Source: Oscillospiraceae bacterium
GTDB lineage: Bacteria > Bacillota > Clostridia > Oscillospirales > CAG-272
DNA: 64,000 nt
Direction of reading: 5' to 3'
Assembly (NCBI GenBank): GCA_015064555.1
Contig: SVRZ01000001.1
Location: forward strand, 1 to 64,000
Below are positions 1-64,000 of the stretch, in pieces (position 1 is the stretch's first letter; each line of letters begins with the position of its first letter). A program made the position numbers and the translations under genes. A model generated the notes under the pieces. The model was not told where the DNA came from. It was given only the letters and a program-made list of their open reading frames with translations, and made no database searches.

Positions 1-1
1 G

Positions 2-262
2 AACAACAGGAGAGAACAAACAAAAATATTCAGTTGTAAAAGTCCAAAAATCCCTTATAAATCAAGGGTTTTCGGGGATAAGCCTTCCAATAACGAGTAC
101 AAATTTCAAGACCGCCTCGTTGTGACCGCTTCGATATTCCTGCTTATATATGGTGTGGTTTACTACACCATTATAAGCAGTCCTATTTTGAAGTGGCTCG
201 TGAAACTCGTTTCACGAATCCGCTTCGCATACCCCACGAAGGCGCGTCAAGCTCGCTTGTAA
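2..262 (+). CDS. possible 3' end of a membrane protein gene, cut by the window edge
   Basis: Reading frame 2 is open from the window edge for 86 codons to a TAA; the ORF track omits it because no start lies inside the window. The peptide has a polar N-terminal part, one strong hydrophobic stretch (ASIFLLIYGVVYYTIISS) and a basic tail (SRIRFAYPTKARQARL), as expected for the end of a membrane protein. Against this, the frame contains two inverted repeats (around 140-180 and 199-216), its first codons are AT-rich with AGG-AGA, and an 86-codon open frame can arise by chance. It could equally be non-coding or a decayed gene. I do not recognise a family. Confidence 0.3.
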   Translation, partial: NNRREQTKIFSCKSPKIPYKSRVFGDKPSNNEYKFQDRLVVTASIFLLIYGVVYYTIISSPILKWLVKLVSRIRFAYPTKARQARL

Positions 263-583
263 GCGGCAAGTGCGAGTATCCTCGTCAGAGATAATCCTGC
301 GATGTAGTAAATCATCTTACCGGTTATTTAATTTTAAATTGTGATTTTGAAAAGTGTCAGATATCGGTATCCTTGCAATTTCAATCGGATATACCCGATT
401 CTTTTCTCACGCTCATATATGATATCATATTTTTTTGCGAATGTCAACAGTATTTTTTGCCGTGGAGCGGTTTTTTGAAATTTTTCCGAAAGTTTTTCGG
501 ATTGGTTGAAAATTCAACGGTATTTAGCCGGAAAATGTGTATAATAAATTGTGTGATATATGAAGAAACAAGAGGACAAAAAT
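263..583. other. AT-rich intergenic region before ldhA
   Basis: About 320 bases without a credible gene. The 373-603 ORF overlaps the ldhA promoter and start and has no ribosome binding site, so I discount it. The stretch holds a 14-base palindrome ATATGATATCATAT near 417-430 and the -10 element of the ldhA promoter. I see nothing else. Confidence 0.6.
540..545 (+). promoter_or_regulatory. -10 element for ldhA
   Basis: A perfect TATAAT lies 38 bases before the chosen ATG. No good -35 hexamer sits at 16-18 bases (TTCAAC is 21 bases away), so the promoter may be activator-dependent or weak. Confidence 0.5.
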
Positions 584-1615
584 ATGAAAGTTGCTTTTTT
601 TGATGCGAAGGAATATGACAGACCTTCATTTGAAAAATACAGCCGCGGAAGCGGCATTTCGATAAAATACTTCGAGACTAAGCTCAATGCCGATACCGCC
701 GAGCTGGCGGCAGGGTTTGACGCCGTTTGCGCTTTCGTTAACGACGTGATAGATGCCGCTGTTATAGACAAGCTCACAGAGCTTGGTATCGGGACGGTGG
801 CACTCAGATGCGCAGGCTTCAACAACGTTGATATGAAGCACGCCTATGGCAGGGTTCACGTTCTGCGTGTGCCGGCGTACTCGCCGTATGCGGTGGCAGA
901 GCACGCAATGGCGCTGCTCCTGACCTCGATCCGCAGGATACACAAGGCGTATATCAGGTCGCGAGATTTTAATTTCAGTCTTGTCGGGCTGACGGGCTTC
1001 GATCTGCACGGCAAGACGGTAGGCGTTATCGGTACGGGAAAGATCGGACGCGTTTTCATAGATATATGCCGCGGCTTCGGCATGCGCGTGCTGGCATACG
1101 ATAAGTACCCATCGGATGAGGTAAAAAACAAGGGCACAGAATACGTTTCGCTTGACACGCTCCTGAGGGAAAGCGATATAATTTCTCTTCACTGCCCTCT
1201 TACCGAGGAAAACAGGCATATGATAGACGCCGAGGCTCTTGCCATGTGCAAGAAAGGCGTTGTGCTCATCAATACCTCGCGCGGTGCTCTTGTGGATGCC
1301 GAGGCTCTGCTCGCCGCTATAAAGGCAAGGCAGGTGGGCGCCGCCTGCCTGGACGTCTACGAGGAGGAGTCCGATCTCTTCTTTGAGGATAACTCCGGAC
1401 ACATTCTCGAGGACGATACCCTCGCAAGGCTTATCTCGATGCCCAACATCATAGTTACCTCTCACCAGGCATTCCTCACAGAGGATGCGCTGGAGAATAT
1501 CGCGGAAACAACTATCAACAACCTCCTCCTGCTCTCGGAGAGCGGCAAATGCCCTAACGAGGTCTGTTTCAAACACGGAGAGGCAAGAGATTGCAAAGAC
1601 GGAAAATGCTTCTGA
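584..1615 (+). CDS. ldhA: D-lactate dehydrogenase (2-hydroxyacid dehydrogenase family)
   Basis: Predicted cytosolic NADH-dependent enzyme reducing pyruvate to D-lactate, regenerating NAD during fermentation. The 343-residue product has the expected two-domain layout. The Rossmann motif GVIGTGKIG is at about 147-155. The catalytic Arg/Glu/His triad fits R233 (NTSRGALV), E262 (DVYEEES) and H294 (TSHQAF), with the 29- and 32-residue spacing known from D-LDH. The ORF track starts at 560, but the ATG at 584 follows AGAGG with 8 bases between, while the upstream ATG has no Shine-Dalgarno, so I use 584. The C-terminus carries several cysteines (CKDGKCF). The gene is monocistronic between a TATAAT and a strong terminator. 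Another 2-hydroxyacid dehydrogenase is possible, but length and the EEE motif favour D-LDH. Confidence 0.9.
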   Translation: MKVAFFDAKEYDRPSFEKYSRGSGISIKYFETKLNADTAELAAGFDAVCAFVNDVIDAAVIDKLTELGIGTVALRCAGFNNVDMKHAYGRVHVLRVPAYSPYAVAEHAMALLLTSIRRIHKAYIRSRDFNFSLVGLTGFDLHGKTVGVIGTGKIGRVFIDICRGFGMRVLAYDKYPSDEVKNKGTEYVSLDTLLRESDIISLHCPLTEENRHMIDAEALAMCKKGVVLINTSRGALVDAEALLAAIKARQVGAACLDVYEEESDLFFEDNSGHILEDDTLARLISMPNIIVTSHQAFLTEDALENIAETTINNLLLLSESGKCPNEVCFKHGEARDCKDGKCF

Positions 1616-1680
1616 TGATGTCAAAAATAGAATTTTAGCTCTGTAATGAGAATATAACTTTACATTTTGATATAAAAAAT

Positions 1681-1737
1681 CGGCATCCGTTGCGGCGAGT
1701 ATCACACTCACCGCAACGGATGCCGTATTGTTTTTTG
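1681..1737 (+). terminator. rho-independent terminator of ldhA
   Basis: A perfect 15-bp stem (CGGCATCCGTTGCGG paired with its reverse complement at 1711-1725), with an inner GAGT/ACTC pairing in the loop, is followed by TATTGTTTTTTG. It is 65 bases after the ldhA stop. Confidence 0.9.
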
Positions 1738-1918
1738 TTATTCAAGCAGCGGATATTCAGCCTCGGATGCACTGCTCTTAACGTTCAGATTATGCCCTTT
1801 CTGTATTTAGCATACAGGCTCGCAGCATTTAAGCATACGTCATCGGATAAGGCGCAGCGGACAGAGCGCTTCAGCTAACGCCCAAAAAGAGGCACCGCGG
1901 GATACGCGCTCTGCGACC
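1738..1918. other. spacer between convergent ldhA and the surface-system operon
   Basis: With the terminator and the bases before it this makes a gene-free stretch of about 300 bases. The ORF at 1690-1878 starts inside the terminator hairpin and is not credible. No clear terminator for the minus-strand operon is visible here except possibly the ldhA hairpin read in reverse, which lacks a T-run. Confidence 0.5.
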
Positions 1919-2944
1919 TCAGGGCTCCGAGGGCTCAGACTGCTCGATCTTCTCCCACGCAGCATAAAGCTCGAGGTCGGAAAGAACGGGAGTGAGGTCG
2001 GTGAAGGCACTCATGGTCGCTGTATTTACCGCAGACTTTGTGTACCAGCCGACGAATTTATATCCGTCACGGGTGGCGGTAGGGATATCCGCACCGCACG
2101 CGGAAAAGTAATTACCGTTTGGAACGGTGAACACCGCCTGGCTTACGCTGAGGGCGGCGGAGTTATCTCCGGGGGCATTCTTGTAGAAGGTGACTGTATG
2201 AGTCATTGAGCCTGGAGTAAGGTCTACGACGGTCTCCCATGCTCCGAATGATTTTTTGTAGATTATCAGGTTGGTGGTGTCGAAACAGAAATCTCCGTCA
2301 TTTCCCTCGGATGCCGCAGGCTTTTCGACCGCGGTGAACCATGTGGGCGGATTCGCAAAAACGAATTCCTCACTCTCGGTGCCGTCCGTGTATATAAGCT
2401 TGATGTAATAGTAGCCGTTTGCATTGTAGCCGGAATCGACCGTTTCAACGCCTCTTCCATCCGCACCGTCGACTCCGTCCTCACCGGGCTTTCCCTCGGG
2501 GATGAGGAAGCGGTGCACGCTCTCGTTATCCATCACGAACACTATATACTTATCGCCGGTCTCGGGATCCTCCTCCTCGCTGACTCTTGCAACGGCAGAT
2601 CCGTCGGGAATGGAAAAGGATATAGGCTCCTCCCCCGGATCGGTGAAGGTTATAACTATGTCGGTCTGCTTCTTTTCGTCATCGTGGCTGTAGGTGACAT
2701 CGTCTATTCCGTTACCGCGCTCACCTGCGTCGCCCTGCTCTCCCTTCGGGATGACGAATACGGTGGGATCTATCATATCGTCACTGTAGCTTATGACGAT
2801 CAAGGTGCTTCCGTCCTCCTGGGGCTTTGCCGTTACCGAGCTTATAACAAGCTCCTCCTCGGCAAAGAAGCTGCCGCATCCGCTCAGCATAAGCACCGAT
2901 AAGAGCATTGCCGCAAGGCATACTGCCGATATTATTTTTTTCAT
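1919..2944 (-). CDS. lipoprotein with collagen-like segments and one InlB B-repeat
   Basis: Predicted surface lipoprotein. The signal peptide ends in a lipobox LSGC with the acylated Cys at 23. The middle contains short Gly-X-Y-like runs (GEQGDAGERG, GEDGVDGADGRG) between acidic beta-rich segments. The C-terminus is a Listeria InlB-type B repeat (TVTFYKN ... GYKFVGWYT ... LYAAWE), the same fold as in the 1929-residue protein of this operon. It is the last gene of the operon; its ATG overlaps the upstream stop by 4 bases (ATGA), implying translational coupling. The molecular role is not known. InlB repeats occur in surface proteins and adhesins, so a structural or anchoring role is inferred. 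Confidence 0.75.
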   Translation of the reverse strand: MKKIISAVCLAAMLLSVLMLSGCGSFFAEEELVISSVTAKPQEDGSTLIVISYSDDMIDPTVFVIPKGEQGDAGERGNGIDDVTYSHDDEKKQTDIVITFTDPGEEPISFSIPDGSAVARVSEEEDPETGDKYIVFVMDNESVHRFLIPEGKPGEDGVDGADGRGVETVDSGYNANGYYYIKLIYTDGTESEEFVFANPPTWFTAVEKPAASEGNDGDFCFDTTNLIIYKKSFGAWETVVDLTPGSMTHTVTFYKNAPGDNSAALSVSQAVFTVPNGNYFSACGADIPTATRDGYKFVGWYTKSAVNTATMSAFTDLTPVLSDLELYAAWEKIEQSEPSEP

Positions 2945-5400
2945 TTTTCGTACTCCTTTGCATTTGCTATGAGATCCTGCACGTTCGGGGATTCTCCGAA
3001 GAGATATCCGTTCTTCACAAGATTGAATCTGAACGGCTCAAAGCCGGTCACGGCAATAACCGTCTTAAGCACGGGACCCTTGATATCCGATATGATATCG
3101 TCCTTCTCGGGTTCCGGCATATTGAGATATGAGTCGAGCAAACCGACACTGAGCGTGCCTCCGATATTGCTCTCTTCATCATCGAGATCAAATTTCACTA
3201 CCGAAAGGTTCGCGCCGCCGCCATAATACGCAACCGTCGCGTTGATGTAGGAATTGCCGCTCTCGGGATCGCGATATACCGTGCCCTGCGAGCCTGCGCG
3301 TGACATAAGCATCGAACGAAGCGGGAATATCGTATCGACCGTTATATCAATGCCACCGGTGGTGCCGATGACCTGATTTGCTATCATTGAGAAGTTTTCC
3401 TCTATAAGACCGCCGAGATCGAATCCCTCGGAGGACTTGTAATCGTAAAAGCGGGTGCTTCCCTTCACCTCAACGGTGACGGGGTATGCAATACCCGAGA
3501 CGCCCTTGGCAACATACGGAACGAGCGCCTTGCCCTGGCTGTCCTTCGCCATCAGCATACCGCCGAGTGTCTCTCCGAACATCGACGCCGAGCCCTCCTC
3601 GAGGAACGGACTGTTGAAAAGACTCTCCATACATATCGAAGAAATGCCGCTACGATAGAAATAAGTGTCCTCTACGGTCGCGGAGCCGTCATAGGCGAGT
3701 GTTTTACCGCCCGTGGAATTAAGCGCGTCCTGCATAGCTTCAAGCGCGCGACGCATGCTTGCCCTTTCGGCATCGTTCTTGCAATATTCGAGAAGGAACC
3801 GATTGAGAAGCGCATCCGCATCACCGTCGGGCTTTATGAACTCGCCGATCAGCATATCCTTCTGCGTGCCGTCCAGCATCTCGAAGGTGGCAACCGCATC
3901 CTTATCCATCGGCAGGTATTTATTCGAGCCGGTGAGGAACAGGAAATTACGCGCATTTGACAAAAGGCAATTCTTTACAGTGAGATCCTTCGAGGAGAAG
4001 CTCCTTATCACGTTCTTTCCGTTTGATATCCTCGAATTGATGACGGTGATACCGTCGCCGTAAACCTCAAGCACGGTGCCTACGGTATCCATATTCGCCA
4101 TTCTGTCGCCGAAATCGCAGTTCTTGATATTTACGTCATTGACCGTGATGCCGTCACCGTCAACGTACATACCGATATTATCCTGACCGTAAAGAGAGAT
4201 CAGGGGCAGATTGTTCGGATCTCCGAGGCAGTAGAGCTTGAGCGGACCGCGGAAAAGATTATCTGCGGTGAGCTCGGGAATACGGACTCCGTTCTGAGTC
4301 GAATAGGAGTATGGGTAGGTGAGATTATGGAGATTGATCGTATAGCCGTTTCCGTAGAAGTCCTTCTGCACATGCAGACCGACATACAGGCTATCGCTCA
4401 CAGGCGAATATCCGCGGTTATTCTTCGCAAACTCGTTCCACTGCTCTATGAACTCGGTGTTATAGGTCGTTCTGAAGCTGTAGACGTCGTCCGGGAAGGA
4501 GAACCTGCCCGTCTTTGTGTCATAGTAGCCGAAGCACTCGACGTTATTTGCCTTGCGGAGAAGCTTTCCGTCCGTCACCATCGGCTTTCCGTCCGAGCCC
4601 AGAACATAGGAATTCTCAAGCGACTCAAAATGGCGCCTGAGGACTACTATCTCGCCCTCTGCGCTTCTGTTGGTGCAGTTGAGAAGATCGTCATAGTTAT
4701 AGACGTTCACCCCGTCCTCAACTATATTGAAGCTATATGTCACGGGGGCGGCAACGCCGTCCTTAGCCCTGACCGTTATATATGCATCTCCGGGAGCAAG
4801 TATATACGCCTTGCCCGTGGATATGTCATAGCTCACGTTATCGCTCGTTTCGGCATATAGCGAGCCGTATATTCCGGCAGGCAGAGCGCGAAGCGTCATA
4901 TCTATGACAGCCGCCTCACCCCTTTTATGATCGTACTGACCGTAATAGACGGTAGAGTCTATATTACTCTGAGAGCTGCCTTCGGTGGGATACATAAGTA
5001 TCGCGGCATCCTTGTATATAACTGCGGTGAGTGAGCGGTAAACGTTACCCTTGGCGTTGCTGCAGGTGACGGTGACCTCTCCGGCTCTCAGTGCGCGCAG
5101 GTAGTATGAGCCCGATTTTTCAACGACCTCGGCATACGGCTCATCGGTGCCGTCCTTGTTTTTGACGCTCCATACGAGCGCACTGCCTCCGGAGACCTCA
5201 TAATGCCGCTGGTTAACGCCTACAGCCCTCAGCGAATACAGGTTCTCCGATATCTCAAACGCCTCCATATCGTTGTAATCCCAATCGATAAAGGATATAT
5301 CAACGTCCACCATATTGTAGGTGGTGTTGATGGTAACGATGCAGAATACCGATATCAGAAACGGAAAGAGAAGGAGGATGATCAGATTTTTCTTTTTCAT
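2941..5400 (-). CDS. large membrane-anchored extracellular protein, beta-helix-like
   Basis: 819 residues from the ATG at 5400; the upstream 16 codons in the ORF track have no ribosome binding site, and this ATG overlaps the permease stop as TGATG. A positively charged N-terminus and one hydrophobic segment (NLIILLLFPFLISVFCIV) predict an N-anchored extracytoplasmic protein. The region around 60-230 looks like bacterial Ig-like beta strands (RAGEVTVTCSNAKGNVYRSL). The middle has repeated N/D/G-rich turns such as DGITVINSRISNGKNVI and SKDLTVKNCLLSNARN, typical of right-handed parallel beta-helices. No catalytic motif is visible. Tight coupling to an ABC permease suggests it is the extracellular partner or cargo of that transporter. 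The family is not recognised. Confidence 0.65.
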   Translation of the reverse strand: MKKKNLIILLLFPFLISVFCIVTINTTYNMVDVDISFIDWDYNDMEAFEISENLYSLRAVGVNQRHYEVSGGSALVWSVKNKDGTDEPYAEVVEKSGSYYLRALRAGEVTVTCSNAKGNVYRSLTAVIYKDAAILMYPTEGSSQSNIDSTVYYGQYDHKRGEAAVIDMTLRALPAGIYGSLYAETSDNVSYDISTGKAYILAPGDAYITVRAKDGVAAPVTYSFNIVEDGVNVYNYDDLLNCTNRSAEGEIVVLRRHFESLENSYVLGSDGKPMVTDGKLLRKANNVECFGYYDTKTGRFSFPDDVYSFRTTYNTEFIEQWNEFAKNNRGYSPVSDSLYVGLHVQKDFYGNGYTINLHNLTYPYSYSTQNGVRIPELTADNLFRGPLKLYCLGDPNNLPLISLYGQDNIGMYVDGDGITVNDVNIKNCDFGDRMANMDTVGTVLEVYGDGITVINSRISNGKNVIRSFSSKDLTVKNCLLSNARNFLFLTGSNKYLPMDKDAVATFEMLDGTQKDMLIGEFIKPDGDADALLNRFLLEYCKNDAERASMRRALEAMQDALNSTGGKTLAYDGSATVEDTYFYRSGISSICMESLFNSPFLEEGSASMFGETLGGMLMAKDSQGKALVPYVAKGVSGIAYPVTVEVKGSTRFYDYKSSEGFDLGGLIEENFSMIANQVIGTTGGIDITVDTIFPLRSMLMSRAGSQGTVYRDPESGNSYINATVAYYGGGANLSVVKFDLDDEESNIGGTLSVGLLDSYLNMPEPEKDDIISDIKGPVLKTVIAVTGFEPFRFNLVKNGYLFGESPNVQDLIANAKEYEK

Positions 5401-6992
5401 CAGTATTGAGTCTCCAGATCCATAAACCATGCATCCATATTGCGCCACACGTTAATAAATACGGGGATACCTATGCCGATGAATATCAGAGCGCCAAACA
5501 GGCATATAAGCCAGATGGGCACACCGACAAAGCTCAGGACGAGCCCCAGTGCTACGAACATGATGGGCAAAAGGTATGCGAACAGCGACGACATAAAGGT
5601 CGAGCGCGGCTTTGCGTGCCTTATGTGGAGCTCCTCACGCATTGCTATCAGGTCGAATACGAACAGGAGCACTGTCGAGAGAAGGAAGGCAAACAGGCAT
5701 ACCAGAGGGGATGCGGCTCTTCCGATAAGTATTACCAGAATAGATATTACAAGCGCCGTCTCCGACATAATGAACGGGATAAGCACCTTTATTATCAGCT
5801 GCCGCTTCGGGCTTATGGGAATTGTTTTAAGGTTTTTTATGGTAGACGCCTCCATCGAGATATAACGGTTGGCACCCGAGCTTATAATGAGTGTTACCAT
5901 CATAACGAGGAAAACGCTTATCATCGACGTGAAATCCGGGAACAGGCTGACGTAATACATAAACGTTCCCGAGGTGAAGATGGTGCTCATGGCGACCACT
6001 ATGAGATAAAGCAGGAAGGGCTCGACCGCAAGAAGGCCCGAGAACGAGAATATGAAATCGGGATTCTTGGTTATAAGAGCAAGCTCCTTCAGGGCAAGGG
6101 CTATATTGACCTTGCGACCTCTGAATTTAAATATCCTCTCGCGCTGCTTCCTCTGAGGTGCAACGTGACGGATATAGCCGTACATAAATACGGTAACTGC
6201 GGTGCCCAGAATGAAAATTCCGAGCGATATGCAAACATAAGGCGTCATTTTCAAGCGTGAGCCCTTTATGAAGAAATCAACCAGGAAGTTGATGGGCACA
6301 AGCCTTGACGTTATTTTCGAGATCTTGGTTATCGATTCGTCGGTAAATATGAGGTTCAGATCGTTATTCGCGACCATATCCACAAATGCCGACAGAACTA
6401 TCGAATAGATGGTAGCTCCGGCAAATAGCAGGACTACCGCCACGGCAAACTCCAGCGCAACGTGCTTTTTCAGGTACTCTATAAGAAGCCATACGGGATA
6501 AACGAGAAGAAGTGCAACACCCACCTCAAAGAGGAAGGACGCGACAGGGTAAAAGATAGCCATATAGAAGAACCAGGCAGTCTTTCTGAATATTATTCCG
6601 TATGCGGTGAATATCGGAAAGGTGAAAAGAAAAGCAGTCGCATAGTGGTTCAGGAAAAGGAATATCAGCTTTGACGATATCATCATACCGTCGCTGACCG
6701 GATGATTGGCAAGCTGATCGATATCCTTCTTGTTGAAGAAGAGCTTCATCGCCTTCAAAACACCGTTTGCCATCATCAGCACCGAGATTACCGCCAGAAA
6801 CAGGCAGGTGAAGGTCTCGGGAGCGCCGCTGTAGCTTTTGATCTTCGTGAGGATAGCAGAGAACAGGAATACCTCTATAGCGATTATCAGCGCGGTCATT
6901 ATCACGCTGAAAATACCGTCCAGAAAACGGCGCGCCTTGCTTTTTCCCGTGGAAAACAAAAGCTTGAAATCCTTAATAAGCAGGGTAAGCAT
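5400..6992 (-). CDS. ABC-2-like permease, about 530 residues
   Basis: Integral membrane protein with roughly twelve hydrophobic segments in two halves, separated near residue 300 by a basic cytoplasmic linker (RKQRERIFKFRGRKVNIALALKEL). This resembles double-length ABC-2 or YtrC-like permeases in which one chain carries both half-permeases. The gene directly follows the ABC ATPase and overlaps it by one base (TGATG), and overlaps the next gene the same way, so the three products are probably made together. Substrate cannot be read from the sequence; the context suggests surface proteins, peptides or lipid-linked material rather than a small nutrient. Confidence 0.7.
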   Translation of the reverse strand: MLTLLIKDFKLLFSTGKSKARRFLDGIFSVIMTALIIAIEVFLFSAILTKIKSYSGAPETFTCLFLAVISVLMMANGVLKAMKLFFNKKDIDQLANHPVSDGMMISSKLIFLFLNHYATAFLFTFPIFTAYGIIFRKTAWFFYMAIFYPVASFLFEVGVALLLVYPVWLLIEYLKKHVALEFAVAVVLLFAGATIYSIVLSAFVDMVANNDLNLIFTDESITKISKITSRLVPINFLVDFFIKGSRLKMTPYVCISLGIFILGTAVTVFMYGYIRHVAPQRKQRERIFKFRGRKVNIALALKELALITKNPDFIFSFSGLLAVEPFLLYLIVVAMSTIFTSGTFMYYVSLFPDFTSMISVFLVMMVTLIISSGANRYISMEASTIKNLKTIPISPKRQLIIKVLIPFIMSETALVISILVILIGRAASPLVCLFAFLLSTVLLFVFDLIAMREELHIRHAKPRSTFMSSLFAYLLPIMFVALGLVLSFVGVPIWLICLFGALIFIGIGIPVFINVWRNMDAWFMDLETQY

Positions 6993-8083
6993 CAGGTACT
7001 GCTCCTATAGATGTCCATAAAGATTTTTGAAAGCTGTATACGTCTGTTGGGATCGCGGTTAAGGTCGTACAGCGCGGCAACCTTACCGTCGTTTATTATT
7101 GCAACTCTGTCGCAAAGCCTTGCAACAAGGTCTATATTGTGCGAGGTGACGAAAACCGTCTTTCCGTGATTTGCATACTCACGCATCATAAGCTTGAGCT
7201 CCTCTACCGCCATGATATCAAGTCCGACGGTGGGCTCGTCGAGTATCCAGACCTTTGGATTATGGAGCAGGCTTGCGACAAGGCATAGCTTCTGCTTCAT
7301 ACCGTGTGAATAGTCGCTCGCGGGGTTGGCAAGCTCGCGCTCGTCGAGCTTAAGACGCGAGCAGAGATATTTGTAATTGCTGACGAAATCGCCCTCGGAC
7401 AGCTGATATATATTGGCTATGAACTCAAGATAGTCGTAGCCCGACATTACCTCATAGCAGGAGGGCTCACTGGCTACGTAGCCAAACGAGCGCTTTGCAT
7501 CGAGGCTCTGCTCCTTGACGTCGAAGCCGGCAAGACTTATACTTCCGGCATCGTATCTCTTGGAGCCTATAACACAGTCTATCGTGGTCGATTTACCTAT
7601 ACCGTTTTTACCTATGAAGCCGAAAAGCTCGCCCTCGTAAACGTCGAGATCGAGTCCCTTCAGGACCTTCTTCTCTCCGTATGCCTTATGGAGTCCTCTT
7701 ATCGATATCATAGGGGTGCGGCCGTCGGGATTTTTGACAACAGGAGCGGAGGGCTTTTCCTCTTCGGCAGTGTCGGCGGTCTGCGGCTTCCCGGCTTCGG
7801 CGCGCTCTGCTTTAGCCTTTTCGGCTTCGGCAGCCTTTGCCTCGGCGGCGAGCCTTTTCTTCTCTGCCTTCTCTGCCCTTTTCTTTTCGGTCTCTGCAGC
7901 CTTTGCCTCGGCGGCAAGCCTTTTCTTCTCTGCCTTTTCGGCATTTGCTGCTGCCTTAACCTTATCGGCCTCTGCCTTTTTTTCCTTAGCCTCGGCCTTT
8001 TTCTTTTCGGCTTCCGCCTTCTTTGATTCGGTATCGGCAGCCGCCGCGCTCTTCTGCGCGGCGCCGCCGTTTTCATTGATCAT
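6992..8083 (-). CDS. ABC transporter ATPase with a 124-residue charged N-terminal extension
   Basis: The ATPase domain begins at about residue 125 (MISIRGLHKAYG) and has Walker A GKNGIGKST, signature SHGMKQKL, Walker B VWILDEPTVGLD and an H-loop in TSHN, so it should be active. The first 124 residues are almost only Ala, Lys and Glu with some Arg and Leu, and contain an internal duplication (AEKKRLAAEAKAAE twice); this predicts a long helix or coiled coil. I start at the ATG at 8083, which follows AAGGTG with short spacing; the ORF track's GTG lies two codons earlier. The extension is unusual for this family and could tether the ATPase to another component such as the AAA+ protein of the operon. 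An internal start at residue 125 could also give a short form. Confidence 0.8.
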   Translation of the reverse strand: MINENGGAAQKSAAAADTESKKAEAEKKKAEAKEKKAEADKVKAAANAEKAEKKRLAAEAKAAETEKKRAEKAEKKRLAAEAKAAEAEKAKAERAEAGKPQTADTAEEEKPSAPVVKNPDGRTPMISIRGLHKAYGEKKVLKGLDLDVYEGELFGFIGKNGIGKSTTIDCVIGSKRYDAGSISLAGFDVKEQSLDAKRSFGYVASEPSCYEVMSGYDYLEFIANIYQLSEGDFVSNYKYLCSRLKLDERELANPASDYSHGMKQKLCLVASLLHNPKVWILDEPTVGLDIMAVEELKLMMREYANHGKTVFVTSHNIDLVARLCDRVAIINDGKVAALYDLNRDPNRRIQLSKIFMDIYRSST

Positions 8084-8098
8084 TAACACCTTAAAATC

Positions 8099-9346
8099 CT
8101 ACTTTCTGATTTTTCGGAACCAAACGTCATCGCCCTTGGAGTCAAGGAATACGTACTGAGAGCCACATTCGTTACAGGTGTAGATGCCCTTGCTCTCCGA
8201 TATCGCGCGAGCGCGGCAGACAGGGCAATATATGCTGTAGATCCTGTGCTCGAGCTTTGCAAGACGAAGCTTGCTCTCAAGCCAGCTTCTGACAAGATTC
8301 TTCTCCGAGGCGCATACGCGGACAGAGGCGGCATCGAGCGCGGTCAGTCCCCACAGCGACATAGACTCCTCCGAGTCATAGCTGCCGAGGATCTGCTCCC
8401 GGTTCTCCTCAACGTCATCAATACTGAATCTGAGAAGATGCTTCGCAGCAGATGCTCCCTTCGGCATAACCGTCATCGAAATAGCACCGTTTGCCACTAT
8501 TTCAAGCTCAATCGAGAAGTGCGCGCCCGAAAGCCTCAGCACGTCGTCACTCATATCGGTGCCGGCAGAGAGCTCGAAGCCCCTTTTCTTCACCGCCTTG
8601 AGTATAAGAAGCACGTAGTAGAGCATCAGGTCCGCCTTTATCGCCTCAACGTCCTCATAGCAGACGAAGCGGCGGTAGAAGCGGTAGCAATGGCAGTACA
8701 ATCTGTCCTTGGTGAGTATATTCGTCGGCTTTATTCTGCCCGAAATGGGCTTCTCGCGGCTGATGGTCTTATAGAAATACGTCCCCTTTATGAAGCGTAT
8801 CTTTCTTTTCAGCCTGTCAACCGTTATGATAAGATCGCCAACCTCGTTCTTCGGCAGACTTGCGCTTCGCGAATCGTAAGTCGGTAGCTTTGATACGTAG
8901 AAAGTGCTGTATTTGGTAAGCTCGCGGTCGACCATATCGATAAGCAGGCATACGAATTTATTTTCGTATATGCACATCTCGTCGATATGCTGATTATAAT
9001 GAACCTCCTCGGGTATCATCTCCATGCCGTGACGGTGCCAGAGCTTACTGTCGATAAGCACCTGGCGAAACTCGTCATTTCCGAGCGAGCCGACCTTTTC
9101 AACTCTGAGAACGACCTCCTCGGTCTTGTTGGAGATGTGAGGATGGTAGATTATAGATATTATAACGTTCAGCAGAGAGGTGACTGCGTGCAGAAACTCA
9201 ACGTCATGCTCCAACGAGGCATTCTGAAGCGAGATAAGCTCCATTTTTTCGATATCCGAGAAAAGAGCGGATACCGAGCGGCGTTTATTCAGCTTCAGCG
9301 ACTTGTGTATAAGGTCGTTGAGCTCTGCGGTTTCTATAAATCTCAT
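8099..9346 (-). CDS. zinc-ribbon protein resembling McrC/DUF2357-type partners of McrB ATPases
   Basis: 415 residues, no signal or membrane segment, so probably cytoplasmic. The N-terminal half contains HIDEMCIYENKFVCLLIDMV, which resembles the conserved ENRFV segment of DUF2357/McrC-like proteins that pair with McrB-type ATPases. The C-terminus is a zinc ribbon with CPVC (about 374/377) and CNEC (about 391/394). I see no PD-(D/E)xK nuclease motif, so nuclease activity should not be assumed. The gene lies one base after the McrB-type ATPase gene and 15 bases before the ABC ATPase gene. It is inferred to be an adaptor or regulator of the AAA+ protein. The family call is tentative. Confidence 0.5.
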   Translation of the reverse strand: MRFIETAELNDLIHKSLKLNKRRSVSALFSDIEKMELISLQNASLEHDVEFLHAVTSLLNVIISIIYHPHISNKTEEVVLRVEKVGSLGNDEFRQVLIDSKLWHRHGMEMIPEEVHYNQHIDEMCIYENKFVCLLIDMVDRELTKYSTFYVSKLPTYDSRSASLPKNEVGDLIITVDRLKRKIRFIKGTYFYKTISREKPISGRIKPTNILTKDRLYCHCYRFYRRFVCYEDVEAIKADLMLYYVLLILKAVKKRGFELSAGTDMSDDVLRLSGAHFSIELEIVANGAISMTVMPKGASAAKHLLRFSIDDVEENREQILGSYDSEESMSLWGLTALDAASVRVCASEKNLVRSWLESKLRLAKLEHRIYSIYCPVCRARAISESKGIYTCNECGSQYVFLDSKGDDVWFRKIRK

Positions 9347-9347
9347 A

Positions 9348-11171
9348 TTACAAATTCTTTATGATGAACGAAGCGGTCCTTACAGATCTCTTCATTACAC
9401 CGTGACCGTAAGTCTTTTCAAGAAGCGATACAAGTCCCTCGAGAGAATCCTTGATGTGATCCTCGAATCTGCCCTCGAGCTTGGATATAAGCTTCTTGGA
9501 TATCATAAGGTCGATAGCGGTTTCCTTCTTGCCGCCCGCCGCAACGAATACGGGGACGATATTCTCTATCTGATTGAGTATACGGTTTCCGATAGCAACG
9601 TCAAACGCTTCGTACGCATACGCGAGCACCTTGTTAAGGCGCGTTCTGTCGGTATCGGTGAGCAGAAGCTCGGGATCCGAAAGAGCCTTGGTGTAAAGCG
9701 AACGAAGAGTCGAGTGGCTGAGGTTTATGGTAGGCGTTTGTGCCTCTACCTCAAACGGCTTGTTGTTCTCGGTGAAGTCCATGGTTATCGCACGGTCGTA
9801 AACCTTATCTGTAATAGTGAAGGTGGAATCGTCCTTGTTCGCAGTTCCTACGAAGTAGGAATTCTCGGGGATGCGCACGTATCCCTCCTCAAGCTTGATG
9901 GGAGGAACGAAGCCGAAGGGGAGCTGCATTACCTTGAGCTTCCACTCGGCAACAGGGTATTCGAGCACCGAGAGAAGGTCTGCAAAGTAGTACTCTACTC
10001 TCGATATGTTCATCTCGTCGAGAACGAAGATGTTGATCATATCGGGATTGTAGTTCGCCCTGTAAAGGCTTGAAAGAAATTCGGTTTCCGAATAGGTCTT
10101 TGAGAATTCATTGAAGAATCCGACAAGGTTGGTTTTATCCCTCCAGGTAGCCTGAACAGGCATAAAAAGTACACTACCGTTTACATATTTAGCGAAATAA
10201 CGGGGTAAAGAAGACTTACCTGTTCCGCTTAGTCCCTCGAGTATCTGGAAGTGAGAAGCCGCAAATCCCGATATAAAGAAGCGAATAACGTCTATATCGA
10301 AGTAGAGCTTTTCCTCCTTCGCAAGGTAATTTCTGAAGCCCTCGCAAAGAGCATCAAGGGTGGGTGTATCCGTCTTTTCGAGCTTTTCCTTGACGAATCC
10401 CTCATATTCAACGTCGATACGGGAGAGCTCGGGGAATACCTTCTCGCGGTCTGCGAGATTTTCGGTGTCCTTGACGACCATGTCACCCGAGCCGCCTTCT
10501 CCGCCGCCGTTTCCACCGTTTCCGCCCTTGCCGCCGGCGCCGCCTGTCTGATTTTCACCCTCGCCATCGCTCTTGACGTCGAACGAGCTCTTGACGTCAA
10601 GATCCGCCTCTATCTCATCGGCAAGAACAGGAGCCTTGTCCGAATCAAAGAAGCGATAGGGCTTGTCGACAAAGATGAAGTTGACAACGAGCATTACCAC
10701 CGAGCCTATCGCTATGAACAGCAGCACGTAAAGAAGCGTTGCAATAACGAGCGATTGACCGAGGAAGCTGAAGGTCAGACCGATATTTTCCGCGCTCCAG
10801 GGCTTCTGAAGAAGGAATCCGAAGCCTATCGAAAGAACAGCACAGGCAAAGAAGGTGCCCACGTAAACGCCGATCATCTTGGGAGCGAAGGTCTTTATTC
10901 CGTTTACGATAGCATATCTGCGCTCATAGCAGATAGCGCATATCATAAGGAGTATGTAGAAGTCAACGAGCACAAGGAAAAGGAATGCAGAGGTTCCCGC
11001 ATCTATCGGCTTGAAGCCGAATGCCCTTCCCAAGCCCGCTATGGGGTTCTTAGAGCTGATAACGCCGGATTTTGCATCGAGGCAGGCTCCGACAAACAGC
11101 AATATCATTGAGTAAAATACTGCGAGAGAGATCGTTATAAGATTCTTTCTCGTTATAAGCTTTTGAAACAT
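9348..11171 (-). CDS. membrane-anchored McrB-type AAA+ ATPase
   Basis: 607 residues in three parts. Residues about 10-170 hold four hydrophobic segments. Residues 200-235 are a Gly-rich acidic linker (GGAGGKGGNGGNGGGEGG). From about 240 there is a AAA+ domain with Walker A GLSGTGKSS (313-321) and Walker B VLDEMNISRVEYYF (from about 383), the pattern of the McrB family; GTANKDDSTFTITDKVYDRA resembles the sensor/MNT region. Classical McrB proteins are soluble restriction ATPases with an N-terminal DNA-binding domain. Here that domain is replaced by membrane segments, and neighbours are SipW, TasA-like proteins and an ABC transporter. A role in handling proteins at the membrane is more likely than DNA restriction, but this is inference. 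GTP or ATP preference is not predictable. Confidence 0.7.
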   Translation of the reverse strand: MFQKLITRKNLITISLAVFYSMILLFVGACLDAKSGVISSKNPIAGLGRAFGFKPIDAGTSAFLFLVLVDFYILLMICAICYERRYAIVNGIKTFAPKMIGVYVGTFFACAVLSIGFGFLLQKPWSAENIGLTFSFLGQSLVIATLLYVLLFIAIGSVVMLVVNFIFVDKPYRFFDSDKAPVLADEIEADLDVKSSFDVKSDGEGENQTGGAGGKGGNGGNGGGEGGSGDMVVKDTENLADREKVFPELSRIDVEYEGFVKEKLEKTDTPTLDALCEGFRNYLAKEEKLYFDIDVIRFFISGFAASHFQILEGLSGTGKSSLPRYFAKYVNGSVLFMPVQATWRDKTNLVGFFNEFSKTYSETEFLSSLYRANYNPDMINIFVLDEMNISRVEYYFADLLSVLEYPVAEWKLKVMQLPFGFVPPIKLEEGYVRIPENSYFVGTANKDDSTFTITDKVYDRAITMDFTENNKPFEVEAQTPTINLSHSTLRSLYTKALSDPELLLTDTDRTRLNKVLAYAYEAFDVAIGNRILNQIENIVPVFVAAGGKKETAIDLMISKKLISKLEGRFEDHIKDSLEGLVSLLEKTYGHGVMKRSVRTASFIIKNL

Positions 11172-11184
11172 TTTTTTCTCCGAT

Positions 11185-11207
11185 CCGGTCTTACCCTGTG
11201 GGTAAGA
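11185..11207 (-). other. intercistronic hairpin upstream of the AAA+ gene
   Basis: The spacer between sipW and the ATPase gene contains the inverted repeat CTTACCC-TGT-GGGTAAG with no T-run after it. It may act as an RNA-stability or processing element rather than a terminator. The exact role is unknown. Confidence 0.35.
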
Positions 11208-11251
11208 TACTGATAGAAATAAGATTGTTTAACAGTGTGGCGCAATACGCC

Positions 11252-12298
11252 TTATTCATCGGTATTGTCCTTAGCAGAGACATCTTTGCCGTCGGATAGC
11301 TCCTTCTCATCGGGGGGCTTTTCCTCGCCGGAGCGGGCTTTCACTTCGGAATCGGATACCGCTGCTGTGGCATCCTCCTCTTTTATCGGCTCCTCGGACT
11401 CAACCTCTGTCTTACTTATAAATTTTTTCTCGTTGAAGGTGTAAATAAAGTTTTTGAACCTTACGGTTTCAACAAATGAGCTTTCCAATTCATCATCGGG
11501 GACGGTTTCTCTTTTGAAATCAATAGAGCTTTCCAGAAAGGCGAGCCTATCCTCCTCCGCACGCGATATCTTATCGTTCACCCTATCGAGCATGATAAGG
11601 CAATATATCAGAGCAGCCATAGTCAGAATACCCGAATAGGACTGCAGGAACATAACGAAAAGACCTACCATATGAACGCTTTTTCCGGTATACTTACCGA
11701 TGACGTCATCAATGGTTGGGCGGTATTTATCATTGAGATTATTCGAGTCACCGCGCGTGACGTATCTTATACCGTCTGCGGTGTACTCAATGTCAACGAT
11801 TCGGTGGATAATATTATTTCCCTCATCGTTAACAAAGGCTATAACATCGTATTTTTTCAGCTCGGCGGTCGAATCGACCTTCTCCACAACTATCATATCG
11901 TAGGTGGGGATCTGATCGTCAAGACCTGCAAGATAGGTATTTTCCTCGTGCTTCTGGCTCATAGAGCCCGAAACGACTGCTATCATACCCTTATCAAAGA
12001 GCATAACCACACCGTTCTTCAGCTTGCTGACCACCGACAGTATAAGAAAGGGTATCAGAAGCGAAAGCGCGACACAGGATAGCACCTGCTTGATAACGGC
12101 AGATGCCTTACTCCATCTTCTGTTTTTTGCGATATTTTGCCAGATAGTGTCCTCTATCAGCTCAACGTCCTTTTGCCCCGATTCGAGCTCTGCCACCAGC
12201 GATGCGGCGTAGGAGCGATATAACAGTGTTATTATCGTCGCAAATCCCACTACGCCGACCGCCGAAACGAGCAGAGCGATTATTTCAAGGGATGTCAT
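11252..12298 (-). CDS. sipW: SipW-type (ER-type) signal peptidase I
   Basis: Membrane protease that removes signal peptides from TasA/CalY-type exported proteins. The catalytic Ser is in VVSGSMSQ (about S112). The general-base position is His rather than Lys (NIIHRIVD, about H165), the hallmark of the SipW or eukaryotic-type signal peptidases. The third box is YVTRGDSNN (about D184). Hydrophobic segments lie at about 5-27, 72-92 and 215-240. The protein is longer than B. subtilis SipW, with a cytoplasmic region before the second segment and an acidic, low-complexity C-terminal tail of about 100 residues (SEEPIKEEDATAAVSDSE). It follows three TasA-like genes and one giant gene that are its likely substrates. 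Confidence 0.92.
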   Translation of the reverse strand: MTSLEIIALLVSAVGVVGFATIITLLYRSYAASLVAELESGQKDVELIEDTIWQNIAKNRRWSKASAVIKQVLSCVALSLLIPFLILSVVSKLKNGVVMLFDKGMIAVVSGSMSQKHEENTYLAGLDDQIPTYDMIVVEKVDSTAELKKYDVIAFVNDEGNNIIHRIVDIEYTADGIRYVTRGDSNNLNDKYRPTIDDVIGKYTGKSVHMVGLFVMFLQSYSGILTMAALIYCLIMLDRVNDKISRAEEDRLAFLESSIDFKRETVPDDELESSFVETVRFKNFIYTFNEKKFISKTEVESEEPIKEEDATAAVSDSEVKARSGEEKPPDEKELSDGKDVSAKDNTDE

Positions 12299-12318
12299 TA
12301 CTTAGCGAGTCGCTTAAA

Positions 12319-13074
12319 TTACGGAGATGCGGTTATGGTTATTGTATACTCGGGAGCGGTATATTCGGTAGGGTTAGCGATATACTCGTCATAGCTTACA
12401 CCGCAAACGGTAGCTCTGAGAGTGTCAAGCTCACGCTTAACATTCTCCGAGGAAACTGCCTTTCCCGCAGCATCTTCATCGTAATATTCGCTGGGGTTTA
12501 ATCCGTTAAACTTCTCGCCCCACTCAAACTCAAGTCTGCAGGTGAGAACGCCTACCTTAACGGTGGAACCGCCACCGGTATCTCTATCCTCTACCTTGTA
12601 GCTCCAGCCGTCATCAAGAGAATGATCGGAGCTGTTCATACCGTTAACTATCAAAACCTGACTCTTTACCCATGCAGGAATCTTGATGTATCCTGCGGTC
12701 TCTGCTGCAAGAACGCCATCGGGTATTATCGAATCGATGGTGATGGTTGCAACAACGTCGAGATTGGTGAGCTCAACGAAGAACTCAACTGCAAGGTTCT
12801 CGGAATTCTCACCGTCCCAACGAACTCTTCCTGTGCTATCGTCTGCAAGGGGCTCGAAGTGTATTTCCTTCTTGTTATCAACATAGGTAACCTCGCTGAT
12901 GCCGATCTTAGCCTCGTTGGTTATACCGACGTTAACGTTTCCGCCGGCGTTTTTGCTAACCGATGTGGAAAGCACCCAGGTAGCAAAACCGGTTGCGGTA
13001 AGTGCGAGTGCTGTGAAAACAGCAACTCCGAAGACGATTATCTTCTTCTTAAATGAACTTCTTGTTAATCCCAT
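12319..13074 (-). CDS. TasA/CalY-like SipW-dependent exported protein (copy C)
   Basis: 251 residues. The N-terminus is a SipW-type signal: basic start, hydrophobic core, then ATGFATWVLST. The mature part is beta-rich with segments such as VEFFVELTNLDVVATITI and LTCRLEFEWGEKF, resembling the jelly-roll of TasA and camelysin-type proteins. No protease motif is visible. It lies 20 bases before sipW, so processing by that enzyme is expected, followed by export and perhaps assembly into fibres. It could be a minor fibre subunit or an anchor; which of the copies is the major subunit cannot be told from sequence. Confidence 0.75.
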   Translation of the reverse strand: MGLTRSSFKKKIIVFGVAVFTALALTATGFATWVLSTSVSKNAGGNVNVGITNEAKIGISEVTYVDNKKEIHFEPLADDSTGRVRWDGENSENLAVEFFVELTNLDVVATITIDSIIPDGVLAAETAGYIKIPAWVKSQVLIVNGMNSSDHSLDDGWSYKVEDRDTGGGSTVKVGVLTCRLEFEWGEKFNGLNPSEYYDEDAAGKAVSSENVKRELDTLRATVCGVSYDEYIANPTEYTAPEYTITITASP

Positions 13075-13101
13075 TTTAATTCTCCTTTATCCGGGTTAAG
13101 A

Positions 13102-13833
13102 TCAGGCATTACCCTCGGTGCTGAAGGTAAGCTTGAAGGTAACGTCCGAAATAGCGGCGATTCCGCTGAGTGCAGCATCTGCCTCTGTAGCCTTCTCGGT
13201 GGAGTAAGCGAAGCTGTTGAAGTAATCGTAGGGGTTAGAGGGAGTGGTCTCTTCGGTCTTTGTGAAGTCGCCGCCCCATGAAAATTCTACGGTTACAACA
13301 AAATCCTGAGAAGCCTTGTTCTCATCAAATGCCTTCTTGGTGGTTACCTCCATAGCATCAGCTGCAGCCGATGCACCGTCGATCTTAACGGTGGTGTGAC
13401 CTATGTAGCCGTTGGTGGTAGCTGCCGCATATGCGTTGCCTGCATTGTCAACTATTTCAAAATCAACTACGAAATTCGAAAGGATCTCTGCAAGATCAAC
13501 GCCTGCTTCGCTGCCTGCCTTCGACTCAACCTTAACGTTAAAGGTTGCGGTAAGAACCTCGTTCTGAACGTCAGTTCCTGCATAAAGCCAAGGGTTGTTA
13601 ACCGACGAGGAAGCCGGCTTACCGAACTTGATTGCGGTGTTTTCAGAGGATACAAGAGTAATGGTAACGTCGTTATCCTCTACGGTGTAGACCTCAAACG
13701 AGCCGGTTGTTTCAACAGGCTCTGCGGGCTTGATGATAAGCCAGGATGCGAAACCTACTGCTGTGAGTGCAAGGCATGCTACGATGCTTGCGATTTTGAT
13801 TCCAAGTGATGTCTTAATTTTTCTGCGTGTCAT
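13102..13833 (-). CDS. TasA/CalY-like SipW-dependent exported protein (copy B)
   Basis: 243 residues from the ATG at 13833, which has AGAGGA upstream; the ORF-track start 17 codons earlier lies in an A-rich leader and lacks a ribosome binding site. The signal region ends in AVGFASWLIIK, the same export motif as the other three copies. The mature part is Ala/Thr/Glu-rich and beta-structured (EVLTATFNVKVESK, DFVVTVEFSWGGDF, DVTFKLTFS). The EFSWGGDF/EFEWGEKF motif is shared with copy C, so the two are paralogues. The long leader upstream and its simple composition make it a candidate for the abundant subunit, which is inference. Confidence 0.75.
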   Translation of the reverse strand: MTRRKIKTSLGIKIASIVACLALTAVGFASWLIIKPAEPVETTGSFEVYTVEDNDVTITLVSSENTAIKFGKPASSSVNNPWLYAGTDVQNEVLTATFNVKVESKAGSEAGVDLAEILSNFVVDFEIVDNAGNAYAAATTNGYIGHTTVKIDGASAAADAMEVTTKKAFDENKASQDFVVTVEFSWGGDFTKTEETTPSNPYDYFNSFAYSTEKATEADAALSGIAAISDVTFKLTFSTEGNA

Positions 13834-14071
13834 AGTGTTTTCCTCTTTTCTTTCGCCACGGGGCTTTGCGATACCCCGGGGCATATTTTTTGTTTTTTGT
13901 TTTTGTTTTTTTGCTTTTGGACGTTTACTGAATTTTGCCTTGGGTATGTGCGATTTATTTAAAAGTATTTGCGCGTGGATTTGAAGTGCGCGATTGCGGT
14001 GCGCACATGCGCGGGCGCGGCGCGATTATTTGCGCCGCGTGCGCATATTTGAAGAAGTATCTGATATCTGA
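13834..14071 (-). other. structured intercistronic region between the giant gene and TasA-like copy B
   Basis: 238 non-coding bases. Near the giant gene's stop is a very GC-rich stem-loop at about 14007-14046 (ATGCGC ... GCGCGGCGC-gattatt-GCGCCGCG ... GCGCAT) without a T-run. Downstream comes a run rich in A on the minus strand (CAAAAAACAAAAAACAAAA) and a CCCCGGGG palindrome just before the ribosome binding site. The hairpin looks like a processing or stability barrier that could give the downstream subunit genes a different mRNA level. A weak promoter cannot be excluded. Confidence 0.5.
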
Positions 14072-17000
14072 TCAGACGTAACCGTGCTTGACGAGGTAAT
14101 GCTCAATGTAAGCAACGATCTTTTCGAAGGTTATGTGTCCCTTTCCGACGGCTATCTTGAAGTACTGAGCCTGGAACATATTGTATACCTCCTCGGGGAT
14201 ATACTCCGCGAAGTCCTCATATGTGTAGAGTCCGTACTTTTCTATATCAGCCTTCATCTGCTCGGCATCGTAGTTAAGATCGCTGTCATATTCAAACATA
14301 TTGAATATACCGTCTATACCGCCGGGTATCGAAAGCATTCCGTCGATGAGATAGTTAAGATGATATACGGTTACCAAGCTGTAGCAGCCTGTGTACTCAA
14401 CCGTTACGTAAGCCTCCTCGAGAGTTACCGCGGTGAATCCGTCACCGTCCGCCATAGCGAACTCGTGACCTACGAAGTCCTCACAGTTACCCTCGGTGAT
14501 ATATACGTATCTGCCGAGCGTCATATCAAAGAGCGCGTGCTCGTAGATAAGTCTTGTAACGATTCCGTTCGAGAATCTGAGATTGATGATGCTGTATTCC
14601 ATCCAGCCGTCATCCTCAATGAAGATGATGCCCGCCTCAACGAATCTGCCGCTCTCATGGTCGTAAACCAGAAGGACATCATCCATTGTAAGCTCCTCAA
14701 CCGGCTTGACGCTTCCGTCTGCCAGAGTGATAAGAGTACCTGCGGCGATACAGCTTCCGTCACTACCGACAAGGGTTACCGATCTAGCTGTGGTAATTTG
14801 CTCGTATGCAGACAATCCGCTCTGCGATTTTGAATTACTGGGCTCGATCTTGACATATTGACCACTCATTACGTAGAAGTACTTCGTGCTGACTGCACTA
14901 TCGGTTACAGACGTATTGGATATTTCGTTGGTTCCATCAAGACTGAGTCTTACCGTATAGGTAGGAATCTTGCCTGAAGAAGCGTCACCATCTACACCCT
15001 TCTCTGTGATTACCTCAATAACTATTTTTTCCTTCCAATCGGGATAGATGGTCATCGTTCCGTCGCCCGAGTCGGTTACGGTCAGACTGTCGGTTATCTG
15101 GCCGGTCTTCGCTGAATCCAGATAGCATACAGTGCTGTACTCCGGGAACGTTAGGTCGTAATTGTACTCATTCACCCATTCGTCTATAACACTGAGTGCA
15201 ATATTCGTAGAGTGTATGTACCAGCGATGTGAACTCGTGCCATATGCCGAAGGAATATTAAGTACAACCTTGACCTTGCTTGCCATATTTGCAACCAGCA
15301 CTACAGAAGTATTATCGGCAAAGAGTGCGTAAAGGTCATCATCGGTAACTATAGTTGCGCTACCGAACTTCCAGCCGCCAAAGTACTTGTTGGTTGCGGT
15401 ATTGTCATCCTGTGCGGATGCCATCGAGAAGTAGGAGCTGTCAGAACCGGGTAACGGGTTATCAATGAAGTCTGTCTTTGCAGTCTTGATCTGTTCGGGA
15501 TTCAGATAAATCACAGCACCTGTGAACTGAACCCTGGTGCCGACAATGTCGGTTCCGGAATCTGCAATTGCCTGAAGCTGATATTTATCAGCCCAAACAC
15601 CGGAGATATCAAGGACGTTATCCTGCCATAATTCGGGAGGAACTACGCCGTTTTCAATCTTGACTCCGCCAACCTCCCAATGCGAGAAGTATCTGGTAAC
15701 ATTGATATCTTCATCCTTAGCAATTGCTGTTTTCGTATACTCTATGATTATTGCTTCGATCTGACTCTGAATTACATATTCGGTCTTGCTGAAGCTTATC
15801 GCATTTGTGCTTGCACCCGAGTTACCCGAAATGTTGAGAACGTACTTGTTCTCCCATACCGCGGTAACGGTGAGTGCACCGTCTGTGAACATACTCGGCG
15901 TGATAACGATTATCTCGTCACCCGAGGAATCAGTCCAACGGCTGAAGTACTTGTTGGTATCTCTTGCAAGATCATACTGCTTCGCCTGAGCTTCGTAGGG
16001 CTTGATATAATTTTCAAACGCCTCCGCGATCTGAGATTCCACAACGTAAACAGTTCCTGTAAGAGTTATAGGATTGACGCCGGCACCCGAGCTTCCGGTA
16101 ACCGTGATAATATTCTTATCGCCGAAGGTTGCTTCGACTGTAAGCTTCTTATCAACGAAATCGGAGATCGAGATGCTGTCCTTACTCCATCCGGTGAAGA
16201 ATCTGGATGTGGCAATGTTCGTATCCTGTGCCTGTGCCATCGTTCTATAGGACTCAGCGTTTTCAAGGTAGGGTATATTGAGGTATTCGCTTATCGCCAT
16301 GCTTATCTGACTTTCATGCAGGTAGATAGTGGGAACCGTTACCTGTACTCTGGTTCCGATAGCAGCGGCGCCCGAATCGATCAGGACGGTCAGTGCGTAC
16401 TTATCGGCATATTCTGCCGTAAGTGTAAGTGCACCGTCGTCTCCGAAGTACTCATTTTTAAGTCCTGCGGTTAGATCATACTCGGTATTACCGTTCTCGG
16501 TATCTATGAAGCGGAGGAAGTACTTGCTGATCTCTGTGTTGAGATCGGATGCACTTGCCTGTGCCACATATTCGTTCATTATAGTCGCATACTGAAGATG
16601 TGAAACGTAGATGTTGGTTATGTTAATGTCTATTCCAAGTCCGTTGCTTGCCACTATATTGAGAACCTTCTTTGCTGACGAGCCTGCGGTAAGCTCAAAT
16701 CTCGCTCCGTCCTCTGCATCCGCAGGGATAACGTCAGCAAGAGTCGTTACCTCTGCTCCGTTATAGAGCCAATGGTCGTAGCAAAGCTGCTTTGTTATAT
16801 CATATGCATCCACGCTGATAGGCAGAGGAGCTTCCTCTCTCTGAGTCGCCGCGTAGATCTGCTCTGTCGTGCTTCCGTCCGGATACGTGTAAACCACGTA
16901 ATACCTGAGCTTGGTCCATTCTCCACGGATGGTAACGGTTACGTTATCCTCATTCGGTACGGAGAAGTAGGAGAGTAACTCAATTCCGGAAAGGGTAGTC

Positions 17001-19861
17001 TTTGCAATTCTTGAATTGCCCGAATACCAGCCCGCGAATGTGTAATCATCAATCAGAGCTTCAATAGCAAGGCTTACGTTTTCATCAAGTGCCGTTACGC
17101 TTGTGGGAAGCCCCGCAGTCTTATCGCTTGCCGGAGTATATCCGTTATGCGTGTAGGTGATGTTGTAGGTTATAACATCCCACTTAGCATAGAGTGTTGT
17201 GTCTGCGAATATTCTGGCATTTGCCGCGGGATTCGTTAATTCCGCATCGAGATACCAGCCGCCAAACTTGTAATACTGCCTGGTGGGTACGGTCAGATAG
17301 GAGCTGTCAAGCACCAGACCGTCCGAATAGATTCCGCCGATATCCTTCGCGGAGAGGGATGTTCCGCCATTTGAGTTATATGTTATCCTTATGTTGTCTG
17401 CCGCGCATCTCCAATAATACGTGCTGCCGGATCTATAAGCCGTATAGGCTGTGCCGGTATTGAAGGGCGCAAGCGTTACACCGTCATAGATAACGCCGGT
17501 TGCCCTCATAAGAGTTGCGGCATTCAGTGCCTCTGCATTTTCAACTGCAGCACCGCTGATGGTCGTAGTGTCGTTTGAGAATACCGCCGCAAGATAGTTT
17601 ACTTCCTTGCTGACTATAAGGACGGTTATAGTCATCGTTGCGCTCTCGGTACCGACGATCTCGGGGGAGTCGACGGTATTGCTTCCGCTCACATTCAGGC
17701 GCGCGCTGCTTGATATAGGGCTGACTACACCGCCGAGGTTTACAATCCTCAGCTCGCCTTCTATTCCGAGGTATCCGTCGCTCTCATTTAAAACAACTGT
17801 ATACTTACCCTTCGTGGGAGTGTCCTTTTGCGCCGCAGCCGGCTTGTATTTCGTGCCTACTATCAGGTTGTAATCCTCGTGGTTTGTAGTACCCGTGGGA
17901 TCAAGAATTATCTTTGTTGATTCATAGTCGTAAACCGCTATCGAGGAAGCATTCATGATAACGTTCTCACCTATGGTGAGTCTTCCTCCGGGCAGGACCT
18001 TGATTCCCTGTCCCGTAGCATCTATCGTAGCGCGATTACCGTTCTCATACTCATTGAAGGATACGTCCCAGTTATAGGAAAGCGGGAAGAGCGCTTCAAC
18101 AGTCGAAAGCTTAACGACGATTATCGCCGTAGTTATAGATGCATCCTTCTCTATCTTCAACGATATAACAAGAGGATTCATCTTGGCATCTCCCTTGATA
18201 TCAAGATCTATGCGGCTGATCAGGGGATTGCTTTCATTGTAATTGAATTTAGCCTCAGCCACAGCATTGTTCTGAAGCTGCATTATACTGGTATCCAGCC
18301 TTCCGAGCAGATCAACGGTGGTTTCATTATTCACACCGTCTGCATAGAGGTTTACGTATCCGTAAAGCTGAGCAGCGCTTTCAACGCGCATTTTAGCGGT
18401 CGCCGATTGAACGAAGAATCGGTTGAAGGGGAAGCATTCCACGTTAGCAATATAGGGATCGGTCTCTCTTCCTACACCAACGTATTTTGAAAGCTCTTCA
18501 CCCGTAGCGCCCGACATTCCAAGGAAGGTCGATCCGCCTCGATGCTCTATCATTGTGAACATACTCGTGAAGTCACCGCGCTCGAGCCATATGCGGGATC
18601 CGTTATCCGCTGCCGCCTCGTCTATAAAGCCGTAGCACCATATCTTTGAGGAATCCGTAGCATTATGAAGCTCAGCGCCCGTGGCAAGTGATATCTTTGC
18701 ATGTACACCGACGGTAACAGAGTTAAACATCTGCTGTGCGCCTCCGCCCGTAATAACACCGGAAACTATTATAGTTCCGTTGTTCGTGAGAGTAGCGCCA
18801 TCGCCTATGTGAAGTGTATTTTTGGTAGTGTTCGCCGTCATTCTGGCATTTCCGCTGGCAGTGCTTACAAGCTTTCCGTTACTGTATGAGGCATATGCCG
18901 TACTGCTTGTATCTACTGTCGGTATCTCCAGCGTTACACCGGCAGCAACCGTGCTGTCAGAGGTTATCGAATGATTGAAATGGTTTCCGGACGCGTAGGT
19001 CGTTCCACCGTAGGTGAAGGACTGCATCGGCACGACCTTCGCACCGCTCGCCGTAACAGCGCCGAGGGCTGTGGATATATCGGCATAATATTTGGTTCCG
19101 GATGAGGTGGTCGCGTAGGTCGTTCCCAGAAGAGTATACGGAATGGCAAGCTTGTTATCGTTTGCTTTGCTGTAGCCGTCCTCACCGTCGGTGTTTATGT
19201 AATAATTAACATCCGAGTATGTGTAGTAATATTGCTTGGAAACGTTTACGGTAGCAGGCTGTCCGTAATCCGAAATTCTCGATGAAATGGTGACACTCTT
19301 CGAGGTCGCATATCCACCCGGAGCGGTCAGCGACAGGCTTATCTGAGCATTCTTTCCCGCAAAAAGCACCGTATTTTCGGGAATGGTGACAGTCAGCGCC
19401 CGCTTCTCAACCGTGAATACGTGGTTCTCGCAAACGACCTGACCTGTTGCTTTCTCAATTATTTTATAATAATGCTTGCCCGCGTATATACCCGCCTGCG
19501 CAACGTTCGCGCTCGCGAGCTTTCCCTGCGTCGGGTTATCGTATCCGCTATCATCACGCAGAGTGTAGGCGTAAAGCTCTGCCTCGAAATAATCATCAAA
19601 GCTACCGCTTGTTATTCCGTAGACTATTTTACCCGCGTCCGTGAGCGCGAGAGCGACCTTTTCACCGTCATAGATCTTAGAGGTCGTGAAGGATGCACTC
19701 GTATCTACCGGAGGAAGTGTAACGCTCGGTACACTATCCGGATTCGTGGTAACCGTTTTGTTATTCCACTTGACAATCAGCCACGAGGAAGCGCCGATTA
19801 CCGATAACAGAAGTGCCGTTATAGCCACCGCCAAAAGCGATAGCGAGAGATGCTTTCTCAT
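14072..19861 (-). CDS. giant SipW-dependent surface protein with InlB-type repeats, tandem ~90-residue repeats and a C-terminal Hint domain
   Basis: 1929 residues. The signal has the SipW-type motif VIGASSWLIVK. Residues about 45-820 are beta-rich and Gly/Thr/Ser-rich with beta-helix-like turns (DGATLTNNGTIIVSGVITGG). Residues about 825-1065 are InlB B-type repeats (ITYNSNGG ... YYKFGGWYLD ... LYAKWD). About 1065-1690 holds six or seven diverged tandem repeats of 80-100 residues with the pattern DKY-L-V-SG ... IYL-SQI ... A-D-N-YF-W ... LTV-A-W. From Cys1704 a Hint domain begins (SCIAAGTLITLADGSVKPVE ... YEHALFD ... YHLNYLIDGML). An 84-residue acidic, mostly helical tail follows (LYTYEDFAEYIPEEVYNMF). 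Hint domains self-cleave through the N-terminal Cys, so the tail may be released or exchanged for another group. It is the second gene of the operon, 44 bases after copy A, with AAGGAG before the ATG. Role is inferred as a fibre or adhesin; the tail is of unknown function. Confidence 0.8.
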   Translation of the reverse strand: MRKHLSLSLLAVAITALLLSVIGASSWLIVKWNNKTVTTNPDSVPSVTLPPVDTSASFTTSKIYDGEKVALALTDAGKIVYGITSGSFDDYFEAELYAYTLRDDSGYDNPTQGKLASANVAQAGIYAGKHYYKIIEKATGQVVCENHVFTVEKRALTVTIPENTVLFAGKNAQISLSLTAPGGYATSKSVTISSRISDYGQPATVNVSKQYYYTYSDVNYYINTDGEDGYSKANDNKLAIPYTLLGTTYATTSSGTKYYADISTALGAVTASGAKVVPMQSFTYGGTTYASGNHFNHSITSDSTVAAGVTLEIPTVDTSSTAYASYSNGKLVSTASGNARMTANTTKNTLHIGDGATLTNNGTIIVSGVITGGGAQQMFNSVTVGVHAKISLATGAELHNATDSSKIWCYGFIDEAAADNGSRIWLERGDFTSMFTMIEHRGGSTFLGMSGATGEELSKYVGVGRETDPYIANVECFPFNRFFVQSATAKMRVESAAQLYGYVNLYADGVNNETTVDLLGRLDTSIMQLQNNAVAEAKFNYNESNPLISRIDLDIKGDAKMNPLVISLKIEKDASITTAIIVVKLSTVEALFPLSYNWDVSFNEYENGNRATIDATGQGIKVLPGGRLTIGENVIMNASSIAVYDYESTKIILDPTGTTNHEDYNLIVGTKYKPAAAQKDTPTKGKYTVVLNESDGYLGIEGELRIVNLGGVVSPISSSARLNVSGSNTVDSPEIVGTESATMTITVLIVSKEVNYLAAVFSNDTTTISGAAVENAEALNAATLMRATGVIYDGVTLAPFNTGTAYTAYRSGSTYYWRCAADNIRITYNSNGGTSLSAKDIGGIYSDGLVLDSSYLTVPTRQYYKFGGWYLDAELTNPAANARIFADTTLYAKWDVITYNITYTHNGYTPASDKTAGLPTSVTALDENVSLAIEALIDDYTFAGWYSGNSRIAKTTLSGIELLSYFSVPNEDNVTVTIRGEWTKLRYYVVYTYPDGSTTEQIYAATQREEAPLPISVDAYDITKQLCYDHWLYNGAEVTTLADVIPADAEDGARFELTAGSSAKKVLNIVASNGLGIDINITNIYVSHLQYATIMNEYVAQASASDLNTEISKYFLRFIDTENGNTEYDLTAGLKNEYFGDDGALTLTAEYADKYALTVLIDSGAAAIGTRVQVTVPTIYLHESQISMAISEYLNIPYLENAESYRTMAQAQDTNIATSRFFTGWSKDSISISDFVDKKLTVEATFGDKNIITVTGSSGAGVNPITLTGTVYVVESQIAEAFENYIKPYEAQAKQYDLARDTNKYFSRWTDSSGDEIIVITPSMFTDGALTVTAVWENKYVLNISGNSGASTNAISFSKTEYVIQSQIEAIIIEYTKTAIAKDEDINVTRYFSHWEVGGVKIENGVVPPELWQDNVLDISGVWADKYQLQAIADSGTDIVGTRVQFTGAVIYLNPEQIKTAKTDFIDNPLPGSDSSYFSMASAQDDNTATNKYFGGWKFGSATIVTDDDLYALFADNTSVVLVANMASKVKVVLNIPSAYGTSSHRWYIHSTNIALSVIDEWVNEYNYDLTFPEYSTVCYLDSAKTGQITDSLTVTDSGDGTMTIYPDWKEKIVIEVITEKGVDGDASSGKIPTYTVRLSLDGTNEISNTSVTDSAVSTKYFYVMSGQYVKIEPSNSKSQSGLSAYEQITTARSVTLVGSDGSCIAAGTLITLADGSVKPVEELTMDDVLLVYDHESGRFVEAGIIFIEDDGWMEYSIINLRFSNGIVTRLIYEHALFDMTLGRYVYITEGNCEDFVGHEFAMADGDGFTAVTLEEAYVTVEYTGCYSLVTVYHLNYLIDGMLSIPGGIDGIFNMFEYDSDLNYDAEQMKADIEKYGLYTYEDFAEYIPEEVYNMFQAQYFKIAVGKGHITFEKIVAYIEHYLVKHGYV

Positions 19862-19905
19862 AGGCTGCTGCTCCTTTCTTAGATTTTCGACTGTTTATAT
19901 AGCTC

Positions 19906-20661
19906 TCAGTTGGTCTTTTCCACCCATGCTGTGGACACAAATTCGGTGCCCGCCTTATCTCCGCTTGCCTCCCGGAGATATCTGCCAAGACAATGCCTGA
20001 AGTTTGCCGGAATATCAGATCCCGTAAGATTCTTTGGTATCGAGAAGGTATACACCACCTTGATATCCTTCGTGCCGGTGGAGGCAAGCCCTGTAAGAGT
20101 TGTGTCTATATTAAGTATTTTGCCTTCGATGTTTGTTATCGTTTTGCTCGCCCCATCAACCGTTGCCGTTATCGCGTACGAATATTTATATGCATCGTGC
20201 GCGATGGTGTTATTCATCGAGGTATTGAACAGCTTACCGTCATTAACATCCCTGACGTTTTTCGCAAGAAGCGAAAGGTGCAGGTCAAGACTGCCGTTCC
20301 AATCATTTCCAAAGCTTGACTTGCAATTTGCAAGATTTATGCGGTAGGTAACCGATATCTTTCCCGAATCTGTCAGGTTACCGCTTGCATCAACAAAGCT
20401 CTCTGCCCTGTAATCAAATATCTCAACGTCGCCGTAGAGATAAACGAGATCGGTCGAATGAGCGACACCGTATGAATGAAGCTCACCTGTCGCGGTCGTA
20501 TTCATCCCCGAGGGAGCAACAATTATCCAGGATGAAAATCCGATGCTCACCATCGTCATGCAGAAGAGAAGCGGCATAGCAAGCATGAGCGATCTGAGTC
20601 TTTTCATTGTGCTTCTCGACTTTTTTCTTTTCTTTCCGGTTGATTTGATCTCACCGTACAT
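19906..20661 (-). CDS. TasA-like SipW-dependent exported protein (copy A), first gene of the operon
   Basis: 251 residues. A long basic N-region (KSTGKKRKKSRSTMKRLRS) precedes the hydrophobic core and the export motif SIGFSSWIIVAPSG. The mature part has beta-strand segments (ISVTYRINLANC, LDLHLSLLAKNV, KDIKVVYTFSIP) similar in layout to TasA-type proteins but clearly diverged from copies B and C. The first ATG follows AAAGGAGG with 10 bases between; an internal Met at 19 has no good ribosome binding site. It opens the operon behind a 190-base leader. It may be an anchor or cap protein next to the giant protein; this is inference. Confidence 0.7.
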   Translation of the reverse strand: MYGEIKSTGKKRKKSRSTMKRLRSLMLAMPLLFCMTMVSIGFSSWIIVAPSGMNTTATGELHSYGVAHSTDLVYLYGDVEIFDYRAESFVDASGNLTDSGKISVTYRINLANCKSSFGNDWNGSLDLHLSLLAKNVRDVNDGKLFNTSMNNTIAHDAYKYSYAITATVDGASKTITNIEGKILNIDTTLTGLASTGTKDIKVVYTFSIPKNLTGSDIPANFRHCLGRYLREASGDKAGTEFVSTAWVEKTN

Positions 20662-21392
20662 CTGATTGCCGCCTCCTTTCTGTTATCATCAGGTCTTGCT
20701 CTTTTGATTTTGGGCGCGACCACCCGAATAAGTATATGCGCCGGCGCCCGTATATGTGAATCGAGCAGAAATGCTCGTAACTTAATAATATAAATAATAA
20801 ATAATTATTTTATAAGTATAACGCGCATCGCGCGTGCACGCATTCTTATATTAAAAAGATTTTAGCATACTTTTATATATTTTTCAATACTTTTGAGTGA
20901 AAAACAGCAATATGCATAAATGACCCATATCGAATTTATGCAGTTTATTGCAAAAATAACGTATTTTTTGCCATATTTTGTAATTTTGTAGTTTTTTTGA
21001 CTTAGTGTGGGGGCGTGTAAAGATATGAAAAAAGGGTGTGACAAGTGTAAATTTCAACACCTATATAATATAATGAAGGAATTTTTCATTTTTGCCGCAT
21101 AAAAGTAAATGTTTGTTAACATTGAATTTTTGCGCAAAGAAATCAACAAAAAACCGATTCTCTGCTACCTGTCATTTTTGTACCGATATCTCCGGCATAA
21201 AGCTTTTTTAAAGATAAGTACCGAGCTTGCAGCTCTTTTTGCATTGTAACTAAATGTTTGCATAATAAAGACATTTACAATGAATTCTTGATCATTTTGT
21301 AAATATATATTATCATTATTCGCGATAGACGGTGCGATTTTTACTCCACAACGCCGCTTCCTTTAATTTTCAAAAAACACAAAATAACAAAA
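20662..21392. other. long AT-rich intergenic region upstream of the surface-system operon
   Basis: About 730 bases without a gene. The part next to the operon is its leader (20662-about 20852), with small stem-loops CGAGCA-TTTC-TGCTCG near 20762-20777 and GGGCGC...GCGCCC near 20712-20750, and then the promoter. From 20888 to 21392 the sequence is strongly AT-rich with several TATAAT-like words (for example around 21064-21074) that lack matching -35 hexamers. The 60-residue ORF at 20862-21044 overlaps the promoter and is not credible. I do not recognise a known riboswitch. Confidence 0.6.
20859..20887 (-). promoter_or_regulatory. sigma-A promoter of the surface-system operon
   Basis: On the minus strand: -35 TTGAAA (20882-20887), a 17-base spacer ending in TGC, and -10 TAAAAT (20859-20864), giving an extended -10. 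Transcription should start near 20852, leaving a leader of about 190 bases before the first ATG. Confidence 0.75.
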
Positions 21393-21431
21393 AAGAGCGA
21401 AAAACCGCGTCATAGCGGAATCTTCGCTCTT
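21393..21431 (-). terminator. terminator of rnc
   Basis: Minus-strand stem AAGAGCGAA ... TTCGCTCTT with an inner CCGC/GCGG stem, followed by TTTTTTGTTATTTTG. It also insulates the surface-system promoter region from rnc transcription. Confidence 0.85.
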
Positions 21432-21530
21432 CTTGTGCGGCCTCGGATGAAGCCATATCCCGATGTGTCAAAGACCGAGGATTCAAGAGAGAAAATTTGA
21501 TCTCTCCCGAATACGTCGGTGCTTTCCTGC
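21432..21530 (-). other. structured 3' untranslated region of rnc
   Basis: Between the rnc stop and its terminator are two further possible stems on the minus strand: GAGAGATC ... TCTCTC and CCTCGG ... CCGAGG enclosing about 28 bases. I cannot match this to a known RNA family. Confidence 0.35.
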
Positions 21531-22298
21531 TTAATGCTTTTTCTTTCCCTTGACAAGCGCCCGATACGCCGCCTCTGCGGCAGCCGCCTCTGCGAGCTTC
21601 AGACTTCTCCCCTTCCCCTCGCCGAGTCTTTTGTCACCGACAATGCATACACAGGTATAGCACTTATCGTGATCGGGACCGCTTTCATTTGTCTTTTCAT
21701 ACACAGGCTGGGGCATACGGCGCTTTTTATCCGCGCACCACTCCTGCAAAAGATTCTTATAGCTCCTCGTCGGAGCAGCAGCTGCGCGAAGGTATTCGGA
21801 GAGGTCCAACATTATAGAAACAGACTTTATCACCGCCGTCATATCGAATGCCGAATCTATATATATCGCACCTATTATAGACTCAAAAAGGTCCTCCATG
21901 ACCGAGCGCTCGTTTTCAATGCCGAGCTTCATGTCGCCCTCGCCCATTATGAAATACTTCTGGAGTCCGAGCCGCTTTATATTTTCCGACAGGTTCTTCT
22001 TATCTGCAAGATTAGAGCGGATATTTGAAAAGTCGCCTTCGTCAAGCTCGGTCTTTATTCCCTTCTCATAGCGAACAGTCTTTTCTCTTATCAGACTTGT
22101 GACTATGGCGGCGGAAAGCACGCTGTCACCAAAGAATTCGAGCACCTCGTTTGATTGAAACCCGACACTTGTATGCACGTTTGCCTCGTTGCAGAAGCTT
22201 GCTCTGGTGAATGCCTGTCTGATAAGCGACTTATCCTTGAAGGTATATCCTATTATTTTTTCGATCACAGGAAGGTTCTTTTCAAATTCCGAAATCAT
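21531..22298 (-). CDS. rnc: ribonuclease III
   Basis: Double-stranded-RNA endonuclease for rRNA and mRNA maturation. The catalytic signature appears as NEVLEFFGDSVL and the second acidic box as MEDLFESIIGAIYID, which supply the metal-binding Glu and Asp residues. The C-terminal dsRNA-binding domain runs from about 180 (YKNLLQEWCADKK) to the AEAAAAEAAYRAL helix. At 255 residues it has slightly more than the usual length. ATG at 22298 follows CGGAG with 6 bases. It has its own promoter and terminator, so it is separate from the usual smc/ftsY neighbours. Confidence 0.93.
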   Translation of the reverse strand: MISEFEKNLPVIEKIIGYTFKDKSLIRQAFTRASFCNEANVHTSVGFQSNEVLEFFGDSVLSAAIVTSLIREKTVRYEKGIKTELDEGDFSNIRSNLADKKNLSENIKRLGLQKYFIMGEGDMKLGIENERSVMEDLFESIIGAIYIDSAFDMTAVIKSVSIMLDLSEYLRAAAAPTRSYKNLLQEWCADKKRRMPQPVYEKTNESGPDHDKCYTCVCIVGDKRLGEGKGRSLKLAEAAAAEAAYRALVKGKKKH

Positions 22299-22379
22299 TT
22301 TAATCTCCGATCCTTTTCTTCAGCCGTATCCAACGTAAAACGCATCCGATCCGGAGTTCGCGTTTACTGTTACTAAAAT

Positions 22380-22408
22380 ATATTACCATCATTTTGCCGC
22401 CGTGTCAA
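22380..22408 (-). promoter_or_regulatory. sigma-A promoter of rnc
   Basis: -35 TTGACA (22403-22408), 17-base spacer, -10 TAATAT (22380-22385) on the minus strand. Confidence 0.8.
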
Positions 22409-22437
22409 CCACATTTTCCGAAAATCGGCATATGTCA

Positions 22438-22466
22438 TTGACAAAAACAACAAATTATTATATAAT
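22438..22466 (+). promoter_or_regulatory. consensus sigma-A promoter of the O-antigen-ligase-like gene
   Basis: TTGACA (22438-22443), exactly 17 bases, TATAAT (22461-22466). The start codon is about 140 bases downstream, so the leader is long. Confidence 0.88.
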
Positions 22467-22610
22467 ACTAAGAAGAGGGACGAGCCTGCCGCGAGAGCAT
22501 AAGACCTCTGCTCTCACATCGGACCTCCCGATAAAGATAACAGCGAGGGTGCGAGTCTTTTCTACAACACATACCACCCATCGGTAGCCATAAAAGGAGG
22601 CAACACAGAT

Positions 22611-24182
22611 ATGCCGGGCAAAAAGCACCTAAGAGCAAGGCGCACAGAGCTCACAGACGAGAGGATAAGAGCAACCGAAGAGGGATACTCTCCCGCCTCG
22701 GCAGAGCGCGGATGCGAAACAGAAAAAGGGGGATTCGAGCGTTTCCTTGAAGGGCGCGCGCTCGTTCCGATCCTTGCGGTAATAGTATTCGTCGGCCACG
22801 CAACAGGAACCGAGCTTTATCTCGGAACTTTGTTCACCGTTTTGGGATGCTTAGGACTCTGGGTTTGCAAGAGTATTAAGTTTTTCATCCCGTTTTTGCT
22901 AACATTTATTTACCAATTAAACCTTCAGCACACTCCCGGGGCACCAACCTGGTCGGATTATTATAAAGCCCCTCATAGGACGCTTTGGCTCGCTTGTCTT
23001 GCCGCACTGATAGTTATATCGCTGATAGTATACACCGTGAAGAACGTTATTCCGAGGACAAAGGGTGAAAAAGCGCCGCTCATTTATCCGCTGATTTTCC
23101 TCTCTGCGGCATTCATTCTCAACGGTGTGCTCTCGCCCGAATGGACTCCCGCAACTCTTATATTCGGTCTTTGCGAGGTGCTCATATACTTCTATCTTTT
23201 CTACCTTTTCTATTACGGTCTTGAGGGAGAGGATACAAAGAGCATACTTGATTACCTCTGCTACGTTGCTATATTTATAACCCTCATAATATTCGCTCAG
23301 CTCGTGCTGCTTTACGTGCGCGAGGGAAAGGATCTCCTTGTCGGACTTGGATATCTGTTCTCGGTATATATGTGCCTCGGATGGGGCATAAACAACCCCG
23401 TAGGATACTCTATCGCCTTAATGATACCTCTGCTTATAAGGGGCGCCGTCAAGAGCCGATACTACCCCGTTTACTACGTCACCGCCTTCATAGCCTGGGC
23501 AGGAACGGTAATGACGCTTTCAAGAAATGCTATCATCTGGGCTACACTGGCGCTCGGCTTCGGAATAATCGTCGGTTGTCTTTACGGCGAGCGAAAAAAG
23601 TTCTTCCGAGCATCTCTTTCGGTCGTGTGCGTTATAGCCTTCTTTGTGCTCTTCTTATTCTACAATCGCCTTTACGAGCTCTTCAGGCAGCTTATTATGA
23701 AGGGCTTTTCAAACAACGGAAGATTCGACCTCTGGGATCAGGCGGTTGATAATTTCAAGCGCTCACCGATATTCGGAACAGGCTTCTTCGGCTTCGGCAA
23801 GCCCGAAATCGAGCTCGCGGCTGACTTCCTTCCCACAATGGCGCATAACACTATATTTGAGCTTCTTTCGGCTATGGGCATCGTGGGCTTTATCGCCTTC
23901 GGCTATTACCGTCTCAGGTCGCTCGTTCCGCTTATTACGCGCCCGAGCTTCGACAAGCTTATCATCGGTATGACCTTCGGCATAACCATACTTTCAAGCA
24001 TGCTCGATAACTTCGACTTCTACTTCTATACGATGTATCCTTATATGATACTCCTTGCAGTGCTTCACCGCATGCGCCGTCTCGAGCTTATTGATAAGCA
24101 GAAAAAGCGAATCGCAAGGCTGGACAAGAAAATAGCTAAGATCGACAAGAAGCTATGGGATATCGCTCAGCGTCAATACTGA
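22611..24182 (+). CDS. O-antigen ligase/polymerase-like membrane protein
   Basis: 523 residues with about ten to twelve membrane segments after a polar N-terminal region of roughly 50 residues. The Wzy_C/O-antigen-ligase signature region is visible: TLSRNAIIWATLALG, then DLWDQAVDNFKRSPIFGTGFFGFG and MAHNTIFELLSAMGIVGF. Members ligate or polymerise lipid-linked glycans at the outer face of the membrane. The C-terminus is a basic coiled-coil-like helix (IARLDKKIAKIDKKLWD). In a Gram-positive it would act on exopolysaccharide, capsule or teichoic-type polymers. It has its own perfect promoter and AAAGGAGG ribosome binding site, and the MBL-fold gene follows after 20 bases. Exact substrate unknown. 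Confidence 0.75.
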   Translation: MPGKKHLRARRTELTDERIRATEEGYSPASAERGCETEKGGFERFLEGRALVPILAVIVFVGHATGTELYLGTLFTVLGCLGLWVCKSIKFFIPFLLTFIYQLNLQHTPGAPTWSDYYKAPHRTLWLACLAALIVISLIVYTVKNVIPRTKGEKAPLIYPLIFLSAAFILNGVLSPEWTPATLIFGLCEVLIYFYLFYLFYYGLEGEDTKSILDYLCYVAIFITLIIFAQLVLLYVREGKDLLVGLGYLFSVYMCLGWGINNPVGYSIALMIPLLIRGAVKSRYYPVYYVTAFIAWAGTVMTLSRNAIIWATLALGFGIIVGCLYGERKKFFRASLSVVCVIAFFVLFLFYNRLYELFRQLIMKGFSNNGRFDLWDQAVDNFKRSPIFGTGFFGFGKPEIELAADFLPTMAHNTIFELLSAMGIVGFIAFGYYRLRSLVPLITRPSFDKLIIGMTFGITILSSMLDNFDFYFYTMYPYMILLAVLHRMRRLELIDKQKKRIARLDKKIAKIDKKLWDIAQRQY

Positions 24183-24202
24183 GCATGAAAGGATATGATT
24201 TT

Positions 24203-25003
24203 ATGAAATTTACGTTTTTAGGCACTAGCCATGGAATAACAGAAAAGGATCGCTTCACCTCCTCGATACTCGTTGAATCGGGGAAAAGGAGCTATCTTAT
24301 CGACGCAGGTGCTCCGATTATGAAGCTTCTTCGCGAGCGCGAGGTAGACCTCGCGTCTCTTAGCGGCATATTTATAACTCACTCGCACTGCGATCATTTT
24401 CTCGGACTTGTTGAGTTTATGAACCAGATCGAATGCTTCAACGAATTTGGCGGTATCAGGATAAACGTCTTCGGCCCCGAAAACTTCCCCTTCGCACCTA
24501 TGAGATATTTTCTCTTTGGCGATGAAAGCGAGCACGGCACAGATAAATTCATCCCGCCCAAGACCGGCGGAAGCAGAAAAAAGGATGACGGCGAAGGACA
24601 CCGTGTCAGATTTACGCGATACACCGAGGGCACCATTTTTGATGACGGTGCTATGAAGATCACGGCTATAAAGACCGAGCACTGTCCCGATTCGCACGCC
24701 TTTCTCTTAGAATCCGAGGGCAAGCGCGCGCTCATCACGGGCGATCTGCGCGTTGATCTTTCGGATATGCCCGAGATCGCGTTTTGCGAAAGGCTCGACC
24801 TTCTCATAACCGAGGCGGCGCATCCGCTCTGGTCTGAGGAAAGGATAATATCGAGAGCGAGGAGCATCCTCGCGCCGAAGATCGTCATCACTCACGTGTG
24901 CCCCTTCCGTAACACAGAGGAGCATCTCTCGGTGGCGAAGGAAAGACTTTCCGCATCGCATACCGTCATCAGCGTTACCGATGGCGATATTATCGAGATA
25001 TAA
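24203..25003 (+). CDS. metallo-beta-lactamase-fold hydrolase
   Basis: 266 residues from the ATG at 24203, which follows AAAGGA; the ORF-track start is 16 codons earlier, inside the end of the preceding gene. The fold is shown by FLGTSHG at the N-terminus, the metal motif THSHCDHFLGL, ITGDLRVDL and a C-terminal THVCP. This pattern fits the cytosolic Lactamase_B_2 group that includes PhnP-, YycJ- and tRNase Z-like phosphodiesterases. An insertion around 95-135 (PPKTGGSRKKDDGEG) is polar. The natural substrate cannot be deduced. It is the last gene before a strong terminator. Confidence 0.75.
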   Translation: MKFTFLGTSHGITEKDRFTSSILVESGKRSYLIDAGAPIMKLLREREVDLASLSGIFITHSHCDHFLGLVEFMNQIECFNEFGGIRINVFGPENFPFAPMRYFLFGDESEHGTDKFIPPKTGGSRKKDDGEGHRVRFTRYTEGTIFDDGAMKITAIKTEHCPDSHAFLLESEGKRALITGDLRVDLSDMPEIAFCERLDLLITEAAHPLWSEERIISRARSILAPKIVITHVCPFRNTEEHLSVAKERLSASHTVISVTDGDIIEI

Positions 25004-25110
25004 ACTCTCACAAGCCTCCGAAAGCTGTACATATACGCAAGAGATTATAAACACGGATAAATATCTTATGCCGATAAATTGCTTTTAAAAATCAATATTT
25101 GTAAACAAAA

Positions 25111-25152
25111 GGCGACATATCAGCACCGAAGCCCCGGTGAAGATATGCCGTC
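25111..25152 (-). terminator. terminator of the glycoside operon
   Basis: Minus strand: GGCATATC ... CACCG-gggctt-CGGTG ... GATATGTC stem followed by GCCTTTTGTTT. It lies about 55 bases beyond the symporter stop. Confidence 0.65.
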
Positions 25153-25173
25153 TTTCGTATTCAAATCATGGCA

Positions 25174-25203
25174 GTATCACTTTTGCCTGTGATACTTTTT
25201 TAT
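25174..25203 (+). terminator. terminator of the MBL-fold gene
   Basis: GTATCAC-ttttgcct-GTGATAC followed by TTTTTTTAT on the plus strand, placed just before the convergent symporter stop codon. Confidence 0.8.
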
Positions 25204-25204
25204 C

Positions 25205-26809
25205 TTAAGCCTCTGCACCGACAGTTTCATCGGTGATGGTAGTCATCGCTTCCTCCATAGTCATACCGCCGGCAACAGCCTCCTTGCGCGCCGCATTCAC
25301 AGCCTGAATGGTCTTTAAGCGCTTGCCGTCAAGCGAGTAGCCCTTCATTGCAAGAAGAGTGAGCGCCCACGCGAGCATGGGGATAAGGCAGAACAGAACT
25401 ATAACAACGCCTCTCATGCCATCCGCATAGGGAGTCATCTTTGTGGGAAGATCGTTCACACCGATAAAGAGAAGTGCTATAGAAACGACAGTCGCGGAAA
25501 GGCTCGATACAAGCTTATCCACAAGGCTGAAGAGAGTTCCCATAATGCCGGGGATAAATTTACCCGATCTGTAGGTTTCGTAATCTGCACAGTCGGCAAC
25601 CATCGGGATAGGCATATCCGCAGTTGCGTAATACGCACCGTAGCCTACTCCGAAGAAGAGAATGAACAGAACCGTGTAAAGATTTATCGTTATTTTGAAG
25701 TCGGGGCCAAAGAGCTTTCCTTCAAATATAGAAAGGTTCCACTGAGGCTCGCCGAATCTCCAGAGCAGAAGGAGCACAAACACTCCGATGTAGCAAAGGA
25801 ACGCCACTGCAACGTAAGTCATAAGCGAGCGCTTCTGTCCGTGCTTCTGCGAGGTACGTACGGTAAGAAGGAAGAAGGGCGCCGAGAAAACATAGCCGAG
25901 AACCATCATTATAAGATAGAGGTTATCGTAGTGGTTGTCCGATACGATGCTTCCTGCGTCTATGTGAGTGCCGAACTGAGTCATGCAGCCGTAGAGCATG
26001 CAAAGAACGGTAACGTTGGTCGCAATAGAGAGAGCAAGCTTGCATCCGCCGCCTGCTACCATAAGGCGCTGAAGCGGCTTGTTATTCTTGACTATAGAAA
26101 CGTATTCCCGAAGCTTGATCTGCTCCTGCTTTCCACTGATTCCGAAATACTCGGTGCGGTCCTTTTCCCAGATGCCTATAACGGCAAGGGCAGTAAGTAT
26201 AACCGATATGATTACCCCGATGGGAGTCATAATGGCAAACCAGGTCGCATTATAGTCGCCCGCAACACCGTTACCTGCGATTATGGGAGCGATAAACTGC
26301 ATAGCTCCCATTCCCACAAGCGATGCCACCGTGTTGAATATGGTAAACAAGGGACGCTGATTCGAGTCATTCGTCAGGACCGGCTGCGCAGAGCGCGTAA
26401 CCGAGGTCTGGAGGGTGTAGCCTATTACCCATACCGCGTAAAGAAGAATAAAGAGCACGTAGCGAAGCCACATAGCAGATGCGGGGATAAGAGGTGTTAT
26501 TACGTAAAGAATTATCACGGATACCGCCATAATGAGGTTTCCGATGACCATAAACGGACGGAATTTACCGAACTTTCCGTCGGTCTTGTCCATTATCGCA
26601 CCTATTATGGGATCGGTTATCGCATCAAATACGCGCATTCCCGTAACCATAAAGGATGCAAAGACCATAGCCAGCCCGAGAACCTTGTTACCGAAGGTTG
26701 CGATATAGCTCAGTATGAGCACGAAATACACGTTAGTCGCACCGTTGTTCATCGGGAACAGGGCAAGCTGGTAAAGCTTGGCACGGTTAGTGCCCTGATT
26801 TTCGTTCAT
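25205..26809 (-). CDS. GPH-family glycoside-cation symporter (MFS)
   Basis: 534 residues with about twelve membrane segments. The family motif after helix 2 is clear: MRVFDAITDPIIGAIMDKTD followed by GKFGKFRPFM, which is typical of MelB/XylP-type glycoside-pentoside-hexuronide symporters that import sugars with Na+ or H+. The C-terminal tail is cytoplasmic and Glu/Thr-rich (AGGMTMEEAMTTITDETV). It is the last gene of an operon with GH2 and GH3 enzymes, so the expected substrate is a beta-linked di- or oligosaccharide, or a plant glucoside or galactoside. The ATG follows AAAGGTG. Confidence 0.85.
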   Translation of the reverse strand: MNENQGTNRAKLYQLALFPMNNGATNVYFVLILSYIATFGNKVLGLAMVFASFMVTGMRVFDAITDPIIGAIMDKTDGKFGKFRPFMVIGNLIMAVSVIILYVITPLIPASAMWLRYVLFILLYAVWVIGYTLQTSVTRSAQPVLTNDSNQRPLFTIFNTVASLVGMGAMQFIAPIIAGNGVAGDYNATWFAIMTPIGVIISVILTALAVIGIWEKDRTEYFGISGKQEQIKLREYVSIVKNNKPLQRLMVAGGGCKLALSIATNVTVLCMLYGCMTQFGTHIDAGSIVSDNHYDNLYLIMMVLGYVFSAPFFLLTVRTSQKHGQKRSLMTYVAVAFLCYIGVFVLLLLWRFGEPQWNLSIFEGKLFGPDFKITINLYTVLFILFFGVGYGAYYATADMPIPMVADCADYETYRSGKFIPGIMGTLFSLVDKLVSSLSATVVSIALLFIGVNDLPTKMTPYADGMRGVVIVLFCLIPMLAWALTLLAMKGYSLDGKRLKTIQAVNAARKEAVAGGMTMEEAMTTITDETVGAEA

Positions 26810-26898
26810 ATCAATATCACCTTTCTTGGAATAAGCTCTTGTAAAAAAGTTTTAATAAATGCCGCAAAGCACCGATTCCCGACACACCATGTGGGTTA

Positions 26899-28818
26899 TC
26901 AGGTCCAGTTGCCTCCGCCTGCCTTCTTTTTGCTGAGCTTATATGCCGGGTTCTTTTTCTCTGCCCGACGTATTTTTATAGTATCCGAAAGCTCGCCGGC
27001 AGATGCCCTTATTTCACACTCACCGACAAGGGGAATGCGGAAGTTAAAGACCTTTTCACCGACCTTTGTTTCGTATTTTTCTCCGTTTACATAAAGTGTT
27101 ACCTCAGAGCAGTTGGAGTATACCTTTATATTGGTCTTACTCTCGGCTCTGTCAACGTAGCGCCTGCCCGTGATATAAACAAAGGGCTCCTTTGACCACC
27201 ACGCCTTGTAGAGATAGAAGCTGTCCTTCTTCGTTTTACGGTCGAAGGTGACAAGCCCCTTATGATTCATTCCCGGCTCGCCGCCCTGATTCCTGGCATC
27301 GGCGGCAAAGTCGAACATGTTCCAAAGATGCGTAGCCCACATAAACGGGCGCTTATCGAAGAATCTCAGCATAAATTCGTGATACTTGCACTGATACTCC
27401 TCGGTCTGATCTCCGCGCACAGGGTGCGAGGAATGAAGATTCGGCATACATTCACAGCCGTACTCGGAATAGCCCAACGGTCTGTTCGGGTATACCGCGT
27501 GGAAGAAGTCCACCCATAGGTTATTAAGCCACATGAACGGGGTGTACCACCCGAGATACAGATTCCAGCTTACGAGATCGGAAATATGCGCCACGGGGTT
27601 GAACGGACCGCAGACCGCATAGCAGGCAAGCGTAGTCAACCTGTCGGGATCCATCTCGTGAACAAGATCGTTCAGCATCCTGTGATTATCGAGCATATCC
27701 TTCTTATCCTTGGTGGAAATGGTTATCTCATTTGAGAGTCCCCAGAATAAGATCGAGGGGTGATTGTAGCACTGGGTTATAAGCTCCTTCATCTGACTTA
27801 CGGTATTTTCTCTGCCGCTTGGCATATGCTCGGAGATGTAGGGTATCTCAGCCCACACCACCATACCGTATTCGTCGCAAAGATCGTAAAAATACTGATC
27901 GTGCTGATAATGCGCCAAGCGGATAGTATTTGCTCCCACCTCGCGTATCATAGCCATATCCTCATCGTGATGCTCCTTTGTGAGCGCATTGCCTATTCCC
28001 TTACGGTCCTGATGACGGCAGACACCGCGCAAGGGATACGGCCTTCCGTTAAGGAAGAAGCCCTCCTTGGAGTCAACGCGGAAGTATCTTGCTCCGAAGC
28101 GACAGCTGACGCGGTCGGTCTCGGTGCCGTCTACCGAAAGAACAGCCTCACAGGTGTAAAGATAAGGATCCTCGATTCCCTGCCACAGGTGCACGTTTTC
28201 AACCTTCACGGTAGTATCGGTTCCGCTTCCCTCTCCAACGGTATTCCCATCGGCATCCTTGAGTATTATCCTGACCTCGCCCGACTCGGCGTTATGCCAG
28301 CTCCTTACCCATACCTCGGCATCCTTTTCCTTTACTCGCGGGCATACGGCAAGCCCCCTGCCGCCGAAATGATCCATGTCGAAGTGATAACGGTTCACGC
28401 TGACAAGCTTGACATCGCGGTATATTCCACCGTAGAAGGTGAAATCTGCCTTCTGCGGATATATTTTATCGTTCTTCGAGTTATCAACCTCAACGAGAAG
28501 ATGATTTTCTTTCGAAAGAAGATCTGTAATATCCGCGCGGAAGGTCGAATAGCCTCCGTCATGTATTAAGACGGCGCTTCCGTTCAGCACGACCTTCGCC
28601 GTCGAATTAACTCCCGAAAACTCTATATAAAGCCTTTCGTTTTCCGAAAGCTCGGGCGCGGCAAAGACCTTTTCGTATTGACAGCTGCCGCGGAAATAAT
28701 CGTCGCCGCCGTCCTGGCCGTCCTTGTTGTTCCATGTGTGAGGAATATTCACCTGCTTCTCCGTACCGTCGTGATAGCGGAAAAGCCAATTTTCGTTTAT
28801 AAGCTGCTCTTTTCTCAT
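26899..28818 (-). CDS. GH2 family glycosidase (beta-galactosidase or beta-glucuronidase type)
   Basis: 639 residues, no signal peptide, so intracellular. Domains in order: sugar-binding jelly roll (about 1-150, IPHTWNNKDG), Ig-like domain (about 160-250), and TIM barrel from about 255 (LRGVCRHQDRKG ... NTIRLAHYQHDQYFYDLCDE). The acid/base Glu is in FWGLSNEI (about E364) and the nucleophile Glu in GYSEYGCE (about E452). The short length and the lack of a long C-terminal domain resemble small GH2 enzymes rather than LacZ. A short C-terminal Ig-like domain (TLYVNGEKYETKV) closes the protein. It hydrolyses beta-glycosides brought in by the adjacent symporter; beta-galactosidase is likely but not certain. 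Confidence 0.85.
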   Translation of the reverse strand: MRKEQLINENWLFRYHDGTEKQVNIPHTWNNKDGQDGGDDYFRGSCQYEKVFAAPELSENERLYIEFSGVNSTAKVVLNGSAVLIHDGGYSTFRADITDLLSKENHLLVEVDNSKNDKIYPQKADFTFYGGIYRDVKLVSVNRYHFDMDHFGGRGLAVCPRVKEKDAEVWVRSWHNAESGEVRIILKDADGNTVGEGSGTDTTVKVENVHLWQGIEDPYLYTCEAVLSVDGTETDRVSCRFGARYFRVDSKEGFFLNGRPYPLRGVCRHQDRKGIGNALTKEHHDEDMAMIREVGANTIRLAHYQHDQYFYDLCDEYGMVVWAEIPYISEHMPSGRENTVSQMKELITQCYNHPSILFWGLSNEITISTKDKKDMLDNHRMLNDLVHEMDPDRLTTLACYAVCGPFNPVAHISDLVSWNLYLGWYTPFMWLNNLWVDFFHAVYPNRPLGYSEYGCECMPNLHSSHPVRGDQTEEYQCKYHEFMLRFFDKRPFMWATHLWNMFDFAADARNQGGEPGMNHKGLVTFDRKTKKDSFYLYKAWWSKEPFVYITGRRYVDRAESKTNIKVYSNCSEVTLYVNGEKYETKVGEKVFNFRIPLVGECEIRASAGELSDTIKIRRAEKKNPAYKLSKKKAGGGNWT

Positions 28819-28827
28819 AAAAGCTCC

Positions 28828-28890
28828 ATTCGATAAGGAATCCCCCCTGCCCTACTGTGCAAGAATAGACCGCGGACAGGGGGATTTTTC
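28828..28890 (-). other. intercistronic hairpin between the GH3 and GH2 genes
   Basis: ATCCCCCTG and CAGGGGGAT form a stem around a loop of about 27 bases. The T-run is on the plus-strand side only, where no gene ends, so on the minus strand this is more likely an mRNA-stability element than a terminator. Confidence 0.45.
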
Positions 28891-28910
28891 AATTCAGATA
28901 AGTCTTATAA

Positions 28911-31871
28911 TTAATCGTCAAGCTTGCGTTTGATAACAACAAACAGCACAGCGAGCACACCTATAGCAATCGTAGCATAGGTTACGGTATTGATAATACC
29001 GGGTGTTACGGCATGAACCACGGTGTCAGGGCCGACCTCATTCATAGCCGCAGAATTGATGATGGTGTAAAGGTTGTGATGCATAGCCTCAACCATGGCA
29101 TTTACAACAACGGGATCATCCTTTGCACCCTTGAGTGCGTTTACAGCGTAAGGAAGCATAGCATCGAAGCAGGTAACACCGCCGGCAAGAACCGCATCGG
29201 CACCGTTACAGTAGGTAACGAGGATGTTGTCGGTGATGGACATAGCCCTGTTACCCCACTCTCCGCGGAGAATGCCGGACATAAGTCCCTGGTGCATACC
29301 CGACCAGGTGGTGCCCCAACGGGTGTAAGCGGTCATAACGCCACCGAGACCGTCGTTCTCCTCAAGTGCCTTCTGGAATGCCTTGAGATATATCTCACGT
29401 GCAGCCTGCTCGGTAATCCATGCAGCCTGACCAAGGCGGTCCTGCTCGCAATCGTTAAGAGCAAAATGCTTCATAACAACGTCAACACCCTTGGAGCGGA
29501 TACCCTTAACCTCGATACCGCCCATCTCACCGGAAAGGAAGCCGTCCTCGGAGTAATACTCGAAGTTACGTCCGCCATAGGGAGTACGGTGAGTGTTTGC
29601 GCCGGGGCCGTAAAGACAGGAAACACCTGCATCTATACAGTCGTTACCTATCATCTTACCAACCTCATACATAAGATCAAGATTGAAGGTTGCCGCCATA
29701 ACGTCCTCGGAGGTAAATGCGGTAGCCTCCGCACCGAGACCGGAGCCGAAGAGCGAAACGGTAAGTCCCTGAGGACCGTTCTCGTCACGCGAGCCGGGAG
29801 CACTTACCGATGCTACGGGCTGACGCCAGTGGAAGCAGTCACCCATCTTGATAAGCTCGTCGATGGTTACGTTCAGAAGGAGCTTATCCCAAGCGGGATC
29901 GTCATAATCTTTAGCCGCCATAACGCCGTCATTATCCTCGTCCATCTCGAACATATCGTAAAGGGTAAGTCCGTTCTTTGCATCAAGCACGGGCATATTC
30001 TTCCATTCCTCGGGAACGGTGAAGTATTTCTCACCCATAGTAGCCCAGCGGCCCTCGGTGAGCTCGGTAACCATGCTGTCAACAAGGTTCAGCTTAACAC
30101 TCTCGGTGGGCCAGGTTCCCGTCCAGTCGTTTCTCGAAAGGAAGGTAACGGTGTTCTCACCGAAGTATACGTTGGGATCTGCATCCTGAAGCTGATTTTC
30201 GATCTTAGTTCCGTTAAGAGAGGTGGAATAGGTAACGGAATCAAATACCATATCCCAGTTGTAAACGAGTGCGGAATTGCCCTCGCCGTCCATACCGTTA
30301 GCGGCGGTGTAGCCCTTTGCGGCAAGAACGTTGTTCACAGCATTGTGAGAATCGGTAGCCGCGGTAAGGTAATAGGTTCCCGCATCAATGATGTAGGTGC
30401 CTGCGCCCTTGGCATCGTAAGCCGCCATATCGCGCTCGTCTACCTGAACGGTAACCACCTCGGATGCGCCCGCCTCAAGAACTGCGGTCTTGCCGAAGCC
30501 TATGAGCTGAACTGCAGCCTTCTCTATTTCGTTATCAATATCGTACTGAGTGTAGGGAGAGGAAAGATAGATCTGAACGGTCTCCTTGCCTGCAACAGAG
30601 CCTGCATTGGTGACCTTAACGCTTACGTTGTAGCAAGTCTCGCCGTATGCGTTGGTAGCCTTCTCAACAGTCATATCGCTGTAGGTGAAGGTGGTGTAGG
30701 AAAGGCCGTATCCGAAGGGGAATGCAACCTCGTTTCCGTACTTTGAAGCATAATCGCCTGCATTGCCCATGCCCATAACGGCATCTGCATAGCGGGTTTC
30801 ATAATACTTGTAGCCTACGTAAATGCCCTCCTGATATACCATATAGGTGGAAGCATTTTCGGGGATCTGAGGATCATCTGCGTTGAATCCGCCGTAGGTC
30901 ATAGCTATGAAGTTCTGCATAGCGGGAGATGTGAAGTTATCGTAGCAATAGGTATCGACAAGGCTACCCGAGGGATTTACCTTACCTGCGAGGATATCGG
31001 TAACCGCATTGGTGCCCGCGATACCGAGTCCACCTACCCAGAGGCAAGCGTCAACGGTGTAATCCTTGAGGAAGTCTACCTCAAGAGCGTTGGAGGTGTT
31101 GATAAGAACCACAACGCTCGAAACCTTACCCGCCGCCTTAAGATCGGTAGCGTACTGAAGAAGCTTTCTTTCACGCTCGTCAAGCTCAAGATAGTTCTGA
31201 GCATTCTTCTGTCCTTCGTAGCCGGGGAAGGAGCAATCGTAACCCTCGCCGCCTACACGGGAGAAGGTAATGATAACCGCATCGCCGTACTCGGAGATGG
31301 AATTCTTTACGTTTTCGGGATATTTGTCAATGTCGATCTCAACGATGGGTGCCTGTCCTGCAAGAACCGCACTCTCGCCCTCGGATGCACCTGCCTCGTC
31401 CATTATCTTTTCCATGAGCGATTCGGCATCCTTGCTGCCGTACCAATCCCAAAGAACGGGATTCACGGTAAGACCTGACTTTTCAAGTGCCGCCTTGAGA
31501 TTGTCTGCCTTGGATGCATCAACGTTACCCGATCCGGTACCGCCGTATGTCAGGCTCACAGAGTTCGTGGAAAGTGTGCTGACCTTAGCTCCGCTCTTGA
31601 GAGGAAGCGCGCCGTTATTGAGAAGAAGTGCCGCGCCTTCTGCTTCTACCTCGTAGCAAAGCGCGTTACCTGCGGCTATTCTGTCGGCCTCAGAGGCATA
31701 ATCGCCCTTGAAGTATATTGCCGTCTTGTCCGCATTTTCAAGCTCCCAGAAGGTATTACCGGGAACAAGAAGAGAAAGTGTATTGTCAAAGAGTCTGACA
31801 ACAACGTTCACAGGGATCATAATGACCAAAACGATGATCAGTAAGACCGAGATGAATTTAATGAGTCTCAT
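28911..31871 (-). CDS. GH3 family beta-glycosidase with swapped domain order and two membrane anchors
   Basis: 986 residues. In usual GH3 enzymes the catalytic TIM-barrel domain comes first. Here the GH3 C-domain comes first (about 65-330: EGAALLLNNGALPLKSG ... VVVLINTSNALEV ... VDACLWVGGLGIAGTNAV). A fibronectin-III-like domain follows (about 420-520: VKVTNAGSVAGKETVQIYLS), and the (beta/alpha)8-type domain is last (about 690-930: SCLYGPGANTHRTPYGGRNF, VVMKHFALND). The nucleophile region is RAMSITDN. This reversed order is known from Ruminococcus and Butyrivibrio beta-glucosidases. Hydrophobic segments at both ends (FISVLLIIVLVIMIPVNVVV and ATIAIGVLAVLFVVI) predict anchoring of the enzyme at the outer face of the membrane. 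First gene of the operon, before GH2 and symporter. Confidence 0.85.
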   Translation of the reverse strand: MRLIKFISVLLIIVLVIMIPVNVVVRLFDNTLSLLVPGNTFWELENADKTAIYFKGDYASEADRIAAGNALCYEVEAEGAALLLNNGALPLKSGAKVSTLSTNSVSLTYGGTGSGNVDASKADNLKAALEKSGLTVNPVLWDWYGSKDAESLMEKIMDEAGASEGESAVLAGQAPIVEIDIDKYPENVKNSISEYGDAVIITFSRVGGEGYDCSFPGYEGQKNAQNYLELDERERKLLQYATDLKAAGKVSSVVVLINTSNALEVDFLKDYTVDACLWVGGLGIAGTNAVTDILAGKVNPSGSLVDTYCYDNFTSPAMQNFIAMTYGGFNADDPQIPENASTYMVYQEGIYVGYKYYETRYADAVMGMGNAGDYASKYGNEVAFPFGYGLSYTTFTYSDMTVEKATNAYGETCYNVSVKVTNAGSVAGKETVQIYLSSPYTQYDIDNEIEKAAVQLIGFGKTAVLEAGASEVVTVQVDERDMAAYDAKGAGTYIIDAGTYYLTAATDSHNAVNNVLAAKGYTAANGMDGEGNSALVYNWDMVFDSVTYSTSLNGTKIENQLQDADPNVYFGENTVTFLSRNDWTGTWPTESVKLNLVDSMVTELTEGRWATMGEKYFTVPEEWKNMPVLDAKNGLTLYDMFEMDEDNDGVMAAKDYDDPAWDKLLLNVTIDELIKMGDCFHWRQPVASVSAPGSRDENGPQGLTVSLFGSGLGAEATAFTSEDVMAATFNLDLMYEVGKMIGNDCIDAGVSCLYGPGANTHRTPYGGRNFEYYSEDGFLSGEMGGIEVKGIRSKGVDVVMKHFALNDCEQDRLGQAAWITEQAAREIYLKAFQKALEENDGLGGVMTAYTRWGTTWSGMHQGLMSGILRGEWGNRAMSITDNILVTYCNGADAVLAGGVTCFDAMLPYAVNALKGAKDDPVVVNAMVEAMHHNLYTIINSAAMNEVGPDTVVHAVTPGIINTVTYATIAIGVLAVLFVVIKRKLDD

Positions 31872-31922
31872 AATTCTGCTCCTTTTTCTTTCGGGCTGTA
31901 CCCGAATATGTTTTGGGTTTTA

Positions 31923-31958
31923 AAAAAGCAACGGCGCAAAAAGCTCCGTTGCTTTTTA
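31923..31958 (-). terminator. terminator-like hairpin in the leader of the GH3 operon
   Basis: AAAAGCAACGG ... CCGTTGCTTTTTT is a perfect stem with a T-run in both directions. On the minus strand it lies directly after the predicted start of the GH3 operon and also downstream of the 560-residue exported protein gene. It may end the latter's transcript or attenuate the GH3 operon. Confidence 0.65.
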
Positions 31959-31973
31959 AAACGTCCATTTTAC

Positions 31974-32002
31974 ATTATAACATTGCAAACGCGAGTTGTC
32001 TA
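31974..32002 (-). promoter_or_regulatory. sigma-A promoter of the GH3-GH2-symporter operon
   Basis: -35 TAGACA (31997-32002), 17-base spacer, -10 TATAAT (31974-31979) on the minus strand. Predicted start near 31967, about 95 bases before the GH3 ATG and immediately before the hairpin at 31923-31958. Confidence 0.7.
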
Positions 32003-32180
32003 CAGAAAATCGCGCATAATATAAAATAAGTCGGTTTGTGTTATATAATATTGACAAAAAGCTTTGTATAAAACTATCAACGCGGTGACTTTTACCGGTG
32101 ATTCATTTTCCGGGATCGGTCGGATCCCGCCCGACGTCAAAGCATATTCTCAAAGAATATTTGCCCCGATAGCACCGCTA

Positions 32181-33863
32181 TTATTCAAGGTAAGAGGAAA
32201 GACCGCGCACGAATTCGTAATCCTCTGCGGAATAGATACCGTCAGGCTCGGTAGCAAGCACGCGGTCTATATATCCGCCAAGGCTCAGATACCATAACGT
32301 GTTGGTCGAAATTTCGGCACTGAAGTACATCTGCACCTCAAGCTCATATCGGTGCGAATAATCGTCGGCATCTATTTCTATGCTGAGGCATATGTATTTC
32401 TCGCCGTTCTTTTCGGCTCTGTGCCAGTCATCGCTTGCGCACACCTCGCCGTCCACCTTAACTCCGCTGTAATTGATGACGCCCTCGTCATCAAAGCTCG
32501 CAGGGAAATAAACATTCAGGAAAAGACCTTCGTTTTCGCTTACGCTGACAAGCAGGGGACCGTCATATACACATGCTACAACGTAGAGGATGCTTCCATC
32601 CTCCTGATATCTCATCTGCCAGTCATATTTGTACACGCCCTCCTCCTTATTGCCGGGAACGGCATAAGGGAAATCGGGATCTTCGTCCTTTGCCCAAAGC
32701 TGAGTGATCGACTGCTTATCCTTCTTGAAGGTGTATTTCTGCACATCATCCTCGCTCACGTAACGGACGGGCGCGGGGATAACATCCATTCTCTTTTCAT
32801 AATAATTCCAATTCGAAAATCCGTCAAGATACCTTACGGTCTTTCCGCCGCCGTGAAGCTCGTATTCATTCTTGGTTATTACCTTGACCAGGGGCGTGTC
32901 GGATTTTATAAGAGACATATTCGCTTCATCCGAGTTTGCAAAGACGTTTCTGCCCTCAAGCTCAACAACACCTTCAGATGAGGATTCGGCAGAGCCGAGC
33001 ACAAAGTTTGAGATGCAGTTTCTGAATACGACCTTACCTACCGCGCTGTTGAAGATCTTCTGAGAAGCACCGTCCGCCTGAAGCAAAACACAGTCCTCAA
33101 TATTTAACACGGTCTCGGGTCCTGCCGAATTTATCAGCGCTCTTACGTCCATCATAACGATGTTCGCATGCCTGATATTGAGGGTTGCCTTGCCGCATCT
33201 GGGTACGATAAAGCCCGAATAATCGTGGATTATGCTATAGTAATTTCCTCCGTCTATATTAACGGCACAGTTCTCATCGCAAAGGCGCCCTCCGTCCGCC
33301 GTCATTATAAGGTCTATCAGACAGGAGGAGTAGGTGGTCAGATTTTCGCCGGGATAAGTCACATCTCCTACGGTAAACTTTCCCGAATTAATAACGGCCG
33401 ATTCGCCGCCTATGGTGAAAATATTACCGCCAAGACTTATATTTTCAACGTTTGTTCCGTATATTTCACCGCCGGGGAGCGAGGAATATACGTTAAGAGT
33501 TGTGTAATCTTTTACACTTATCAGATTAATCTTTTCAAGCGCATAGAGCGCGTTGCCTCCAAGGTCGAGATTTATAGTTCTCGGTGCCTCGGCGCTTGAT
33601 ATAAATCCCAGCGTTCCCGTCATTCTCAAATCGCTATTCAAAACTACGGTATCTCCGTCAGAAAGAAGGGGAAGCGCAGCGCGCAGATCTTCAAATTTCT
33701 CACCGGAAAGCTCGCTTTTCTCGGTCATTGTGTCATCGTAAACGGTGAATCCGACTGCACTTTCCTCGCCCTCTGCATATACGGTCACACCGATAACAGC
33801 TACTGTAAGCAGGGCTACAAAAAGTATAAGAGGTATGAAAGCTGTTTTTATTTTTCCGAACAT
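32181..33863 (-). CDS. exported protein with beta-helix-like region
   Basis: 560 residues from the ATG at 33863, which follows CAGGAGG; the ORF-track start is 16 codons upstream without a ribosome binding site. A signal peptide ends at about VTVYA-EGEE. Residues about 40-330 show repeated short strands and turns (TLNVYSSLPGGEIYG, AVINSGKFTVGDV, CAVNIDGGNYYSII, TVLNIEDCVLL), typical of a right-handed parallel beta-helix such as pectate-lyase-like or adhesin folds. The C-terminal third is mixed. There is no cell-wall sorting signal, so it may be secreted. It has its own consensus promoter and sits just upstream of the GH3 operon, so binding or trimming of polysaccharide is possible but unproven. 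Confidence 0.6.
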   Translation of the reverse strand: MFGKIKTAFIPLILFVALLTVAVIGVTVYAEGEESAVGFTVYDDTMTEKSELSGEKFEDLRAALPLLSDGDTVVLNSDLRMTGTLGFISSAEAPRTINLDLGGNALYALEKINLISVKDYTTLNVYSSLPGGEIYGTNVENISLGGNIFTIGGESAVINSGKFTVGDVTYPGENLTTYSSCLIDLIMTADGGRLCDENCAVNIDGGNYYSIIHDYSGFIVPRCGKATLNIRHANIVMMDVRALINSAGPETVLNIEDCVLLQADGASQKIFNSAVGKVVFRNCISNFVLGSAESSSEGVVELEGRNVFANSDEANMSLIKSDTPLVKVITKNEYELHGGGKTVRYLDGFSNWNYYEKRMDVIPAPVRYVSEDDVQKYTFKKDKQSITQLWAKDEDPDFPYAVPGNKEEGVYKYDWQMRYQEDGSILYVVACVYDGPLLVSVSENEGLFLNVYFPASFDDEGVINYSGVKVDGEVCASDDWHRAEKNGEKYICLSIEIDADDYSHRYELEVQMYFSAEISTNTLWYLSLGGYIDRVLATEPDGIYSAEDYEFVRGLSSYLE

Positions 33864-34063
33864 AAATCCTCCTGTTTTTAAAAAAGTGATAGCGAATTTC
33901 AAAGCACCCAATACCGTTTACAGGCAATAATCCGGACGGGCGCATATAAATCCATTTTCATTATATACCAAAACCAAGCGGTTGTCAATAGGTATCGGCC
34001 GCTTATATCGCGCGCATGCTGACAGCATAGAGAATGAGTCTGTGTCACTTGAGCTCAGGCGAA
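33864..34063. other. promoter region of the exported beta-helix-like protein
   Basis: With the dpaB terminator and the bases before the dpaB stop this makes a gene-free stretch of about 310 bases. It holds one strong minus-strand promoter (listed separately) and a leader of about 90 bases. Confidence 0.6.
33960..33988 (-). promoter_or_regulatory. consensus sigma-A promoter of the exported beta-helix-like protein
   Basis: TTGACA (33983-33988), exactly 17 bases, TATAAT (33960-33965) on the minus strand. The ATG is about 95 bases downstream. Confidence 0.88.
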
Positions 34064-34092
34064 CAAAAAAAGCTGCATCATCAGGGTGCAGC
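34064..34092 (-). terminator. terminator of the dipicolinate synthase operon
   Basis: GCTGCA-ccctgatga-TGCAGC followed by TTTTTTTG on the minus strand, about 85 bases past the dpaB stop. The intervening bases contain two further GGTGCA/TGCACC type repeats. Confidence 0.85.
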
Positions 34093-34175
34093 CCAACGAA
34101 AAGGGGGTGCACCGAAATGAAGCAGCCTTTTTGGGGTACTCTTAAATGAAGCAACCCGCGGGAGCCGTAGGCGTG

Positions 34176-34736
34176 CTACACGAACATAGGCCGAAGCACC
34201 CTTCCCTCCTTCATAGCAGAAAGAGCCTCCTCGACTCGGTCAAAATCGGCAACAAGAGAATACGGCTTGCCTCGCGGATCGTCCTGGCGCATAGGCACGA
34301 AATAGACTCCGCGCCTGGTTATAAGTCTGCCGATATTCGAAAGATTCTGCGACATGGCATCGTTTGATGCAGCGGCGATAAGGAGCGGCCTGTCTGAGCG
34401 CAGATGCGCCTTTGCCGCCATCGTTACGGCGGAGTCGGTTATACCGTTTGCCAGCTTCGCAAGAGTATTTCCCGTACAGGGCGCGATTATCAGCGCGCTG
34501 AGCGGAGATGACGGGCCGAGAGGCTCGGCATCCCGAACGGTGTGGATGATGCTTCTGCCCGTCAATTCCCTGACCTTACTCCTGAGGTCCTCGCACTTAT
34601 AGAATCTTGTGTCGGTTTCATACGTCCTCTCGCTCATTATGGGCTGGATCTCGTATCCCTTGCGAGCCAGCTCACCGAGCACCCTCAGCGAATCCTTCAA
34701 CGTGCAGAAGGAGCCGCACAGAGCATATCCAATCAT
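34176..34736 (-). CDS. dpaB: dipicolinate synthase subunit B
   Basis: Flavoprotein-like subunit of the mother-cell enzyme that oxidises dihydrodipicolinate to dipicolinic acid, the spore-core chelator of calcium. At 186 residues it has the normal length for SpoVFB. Visible features are the start MIGYALCGSFCTLKDSL, the central IIAPCTGNTLAKLANGITDS typical of the HFCD flavoprotein fold, and PLLIAAASNDAMSQN. It lies 24 bases after dpaA with GGAGAT before the ATG and ends at a strong terminator, so the two form a bicistronic operon. Confidence 0.93.
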   Translation of the reverse strand: MIGYALCGSFCTLKDSLRVLGELARKGYEIQPIMSERTYETDTRFYKCEDLRSKVRELTGRSIIHTVRDAEPLGPSSPLSALIIAPCTGNTLAKLANGITDSAVTMAAKAHLRSDRPLLIAAASNDAMSQNLSNIGRLITRRGVYFVPMRQDDPRGKPYSLVADFDRVEEALSAMKEGRVLRPMFV

Positions 34737-34760
34737 ATCGTCATCTCCGTATATAAAGCC

Positions 34761-35525
34761 TTATTGTAGTTTCGGTTTTCCGATCATACGCAAAATCGAA
34801 GCGGCAAGCGCCTCTCCCGCGCTTTTCGGATACATCACCGCAGGAACAGAGGCGAATCGCTCATAATTTATACCGCGCGGCATATTTTCTCCCGATGCCA
34901 GCTCGATGATGCGAAGCCCCTCGGGGATCCTGACAGAGTCTGATATGAGCTTTGCCGGTGCGGTGTTTATGAGTATATCGAGTCCGGAAAACGCATCACA
35001 CCCCGCCGTGTCGAGCGAGGTCGAGTCGGCACCCGAGATGCCCAGCATACACAGATCCCGCTTCACCTCGTCTTTGGAGGTGAATACGGTTATCCCGGCA
35101 CCCAGGAAGGAGAGTATATAGAGAAGCCTTTGTCCTATTCTGCCATATCCGATTATTCCGACAGACAGTCCCGACGGTGCCACAGACTCCTCTGTGAGTA
35201 TCCTGCCGACAGTTCCCACTGCGGTGAGGTCGGCATTCGCAAGCAGAAGCTCCTCGTCGCGGCTGACGTCCACCGACGTCATACCGCTCTTTGAGATCAG
35301 CGCCCTTACCTCCTTTGGCAACGAATAGCCGGCAACTACCGTTCCGGGAGAAAATTCACCGATAATATCGGCGAAGCTCATATCCGTTCCGAGGACGGTT
35401 TTTCCGTCACGGGTAGAGGGTATCGGTAAGATAAGCATATCCCCGGCAAAGCCGCCCAGCTCCGAGAGCAGTTTTTCTCTGCAGAACCGAAGCCGCGGAT
35501 CCAGACCGTAAATATGGATATTCAT
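34761..35525 (-). CDS. dpaA: dipicolinate synthase subunit A
   Basis: Oxidoreductase subunit of dipicolinate synthase, expected in the mother cell during late sporulation. A Rossmann motif GIIGYGRIGQRLL lies at about 123-135 and is followed by ITVFTSKDEVKRDL; DILINTAPAKLIS and the C-terminal ELASGENMPRGINYE are conserved in SpoVFA. At 254 residues it is slightly shorter than the roughly 290-residue B. subtilis protein. I expected a sigma-K promoter (AC-16-CATAnnnTA) upstream but see no exact match; CATATACTTA near 35655-35670 is close. Confidence 0.93.
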   Translation of the reverse strand: MNIHIYGLDPRLRFCREKLLSELGGFAGDMLILPIPSTRDGKTVLGTDMSFADIIGEFSPGTVVAGYSLPKEVRALISKSGMTSVDVSRDEELLLANADLTAVGTVGRILTEESVAPSGLSVGIIGYGRIGQRLLYILSFLGAGITVFTSKDEVKRDLCMLGISGADSTSLDTAGCDAFSGLDILINTAPAKLISDSVRIPEGLRIIELASGENMPRGINYERFASVPAVMYPKSAGEALAASILRMIGKPKLQ

Positions 35526-35947
35526 AAAATATCACAGCCTTCCCTCGGCGCTCGCGCCGAGATATGGTCAGCCGAAGCCGAGGCTCGCTCGGCTGAGATC
35601 GGCTTGACCTGCCGATGCGCGGTACATCTTACGCCGCAAAAAAGCATCGGCTGTTATAAGTATATGTGAATCCTCGCGAAAGCGTCACCCCGTCCGACAG
35701 GCGTAGCCTTTCCCCGGAATATACACAGGCTTTGCCAAAGTGCGCCGATCGCCTTGCCGCTTCCCGGATGCGTCCGCTTGGTATTCCATATCCGTTTGAC
35801 GCGGATTCCATATTGATTTTACGCGCGGGGCATTGACATTATCCTTTGTCGATGCTATAATAAAATTGACGGACGGGACTTCAAGCCTTCTATGGTATTT
35901 ATGCCAACGCTAGACCTTCCGAACAATAATTTAAAAGGAGAAAAATT
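35526..35947. other. divergent intergenic region between dpaA and the flotillin gene
   Basis: 422 bases. The dpaA side holds GC-rich inverted repeats (CTCGGCG-ctcg-CGCCGAG, and CCGAAGCCGAGG/CTCGGCT around 35570-35605) that could fold in the dpaA leader. The plus side holds the flotillin promoter. The ORF at 35629-35811 lacks a ribosome binding site and is discounted. Confidence 0.6.
35833..35861 (+). promoter_or_regulatory. consensus sigma-A promoter of the flotillin gene
   Basis: TTGACA (35833-35838), exactly 17 bases, TATAAT (35856-35861). The gene follows after an ~80-base leader with AAAGGAG. Confidence 0.88.
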
Positions 35948-37339
35948 ATGTGGTGGATTTTTATTCCCATCGTTCTTGCCGTTGCCCTGTTTGCGGCAGG
36001 ATACCTCAAAGCGCCCCCGGATACCGCTTACATAGTATCGGGACTCGGTAAAAGAAAAATATTCATAGGACGTGCCGGTTGGAGATTGCCCTTCCTCACC
36101 CGTGTGGATAAGCTTTCTCTCAGCGTTATGCAGGTCGACGTCAAGACCAGCGAAGCTGTTCCTACAAACGAGTTTATAAACGTGACCGTAGACGGCGTTG
36201 CGAATATAAAGATATCATCCTCTCCCGAGCTTCTCGAGCGCGCGGCAGAGTCACTTCTCGGCAAGACACGCCAGGAGCTTATCGCCCTTGTCACACAGGT
36301 TCTTGAGGGTAATATGCGTGAAATAGTCGGCTCTGTAGGACTTAAGGAAATGGTTCAGGACCGTCAGGGCGTTGCGAAGAAGATAACCGAGAACGTTGTT
36401 CCCGATATGGAAAAGCTCGGTATCGAGGTAGTAAACTTCAATATCCAGAACTTCAAGGATGCCGCAGGCACTATCGAGAATATGGGTATCGACAACGTTG
36501 AGCAGATCAGAAAGAACGCGCAGATCGCAAAGGCGAATGCTCAGCGCGATATTGCAATAGCAACCTCTCAGGCTCAACAGGAGGCTAATGCCGTTAAGGT
36601 TGAGTCCGAAAAGATGATCGCTGCACAGGATGCAGATCTCGCAGTTCAGCAGGCGGACATGAAGGTGCGCTCGGATACAAAGCGCGCAGAGGCGGATGCG
36701 GCATACCTCATCCAGCAAGAGAACCAGCGTAAGATCGTTGAGATCGCTAAGGTCGGTGCCGATATAGCACGCAGAGAAAAGGAAGCAGAGCTTGCGGAAA
36801 AGGAGATCGCGATCAAGGAGCGTAAGCTTGATGCAGAGGTCAGAAAGCAGGCAGATGCTATGAAATACGCGACCGAGAAGCAGGCAGAGGCAGACCTTAT
36901 CAAGCGTCAGCGCGATGCAGATGCGGCGGCATATGAGGCGATCAAGGAGGCCGAGGCAAGAAAAGCCGAGGCGGATGCAACCAGATATGCGATGGAGCAG
37001 GAGGCTGAGGGTATCAGAGCCAAGGGTATTGCCGAAGCAGAGGCTATAGAGAAGAAGGCCGAGGCACAGAAGAAGATGGGCGAGGCGTCCGTTCTTGAAA
37101 TGTATCTCACCGCACTTCCCGAGGTCGTTAAAAACGCCGCGGCTCCTCTTGCACAGACCGATAAGATCGTTATGTACGGCGAGGGCAATTCCACCAAAAT
37201 CGTACGCGACGTTATGAACAGCACCGATCAGGTGGTTGAGGGAGTTAAGCAGACCACAGGTCTTGATCTTGCAAGCATACTTGCAGGATTCGTCGGAGGC
37301 AAGGCAGCGGCAGCTACCGATAATAAATCCGATCAATAA
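35948..37339 (+). CDS. flotillin-like SPFH-domain protein
   Basis: 463 residues. A short N-terminal membrane segment (FIPIVLAVALFAAGYL) is followed by an SPFH/band-7 domain (about 25-190: DTAYIVSGLGKRKIFIGRAG ... VPTNEFINVTVDGVANIKIS). Then comes a long Ala/Glu/Lys-rich flotillin coiled coil (about 190-385) with repeated EAEA and KAEA units, and a short C-terminal region (ASVLEMYLTALPEVVKNAA). Flotillins form oligomeric scaffolds in functional membrane microdomains and help assemble membrane protein complexes. No NfeD-type partner gene is adjacent; the gene looks monocistronic with a perfect promoter and a terminator. Confidence 0.9.
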   Translation: MWWIFIPIVLAVALFAAGYLKAPPDTAYIVSGLGKRKIFIGRAGWRLPFLTRVDKLSLSVMQVDVKTSEAVPTNEFINVTVDGVANIKISSSPELLERAAESLLGKTRQELIALVTQVLEGNMREIVGSVGLKEMVQDRQGVAKKITENVVPDMEKLGIEVVNFNIQNFKDAAGTIENMGIDNVEQIRKNAQIAKANAQRDIAIATSQAQQEANAVKVESEKMIAAQDADLAVQQADMKVRSDTKRAEADAAYLIQQENQRKIVEIAKVGADIARREKEAELAEKEIAIKERKLDAEVRKQADAMKYATEKQAEADLIKRQRDADAAAYEAIKEAEARKAEADATRYAMEQEAEGIRAKGIAEAEAIEKKAEAQKKMGEASVLEMYLTALPEVVKNAAAPLAQTDKIVMYGEGNSTKIVRDVMNSTDQVVEGVKQTTGLDLASILAGFVGGKAAAATDNKSDQ

Positions 37340-37684
37340 ACATCTCGGAATACCGTGTTAACGGTATTGGGGGATACCCCGATAAAAGCAAAAGGCGGCA
37401 CTGTGATGGGTTCTTAGCGGAGAATTATAAAAATACCACTAAGTGCGAGCATCGCATTTGACCGGTCAAATTAAGCCCAAACCCATATTACAAGCAGAAA
37501 GAGCAAGAGTACAAGGAAAAATCCTTATATTCTTGCTCTTGTTTTTCTTCTGTCGATATATTCAGCACATATCGAGTTTGTATATCTCGCCTTTGGCGAG
37601 GTATGCAAACCATATCGAAAATCCCGCAAGGGATTTATCTCGATGCGTGTTCTCCGTTAAGGATAACACGCTGATTTCGTGTTC
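37340..37684. other. hairpin-rich intergenic region downstream of the flotillin gene
   Basis: 345 bases without a gene but full of inverted repeats: AATACCG-tgttaa-CGGTATT (about 37350-37369), GGGG-gata-CCCC, TTAGCGG ... CCACTAA, the perfect 16-base palindrome ATTTGACCGGTCAAAT (37456-37471), the terminator at 37498-37550, CTCGCC-ttt-GGCGAG (about 37588-37602) and CGTGTT ... AACACG (about 37646-37672). This could be a small mobile or decayed palindromic element, or an RNA-rich 3' region. Confidence 0.5.
37498..37550 (+). terminator. terminator after the flotillin gene
   Basis: AAGAGCAAGAGTACAAGG ... CCTTATATTCTTGCTCTT followed by GTTTTTCTT on the plus strand. It is about 160 bases after the stop codon. 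Confidence 0.7.
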
Positions 37685-37891
37685 TTAATATCCCGACTCG
37701 CTATCTTCGTCATCCATCTCCGTTTCGCATTCTTTTTCCTTCTTTTTGAGAACATTTGTTAGCATTTTAGCCTTATTACAGCACATCTCCTTTAAACACG
37801 ACACCATACTGTAAGCTCCGTAGACGGCGGCAACGCCAACGCCTACAAGCAGCCAGGTGTGGTGTTTTTTCTTTCCTGCTTTCATCATCAT
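37685..37891 (-). CDS. small single-span membrane protein
   Basis: 68 residues from the ATG at 37891, which follows AAAAGGAG; the ORF-track start is ten codons upstream without a ribosome binding site. A basic start (MMMKAGKKKHH) is followed by one hydrophobic span (TWLLVGVGVAAVYGAYSMV), a Cys-containing stretch (CLKEMCCNK) and a very acidic tail (ETEMDDEDSESG). No family is recognised. The basic-TM-acidic layout suggests a small membrane regulator or an N-in anchor. Confidence 0.6.
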   Translation of the reverse strand: MMMKAGKKKHHTWLLVGVGVAAVYGAYSMVSCLKEMCCNKAKMLTNVLKKKEKECETEMDDEDSESGY

Positions 37892-37958
37892 AATTTTTTC
37901 TCCTTTTGAAATTCGAGTCAACTATATTTTTACCCAAAATATCTTGATTATTTACGTA

Positions 37959-37987
37959 TTGACAAAAGTTTAGCTTTATAGTAAAAT
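37959..37987 (+). promoter_or_regulatory. sigma-A promoter of the Sel1-repeat gene
   Basis: TTGACA (37959-37964), 17 bases, TAAAAT (37982-37987). Predicted start near 37994, leaving a short leader. Confidence 0.82.
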
Positions 37988-38021
37988 AGAGTCGAAAAGA
38001 TTAACCGATATGGAGAATTAT

Positions 38022-39806
38022 ATGATCACCTGTAAGGAATGCCACCGTGCATACGATTACGACGGAGGTGTCTGCCCTGTTTGCTCGGCACCGCCCGTCA
38101 TTGATGAGAAGGATATAGCCGCCACTCAGGATGAGCTGGTGCGCGCGACCTCTCACAAAAATGCCGCCCTGATACAGTCCTGCCGCCATCTGCTCGCAGA
38201 TGCGGGTGACACCGAGTCGGAGCGCGAATACGCGAAGCTGCTTGAGCGCAGTGATCCGAGAGTGCGCGATCTCGACACGGCTATGGAGTATTATCGCCGC
38301 GCGGCAATAAAGAACGATCCCTTCGCGGCATACAGATATTCGCGTCTTGTCAGCCGCTCGAACGAAAGAGCCGCACAGATATGGCTTAAATATGCGGCAG
38401 TTCTCGGTTGTATCGAGTCGTATCCCGATGCATCCGAGCTCTTCTCCGCCGAGGGCAGAGAGGATATCTCAGCGCATTACTGCGCTCTCGCCGCCGCCTG
38501 TGACGATACCGATTCCATCGTGAATATGGCAAAAAGATGGTATGAGGGGACAGGCGTTCCTCAGAATGAGGCATACGCGAAGTGGTATCTCGACAAGATG
38601 ACTCTGCCGCCCATCAGCGCCATAAAGCTCGCGTACAAGCTCAGAACGGTAAAGAGCGAGGAGCCTCCGAAGCTCGAATTCCCCGAATATATCAGCTATC
38701 TTCGCTCCCTATGCCGCGAGGCAGATTCGTTTAAATTCGACACGATGACCTTCCGTCTTTCCTCTACACTCGCAAAGGTCGGTGACGTGAATGCCACCAC
38801 GATGCTCGGAAAGATGCTCATCGAGGGGCGCGGATGCACCGCCGACGCTGCCGAGGGCAAGAATCAGCTCGACTCGGCAATAGCGCAGGGCTCATTCGAG
38901 GGAGCGGTCTATCTCGGCAGAGCATTCATTGAAGGAGATCATCTTCCGAAGGATCTTTCCGCCGCTATGGCTTACTTCGACAAGGCAGCATCTCTCGGAT
39001 ATACCGGCGCATATGAGGAGCTCGGTAATATATATCACGACGGAAAACTCACCGAGCGCGATATCCCGCGTGCGCTTGAGCTTTATGAGCTTGCGGCTAC
39101 TGGCGGCTCAGCAACCGCGAGAGAAAAGGCAGAGCATATAAAGAGCACAAGAGAGCAGCTCTTCCTCGATGCCTATGAGGCTATCGTGCTCGGCAAGGCA
39201 ACCGATGCCGAATCGGCATTCAATGCATTCAGATCCGCCGCGATATCCACCGCTATGGGCGAGACGCGCGCGCCGAAGCTCCTTGCCGATTGCTATGCAC
39301 GCGCAATAGGCACAAAGCAGGAGAGAAGCACGGCATTTTATTGGTATCAGAAGGCGGTCGGGCTTGGAGACGTCTCGGCGTATATGCCGCTTGCGATATG
39401 CTATTCGCGCGGATTCGGTACCGAATTTTCCTACAAGGATGCGATAAATTATCTCAAGATCGCGGAAAAAACAGGATTTGCCGGTGCGACCGAGGAATTG
39501 AATATCCTATACGAAAGACGGATGAAAAAGATGGTGCGCTCGCTTTACTCAAAGGCTATGCGCCTGATACATATGAAGAAGTACGGTGAGGCGGTAAGAT
39601 TCCTCCGCTCCTTCGAATCGCTCGGCTATCCCAAGGCACTGTACACGCTCGGCTGTATGTATGAATTCGGCAGAGGTGTTACAAGAAGCGACGTCGGTAT
39701 GGCTACCAAGTATTATAAGCTGGCATTTGCCGGAAGCCCCGTCTTCGGCAACTTTGCCGATCCGCGCTCGGACTATAAGCGCAGAATTCTTCTTATGCTG
39801 AGATAA
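38022..39806 (+). CDS. Sel1-like TPR repeat protein with N-terminal zinc ribbon
   Basis: 594 residues from the ATG at 38022. The track start at 38010 has no Shine-Dalgarno, while GGAG lies 6 bases before 38022. The first 30 residues form a zinc ribbon (CKECHRAYDYDGGVCPVC). The rest is Sel1-type helical repeats of about 36 residues, recognisable by A-Y-YxxAA--G---A---LG--Y--G (for example AMAYFDKAASLGYTGAYEELGNIYHDG and AFYWYQKAVGLGDVSAYMPLAICYSRG). Such proteins are protein-interaction scaffolds in the cytoplasm. No signal peptide or enzymatic domain is visible. It has its own promoter and a strong bidirectional terminator. Partner unknown. Confidence 0.85.
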   Translation: MITCKECHRAYDYDGGVCPVCSAPPVIDEKDIAATQDELVRATSHKNAALIQSCRHLLADAGDTESEREYAKLLERSDPRVRDLDTAMEYYRRAAIKNDPFAAYRYSRLVSRSNERAAQIWLKYAAVLGCIESYPDASELFSAEGREDISAHYCALAAACDDTDSIVNMAKRWYEGTGVPQNEAYAKWYLDKMTLPPISAIKLAYKLRTVKSEEPPKLEFPEYISYLRSLCREADSFKFDTMTFRLSSTLAKVGDVNATTMLGKMLIEGRGCTADAAEGKNQLDSAIAQGSFEGAVYLGRAFIEGDHLPKDLSAAMAYFDKAASLGYTGAYEELGNIYHDGKLTERDIPRALELYELAATGGSATAREKAEHIKSTREQLFLDAYEAIVLGKATDAESAFNAFRSAAISTAMGETRAPKLLADCYARAIGTKQERSTAFYWYQKAVGLGDVSAYMPLAICYSRGFGTEFSYKDAINYLKIAEKTGFAGATEELNILYERRMKKMVRSLYSKAMRLIHMKKYGEAVRFLRSFESLGYPKALYTLGCMYEFGRGVTRSDVGMATKYYKLAFAGSPVFGNFADPRSDYKRRILLMLR

Positions 39807-39840
39807 CGTAACGTAATACACGTAATACACAAAAAATAAA

Positions 39841-39892
39841 CAAAAACGGATGCCTCAAATGCTAAAATATGCATTTGAGGCATCCGTTTTTT
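39841..39892. terminator. bidirectional terminator between the Sel1 gene and the FKBP-like gene
   Basis: CGGATGCCTCAAATGC ... GCATTTGAGGCATCCG is a perfect 16-bp stem flanked by AAAAA on the left and TTTTTT on the right. It can serve the plus-strand Sel1 gene and the convergent minus-strand gene. Confidence 0.88.
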
Positions 39893-40021
39893 AACCCCGC
39901 TGTTGACAAAGAGCCTTTTTTGAAAAGAGGCGATTGCCGTTTTTTCTAATATGACCGCACTTAAAGCTTGGATATAGGCGGTCATATTTGGTTATTCGTT
40001 TTACTTGGTGGCAGTTTTTTG
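39893..40021. other. spacer with second hairpin
   Basis: Contains AATATGACCGC ... GCGGTCATATT (about 39949-39991), a clear stem with a long loop and no T-run next to it. Function unclear; it lies just past the stop of the FKBP-like gene. Confidence 0.4.
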
Positions 40022-41704
40022 TTAATTGCTCTTGAAATTGTTAACAATAGTTGCCATTTGGAGTATTTTTGAGCTTGCGTAGTTGTAATAAACGGTATCT
40101 ATGTAGAACGCCTCGCCGTAATGCTCGAGGATCATTTTCTCATAATCGGATAACGCCTTTTCATACGCCTCGTCGCTCTCAAAATCATCCTTATCCTTCT
40201 GCGTATAATAGAAGTAATCGTTCTCAAGCTCGGAGCGATATATCTCGTCAAACACCGAATCGCTCGGAACGAGCTTTTCTTTTCTGATGATATAGTAGAA
40301 TATAAGCTTTTCGGTCACCTCGTCCTCGACGTTGTTTCGGAGAAGCTTCTGCCAATCAACATCTCTTTCTATCCCGAGATAGTCTGCCATGAAATCATCG
40401 AAGCTCTCATAGTCGTATCCTGCCTCGTTGGTCTTCTCAAATTCAAGACGATAGGAGTAGAGATAGTCCTCATAAACGCGGTTTATCTCACGCTCGGGAA
40501 GCTCCTTGATATCGACCTCTTTCTTAAGCCTTTCCCACATCGCATCCTCTGCGGCGGAGTTTACCTGCTCCTTGTACTTCAGCATCAGCTCCTCCATAAG
40601 GTAAGCGCGATACTTCTCTGTCAGGCTCTCTCCCTCGTAGGATGCAAGCGAATCCGCTTCTATCTTAAGCTTATCGGTAATAAAGCTATCGTTGAATTCG
40701 TCATTCTCATAGCAGAGAACTCTTGTGATGAAAACATCAAAATAAACCGTTTTGCTCCTGAAGCTCGGCTCGCTGTAATCATACGGGAACACCGTCTTTA
40801 CCGTGATCGGGTTATCCTCACACTTTGTAACGTAATTTACGTGACAGCTGGTGATGGTTATATACTCTCCCGAGGGACGGGCAAGAGTTATGAGGTCCTC
40901 ATTGGTTATTCCAATATTCTTTTCCTTAAGATAGCTGAGAATTCCGACGCCCCACTTTTCCTCGACGTTCGGATCTCTTAAGTCTATACGAACGTTCGCC
41001 TTATCGTAGATAAGACCGGACTCCTCGACGTATGTGAGAGTGGCATATACAACGTCATTCTCCATAACGGTTCCGCCCTTATATATCTTGAACTCGTTGT
41101 AATCCATAGGTATCTTGCCTATAAGACCGAGCTCAAAGCCGGGGACGAAGCTTCCGCTTCCGATGACAAGCTCGTCACCAACGGCGCCCGCCTTATAGCC
41201 GGAATAATTGCTTGTTCCGGGGAGCTCAATGCGCTCGCCCTTTTCATTTATCTCATATCCCGTGTAGAAAATATTGACCTTGTCGCCGGGGGTAACAGGC
41301 TCGCTGATCATATATTTTCCGTCGTTCAGTATCTCGCCCTTGTGCTTATTGAGAAGCTTGATTATCTCGTTTTCAACACTGCTCTCGTCGGGAATGGGAA
41401 CGTTTATCTCTATATCGTAGTCCTTATAATCCGATTCCTCAACGTCTATGTATTTATCAAGATTCTCTTTGAGGTAATCCATTCGCCGCTCGGTTATTCC
41501 AAGCAGCTCCTTGAAGGTAAATCCGCGCGCGGTCATAGCGACTATAGCCATTGTCGCCACGAGCAGCACGCACGCCGCAACAGAGATCGTAACTATAAAC
41601 CAGATCTCGGTATAAAAGTGCTTTTTGCCCTCTGTGCTCTCAGCGCTCTCTGCAGACTCAGAGGTCTTTGGCTCTTTTACCTCGGTATCCTTGATATCGC
41701 TCAT
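40022..41704 (-). CDS. membrane-anchored trigger-factor/FKBP-like foldase
   Basis: 560 residues. A charged cytoplasmic N-terminus is followed by one membrane span (IWFIVTISVAACVLLVATMAIVAM), so the bulk is extracytoplasmic. Residues about 135-235 look like an FKBP-type PPIase domain (GDKVNIFYTGYEI ... LVIGSGSFVPGFELGLIGK). The long C-terminal part (about 330-560) is helical and rich in Glu, Lys and Tyr, like the chaperone arms of trigger factor. It would assist folding of exported proteins, a role played by PrsA in other Firmicutes. The ATG follows AAAGGAGG, 12 bases after the rnhA stop. Confidence 0.75.
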   Translation of the reverse strand: MSDIKDTEVKEPKTSESAESAESTEGKKHFYTEIWFIVTISVAACVLLVATMAIVAMTARGFTFKELLGITERRMDYLKENLDKYIDVEESDYKDYDIEINVPIPDESSVENEIIKLLNKHKGEILNDGKYMISEPVTPGDKVNIFYTGYEINEKGERIELPGTSNYSGYKAGAVGDELVIGSGSFVPGFELGLIGKIPMDYNEFKIYKGGTVMENDVVYATLTYVEESGLIYDKANVRIDLRDPNVEEKWGVGILSYLKEKNIGITNEDLITLARPSGEYITITSCHVNYVTKCEDNPITVKTVFPYDYSEPSFRSKTVYFDVFITRVLCYENDEFNDSFITDKLKIEADSLASYEGESLTEKYRAYLMEELMLKYKEQVNSAAEDAMWERLKKEVDIKELPEREINRVYEDYLYSYRLEFEKTNEAGYDYESFDDFMADYLGIERDVDWQKLLRNNVEDEVTEKLIFYYIIRKEKLVPSDSVFDEIYRSELENDYFYYTQKDKDDFESDEAYEKALSDYEKMILEHYGEAFYIDTVYYNYASSKILQMATIVNNFKSN

Positions 41705-41716
41705 CGCTTTCCTCCT

Positions 41717-42160
41717 TTATTGAATATCGTCGCTTGCGAACGAATCCGCAAAATTACAGGCGAGCGTATCACAGCGCTCGTTATATACGTGCCCGTCATG
41801 CCCCTTAACCCAGACGAAGGACACCTTATGTATCCTTGTGAGGGCGAGCAATCTTTGCCACAGATCGGGATTCTTGACCTTTCCTCCGCGGAACGCAGAT
41901 TTCTCCCATCCGTATATCCAGCCCTGCTCAAAGGCATCCACAAGATATTTGGAATCAGAGTAAAGAGTCACCGAGCAGGGCTCCTTCAGAGCCGCAAGCC
42001 CCTCTATCGCCGCGGTGAGCTCCATTCTGTTGTTAGTCGTTTCGCGCTCGCCGCCGCTGAGCTCCTTCTCATATTTTCCGTAGACGAGGATCGCTCCCCA
42101 TCCGCCTCTGCCGGGATTTCCGCGGCAGGCGCCGTCGGTATATAAATTAACCTCTTTCAT
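41717..42160 (-). CDS. rnhA: ribonuclease HI
   Basis: Cleaves RNA in RNA-DNA hybrids. The product has 147 residues with the catalytic carboxylates D9 ([11 protein letters not shown]), E47 ([13 protein letters not shown]), D69 ([12 protein letters not shown]) and D131 (NERCDTLA), plus H121 in VKGHDGH. Normal family length and complete active site. It lies between two genes for predicted extracytoplasmic folding factors, probably read through from the upstream gene or an unseen promoter, because only about 25 bases separate it from the preceding terminator. Confidence 0.95.
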
Positions 42161-42185
42161 AGCAGTGCCTTCTCTATCCTGTTTA

Positions 42186-42226
42186 TAAAAACGGAGCTGC
42201 GGCGTTCGGTCGCGGCAGCCCCGTTG
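42186..42226 (-). terminator. terminator between the lipoprotein gene and rnhA
   Basis: Minus strand ACGGGGCTGCCGCG-accgaa-CGCCGCAGCTCCGT (two mismatches) followed by TTTTTAT. It lies about 20 bases past the lipoprotein stop. Confidence 0.75.
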
Positions 42227-42245
42227 TCATTTTTTCGCGCCGGAA

Positions 42246-44138
42246 TTACTTATCCTTTGCTTCCTTTGTGGTGAACTTAACTCTGATATACTTAAGAGTT
42301 CCGTTGTCGTTCTTGACAGCCTCGCCCTCGGAATCCTTCTCTACCTCGAGGAAGTAATCCATGAGCTTATCGAACTGGAATGCTGCAAGAGCATTTGCCT
42401 CACCGTAGGAGAACTCATCAGAATCATAACCGGAGGTGATGTCCTTCTTGTACTCTCTGATTTCCTTCTTGGTGCAGGTCTGACCATAGAGCTCTGCAAC
42501 GTAGTATACCTTTATGATGGGCTTGATGTATGCAACAGCCTCTGCCCAAACCGCATTCTTAGCAGCCTCAAAGCTATCGGTAGCGGTCTTCTTCATAAGG
42601 AAGGACTTGAAGCTTCCCTTATGCTGGAGATAGTAAGACTCCTTGGTGGTAGTATCGGACTCGGTGTAGAACTCGTGCTCATACTCCTCGTAAATTCTGT
42701 TATAAGCATCCTTGATAGCCTTCTTGGGGAGCTCGTCATCCTTTACCTTGATGGTAATAGTCTTATCAATAGCCTCCCAGATAGCGGTTGCAAGGTTCTT
42801 GTTGATAGCCTCGTTATACTCTGCCTCGAGAGTTTCGGAAACAGTCTTCTTGTACTCATCAAGAACGGTAGTTGCGCCCTTCTCTGCATCATCCGAGCCA
42901 ACCTTCTTGATTATAGCCTGTGCAGCAGCCTTGACCTCGTTCTTAGCGGTGGTCTTGTTAGCCTCTGCGGTTGCAAGCTCGCTCTTAGCAGTGTTAAGAG
43001 TAGCCTCGGCATCCTTAACGCCCTGGTTTTCCTCAACCTTCTCGCCGCTGGGTACCTTACCCTTAGCGGTCTCAACAGCCTTCTCGGCATTCTCAACGGC
43101 GGTCTTCTTGGTGGAGACCTCCTTCTCCTTATCGGAGAGTGCCTTCTTCTTATCGGTAAGTGTCTTTATAAGATCATCGAAGCCTTCCTCGAGGCAATCG
43201 AGAGAATCCTTGGTTACAGTAGCGAGAATGTCGGTGAAGACAAGCTCTGCGGTAAGCTCTTCAACGTCGAGGTAATGAACGGGATAGATGTGATAGGTGA
43301 GCTCCTGATCCTTGAGCTCAACCTTGCCTGCGTCTGCAGCACCGTCAACAACAACGGTGGGGGTAACCTTCTGAGATTCGGTGAAGGTCGTGTTGGTAAC
43401 AACTATCTCCTTGCCGCTCTCAACTACCCAGTTAACAACAGCGCCGGTATAGGTGTACTTCTCGTCCTCGCTCTTGAACTCTGCAACAGCGGTTCCGATA
43501 GTGGAATCAACGAGCTTGTTAGCAACGAGATTGCCCTCTTCGCCGAGAACTACTCTCTCGTTGGTATGAGTCTCCTTAACGTTGGAAACCTTATTGTTTT
43601 CATCTGTCTCCTGATAGGAAACGGTATAGGTTACGTAAGCTATAGCATCCTTGAGCGCCTTGCCCGAGGTCTTGGTCTTATACGCCTCGATCTCGCCTGC
43701 AGCAAGAACTGCCTCAGCGATCTTCTTCTGGAGCTCGGAGTTGTCACCGATTCCAAGCTGGAAGTTCACCTTGGAGGACTCCTTCATATAAGAGGAGTAA
43801 ACGGTGTAATCCTTGCTGTCCTTGGTAAGGGTTACATAGTAGCAGTAGTAAAGTGCATCGTGTGCAGTAAGTGCGCCCTCGGTCTTGGTATCCTTGGTAT
43901 CAACCTTTCCAAGAAGCGTTTCGTATATACGGTCAAGCACCTTTGCGGTTCTCGTCTCGGGATCTGCGGTGTAGTCACCGTCCTCGATCTCGATTGCCGC
44001 AAGAAATGCGTCAAGAGCAGCCTTCTCGCCTGCCGCATACTGAGATTGATCTTCCTTTGCATAGTTGTAGCCGCATCCTACAAGAGTGAGCGCAACGGTT
44101 GCAAGGACTAGAATCATACTGATAATTCTTTTCTTCAT
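42246..44138 (-). CDS. lipoprotein with trigger-factor-like C-terminal region and coiled coil
   Basis: 630 residues from the ATG at 44138 (AAGGAAGAG upstream; the track start is 18 codons earlier). The lipobox LVGC puts the acylated Cys at 22. Residues about 300-420 are a heptad-like, Lys/Glu/Ala-rich coiled coil (KKKALSDKEKEVSTKKTAVE ... NKTTAKNEVKAAAQ). Helical segments before and after, such as LPKKAIKDAYNRIYEEYEHEFY, resemble trigger-factor or SurA-type chaperone arms. No PPIase core is obvious. It would sit outside the membrane and might act with the FKBP-like protein two genes downstream. The coiled coil, repetitive and low in complexity, may be a recent expansion. Confidence 0.65.
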   Translation of the reverse strand: MKKRIISMILVLATVALTLVGCGYNYAKEDQSQYAAGEKAALDAFLAAIEIEDGDYTADPETRTAKVLDRIYETLLGKVDTKDTKTEGALTAHDALYYCYYVTLTKDSKDYTVYSSYMKESSKVNFQLGIGDNSELQKKIAEAVLAAGEIEAYKTKTSGKALKDAIAYVTYTVSYQETDENNKVSNVKETHTNERVVLGEEGNLVANKLVDSTIGTAVAEFKSEDEKYTYTGAVVNWVVESGKEIVVTNTTFTESQKVTPTVVVDGAADAGKVELKDQELTYHIYPVHYLDVEELTAELVFTDILATVTKDSLDCLEEGFDDLIKTLTDKKKALSDKEKEVSTKKTAVENAEKAVETAKGKVPSGEKVEENQGVKDAEATLNTAKSELATAEANKTTAKNEVKAAAQAIIKKVGSDDAEKGATTVLDEYKKTVSETLEAEYNEAINKNLATAIWEAIDKTITIKVKDDELPKKAIKDAYNRIYEEYEHEFYTESDTTTKESYYLQHKGSFKSFLMKKTATDSFEAAKNAVWAEAVAYIKPIIKVYYVAELYGQTCTKKEIREYKKDITSGYDSDEFSYGEANALAAFQFDKLMDYFLEVEKDSEGEAVKNDNGTLKYIRVKFTTKEAKDK

Positions 44139-44232
44139 TTTTTCTCTTCCTTTATATAATTTTATAAACAAAATTGATGTTGCCCGATGCATTTTTTACA
44201 TTTTTTACCCAAACGCATATCAAGCACAGAAC

Positions 44233-44261
44233 ATTATAACATATAAAATCAAAAAATGCAA
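44233..44261 (-). promoter_or_regulatory. extended -10 promoter of the lipoprotein gene
   Basis: Minus strand TGTTATAAT (TG at 44240-44241, TATAAT at 44233-44238) with a poor -35 TTGCAT at 17 bases. Confidence 0.6.
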
Positions 44262-44345
44262 ACGTTTTTTGAAAAAATATTTATTTTATTTTAAATTCAT
44301 CGAAAAGTCGCCGTACCCGGGAAGCGAAGCATCGGTGAAAAGTGC

Positions 44346-47282
44346 TTACTTTATACCGTCGGGGTACGCAACGTTGTTATCGAGCCTCTCTCCGTTCAGG
44401 ATCATAAAGTAGTTGTTTACGAGCTTCTTGAACGCGAGAGTGGAGATGAAGAAGTCGGAAACCACGGTATTCCCGTGAATGCCGATCTTGCTCTCCTCAT
44501 ATATCGTTACCATAACGCGTCTGTCGGAGATGCGGCGGAATTCGTAAACGTAATCGTGGCTGTTACCGATAAGATTCACGCGAAGGCGCATCAGACACTT
44601 TGCATCCTTGCCTGCCGCCTGCTCCTCATCCGAAAGGCTCTTCTCATACTCGGTCAGGAACAGAGTCTGTATAAACTCCTTGAAGTTAGCCGTTCCCTCC
44701 GAATCCATATCACGGAAGTTCTTCGAACCGTAGAACTCGCGCAGACTCGCGTATTTATTTCCGTTTTCGTCTGTGAGAACACCGTTTGCGGCGATGTAAT
44801 CGGAGAGCTTGGTATCAATGCAGCTGCCCATAGGCGTTACCGTAACCTCAATAGCATCGTAGGGGCTGGCCATAGAAAGCTGCTCTGCGGTAAGCTGATC
44901 CTCTCTGTAGAGTCCACCCTCATAGGCATAGAGGTTATTGTGTATGAGCTTATTCACGTATTTTCCGTAAACGTCATCCATAAAGAACTCGACCGAAAGG
45001 CTGTTTATATTGGAAACGTCTGTAAGAACAAGATTCTTTCTTGCGTAGAAGTCGGGGAAGGTCTGATCGAGGAATACGAATTTATCACCGTCAACGAGCG
45101 CGATAATATCATAAAGGTCGGAGGCTATATATCTCTGACCTGTGACAGGATCCGCCTCGCTTATCCAGAGTGTGAAGCCCATCTCGGTGTAGTACTTGTA
45201 ATCGTCAAGCGAGTCGAGTCCGTTATCACCGTCGCCGTCGTCAGCATACTGGACGCTGAGAATTCCTCTCGGAAGCTCAAAGTATATCTTGTGCGCGTAG
45301 AGTCCCTTATTGGAGTTCTTCGGGCCGTACTTTTTGAGCTTCTCGGGGGTGATATGCATATCAACCACCTTGAGACCTACAAGTCCGTTAGAGGCGGTCG
45401 CATCATCGTTTATTCCGCCGAGGACCTCGACCACAGACTCACACGCACCCGAGTGAAGCGCGTACATAGCATACTTATTCTTCATCGTATTCGCATAGAA
45501 CGATTCGCCGTAATAGGGATCGCGGTCGGATGCCTGAACAAACTCGAAGGAAAGTATATTCTCGCCCTTCATAAAGTACTTGATTTCACTTATGGAATAG
45601 GTGACGAAATCGTCCAACCTCTCGGTATATTCAACGTGATCGGCGGTGTAAACATCCGAATAATCTCCGACACCACGTCCCAAAAGGGCATCTGCGATAA
45701 GGTTATCCTCGGCACTGAGATCATCGGTGATATCTATGAAGTCGGAAATGAGCTTGTCGGACACGACACCATCCACAACGTACTTATACTTATACCATAC
45801 ACGGGTGCCGCTTGCGGCCTTATCAAGAGTTGTGACCAGATCCTCAAGATCGATTATCGTAACGATCTCGCATATCTTCATAGCGACGGTTCTCTTTTCC
45901 GTGTTATCCTTCGTGTAGTCGATGCTTACGGTAATATCCTCGGAGAGTTCGCCTATTTTTGAGGCTCTGAGAATAGCTCTTTCGCTTTCGTTCACAAAGT
46001 TTCCGCCAAGGTCTATGACACCGCGGTAGGTGCCGAAGTCTTCCTTGCCGTCAATCGTGATGGCATACTTGATCTTGATAAGATTATTATCACCGATTAC
46101 GGTACCCGCCTCGGTAATATCGCCGCCTTCCGTGAGTATCGCTTCTATGTCAAGTATCCTGTATTTGTAATTAATTGTTTGCTTTTCGGCAAAATCAATG
46201 AGCTTAGTCCTGCTTGTCTGGGTTATATTTATGGGGGATGAAAGAGGACCTATCTTGATACCTTTAAGCACATTTCTCAGTCGCGTGGCATTCGGATCGC
46301 TGCCGAGAGATGCAAGATCTGTCATCACGTCGGTTTTGCTTACCGAATACTCCTCCTTTGAGCCGGGGGTATAGACAAGAGCACCGTACACCACGTTGGC
46401 ATCACCGACCACAACCGTTCCCTCCTCATCATAGAGGGTGTTTTTCCAATGCTCGTAGCCCGTGGTGAGATAAGGCTCGAAAGCGTTATCCTGCGCCAGG
46501 CCCGCCGCAGTGAGAACAGGGCTTATATAATCGGTGAAATTAAGGAATGCGTAATCGAGGTAGTTAACATTTGTCGAATATATGACAGGGCGTGTATCTA
46601 TCATAAAGTAGTAGCCCTGATTGTTGATGAGCTTATCGCCGATCTTTATCTTGTGCGACCTATTCTCTGTCTTTCCGTCCTCACCCGTGAACGTGTATGC
46701 GAAATAGACCTCTATCGGATCGTCCTCATCCGCAAGACCGTAATTCGGGAGAATATCCTTCTGCTCGCTGTAATAGGGAGATATCTCCATGCGGTCATTG
46801 AAATACAGATATCCGATAGCCGAGCAAAGGTAGCTGAGCTTGTATATCTCACCGAAGGTGTCATCCTGCGTTACTGCATAGAGATCCTCATAATCGAGGG
46901 TGGGATCCTTTTCCATAATGGGTGGGAGATAATATTCCTCCTTGCCCCGCTCGTCAACGTAGCTGAGGTAGAAGGGGGGAAGCTTATCCGAGCCCTCTTC
47001 CTTTTCACCTCTTATGAAGCTATACTCGCGCTCGCCCTTTACCTTTATATACTGAATGGTCTTTTCTGCGACGGGGGTATATGCAACGGGCTCTCCGTTA
47101 ATCACCGCCTCGCCGATATCGGTATCGACCTCTACCTTGGTTGTGCCTGTATCATCTCCTGCACCCGTGTTTGCTGCAAGGAGAGTGTTGAGAACTACCG
47201 CAAGCACCGTGAGAAGCACGAGCGCGCCTGCGAGGATCGCAATAAGGATAGGCTTTTTCATCTTCTTTTTAACAACTATCAT
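44346..47282 (-). CDS. 978-residue membrane-anchored protein of the Gld-like ABC operon
   Basis: A basic N-terminus and one membrane span (PILIAILAGALVLLTVLAVVL) place about 940 residues outside the cell. The body is a mix of beta segments and acidic loops; several parts look like a repeated module (NGEPVAYTPVAEKTIQYIKV, KYRILDIEAIL, KKYGPKNSNKGLYAHKIYFE) with a distant resemblance to DUF4340-type proteins that accompany GldG. There is no catalytic motif. It is the last gene of the operon, 13 bases after a GldG-like gene, with GGGAGG before the ATG. A role as extracellular partner of the ABC transporter is inferred. Confidence 0.6.
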   Translation of the reverse strand: MIVVKKKMKKPILIAILAGALVLLTVLAVVLNTLLAANTGAGDDTGTTKVEVDTDIGEAVINGEPVAYTPVAEKTIQYIKVKGEREYSFIRGEKEEGSDKLPPFYLSYVDERGKEEYYLPPIMEKDPTLDYEDLYAVTQDDTFGEIYKLSYLCSAIGYLYFNDRMEISPYYSEQKDILPNYGLADEDDPIEVYFAYTFTGEDGKTENRSHKIKIGDKLINNQGYYFMIDTRPVIYSTNVNYLDYAFLNFTDYISPVLTAAGLAQDNAFEPYLTTGYEHWKNTLYDEEGTVVVGDANVVYGALVYTPGSKEEYSVSKTDVMTDLASLGSDPNATRLRNVLKGIKIGPLSSPINITQTSRTKLIDFAEKQTINYKYRILDIEAILTEGGDITEAGTVIGDNNLIKIKYAITIDGKEDFGTYRGVIDLGGNFVNESERAILRASKIGELSEDITVSIDYTKDNTEKRTVAMKICEIVTIIDLEDLVTTLDKAASGTRVWYKYKYVVDGVVSDKLISDFIDITDDLSAEDNLIADALLGRGVGDYSDVYTADHVEYTERLDDFVTYSISEIKYFMKGENILSFEFVQASDRDPYYGESFYANTMKNKYAMYALHSGACESVVEVLGGINDDATASNGLVGLKVVDMHITPEKLKKYGPKNSNKGLYAHKIYFELPRGILSVQYADDGDGDNGLDSLDDYKYYTEMGFTLWISEADPVTGQRYIASDLYDIIALVDGDKFVFLDQTFPDFYARKNLVLTDVSNINSLSVEFFMDDVYGKYVNKLIHNNLYAYEGGLYREDQLTAEQLSMASPYDAIEVTVTPMGSCIDTKLSDYIAANGVLTDENGNKYASLREFYGSKNFRDMDSEGTANFKEFIQTLFLTEYEKSLSDEEQAAGKDAKCLMRLRVNLIGNSHDYVYEFRRISDRRVMVTIYEESKIGIHGNTVVSDFFISTLAFKKLVNNYFMILNGERLDNNVAYPDGIK

Positions 47283-47295
47283 CTGTTTGCCTCCC

Positions 47296-49044
47296 TTATA
47301 GATATTTGCGCTTTATGGATACGACAACGCCTGTAACGGCTATCGCAAGCGGGATAAGCGCGATAATAACGGTATATACGATCTTTTCGGTCATGGTAAG
47401 ACCGTAGATGGTTCTGACAGCCACCTGCATCTGCTTTTCCTCGGACCATTCTCTTATGACTCTGTCGTCCTCGGATATCTCGGTATCAACGAGGTATTTG
47501 CCGAGGAAGGTATCGTCCGAATTGTTTGCGCTCATACCTCCGAGTTCCGAATCGGCATGAGTTTCAAGCCTTGCAACGTTGTGTATCATAGCCGAAACTA
47601 TATCGTAATTTGCATAAGATGCGTTTCCGAGAAGGTCGCTCGAGAAGAAGTCCGCACTGGCGGCTGCAAACAGATAGGAGTGGGTGCGCGAACCCGTGTC
47701 AATGTCCATGATCTCTCGTCCGCAGATGGCGGCAAGCGTTCTTCTGCCGTCCTCACCCGCGCGGTCCACGTACGTGCCTGTAAGATCGTTCAGTGCATAA
47801 TCGTTTGATGCGGCGGTGCTGAACAGGAAGGAGTCGTATATTCTCGTTATCTGTGCACTTCCCTGCTCGTATTTTGCAATAGGCTCACCAAAGCCCGAAA
47901 CTATATGTCCGCTATCCGATATGACAACGTGAGGCGAGGTGCCGAGGTCAACGTACTCCGAGTAGATGCCGTAGCCATAGCTGTCGGTCTTATCGTTGTA
48001 CTCGGTGACGATGGTCGTTCCCTCCTCGCTACCGTTCTCGATAAAGCTCACGGGATCCTTTACAAGATTGTTAACAAAGCCGATTCCCCATTCACGGCAG
48101 AAGTCCTCAAGGATGGGGAGCTCTATCTTATAATCCTTTGCCACAAGCACAGAGCCGCGCGTCTCGGTGAGGTATCTGTCCACAAGCTCGGTCTCGGAAA
48201 TATACGAGAGGCTTCCGTACTTGTCCGGATCGGTACCGAAGTCCTCCTTCGGGTTATTTATTATGAGCAGAGCACAGTCGTCGTATATTCTCGGCTCGCC
48301 CTCCGAATTTTCTATTATTTCGTTGAGATTCAGCGTTTTTATCTCGAAGCCGCGCTCGGTCAAAAGATCCACGAAGGTTCCCGTTTTTGCATTTTCGGGG
48401 TTGTCGGGATTCTCAAAATCGTAAACGTCCTCGCCGTGTCCCGTCACGAAATATGCCACGGGGCGGTCTATCATAGTGAGCGACAGGAGTATCGACGCGA
48501 GCTTGTACTCTCCGTCATAGGCATACACCTTCTTGTTTCCGACGTGCCAGAAGCTGTCCGCCGATGCTATCTTGTATCTGAGCACACGCTCACCCGTTCC
48601 GTAGGATATTATTATATCGTTCGGTGTGATGGATGAAAGCGAGGTAGTCTTGTAATCGGCAACCGCAGTGGGATTCATCTGCACGTTTATCGCCTCTACG
48701 TTAAAATTATCGAACCTTTTCGATATCTCGATAGCCATATAATATATAACACGGGTATAGGTGTTCTGAATTATACGGTCGCGATCGTTGCAGAAAATAA
48801 CGGTTATTTCCTCCTCGCGCGGGCTTCCATCCTCATTGCAGAGTATATCCTCGCATACATCCATCATAAGAGGACGCACCGAATAAAGCCCCTCCGGCGT
48901 CATATCAATATAGAAGTTGCCGTAATAAATACCCGGGATGGAGATAAGAAGCGTTGCCGCTACCATGACCACCACCAGAGCTATTGATATGACGGTGAAT
49001 ATTTTAGTACGGGTGCTTTTACCCGTAAACCAACTGTTTTTCAT
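47296..49044 (-). CDS. GldG-like ABC-transporter auxiliary protein (first copy)
   Basis: 582 residues with membrane spans at both ends (TKIFTVISIALVVVMVAATLLI and MTEKIVYTVIIALIPLAIAVTGVVV) and a large extracytoplasmic middle. The GldG/ABC-auxiliary family pattern is visible in DMTPEGLYSVRP, ITVIFCNDRDRIIQ, RPVAYFVTGHGED, and LLTERGFEIKTLNL followed by ALLIINNPKEDFG. In Bacteroidetes GldG works with GldA and GldF in gliding motility; related genes in Firmicutes have no assigned role. It lies 35 bases after a second GldG-like gene, and the two are distant paralogues. Confidence 0.8.
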   Translation of the reverse strand: MKNSWFTGKSTRTKIFTVISIALVVVMVAATLLISIPGIYYGNFYIDMTPEGLYSVRPLMMDVCEDILCNEDGSPREEEITVIFCNDRDRIIQNTYTRVIYYMAIEISKRFDNFNVEAINVQMNPTAVADYKTTSLSSITPNDIIISYGTGERVLRYKIASADSFWHVGNKKVYAYDGEYKLASILLSLTMIDRPVAYFVTGHGEDVYDFENPDNPENAKTGTFVDLLTERGFEIKTLNLNEIIENSEGEPRIYDDCALLIINNPKEDFGTDPDKYGSLSYISETELVDRYLTETRGSVLVAKDYKIELPILEDFCREWGIGFVNNLVKDPVSFIENGSEEGTTIVTEYNDKTDSYGYGIYSEYVDLGTSPHVVISDSGHIVSGFGEPIAKYEQGSAQITRIYDSFLFSTAASNDYALNDLTGTYVDRAGEDGRRTLAAICGREIMDIDTGSRTHSYLFAAASADFFSSDLLGNASYANYDIVSAMIHNVARLETHADSELGGMSANNSDDTFLGKYLVDTEISEDDRVIREWSEEKQMQVAVRTIYGLTMTEKIVYTVIIALIPLAIAVTGVVVSIKRKYL

Positions 49045-49079
49045 AAATTATCTTTTCCTCGTTTTTCAAGAGCTGGGAA

Positions 49080-50630
49080 TTACTTGTTTTTGCGCTTTAC
49101 GTAAACAACTGCGCCTACCGCAGCAAGCACCACGGGTACTGTCATTATTATAACGGTATATACAGTCGCGGCTCTCATAGTAAGATTTCTGAGGGTGGTA
49201 TTCTCATGGATGTATATCGGCTCGCAGCCGTGGATAACGCTATCGCATCCATATACGTCCTCGAGCAGCGCGTGTATAAAGCTGCGGTTTGCATATCCGC
49301 CCGCGAGAAGGATATCACTCGCGGTGAGATATACACCCGGAGTCACAAACAGATTCGACGTCTGTCCATCGCTATTGGTATAAGTGGAGATCGCCGCAAC
49401 GCAGTATCCGCCCTCGTCATCGGTGACGTCCTTGCCTGCGTGGAGCGAAGACTGTGCGGAGGATACAAGAAGCTCTCTTGCATTTCCGGAAAGCTCCAGT
49501 GCCGCACACTCCTTAAGTATAACACCGCTATCGGAATACTTTTTAACAGTGTCGGCAATTTTGGTCGCTTCGCCGTTGTCGGCGAATTCGCATACCATAG
49601 TGAAGTTATCAAGCGTTATCGCATTCGAGGAATCCTTAACGATATTCCTGTATATCTTGCCTTCCCTCTCCACAGAGGAGACTTTTATGCCGTAGTCCTC
49701 GAGAAAATTCTCAAGCACGTGCAATTTATCCGTATACGGATCGAGCGCAACATAAAGGTTGCCGCCGTTCTCCATATAAGTACCGAGTCTTTCTATCTCG
49801 GAGCGGACCTTACTGTTTGCAGACCTCTCGAAATCCTTAACGGGATTCGATATAACCACAAGCCCCGCATCCTCGGGAATCTCGCTCTTGCGGAGATCTA
49901 TCATACTTATATTATAGCCGGCATTGGCAAGCATGGTTGCAAAAGCAACGTCGGTCTTTTCTCCGTGATAGCTTGTGAAGTAAGCCGTTTTATCCGCATC
50001 GGTCTTAAGAACGCGGTTTACCATAGCGGCAAAGAATTCCTCTCCGCTATACGCAGTGAAGTCACTGCTGTTGGAGGCGGGATCATATATAAATGCGGAT
50101 GCACCTATATCTACTACCGCCTTGTGAGTAACGTCGGAAACAAAAATGACCGAGACCTCGCCAAGAGGAACAGGACTTCCGTCCGCATTCTTTTCCTGGT
50201 ATTTGCTGAGATCTGCAAACTCACCCGTTTCCTTACCGTCCTCACCGTATACCTTCTTCGTATATATGTTGACAAACTCGAGCTCTATAAATTCCGGGTA
50301 TCTGGTCTTGTATTCGAGAGCGGTGCGATAGAAGGCAACGACCTCCTGTGCCGACGTATCGGGCACTCCCGCCTCGTTCAGCGGAGCACAGAAGATGACC
50401 TTTACACCGTGACCGTCCTCCTCTGCCTTTCTGAAGCTTTCATCCATAGCGCCGGATAGACTGTAATCATCAACGTCCGGCGAATACAGATACAGCGAAA
50501 ACCTTACCGTAAGAGCATAGACTATTACGTTAAAGGCTATTATCAGTCCTATTATCAGCGCCATGACGGCATTTGCGGAGAAATTCTCGCCGCGTATCAC
50601 GCCAAGGAGCTTATTCTTGATTTTTTCCAT
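49080..50630 (-). CDS. GldG-like ABC-transporter auxiliary protein (second copy)
   Basis: 516 residues with the same two-anchor layout: NAVMALIIGLIIAFNVIVYAL near the start and VYTVIIMTVPVVLAAVGAVVYVKRK at the end, almost the same closing motif as the other copy. Central family features are VKVIFCAPLNE, TAYFTSYHGEKTD, MLANAGYNISMIDL and LVVISNPVKDFERS, the last matching INNPKEDFG in copy one. It lies between the permease (14 bases away) and the other GldG-like gene. Two paralogues in one operon suggest a heterodimeric auxiliary complex. Confidence 0.8.
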   Translation of the reverse strand: MEKIKNKLLGVIRGENFSANAVMALIIGLIIAFNVIVYALTVRFSLYLYSPDVDDYSLSGAMDESFRKAEEDGHGVKVIFCAPLNEAGVPDTSAQEVVAFYRTALEYKTRYPEFIELEFVNIYTKKVYGEDGKETGEFADLSKYQEKNADGSPVPLGEVSVIFVSDVTHKAVVDIGASAFIYDPASNSSDFTAYSGEEFFAAMVNRVLKTDADKTAYFTSYHGEKTDVAFATMLANAGYNISMIDLRKSEIPEDAGLVVISNPVKDFERSANSKVRSEIERLGTYMENGGNLYVALDPYTDKLHVLENFLEDYGIKVSSVEREGKIYRNIVKDSSNAITLDNFTMVCEFADNGEATKIADTVKKYSDSGVILKECAALELSGNARELLVSSAQSSLHAGKDVTDDEGGYCVAAISTYTNSDGQTSNLFVTPGVYLTASDILLAGGYANRSFIHALLEDVYGCDSVIHGCEPIYIHENTTLRNLTMRAATVYTVIIMTVPVVLAAVGAVVYVKRKNK

Positions 50631-50644
50631 GTGCTACTCCTTTA

Positions 50645-51352
50645 TCAGTTGAAGCGGCGGCGGTCGTAGACACGGATGGTAAAGTAAACGAATACCGCAC
50701 TGACCGACAGGTAGTAGATCAGTGACGACAGGTCAAAGTAACCGTTGGTAAATGTCTGGAATCTCGTGAATATCGAGATGCAGTTGAATACGTATCTGAG
50801 CCAGTATGCGGATGGGAGAAGCGAATTGAGAACTCCGATCAGAAGGAATACTACGATTATAGCCATAGTTCCTACCGCGGCACTGAGCTGATTCTCGGTA
50901 AGAGCGGAAACGAATATGCCTATTGCGATAAATGTCATTCCGACAAGCAGAAGGGCTACCACGTTACCGATAAGGTTAGCCGTCTTTATCTCGGCATATC
51001 TGTAGAGAATAACGAAGTAGAAGGAATTCACAAGCAAAGCGCCGCTGTACATAGTGAGCGCGGCAAGAAACTTACCGAGCACCATACCCGTGATGGATAC
51101 GGGCGCGGTCAGCAAAAGCTGCTCGGTCTTGGTCTTTCTCTCGTCGCTGAACGACTTCATCGTAAGAAGCGGAAGTATTACCGCGGAGAATATAAGCATA
51201 TAGGTGAAGAAGCTCGAAACGTCGGCATTCATCGCAAACAGAGTCGTAAGACAGAATGCAGCTCCTCCTATAGCAAGGAACAGAACTAAAAATACGTAAC
51301 CTATAACGCCCGTGAAATATGAGCGCATTTCTCTTTTATATATAGCTAACAT
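50645..51352 (-). CDS. GldF-like ABC-2 permease
   Basis: 235 residues with six hydrophobic segments. The start MLAIYKREMRSYFTGVIGYVF and the RKTKTEQLLLTAPVS segment are typical of GldF/NosY/ABC-2 permeases. It follows the ATPase gene by 28 bases. Two copies would pair with the ATPase dimer to form the transporter core. Confidence 0.88.
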   Translation of the reverse strand: MLAIYKREMRSYFTGVIGYVFLVLFLAIGGAAFCLTTLFAMNADVSSFFTYMLIFSAVILPLLTMKSFSDERKTKTEQLLLTAPVSITGMVLGKFLAALTMYSGALLVNSFYFVILYRYAEIKTANLIGNVVALLLVGMTFIAIGIFVSALTENQLSAAVGTMAIIVVFLLIGVLNSLLPSAYWLRYVFNCISIFTRFQTFTNGYFDLSSLIYYLSVSAVFVYFTIRVYDRRRFN

Positions 51353-51380
51353 TTGTTTTTGCCTTTCTGTTTTCTAAGAT

Positions 51381-52361
51381 TCAGTGCGCTTTTCTGCGCC
51401 GGGAGTCACGCTTGGTCTCGGGCACTCCGTTATCCCTGTCAACGAGTCGGATAAAGATGCTCTCAAGGTCTGTGCCCACAGGAGCAAGTCCGACTATCGG
51501 CCAAGACCTCTCGGCGCAGAGATTGAACACAGGCTTCCTTACGTCAATGCCCTTCTCGCTCTCTATAACGTAGCAATATGCATCTCCGTCCTTAGCTCCT
51601 GTCGCGCTCACCGTCTTGACTCCGCGCACCTTCTCAATCCCTGAGATAACGTCCTTCTGAGGACCGGATATTCTTATCTCGTAATGATAGCTGTCTTCTA
51701 TCGCACGAGTGAGATCGGCGGTCTTTTCGTCGGCAATTATCTTACCCTGATTGATTATTATTACTCTTTCGCAAACAGCCTGCACCTCGGCGAGTATGTG
51801 AGTCGAAAGAATGACCGTGTGATTCTTCGAGAGCGTTCTTATAAGGTTTCTTATCTCAAGTATCTGCTTGGGATCAAGGCCTACCGTGGGCTCGTCAAAA
51901 ACTATAAGCTTCGGATCTCCGACAAGCGCCTGAGCAATACCTACTCTCTGCTTGTATCCCTTAGAGAGATTCTTTATAAGACGCGTGCGAACGTCTGAAA
52001 GACGGACGACCGAGATTATCTCGGCAAGGTGCGCCGCCCTGTCAAGAGTACAGCCCTTCAGCTCATAGACGAAGTTCAGATACTCATCCACCGTCATATC
52101 CTGATAAAGAGGCGGCTGCTCGGGCAGAAATCCTATCATGCTCTTAGCCTCTATGGGATATTCCACTATATCTATTCCGTCTATAGACGCATTTCCCGAG
52201 GTTGCAGAAAGATATCCGGTAAGTATATTCATAGTGGTGCTCTTACCCGCACCGTTCGGGCCGAGGAGTCCTACTATCTCGCCCTCTCCTATTTCAAAGC
52301 TAACGTCATTCAACGCGTAATTCTGACCGTATCGCTTAACAAGATGCTCAACTTTTACCAT
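51381..52361 (-). CDS. GldA-like ABC transporter ATPase
   Basis: 326 residues. Walker A LLGPNGAGKSTTMNIL, signature NLSKGYKQRVGIAQAL, Walker B LIVFDEPTVGLD and an STHI H-loop are complete. A C-terminal domain of about 100 residues (EIRISGPQKDVISGIEKV) is usual for GldA/NatA/CcmA-type export ATPases. The ATG is unusual: the only Shine-Dalgarno (AAGGAAGGAG) is 23 bases upstream, with the hairpin GCCGG-tatt-CCGGC in between, which would shorten the effective distance to about 9 bases. First gene of a five-gene operon. Confidence 0.9.
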   Translation of the reverse strand: MVKVEHLVKRYGQNYALNDVSFEIGEGEIVGLLGPNGAGKSTTMNILTGYLSATSGNASIDGIDIVEYPIEAKSMIGFLPEQPPLYQDMTVDEYLNFVYELKGCTLDRAAHLAEIISVVRLSDVRTRLIKNLSKGYKQRVGIAQALVGDPKLIVFDEPTVGLDPKQILEIRNLIRTLSKNHTVILSTHILAEVQAVCERVIIINQGKIIADEKTADLTRAIEDSYHYEIRISGPQKDVISGIEKVRGVKTVSATGAKDGDAYCYVIESEKGIDVRKPVFNLCAERSWPIVGLAPVGTDLESIFIRLVDRDNGVPETKRDSRRRKAH

Positions 52362-52370
52362 TTTTATTTC

Positions 52371-52394
52371 GCCGGAATACCGGCTCCTTCCTTT
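52371..52394 (-). promoter_or_regulatory. hairpin between Shine-Dalgarno and start codon of the GldA-like gene
   Basis: On the mRNA: AAGGAAGGAG, then GCCGG-tatt-CCGGC, then GAAATAAAAATG. The stem could be looped out to bring the ribosome binding site to normal spacing, or its folding could control translation. Confidence 0.5.
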
Positions 52395-52410
52395 TTAGCA
52401 TTTCCCAACC

Positions 52411-52420
52411 ATTATAACAC
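52411..52420 (-). promoter_or_regulatory. extended -10 promoter of the Gld-like operon
   Basis: Minus strand TGTTATAATG, the same word as in the promoter at 44233; no good -35 hexamer at 16-18 bases. Confidence 0.5.
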
Positions 52421-52499
52421 ACAATTGTAAACAAACTTTTAACATTTTATAATTATTTATAAATATTAAAAATTACCAAGCCGATAGCCTTTTTTGGAC

Positions 52500-52528
52500 T
52501 TGACAAATGCCGCTTTAGGTTGTATAAT
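52500..52528 (+). promoter_or_regulatory. consensus sigma-A promoter of trpS
   Basis: TTGACA (52500-52505), exactly 17 bases, TATAAT (52523-52528), 40 bases before the ATG. No T-box leader fits in this short space. Confidence 0.9.
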
Positions 52529-52568
52529 GCTTTTATCAACTTTTTGAACGAATCACAATGGGGGATAT

Positions 52569-53564
52569 ATGGAAAAGGAAATCAAGACAGTGTTTTCCGG
52601 CGTTCAGCCGTCCGGAAATCTTACAATAGGAAATTATCTCGGAGCGATAAAGAACTTCTCGCGCTTCTCGGAGGACTACAGAACCTTCTACTCGGTCGTC
52701 GATATGCACGCGATAACCGTAAGACAGGTACCCGCAGAGCTTCGTAAAAGGACATATGAAACGCTCGCTCTCTATATGGCTTGCGGACTCGATGAGAAGA
52801 AAAATACGCTCTTCGTTCAGTCGCACGTTCCCGAGCACGCAGAGCTCGGTTGGGTGCTCAATTGCTACACCATGTTCGGTGAGCTTTCAAGAATGACACA
52901 ATTCAAGGATAAAAGCGCGAAACACGCGCAAAATATAAACGCAGGCCTGTTTACCTATCCCACTCTCATGGCGGCGGATATCCTGCTTTACGGAACCGAC
53001 GTGGTTCCCGTAGGTATCGACCAGAAGCAGCATCTCGAGCTCGCCAGAGATATCGCTATCCGATTCAACCAGACCTACTCGGAGACCTTCACCGTGCCCG
53101 AAGGATATATCCACACCGACACGATGAAGATAATGTCGCTGGCTGAGCCCACGGCAAAGATGTCAAAATCGGATACCAACCCCAATGCCGTCGTTTATAT
53201 TCTCGATTCAAAGGACGATATTTTGCGTAAGTTCAAAAGAGCAGTCACCGACTCGGATTCCTCGGTGCACTTCTCGGAGGATAAGCCCGGCGTTTCCAAC
53301 CTTATGACGATATACAGCGCGTTCACCGGCAAGAGCCTCGATGATATCGAGCGCGAGTTTGACGGTCGCGGCTACGGCGACTTCAAGCTTGCCGTAGGTG
53401 AGGCGTGTGCCGATGGACTTGCCACGGTCAGAGATGAGTTCGCAAGGCTCATGGCAGATAAAGCTTACCTCGAGCAGGTTATGAAAAACGGTGCAGAATC
53501 AGCACACCGCGTAGCCTTCAAAATGATGTCTAAGGTTAAGAGAAAGATAGGATTTGTAAACTAA
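52569..53564 (+). CDS. trpS: tryptophanyl-tRNA synthetase
   Basis: Class Ic aminoacyl-tRNA synthetase charging tRNA-Trp. The HIGH-equivalent motif appears in GVQPSGNLTIGNYLGAI at the N-terminus, and the KMSKS loop is exact in AKMSKSDTNP at about 195-205. VDMHAITV, and DVVPVGIDQKQHLELARDIA in the catalytic core, are family-typical. At 331 residues it has the normal length. Monocistronic with a perfect promoter and terminator, and without a T-box. Confidence 0.97.
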   Translation: MEKEIKTVFSGVQPSGNLTIGNYLGAIKNFSRFSEDYRTFYSVVDMHAITVRQVPAELRKRTYETLALYMACGLDEKKNTLFVQSHVPEHAELGWVLNCYTMFGELSRMTQFKDKSAKHAQNINAGLFTYPTLMAADILLYGTDVVPVGIDQKQHLELARDIAIRFNQTYSETFTVPEGYIHTDTMKIMSLAEPTAKMSKSDTNPNAVVYILDSKDDILRKFKRAVTDSDSSVHFSEDKPGVSNLMTIYSAFTGKSLDDIEREFDGRGYGDFKLAVGEACADGLATVRDEFARLMADKAYLEQVMKNGAESAHRVAFKMMSKVKRKIGFVN

Positions 53565-53580
53565 AGTTTTCATAATTGTA

Positions 53581-53634
53581 GAAAACCACCGCAGTCTGCA
53601 AAAAATATGCAGAATACGGTGGTTTTATTTTTGC
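53581..53634 (+). terminator. terminator of trpS
   Basis: AAAACCACCG ... TCTGCA-aaaaata-TGCAGA ... CGGTGGTTTT followed by ATTTTTG, 17 bases after the stop. Confidence 0.88.
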
Positions 53635-53691
53635 GGTACTTCCGCCACATTTATATGAAGCGATCTCCCTGCCGGAAAGGTGAGATATTCT

Positions 53692-54615
53692 ATGACAGTT
53701 GCAAAAACGCTTATCCTGGTGCTTTTATCCTACTCGCTCTCATATCTTCTGACACCGCTCACCGTGCCGCTCTGCCGCGCGATGGGTGCCTTCGATATAC
53801 CGGACGGATACAGGAAGATAAACACAGCCGCAATTCCGCGGCTCGGAGGTCTTGGCTTTTTCTTTGCCGCCACCCTCGTCCTCTTTCCCTTGGCAGGCGA
53901 GGATGCGAGCATTGCCGCCACTCTTGCAGGCGGCGCGGTGCTTGTCGCGGGCGGAGTGATGGACGACACGTTCTCAGCCCCTGCCTCCGTCAAGCTTGTA
54001 CTGCAGCTCGCGGCGGCTCTCGTCACGGTGAGCATTTTGGGCACGCCTGAGTCGTTTTCCTTCTTCGGCATATTTACTCTGCCACTCAACGGGGTGTTTG
54101 GCCTCGTCTTCACCGTTTTCAGAATGATATTCACTATGAACGCCGTTAATTTTGCCGATGGGCTGGACGGGCTTGCCTCAGGGCTCTCGATAACCGCGCT
54201 TTTATCTCTTGCCGTATTCGGTATGATAAATTCTAACACATACCCCGCCATAGCCGCACTTGTGCTTGCCGCCGCAGTTCTCGGCTTTCTCCCATATAAC
54301 CGCTATCACGCGAGCCTTTTTATGGGTGACTGCGGCTCTCAGTTTCTCGGTCTTGCTATTGCCGTTCTATCACTCGGCGCAGCCCCGGGCGATAGCTTCA
54401 CCTTTGAGACCTCGCTCTTTCTCGCCGTTCCCACTCTTGATACCGCATTCTCGGTAGTAAGACGGCTGGCGAAAGGAAAAAGCCCCTTTGTTGCCGATAA
54501 GGGGCATATTCATCATTTGCTTATCGGTGCCGGACTTTCGCACCCGAATGCAGTGCGTATACTCGTCACGCTATCAGGGGTAATAGCACTTTTGACGCTT
54601 CTCTGTCAGCTCTGA
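53692..54615 (+). CDS. WecA/TagO/MraY-type undecaprenyl-phosphate sugar-1-phosphate transferase
   Basis: 307 residues from the ATG at 53692 (AAGGTGAG 7 bases before; the track's GTG at 53680 is four codons earlier). About ten membrane segments. Family motifs in order: FDIPDGYRKIN near the N-terminus, MNAVNFADGLDGLASG (metal-binding Asp pair), LFMGDCGSQFLG, and DKGHIHHLLIGAG (the HIHH loop). These mark the TagO/WecA branch that starts teichoic-acid or polysaccharide synthesis by attaching GlcNAc-1-P or a similar sugar to undecaprenyl phosphate. The 3' end overlaps the convergent radical-SAM gene by 10 bases. Confidence 0.9.
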   Translation: MTVAKTLILVLLSYSLSYLLTPLTVPLCRAMGAFDIPDGYRKINTAAIPRLGGLGFFFAATLVLFPLAGEDASIAATLAGGAVLVAGGVMDDTFSAPASVKLVLQLAAALVTVSILGTPESFSFFGIFTLPLNGVFGLVFTVFRMIFTMNAVNFADGLDGLASGLSITALLSLAVFGMINSNTYPAIAALVLAAAVLGFLPYNRYHASLFMGDCGSQFLGLAIAVLSLGAAPGDSFTFETSLFLAVPTLDTAFSVVRRLAKGKSPFVADKGHIHHLLIGAGLSHPNAVRILVTLSGVIALLTLLCQL

Positions 54616-55517
54616 GAGCTATTTTCCGAAAAGTCAGCCCCCTGAGCTGTCCGACTCTCCCGAAGGAGCGCATTTATCCCCTCTATGACCGAATTTTTAT
54701 CCTTATTCCATAGTGGTGCTATGAGAAGCTCGGGCGGACAGTCGCCTGTCAGTCTGTGCACAACTGTGTCGGGTGATATATTTCTCAAAACGTAGACAGC
54801 CCGGTTAATATAGCTCTCACGGTCTATCGGCTCGTATTCGCCGCGGCGGTACATTTCCGCAAGCTTCGTCCCCTCCGCAACGTATACCGAATGAATCTTG
54901 ATACCAAAGGGGCGTGCAAGATTTACTGTGCGAACGGTTTCAGCCAGCTCTTCGTCCCCCTCCCCCGGAAGTCCTATCATAAGATGAGTCACCGCAGGAA
55001 TATTGTATTTATGAAGAATACGCATAGCCTCAAGATATACCTCTGTCCTGTAACCGCGGTTTATAAGCTCTGCCGTCCTGTCGCTCGCGGTCTGAAGCCC
55101 GAGCTCCACCCATACGTCAACCCTGTCGCGGTAGGATGCTATGAGCGCGGCTATCTCGTCGGTGATGCAATCGGGACGCGTGCCTATCGCAAGGCAGACT
55201 ATCCTTCTATCTATGAGTGCCGAATCATAGCGAGCTCTGAGGGTAGCCACATCGGCATAGGTATTCGTGAAATTCTGAAAATAAGCTATAAAAAGATCCG
55301 AGTCGGATGCCGAGAAAAGTCCGCGCACAACCTGATCGCGTATACCTAAAGACGCGTCTATATGCTCGCCCGAGCCTCGCTCGCTGCAGTATATGCAGCC
55401 GCCCGTGCCGCATCTGCCGTCACGGTTAGGACAGCTGAAGCCGCCGTCAATACATATCTTGCGTACACGTCTGCCGTATTTTTCACGCAGATATCCGCTG
55501 AGGTTATTGTAAAGCAC
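54606..55517 (-). CDS. radical SAM protein, YhcC/TIGR01212 family
   Basis: 303 residues. The family's iron-sulphur region is CPNRDGRCGTGGCIYCSERG, with the cluster cysteines at CPN and CIYC, followed by FIAYFQNFTNTYA and CLAIGTRPDCI, all typical of the TIGR01212 group. The C-terminal part carries VYVAEGTKLAEMYRRGEY and VVHRLTGDCP. Function is unknown; the E. coli relative YhcC is uncharacterised. It starts with GTG, seven bases after AAGGA; the ATG four bases upstream is out of frame. Confidence 0.88.
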   Translation of the reverse strand: MLYNNLSGYLREKYGRRVRKICIDGGFSCPNRDGRCGTGGCIYCSERGSGEHIDASLGIRDQVVRGLFSASDSDLFIAYFQNFTNTYADVATLRARYDSALIDRRIVCLAIGTRPDCITDEIAALIASYRDRVDVWVELGLQTASDRTAELINRGYRTEVYLEAMRILHKYNIPAVTHLMIGLPGEGDEELAETVRTVNLARPFGIKIHSVYVAEGTKLAEMYRRGEYEPIDRESYINRAVYVLRNISPDTVVHRLTGDCPPELLIAPLWNKDKNSVIEGINALLRESRTAQGADFSENSSQS

Positions 55518-55562
55518 GCATCCGTCCTTCCTTTCTTTTTTGTTAGAAATACATCATATGCC

Positions 55563-55605
55563 GGGCGCGGGAGCATGAGCTTCCGCGCAGGAAAATTGCC
55601 TGCGG
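55563..55605 (-). other. hairpins between tRNA-Thr and the radical SAM gene
   Basis: GCGCGGGAGC-atga-GCTTCCGCGC (about 55565-55588) and GCAGG-aaaatt-GCCTGC sit directly upstream of the radical-SAM start region. No T-run. Possibly leader structure. Confidence 0.35.
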
Positions 55606-55636
55606 TAATGAAATACCAAGCATAGGATTTATTAAC

Positions 55637-55666
55637 CAAAAAAGGGTAGCTCAATGAGCTACCCTT
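55637..55666 (-). terminator. terminator of tRNA-Thr
   Basis: AAAGGGTAGCTCATTGAGCTACCC followed by TTTTTTGG on the minus strand, directly after the tRNA. Confidence 0.88.
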
Positions 55667-55672
55667 TTTCTT

Positions 55673-55748
55673 TGGAGCTGCTACCCAGATTCGAACTGGG
55701 GACCTCATCCTTACCAAGGATGTGCTCTACCAACTGAGCCATAGCAGC
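55673..55748 (-). tRNA. tRNA-Thr (anticodon GGT)
   Basis: The minus strand folds as a full cloverleaf: acceptor GCTGCTA/TAGCAGC, D arm GCTC-AGTTGGTA-GAGC, anticodon arm CATCC-TTGGTAA-GGATG with anticodon GGT, variable AGGTC, T arm CCCAG-TTCGAAT-CTGGG, discriminator T and an encoded CCA. It reads ACC and ACT threonine codons. Flanked by its own promoter and terminator. Confidence 0.97.
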
Positions 55749-55784
55749 ATGCCCTCGCAGGCTCTTGCCCACATGGACTTTTAC

Positions 55785-55813
55785 ATTATATCAAATACTT
55801 TTCGTTTTGTCAA
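55785..55813 (-). promoter_or_regulatory. consensus sigma-A promoter of tRNA-Thr
   Basis: TTGACA (55808-55813), exactly 17 bases, TATAAT (55785-55790) on the minus strand. Confidence 0.9.
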
Positions 55814-55883
55814 TACGTTTTTAAAAATATTTTTTCATTTTTTCTACAGCTTCTATCCTTTTTTATTTTAATCGCTAATATCA

Positions 55884-55912
55884 TTGACTTTTGAAGACAT
55901 CCGTGTTAATAT
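55884..55912 (+). promoter_or_regulatory. sigma-A promoter of the EamA transporter gene
   Basis: TTGACT (55884-55889), 17 bases, TAATAT (55907-55912), 46 bases before the chosen ATG. Confidence 0.7.
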
Positions 55913-55957
55913 TGATTGTGATTTTCAATACAACGATTTCAGATGAAAGGAACAGCT

Positions 55958-56923
55958 ATGAAAGAAAACACAAAAGGCTCGGTGTTTTTCACCAACCCGA
56001 TAGTCTTAACAGCTATCGCCCTGCTCTGCTGTGCACTTTGGGGCAGCGCAACACCGTTTATAAAGATAGGATACGGGCTTCTGCTCCCCGAAAAGGACGT
56101 GCCCTCCACCATACTCTTCGCAGGAATAAGATTCTTCTTCGCGGGTCTGCTTACAATAATCATTTTCAGCATTGCAAGGAAGAAGCTGCTCGTTCCCAAG
56201 AAGGAGAATCTCGGCAGAGTCGGTATAGTATGCATATTCCAGACCGTCCTTCAGTACATATTCTTCTACGTCGGACTGGCTAATACAAGCGGAGTCAAGG
56301 GTACTATACTCACAGGCTCCTCCACCTTCTTCGCAATAATCATATCCTCGCTCATATTCAGGCAGGAGAAGCTCACGGCAAAGAAAATAGTTGCCTGCGT
56401 GCTCGGTCTTGGCGGAATCGTGGCGATCAACCTGAACGGACTCAACCTCAGTATGAATTTCCTGGGTGACGGCTTTGCCATCTTCTCGGCTATATCTTTG
56501 GCTATATCCTCGGTTCTCATAAAGAAATTTTCGGCTCACGAGGACCCCGTTACGATAAGCGGATATCAGTTCGTTGCAGGCGGTGCCTTTATGGTCGCGC
56601 TCGGTCTTATCCTCGGCGGTAAGATAAAGCTCGGCAGCTTTGGCGGAATTATGGTGCTGGTCTATCTCTCCTTCCTCTCGGCTATCGCATATTCGCTCTG
56701 GGGAATACTCCTTAAGTATAACCCCGTGTCGAAGGTTACAGTATTCAGCTTCACAACACCCGTATTCGGAGTCCTGCTCACCCTGCTCCTTCTCAACGAG
56801 GATAGCAAGGTGTCTATAGTAAATATAATAATCGCACTTCTTCTTGTTTCGCTCGGTATCTTCATTCTCAATTACTCAAAGGCTAAAAGATCGGATGCCG
56901 CGACCGAGACAGTAAAGGAATAA
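55958..56923 (+). CDS. EamA/DMT-family transporter
   Basis: 321 residues from the ATG at 55958, which follows GAAAGGA by 6 bases; the track's ATG at 55943 has no ribosome binding site. Ten hydrophobic segments in two EamA repeats: the first begins ALLCCALWGSATPFIKIGYG, the second starts around FLGDGFAIFSAISLAIS. LANTSGVKGTILTGSSTFF and YNPVSKVTVFSFTTPVFGVL are the matching helix 4 and helix 9 regions. Substrate unknown; members export amino acids, nucleotides or metabolites. Confidence 0.9.
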   Translation: MKENTKGSVFFTNPIVLTAIALLCCALWGSATPFIKIGYGLLLPEKDVPSTILFAGIRFFFAGLLTIIIFSIARKKLLVPKKENLGRVGIVCIFQTVLQYIFFYVGLANTSGVKGTILTGSSTFFAIIISSLIFRQEKLTAKKIVACVLGLGGIVAINLNGLNLSMNFLGDGFAIFSAISLAISSVLIKKFSAHEDPVTISGYQFVAGGAFMVALGLILGGKIKLGSFGGIMVLVYLSFLSAIAYSLWGILLKYNPVSKVTVFSFTTPVFGVLLTLLLLNEDSKVSIVNIIIALLLVSLGIFILNYSKAKRSDAATETVKE

Positions 56924-57016
56924 ATACATCTCGCACACCGGAACGTTCCTAAAAAAACAAGCTCGCAAGGAGTAAAAAACACACAGGGCTCCGCGCGGTA
57001 AAGAGAGGTAATGCTT

Positions 57017-58117
57017 ATGTCAAACATTTTAAAATATTCCCCTGCGGTCTTTGCCGTAGGAAATAATTACAAAATATTTGTCCCCGTCAACGAAAGCTCG
57101 GTTATGTGGGTGAAGGTCGGAGATGAATGCTATTACGATGATGCAAACGGTGTTTTGCGCTCGTCTGTGAATATGCACAAAATGACCGTGCCCATGGAGA
57201 TGCTCGACCGTGTCAAAAAATACACCGTCTGCTATCGGAAAATGACAGAGCGAAAGCCTTACTTCTCTGTGACGGGCGAGGTCGAACAGATCGAATATGA
57301 TTTCTATCCCTTAAAGAAGGATCACTACAATATATTTCATATAGCGGACGCACACGGAATGGTAAGTGCACCGGTTGCGGCGGCAGACACATTCCGCCGC
57401 GAATACGGAGAGATAGACCTTCTTGTGCTCAACGGCGACGTAATAGATCATAGCGGAGATATAAAAAACTTCGACGTCATATACGACATCATCTCGCGCA
57501 TAACAAAGGGCGAGCACGCGGTAGTCTTCTCGCGCGGAAACCACGATACCCGTGGTATTTATGCCGAGAATATAGTCGATCACACCCCCACCCGCGACGG
57601 ATATTCATATTTTTCGTTCAGGCTCGGCAGTCTTTGGGGATTGGTGCTCGATTGCGGAGAGGATAAGGACGATTCCCACGCGGAATACGGAAACACCAAC
57701 TGCTGCCACGCATTCAGAATAGGTGAGACGCGCTATCTTGAGTCGCTTATTGCAAATGCCGATCGGGAATACGCCGCAGAGGGTGTCACCGAAAGGCTTA
57801 TTATCGCACACTCCCCCTTCACCAAGCGCTTCAATCCGCCCTTCAACATAGAGGAGGATATATACGCGCACTGGACCTCCCTTATATCGAATAACATAAA
57901 CCCGGAGCTTCTCCTTTGCGGTCACACGCATAAGGCAAGCATCTATCTTCCGGGCAGCAAGGATGATGCCTACGGTCAATCCTTTCCCACCGTGGTGGCG
58001 GCAGAGCCAAACAGAAGGATAGACTACTTTATCGGCGGCGGCTTTGCCGTACGCGCGGACGGAATGAGTTATGTCCTTTGCGATGATAAGATCATAAAGG
58101 AAGTACACCGTATCTGA
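57017..58117 (+). CDS. calcineurin-like metallophosphoesterase
   Basis: 366 residues from the second ATG (57017), 8 bases after GAGAGG; the first ATG at 57011 is too close. Metal-ligand motifs are complete: IADAHG, LNGDVIDHSGD, SRGNHDTRG, IIAHSP and CGHTHKA. A roughly 100-residue N-terminal beta domain (VGNNYKIFVPVNESSVMWV) precedes the phosphoesterase core, resembling purple-acid-phosphatase-like N-domains. No signal peptide, so probably cytoplasmic. Substrate unknown. Confidence 0.85.
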   Translation: MSNILKYSPAVFAVGNNYKIFVPVNESSVMWVKVGDECYYDDANGVLRSSVNMHKMTVPMEMLDRVKKYTVCYRKMTERKPYFSVTGEVEQIEYDFYPLKKDHYNIFHIADAHGMVSAPVAAADTFRREYGEIDLLVLNGDVIDHSGDIKNFDVIYDIISRITKGEHAVVFSRGNHDTRGIYAENIVDHTPTRDGYSYFSFRLGSLWGLVLDCGEDKDDSHAEYGNTNCCHAFRIGETRYLESLIANADREYAAEGVTERLIIAHSPFTKRFNPPFNIEEDIYAHWTSLISNNINPELLLCGHTHKASIYLPGSKDDAYGQSFPTVVAAEPNRRIDYFIGGGFAVRADGMSYVLCDDKIIKEVHRI

Positions 58118-58156
58118 AGCATACATATAATTTCCCCATGCATTATCACAAATAAG

Positions 58157-58205
58157 GTAAAAAGCCTTATACATTCGGTACGACCGAATGTATAAGGCTT
58201 TTTAC
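58157..58205. terminator. bidirectional terminator between the phosphoesterase gene and mnmG
   Basis: AAAAAGCCTTATACATTCGGT-acg-ACCGAATGTATAAGGCTTTTT is a near-perfect inverted repeat with a T-run in both directions and can serve both convergent genes. Confidence 0.9.
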
Positions 58206-58248
58206 TTATATTGAGAATAATTGTTTACAAAATACGGCAAATGTAAAA

Positions 58249-60135
58249 TCAATGCTTTATTCCAAGCTTAATAAGTAATACACTTATGTCAGCAGGATTA
58301 ACACCGCTTATTCTTGATGCTTGACCGATGCTTGCCGGGCGTATTGCCGAGAGCTTTTCTGCAGCCTCAAGCCTGAGACCTGTTATTGCGAAGTAGTCTA
58401 TGTCGGGCGGCAGGATCATTCTTTCAAGATGCGATACGCGCTCGACCTCGGCAAGCTGACGCTTGATGTAGCCGTCATATTTGACGGTTATTTCGGCAGT
58501 AGTTCTTATAGCAGGCGAGAGCTCGGGGCGCTCCTTATCTATCTTTGCGAGCGCATCATAGCTGAGCTCAGGCCGGCGCAGAAGCTCGGCAAGCTTTGCA
58601 CCCGTGGTGATTGGCGTTGAGCCGAAGGATGCAAGCAGCTCGTTCACCTCCGCGCTCGGAGGTATATTCGTTTTCTCTATACGGCTCACCTCTTCCTCGG
58701 TAAGCCTGCGCTTCTCGAGAAATGTCGAATATCTTTCGTCCGAGATAAGTCCTATCCTGTGTCCGATCTCGGTGAGTCTTACGTCTGCGTTATCCTGTCT
58801 TAAAAAAAGCCTGTACTCGCTCCTCGAGGTCATCATTCTGTAGGGCTCGTTCGTGCCCTTGGTGACGAGATCGTCAATAAGGGTGCCTATATACGAGGTG
58901 GCGCGCGGCAGGATAAGCGGATCACGCCCTAGGGCGGCAAGAGCGGCGTTTGCTCCTGCAACGAGTCCCTGAGCTGCCGCCTCCTCATACCCGGACGTGC
59001 CATTGAACTGACCTGCTCCGTAAAGTCCGCCGATGCGCTTGAATTCAAGTGTCGGCAAGAGCTCGGTCGGATCAACGCTGTCGTATTCTATAGCATAGGC
59101 ATAGCGCATTATTTCGGCATTCTCGAAGCCATCAAGGCTCCTGAGCATCTCATACTGCACGTCGGTTGGCATCGAGGTCGAGAAGCCCTGAATATACATT
59201 TCATCGGTGTCCGCACCGCAGGGCTCAACAAAAAGCTGATGCCTTTCCTTGTCGGCAAAGCGGACGAGCTTGGTTTCTATCGAGGGGCAATAGCGCGGCC
59301 CTGTGCCGACTATGTTACCCGAATACATAGCACTTCTTTCAAGGTTTTCGGTAATTATCCTATGCGTTTGCCGATTTGTGTAGACTATATGGCAGTCAAC
59401 CGCCCTGTGAGTTATACGGGCAGGATCCGAGCGCACAGAGAAGGGTGTTGCCACCTCCTCGCCGCTCTGGACCTCAAGCCGCGAAAAGTCTATACTCCTG
59501 CGGTGTACCCTGGCAGGCGTGCCTGTCTTAAAGCGGCGAAGCTCTATACCGAGCCTACGCAAAGAATCAGAGAGCCCCTCTGCAGGCATCATTCCGTCCG
59601 GCCCCGCGGAATAGGACTTATCCCCGACAAAGATCACGCTGTCAAGGAAGGTTCCTGTCGCAATAACGACTTTTTTCGCATACCAGCGCTCCCCGAGTGC
59701 CGTGATGATGCCTGCGACCGAAAGAGATGCCTCATCGCCTTCTGTCAGTATATCCACCACCTGCCCCTGTATAAGGCGCAGATTCTGCTCGCACTCAAGC
59801 GTGCGCTTCATATATCTTTTGTAGGCGTCCCTATCCGCCTGTGTTCTTTTTGAGTGAACGGCAGCACCCTTGCCGAGGTTCAGCGTCCTGGACTGTAAGG
59901 TCGCCTTATCCGCCGCGTAGCCCATTTCACCGCCGAGTGCATCGATCTCGAAAACGAGATGCCCTTTTGCACTGCCTCCGACAGAGGGGTTACAAGGCAT
60001 ATTTCCAACCGCATCAAGATTAGTGGTAAAAACCACCGTATCCGCGCCTATTCTTGCTGAGGCAAGAGCCGCCTCTATGCCTGCGTGTCCCGCGCCGATG
60101 ACTATAACGTCGGCATTAAAATCTTTCTTAAGCAT
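58249..60135 (-). CDS. mnmG: tRNA uridine-5-carboxymethylaminomethyl modification enzyme, FAD subunit
   Basis: Acts with MnmE to install the cmnm5 group on U34 of several tRNAs. The FAD site VIVIGAGHAGIEAALASARIG is at the N-terminus. Family motifs PCNPSVGGSAKGHLVFEIDA, NLGKGAAVHSKRTQADR, GYEEAAAQGLVAGANAA and the C-terminal INPADISVLLI-like end (NPADISVLLIKLG) are present. 628 residues is the normal length. It lies 23 bases after ymdB, separate from mnmE. Confidence 0.97.
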   Translation of the reverse strand: MLKKDFNADVIVIGAGHAGIEAALASARIGADTVVFTTNLDAVGNMPCNPSVGGSAKGHLVFEIDALGGEMGYAADKATLQSRTLNLGKGAAVHSKRTQADRDAYKRYMKRTLECEQNLRLIQGQVVDILTEGDEASLSVAGIITALGERWYAKKVVIATGTFLDSVIFVGDKSYSAGPDGMMPAEGLSDSLRRLGIELRRFKTGTPARVHRRSIDFSRLEVQSGEEVATPFSVRSDPARITHRAVDCHIVYTNRQTHRIITENLERSAMYSGNIVGTGPRYCPSIETKLVRFADKERHQLFVEPCGADTDEMYIQGFSTSMPTDVQYEMLRSLDGFENAEIMRYAYAIEYDSVDPTELLPTLEFKRIGGLYGAGQFNGTSGYEEAAAQGLVAGANAALAALGRDPLILPRATSYIGTLIDDLVTKGTNEPYRMMTSRSEYRLFLRQDNADVRLTEIGHRIGLISDERYSTFLEKRRLTEEEVSRIEKTNIPPSAEVNELLASFGSTPITTGAKLAELLRRPELSYDALAKIDKERPELSPAIRTTAEITVKYDGYIKRQLAEVERVSHLERMILPPDIDYFAITGLRLEAAEKLSAIRPASIGQASRISGVNPADISVLLIKLGIKH

Positions 60136-60158
60136 TCTTTTTCCCTTCCCGAAAAGGA

Positions 60159-60932
60159 TTAAAATCTGATTCTCTTAACAGAGCTGACGCGCGAGGATGC
60201 ATCATCTATATCAAAGATAACTCCGTCCGCCACCGCATTTCCCTCGGCACATTTGAACTTACCGGGAAGCTTTGTCTTCATTTTAAATATAACTGAGCCT
60301 ATCTCCATACCGAGAATTCCGCCGCTCTCACCGCACATACCGAGATCGGTAACGTAGCCTGTGCCGTTCGGCAGGACCGAGAGATCGGCAGTCGGCACGT
60401 GGGTATGCGTGCCGAATATAACGTTAATCTTGCCATCAAACGAATGAGCTATGGCAAGCTTTTCGCCTGTTGCCTCCGCGTGGATATCGAGGATCGAGAA
60501 ATCGTAATTTCCTCTCTCAAGATCAAGAACCGCCTCTATAAAAGAGTATGGCGAGTCGAGTTGTGGATCAATATGGACCACTCCGAGCACATTCATAACG
60601 AGAACACGGCAGCTTCCGCAATTTATCACGGTATAGCCCCTCCCGGGCGCAGATGCTCCGTAATTGAGCGGCCTTATCACCTCCGGCATCTCGTCAAGCA
60701 TACCTTGCGCCGACTGATTCTGCATGGTGTGATTTCCGCCCGTGATAACGTCTGCGCCCGAGCGCAGAAGATTCTCCGCCCCCTCGGCACTTATACCGGT
60801 TATAAAGGATGCGTTTTCCCCGTTTACCACGCAGAAATCAATACCGTATTTTTTTCTTACACTCCATAGATTTTTCTCAAGATGTAAAAGCCCTCCGCGA
60901 CTCGTTACATCTCCGATTGCCAGAATTTTCAA
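60159..60932 (-). CDS. ymdB: YmdB-type metallophosphodiesterase (TIGR00282)
   Basis: 257 residues. Metal-binding motifs GDVTSRGG, VVNGENAS, TGGNHTMQNQ, DIHAEATGEK and FGTHTHVPTADL match the YmdB family, which hydrolyses 2',3'-cyclic nucleotides and in B. subtilis influences biofilm versus motility choice. The start codon is TTG (TTG-AAA-ATT) with a weak AAGAG upstream, which suggests low or regulated translation. In B. subtilis ymdB directly follows rny; here the pair is conserved but separated by a repeat block. Confidence 0.9.
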   Translation of the reverse strand: MKILAIGDVTSRGGLLHLEKNLWSVRKKYGIDFCVVNGENASFITGISAEGAENLLRSGADVITGGNHTMQNQSAQGMLDEMPEVIRPLNYGASAPGRGYTVINCGSCRVLVMNVLGVVHIDPQLDSPYSFIEAVLDLERGNYDFSILDIHAEATGEKLAIAHSFDGKINVIFGTHTHVPTADLSVLPNGTGYVTDLGMCGESGGILGMEIGSVIFKMKTKLPGKFKCAEGNAVADGVIFDIDDASSRVSSVKRIRF

Positions 60933-61093
60933 GCTTGTTTCTCTTTTCTACCGGGCATTGCCCGAAATGTTTTTGCAAGTTCACCCAAGAGCTTATCTCG
61001 AGGACTCACCCGATTTTTTAAACAGAAAGAGTGAACAAAACAGCCTTAACTGCCATATTCACTCTTTACCGTTAAGGTATATTTACTTCTTTT
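60933..61093 (-). other. ymdB leader with two competing stems
   Basis: AAAGAGTGAA ... TTCACTCTTT (61026-61035 with 61058-61067) and CCTTAAC ... GTTAAGG (61044-61050 with 61071-61077) overlap so that only one can form. The first is followed on the minus strand by CTGTTTAAAAAA. I see no clear promoter here. Confidence 0.45.
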
Positions 61094-61114
61094 AACAAAT
61101 TGAAGTTTTTGCGC

Positions 61115-61610
61115 TTTTGAGGAGGGCAGATTCGGATGATAATCGTCGTTCTTCACACCGACAGGCGTACAAGCGTACGTCGAGGTGAGAAAACAGCAAT
61201 CAGCGCCTGATACGTCCAAAATTCCCGACTCTTTCAAAAACTTGACCTTTTGAGGAGGACAGATTCGGATGATAACCGTCGTTCTTCGCACCGACAGGCG
61301 TACAAGCGTACGTCGAGGTGAGAAAACGGCAATCAGCACCTGATACGTCCAAAATTCCCCACTCTGTCAAAAGCTTGACCTTTTGAGGAGGACAGATTCG
61401 GATGATAATCGTCGTTATTCACACCGACAGGCGTACAAGCGTACGTCGAGGTGAGAAAACGGCAATCAGCACCTGATACGTCCAATTTCCCGACTCTGTC
61501 AAAAGCTTGACCTTTTGAGGAGGACAGATTTGGATGATAATCGTCGTTCTTCACACCGACAGGCGTACAAGCGTACGTCGAGGTGAGAAAACGGCGATTA
61601 GCGCCGAATA
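61115..61610. repeat. four tandem ~133-bp repeats between rny and ymdB
   Basis: Units start with TTTTGAGGAGG at 61115, 61248, 61381 and 61513 (spacing 133, 133, 132) and are nearly identical; the last is truncated and diverged at its end. Each contains CACCGACAGGCGTAC-aagc-GTACGTCGAGGTG, an imperfect palindrome. The array is bounded by CTTTTGAGG on one side and CCTCAAAAG (61614-61606 on the other strand) on the other. Because two of three periods are not multiples of three, the small ORFs running through it (61046-61339, 61333-61554) are not conserved as protein. Confidence 0.85.
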
Positions 61611-61624
61611 TGTCCCCTCAAAAG

Positions 61625-63166
61625 TTATTTAGCGTAGTCGACGGTGCGACTCTCTCTTATTACACTAACCTTAATCTGTCCGGGATAATCGAGTTCGCTT
61701 TCTATTTTCTTTGCTATATCGCGGGCGAGGATCTTCATTTTATCATCGTCTATAAGCTCGGGTTTAACCATAATTCTGACCTCGCGGCCTGCCTGGATAG
61801 CGAAGGTCTTTTCTACACCCTCGAAGTCTGCAGCGACCTCCTCGAGCTTCTGGAGGCGCTTGATATAATTCTCGACGTCCTCGCGGCGAGCGCCGGGACG
61901 TGCTGCGCTGAGCGCGTCTGCCGCCTGGATAATGAAATCGAGGATGGTGACGGGATCAACGTCATTATGGTGAGCCTCTATAGCATGGATTATATCCTTA
62001 TGCTCACGATACTTTTTGGCGATATCGACACCGAGCTGAATATGTGAGCCCTCCGCCTCGGCGGTAACAGACTTACCTATATCGTGAAGAAGACCTGCGC
62101 GGCGAGCGGCAGCAACGTCAGCACCGAGCTCGTCCGCAATAACACCTGCGAGCATTGAAACCTCAATAGAGTGACGAAGAGCATTCTGACCGTAAGAGGT
62201 GCGGTACTTCATACGTCCGAGGAGCTTTATGAGCTCGGGATGGAGACCGTGAACGTTTGTTTCGAACACAGCACGCTCTCCTGCCTGCTTAATGGAATTT
62301 TCCACCTCGCGGCGAGCCTTTTCTACCATCTCCTCTATTCTTGCGGGATGTATTCTACCGTCGGAAACGAGCTTTTCGAGCGCGATACGTGCTATTTCTC
62401 GACGCACGGGATCGAATCCGGAGACGGTAATAACGTCGGGCGTATCGTCTATAATAAGCTCAACGCCGGTAAGGTTTTCGATAGTTCTTATGTTTCTTCC
62501 CTCGCGACCTATTATTCTGCCCTTCATTTCATCGCTGGGTATCTGAACCACCGATATTGCTATTTCGCTGACGTGATCTGCGGCACAGCGCTGGATCGCA
62601 AGAGAGAGGATATCCTTCGCACGGCTATCCGCCTCCTCCTTGAATTTCTCCTCATACTCTGCTATCTTCATAGCAGTTTCATGCTGCATTTCGGTATCGA
62701 GTCTTGCAACGAGGTCTGCCTTAGCCTCCTCACTTGTGAGACCTGCGATTCTTTCGAGAGTTGCTATCTGAGCCTGAAGAGTAGCATCGGTCTTCTCCTT
62801 GAGGCTATCGATTTCAGCGCGCTTTTCCTGAATGAGAGCCTCCTTCTTTTCAAGGCCTTCGATCTTAGCGTCCAGTGCTTCCTCCTTCTGAGCAATTCTT
62901 CTTTCCTGTCTTGAAACCTCCTTACGACGCTCCTTAACGTCGAAATCGGCCTCCTTTTTCATCTGGAATATTTCATCCTTAGCGGCAAATATAGCTTCCT
63001 TCTTAGTGGTTTCCGCATTTTTTATTGCGTCCTCAAGGATCTTCTTTGCCTGTTCCTCGGCAGAGCCTGTCTTTTTCTCTGCCACCGTTTTTCTTATAAT
63101 AAAGCCTGCGCCGCAACCTACTGCGAGACCGCCGACGAGGCCGATTATCAAAGATAACGCATCCAT
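61625..63166 (-). CDS. rny: ribonuclease Y
   Basis: Membrane-anchored endoribonuclease that starts mRNA decay in Firmicutes. Order: N-terminal span ([19 protein letters not shown]), long coiled coil (about 30-190), KH domain (about 210-270, [20 protein letters not shown]), and HD domain with the metal motif LLHDIGKSV at about 365-373. 513 residues, close to the usual 520. It has its own promoter divergent from hrcA. Confidence 0.97.
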
Positions 63167-63268
63167 TATGGCAACTTCCTTTCCTTTTTTGATTTTTATA
63201 AACGATTAGTTTAAAGAGATTGTATTTATAAAATGCAAAGATCTTTTTGCGAATAATCGTACTATTTT

Positions 63269-63297
63269 ATTATATAATAATTTACAAGCAAAGTCAA
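63269..63297 (-). promoter_or_regulatory. sigma-A promoter of rny
   Basis: TTGACT (63292-63297), exactly 17 bases, TATAAT (63269-63274) on the minus strand; leader about 95 bases. Confidence 0.85.
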
Positions 63298-63455
63298 TAT
63301 ATTTTAAACAAAAAAGCCACGGGTGGTGGTTTTTTATCCGATTCTTTTTATCTTTTCCCGGTGGGATAGTTTGTTTTTTTACAAGATAAATAGCAATCGC
63401 AAGGCTTTTTTGCTTAATGTTAACAAAAAATTCATATATTTTAATTAAAATACCC

Positions 63456-63484
63456 TTGACACGCACCGAAAAATGTATTATAGT
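63456..63484 (+). promoter_or_regulatory. sigma-A promoter of hrcA
   Basis: TTGACA (63456-63461), 17 bases, TATAGT (63479-63484), immediately before the CIRCE operator. Confidence 0.88.
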
Positions 63485-63497
63485 ATAGACGGTTGAT

Positions 63498-63524
63498 TTA
63501 GCACTCTGATATGTTAAGTGCTAA
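63498..63524 (+). promoter_or_regulatory. CIRCE operator (HrcA binding site)
   Basis: TTAGCACTC-N9-AAGTGCTAA matches the canonical CIRCE inverted repeat (TTAGCACTC-N9-GAGTGCTAA) with one mismatch in the right arm. It overlaps the transcription start, so HrcA should repress its own gene and the heat-shock genes expected downstream. Confidence 0.95.
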
Positions 63525-63543
63525 AAGAGAGGAGTTGTACAGT

Positions 63544-64000
63544 ATGGACGAAAGCAGGCTCAGTAAAAGAAAGCAGCAGATCCTGAAGGCGATAATAGAT
63601 GCGCACATAAGTCACGGAGAGCCGGTCGGCTCAAAGTTTCTCTCGCAGGACGTTCATATAAGCGCCTCATCCGCAACCATAAGAAACGAGATGGCCGAGC
63701 TTGAGGAGATGGGATATCTCGAGCAGCCACATACCTCCGCGGGCAGAGTCCCCTCGGTTCTCGGTTACAGATACTACGTAGATTCGCTGGTCCGTCAGTA
63801 TGCTGAGACGAAGAACGAGATAGACGAAATGAACGAAAAGCTTCGCTACAAGCTCACTGAAATGGACCAGATACTTGCCGAGGCATCGCACCTCGCATCC
63901 TCGTTCACAGATTACACGGGTATAGCCTTCAAGACCGGAGTCGGCAAGGTTCGCATCAACAGATTCGATGCGGTCTACATCTCCGAGAGGAGCTTTCATC
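63544..64000 (+). CDS. hrcA: heat-inducible transcription repressor HrcA (partial, cut by window edge)
   Basis: Absent from the ORF track because no stop lies in the window. The first 152 codons run to the right edge. The N-terminal winged-helix is clear: LSKRKQQILKAIIDAHI, GEPVGSKFLSQ, ASSATIRNEMAELEEMGYLE and PHTSAGRVPSVLGYRYYV, all hallmarks of HrcA. The protein represses class I heat-shock operons by binding CIRCE, which lies just upstream. The ATG follows GAGAGGAG. grpE, dnaK and dnaJ would be expected beyond the window. Confidence 0.96.
   Translation, partial: MDESRLSKRKQQILKAIIDAHISHGEPVGSKFLSQDVHISASSATIRNEMAELEEMGYLEQPHTSAGRVPSVLGYRYYVDSLVRQYAETKNEIDEMNEKLRYKLTEMDQILAEASHLASSFTDYTGIAFKTGVGKVRINRFDAVYISERSFH

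Follow-up and report, generated by a model that had tools for sequence, protein, structure and literature searches.

A membrane-anchored McrB-type ATPase and a McrC-like partner without a conserved nuclease motif in a SipW-linked surface-export operon

In the 64,000-nucleotide stretch of Oscillospiraceae DNA analyzed here (the window), a McrB-type gene (9348-11171, minus strand, 607 aa) is followed after one base by a McrC-like gene (8099-9346, minus strand, 415 aa). Both proteins are probably involved in constructing the cell surface and not in DNA cleavage, because the nuclease part has been lost, a membrane anchor has been gained and all 28 loci examined lie within one conserved set of surface-export genes. 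With moderate confidence, we interpret the pair as a non-nucleolytic, membrane-tethered motor of the McrBC type that serves SipW-dependent export and assembly of surface proteins. The first-pass annotation had proposed a restriction-type ATPase pair adapted to work on proteins at the membrane, outside a defence setting. The data presented below support this proposal in part: the nuclease is lost, a membrane anchor is gained and the setting is not one of defence, whereas action on proteins would be a prediction. The annotation overlooked that a SipW-type signal peptidase precedes the pair and an ABC transporter follows it.

The window operon begins with a surface subunit, the 1929-aa surface protein, two further subunits and SipW, and continues after SipW with McrB, McrC, the ABC ATPase, the permease, F7 and the F6 lipoprotein. 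In order of transcription, its genes are:

19906..20661, minus strand: third putative small SipW substrate, 251 aa (GFSSWI signal)
14072..19861, minus strand: giant surface protein, 1929 aa, with Listeria-Bacteroides repeats (GASSWL; Flg_new 1e-10)
13102..13884, minus strand: putative SipW substrate, surface subunit, 260 aa (GFASWL signal; family alignment)
12319..13074, minus strand: putative SipW substrate, surface subunit, 251 aa (GFATWV signal; family alignment)
11252..12298, minus strand: SipW-type (Ser/His) signal peptidase (TIGR02228 above cut-off)
9348..11171, minus strand: membrane-anchored NxD McrB-type AAA+ NTPase, 607 aa (motifs, tree, AF2, hydropathy)
8099..9346, minus strand: McrC-like partner with DUF2357-type helical domain and zinc ribbon, 415 aa (profiles, alignments)
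6992..8089, minus strand: ABC transporter ATPase (Pfam ABC_tran 2.3e-23)
5400..6992, minus strand: predicted ABC permease, 530 aa (conserved order; no Pfam match)
2941..5448, minus strand: exported protein F7, 835 aa (conserved order; no Pfam match)
1919..2944, minus strand: lipoprotein-like F6, 341 aa, with List_Bact repeat (LSGC lipobox by eye; TIGR02543)

The 530-aa protein is predicted to be an ABC permease from its place after the ABC ATPase. Base composition (0.49 versus 0.489) does not mark the operon as foreign DNA. None of the scanned window proteins proved to be a restriction enzyme or a methylase, in agreement with the first-pass statement that no methylase or defence gene is near, and the same scan found none of the nucleases or helicases of CoCoNuT neighbourhoods in the operon.

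The arrangement is conserved. We gathered 28 loci of the four-helix form from Bacilli and Clostridia by several routes, and in all of them SipW, McrB and McrC follow each other in that order on one strand. Gene ends within this trio are mostly short-spaced or overlapping, and in 4 of the 28 a single large gene separates SipW from McrB. The conserved operon comprises surface subunits with a GFASW signal, SipW, McrB and McrC, to which an ABC ATPase, a permease, the exported F7 and a lipoprotein are added in almost every case. Nearly all loci encode the ABC ATPase beside McrC or further downstream (next to McrC it goes undetected by profile in one, L131), the permease, F7 and F6 come next in most, and the F6 gene is relocated beside McrC in three (L135-L137). 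Loci recovered with the partner profile alone show the identical operon type. Hence, the link to the peptidase is no artefact of choosing SipW-linked matches. The gene-distance correlations (0.64-0.95) are a sign of joint inheritance and not of contact.

The architecture of the ATPase is summarized by four features:

10683..11150, minus strand: four membrane helices, aa 8-163 (hydropathy; AF2)
10212..10235, minus strand: Walker A GLSGTGKS, aa 313-320 (invariant in alignment)
10014..10028, minus strand: Walker B core FVLDE, aa 382-386 (D385 and E386 invariant)
9831..9839, minus strand: NxD signature N-K-D, aa 445-447 (alignment; definition in PMC11090510)

Aligned relatives are 45-61% identical to the window protein, and the McrB-like Walker motifs seen at first pass are invariant: GLSGTGKSS, VLDE.NISR and the sensor-like GTANKDDST occur in 13/13 sequences. 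The Walker B motif of the window ATPase reads VLDEMNISR, its M being nearly invariant. McrB-type GTPases divide into those with an NxxD and those with an NxD motif, the latter mostly followed by E or D (PMC11090510). As the motif reads N-K-D-D and is invariant in 13/13, the window ATPase belongs to the NxD branch. Both the NxxD motif and the N-terminal DNA-recognition domain of canonical McrBC are absent. The first-pass annotation had read four membrane segments in place of a DNA-binding domain; hydropathy (four hydrophobic stretches at the N-terminus) and AF2 (helices 8-31, 59-89, 97-121 and 127-163) agree on this point, and hydropathy indicates no membrane helix ahead of the ATPase domain in soluble McrB relatives and E. 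coli McrB. The linker that connects the four helices to the ATPase domain is poorly conserved, has very low AF2 confidence and is probably flexible. The AF2 model of the ATPase resembles the AAA+ domains of RavA, MCM and dynein with modest scores, as is expected for an AAA+ protein, and a PDB sequence search with the ATPase profile gave no match.

Judged by its sequence, the 415-aa partner is a DUF2357 (McrC N-domain) protein without a conserved nuclease motif. Two elements stand out:

8954..8968, minus strand: YENKF segment, aa 127-131, in the DUF2357-type domain (invariant except residue 130)
8165..8227, minus strand: C4 zinc ribbon CPVC...CNEC, aa 374-394 (four Cys invariant in 28/28)

The window partner alone matches DUF2357 below the Pfam cut-off (E 0.09), and 7 of 13 partner relatives match the Pfam family (best 3.7e-7). 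The comparison with DUF2357 that the first-pass annotation had suggested for the zinc-ribbon protein, carried out as a profile comparison with DUF2357 proteins of other McrBC loci, yields a match of 97.7% (E 1.4e-12) over residues 44-286. This homology ends ahead of the region that bears PD...(D/E)xK in nuclease-bearing members. YENxF and CPxC...CxxC are among 27 invariant positions in 13 aligned partner sequences, and Cys374/377/391/394 and Tyr-Glu-Asn 127-129 are invariant in 28/28 homologues, so that the ENKFV-type segment and the CxxC/CxxC ribbon picked out earlier are, in their core residues, constant throughout. Among the 28 homologues, the columns with at least 93% conservation map to the DUF2357-type portion or to the zinc ribbon, and the stretch between residues 217 and 374 has none. 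The first-pass annotation saw no nuclease motif; a hidden PD-(D/E)xK was sought, and the C-terminal region of the 28 homologues holds no conserved D/E/K set. Foldseek with the partner model found no significant match to a solved structure; scattered weak matches, some to nuclease-like folds, were set aside. A PDB sequence search with the partner returned only zinc-ribbon matches, e.g., to ribosomal L37Ae-type proteins. Since the fold search is uninformative, an inactive nuclease fold in the partner is possible and an active one unlikely.

These properties bear on whether the pair might be a membrane-located, Type IV restriction-like defence system that is tied to the surface operon and senses, for example, events at the envelope such as phage or DNA entry. 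In the literature, the family is classed under Type IV restriction (PMC11090510), and the ATPase matches the PADLOC candidate PDC-M26A (2.7e-34). This match, however, is largely limited to ~125 residues of the ATPase core, and among the PDC-M26 models only M26A is matched while the partner models are not. Occurrence is patchy: the partner profile is matched in 20/296 sampled genomes from the class of one relative (an Anaeroplasma MAG) and in 7/391 genomes of the window's class, there mostly weakly, and the four-helix form is present in 2/35 genomes of the window's genus, where some other genomes have the two-segment form; some genomes seem to carry both. Yet patchiness is equally usual for surface structures. 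Carriage by viruses or plasmids was considered and set aside, as no phage or plasmid record covers 80% of the window ATPase. The 87 flanking proteins gave a few matches to defence models, mainly to single-gene candidates, with no established defence system and no restriction-modification or CRISPR set in the listed families, and by Pfam the flanking genes belong mostly to housekeeping families. Restriction of the ATPase homologues to defence islands, which the first-pass annotation had named as evidence against its reading, is thus not observed: 28/28 are located in a surface-export operon. Together with the missing nuclease motif in the partner, the retention of this operon makes a defence role unlikely.

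Next to the surface-building role, the phylogenetic position of the ATPase has to be considered. A maximum-likelihood tree of 51 ATPase domains unites the four-helix proteins of Bacilli and Clostridia in one clade (support 95/96), which is joined by L077, a related multi-helix protein without SipW. Two-segment/coiled-coil proteins encoded beside signal peptidases form a second group (84/96), which was defined via its SipW neighbours and also clusters in this tree built without that information. Tandem McrB-McrC-McrB loci constitute a third group, CoCoNuT-like plasmid proteins and E. coli McrB stand apart, and the deepest branching order is unsure owing to long branches. A signal peptidase is encoded within a few genes in 28/28 four-helix loci and within four genes in 17/17 two-segment (2-TM) members, as compared with 0/12 soluble McrB examined and 0/11 other membrane-anchored McrB proteins in the tree. 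Nearby signal peptidases are confined to membrane-anchored McrB clades, though some of those have no SipW nearby. Over the ATPase domain, the window clade can be aligned with the CoCoPALM-like 2-TM clade from end to end (39% identity, E ~1e-101); the profile alignment starts at residue 227 and the membrane helices do not align. A zinc ribbon is present in the partner in 28/28 members of the four-helix clade versus 0/17 of the two-segment clade.

An RNA- or DNA-targeting system of the CoCoNuT kind could in principle have been co-inherited with the surface operon by chance, given that CoCoNuTs are soluble NxD relatives (PMC11090510) and that CoCoNuT-like plasmid loci were found. This is highly improbable, because the gene order is retained in 28/28 loci even though partner identity to the window falls to 22%, and because a second clade is also linked to signal peptidases.

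Several related arrangements were observed alongside. Four loci (L090, L091, L092 and L093, in each at around position 8-13 kb) have the tandem McrB-McrC-McrB order, in which two different membrane-anchored NxD ATPases flank one McrC-like gene; no signal peptidase is nearby, and the loci often lie beside a gene of ~900-1470 aa. In the window's genus, L067:3762-8092 and L068:7752-11673 encode an NxD McrB with ~8 membrane stretches and a zinc-ribbon McrC partner, with no SipW. The tree neighbour of this McrB is that of an unverified phage record, L101:4789-7263 (MT835511.1, labelled bacteriophage from human faeces), in which a soluble NxD McrB is encoded together with a McrC-like partner that has a zinc ribbon. 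Many two-segment (CoCoPALM-like) loci have two SipW-type signal peptidases, one on either side of the McrBC pair, and in L062, L063, L065, L066 and L081-L087 the gene after McrC encodes a second SipW-type signal peptidase.

The closest described relative is CoCoPALM, a signal-peptidase-linked, membrane-anchored NxD McrBC that is named in one paragraph with the promise of a follow-up (Bell et al., eLife 2024; PMC11090510). No later use of the name was found in the open-access literature searched, where the CoCoNuT paper and its preprint were the only relevant records on McrB or McrBC with SipW or a signal peptidase. Both CoCoPALM and the window system combine an NxD McrB-type GTPase bearing a membrane segment with a McrC partner and an adjacent signal peptidase. 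Thus, an association of NxD McrBC with a membrane segment and a signal peptidase has already been reported in general terms, and the idea is not wholly new. In CoCoPALM, an FtsB-like membrane and coiled-coil region is fused to the GTPase, and coiled coils are usual but not universal in both proteins (PMC11090510). The four-helix domain of the window protein, in contrast, is unalignable with the 2-TM/coiled-coil clade, the window McrC has a zinc ribbon and the window operon has its own ABC transporter. No coiled coil is evident in the AF2 models of the window McrB and McrC, in which the linker is of low confidence. The four-helix system is therefore a separate clade near CoCoPALM and not a proven member. 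CoCoNuTs share the NxD motif, and their McrC homologues often have a zinc ribbon and an inactive nuclease (PMC11090510), but they are coiled-coil GTPases with nucleases or helicases nearby, whereas the window ATPase is membrane-anchored. E. coli McrBC likewise has the McrB-type ATPase gene directly followed by the McrC-type gene; E. coli McrB, however, carries NTAD (NxxD) and no membrane helices, where the window McrB has NxD and four helices, and E. coli McrC has a D-x-K nuclease core (DAKY), where the window partner has no nuclease motif.

The SipW-type peptidase of the window scores 67.2 bits against TIGR02228 (cut-off 51.85) and falls below the cut-off of the narrower NF046067. Ser112, His165 and Asp184 are invariant in 28/28 loci. 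The signal motif G[FAVIT][AST][AST]W occurs in exactly four window proteins, all in this operon and all with the narrower form G[FA][AS][ST]W, and G, F and W are each at least 90% conserved in the signal of 21 substrate-family members. The putative substrates were also considered as TasA or camelysin, and Pfam and PDB sequence searches detected no similarity to either. The 1929-aa surface protein (14072-19861) has a weak Hint-like (self-processing) stretch close to its C-terminus, at residues 1701-1778 (E 0.04), which starts near CIAAGTLITLADGSVKPVEEL; weak matches to Hint, Cas8a and Cas10 models in the window were taken as chance or shared-fold.

Gly41, Asp44 and Arg251 of SipW, outside the catalytic motifs, are also invariant in 28/28 and are candidate contact sites for the ATPase. 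Such contacts would also suit a pair that regulates SipW or envelope homeostasis: it would sense export stress via the four-helix domain and control the peptidase or the ABC transporter, with no pulling of substrates involved. In this view, the zinc ribbon might serve for sensing or docking. The invariant Walker A, Walker B and NxD motifs point to sustained hydrolysis over simple sensing, and we regard a purely regulatory role as rather unlikely.

For the favoured export motor, we envisage that the McrB ring would be located on the cytoplasmic face, with the McrC-like protein serving as activator and adaptor. The motor might recognize those parts of SipW or of signal-anchored precursors that lie in the cytoplasm, and NTP hydrolysis might pull, unfold, release or order the recognized proteins, leading to controlled processing and assembly of subunits. 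The ABC transporter and the lipoprotein might handle a linked product or anchor the structure. That McrB forms a ring, that the partner activates it and that it acts on SipW or its precursors, as well as the step that the motor powers, is what we infer from these data.

The operons tapA-sipW-tasA of B. subtilis and sipW-bsaA of C. perfringens also have the gene for a SipW-type peptidase next to those for small exported proteins that carry a hydrophobic signal. Unlike in the window, the sections consulted on these operons mention no McrBC or ABC transporter (PMC9674648, PMC7395162), and the window proteins have no detectable homology to TasA. In C. perfringens, secretion and polymerization of the fibre protein BsaA are described as requiring SipW (PMC7395162), and the assembly of B. 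subtilis TasA fibres is described as donor-strand exchange, in a paper that does not mention ATP (PMC9674648). A motor is thus not generally needed, because no ATP is mentioned for TasA assembly and no McrBC for the C. perfringens sipW operon. The motor may add control, precursor release or a way of dealing with very large substrates, the 1929-aa protein among them.

Relatives of McrBC are commonly regarded as defence systems. The lineage described here provides a clean and testable case in which the motor was retained while the nuclease disappeared, and in which a membrane anchor and a place in a fixed surface-export operon were acquired; it sets the four-helix clade apart from CoCoPALM proper. 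This suggests that the McrBC census includes systems with no part in defence. The pair could also supply the energy for SipW-dependent surface assembly, a process for which the papers compared describe no motor. More tentatively, a restriction-enzyme motor may have been converted into a membrane NTPase dedicated to driving SipW-dependent export or fibre assembly in monoderm bacteria. It would be the energy-using counterpart of the passive TasA pathway, and at least two unrelated membrane anchors would have been placed on one McrB-type motor.
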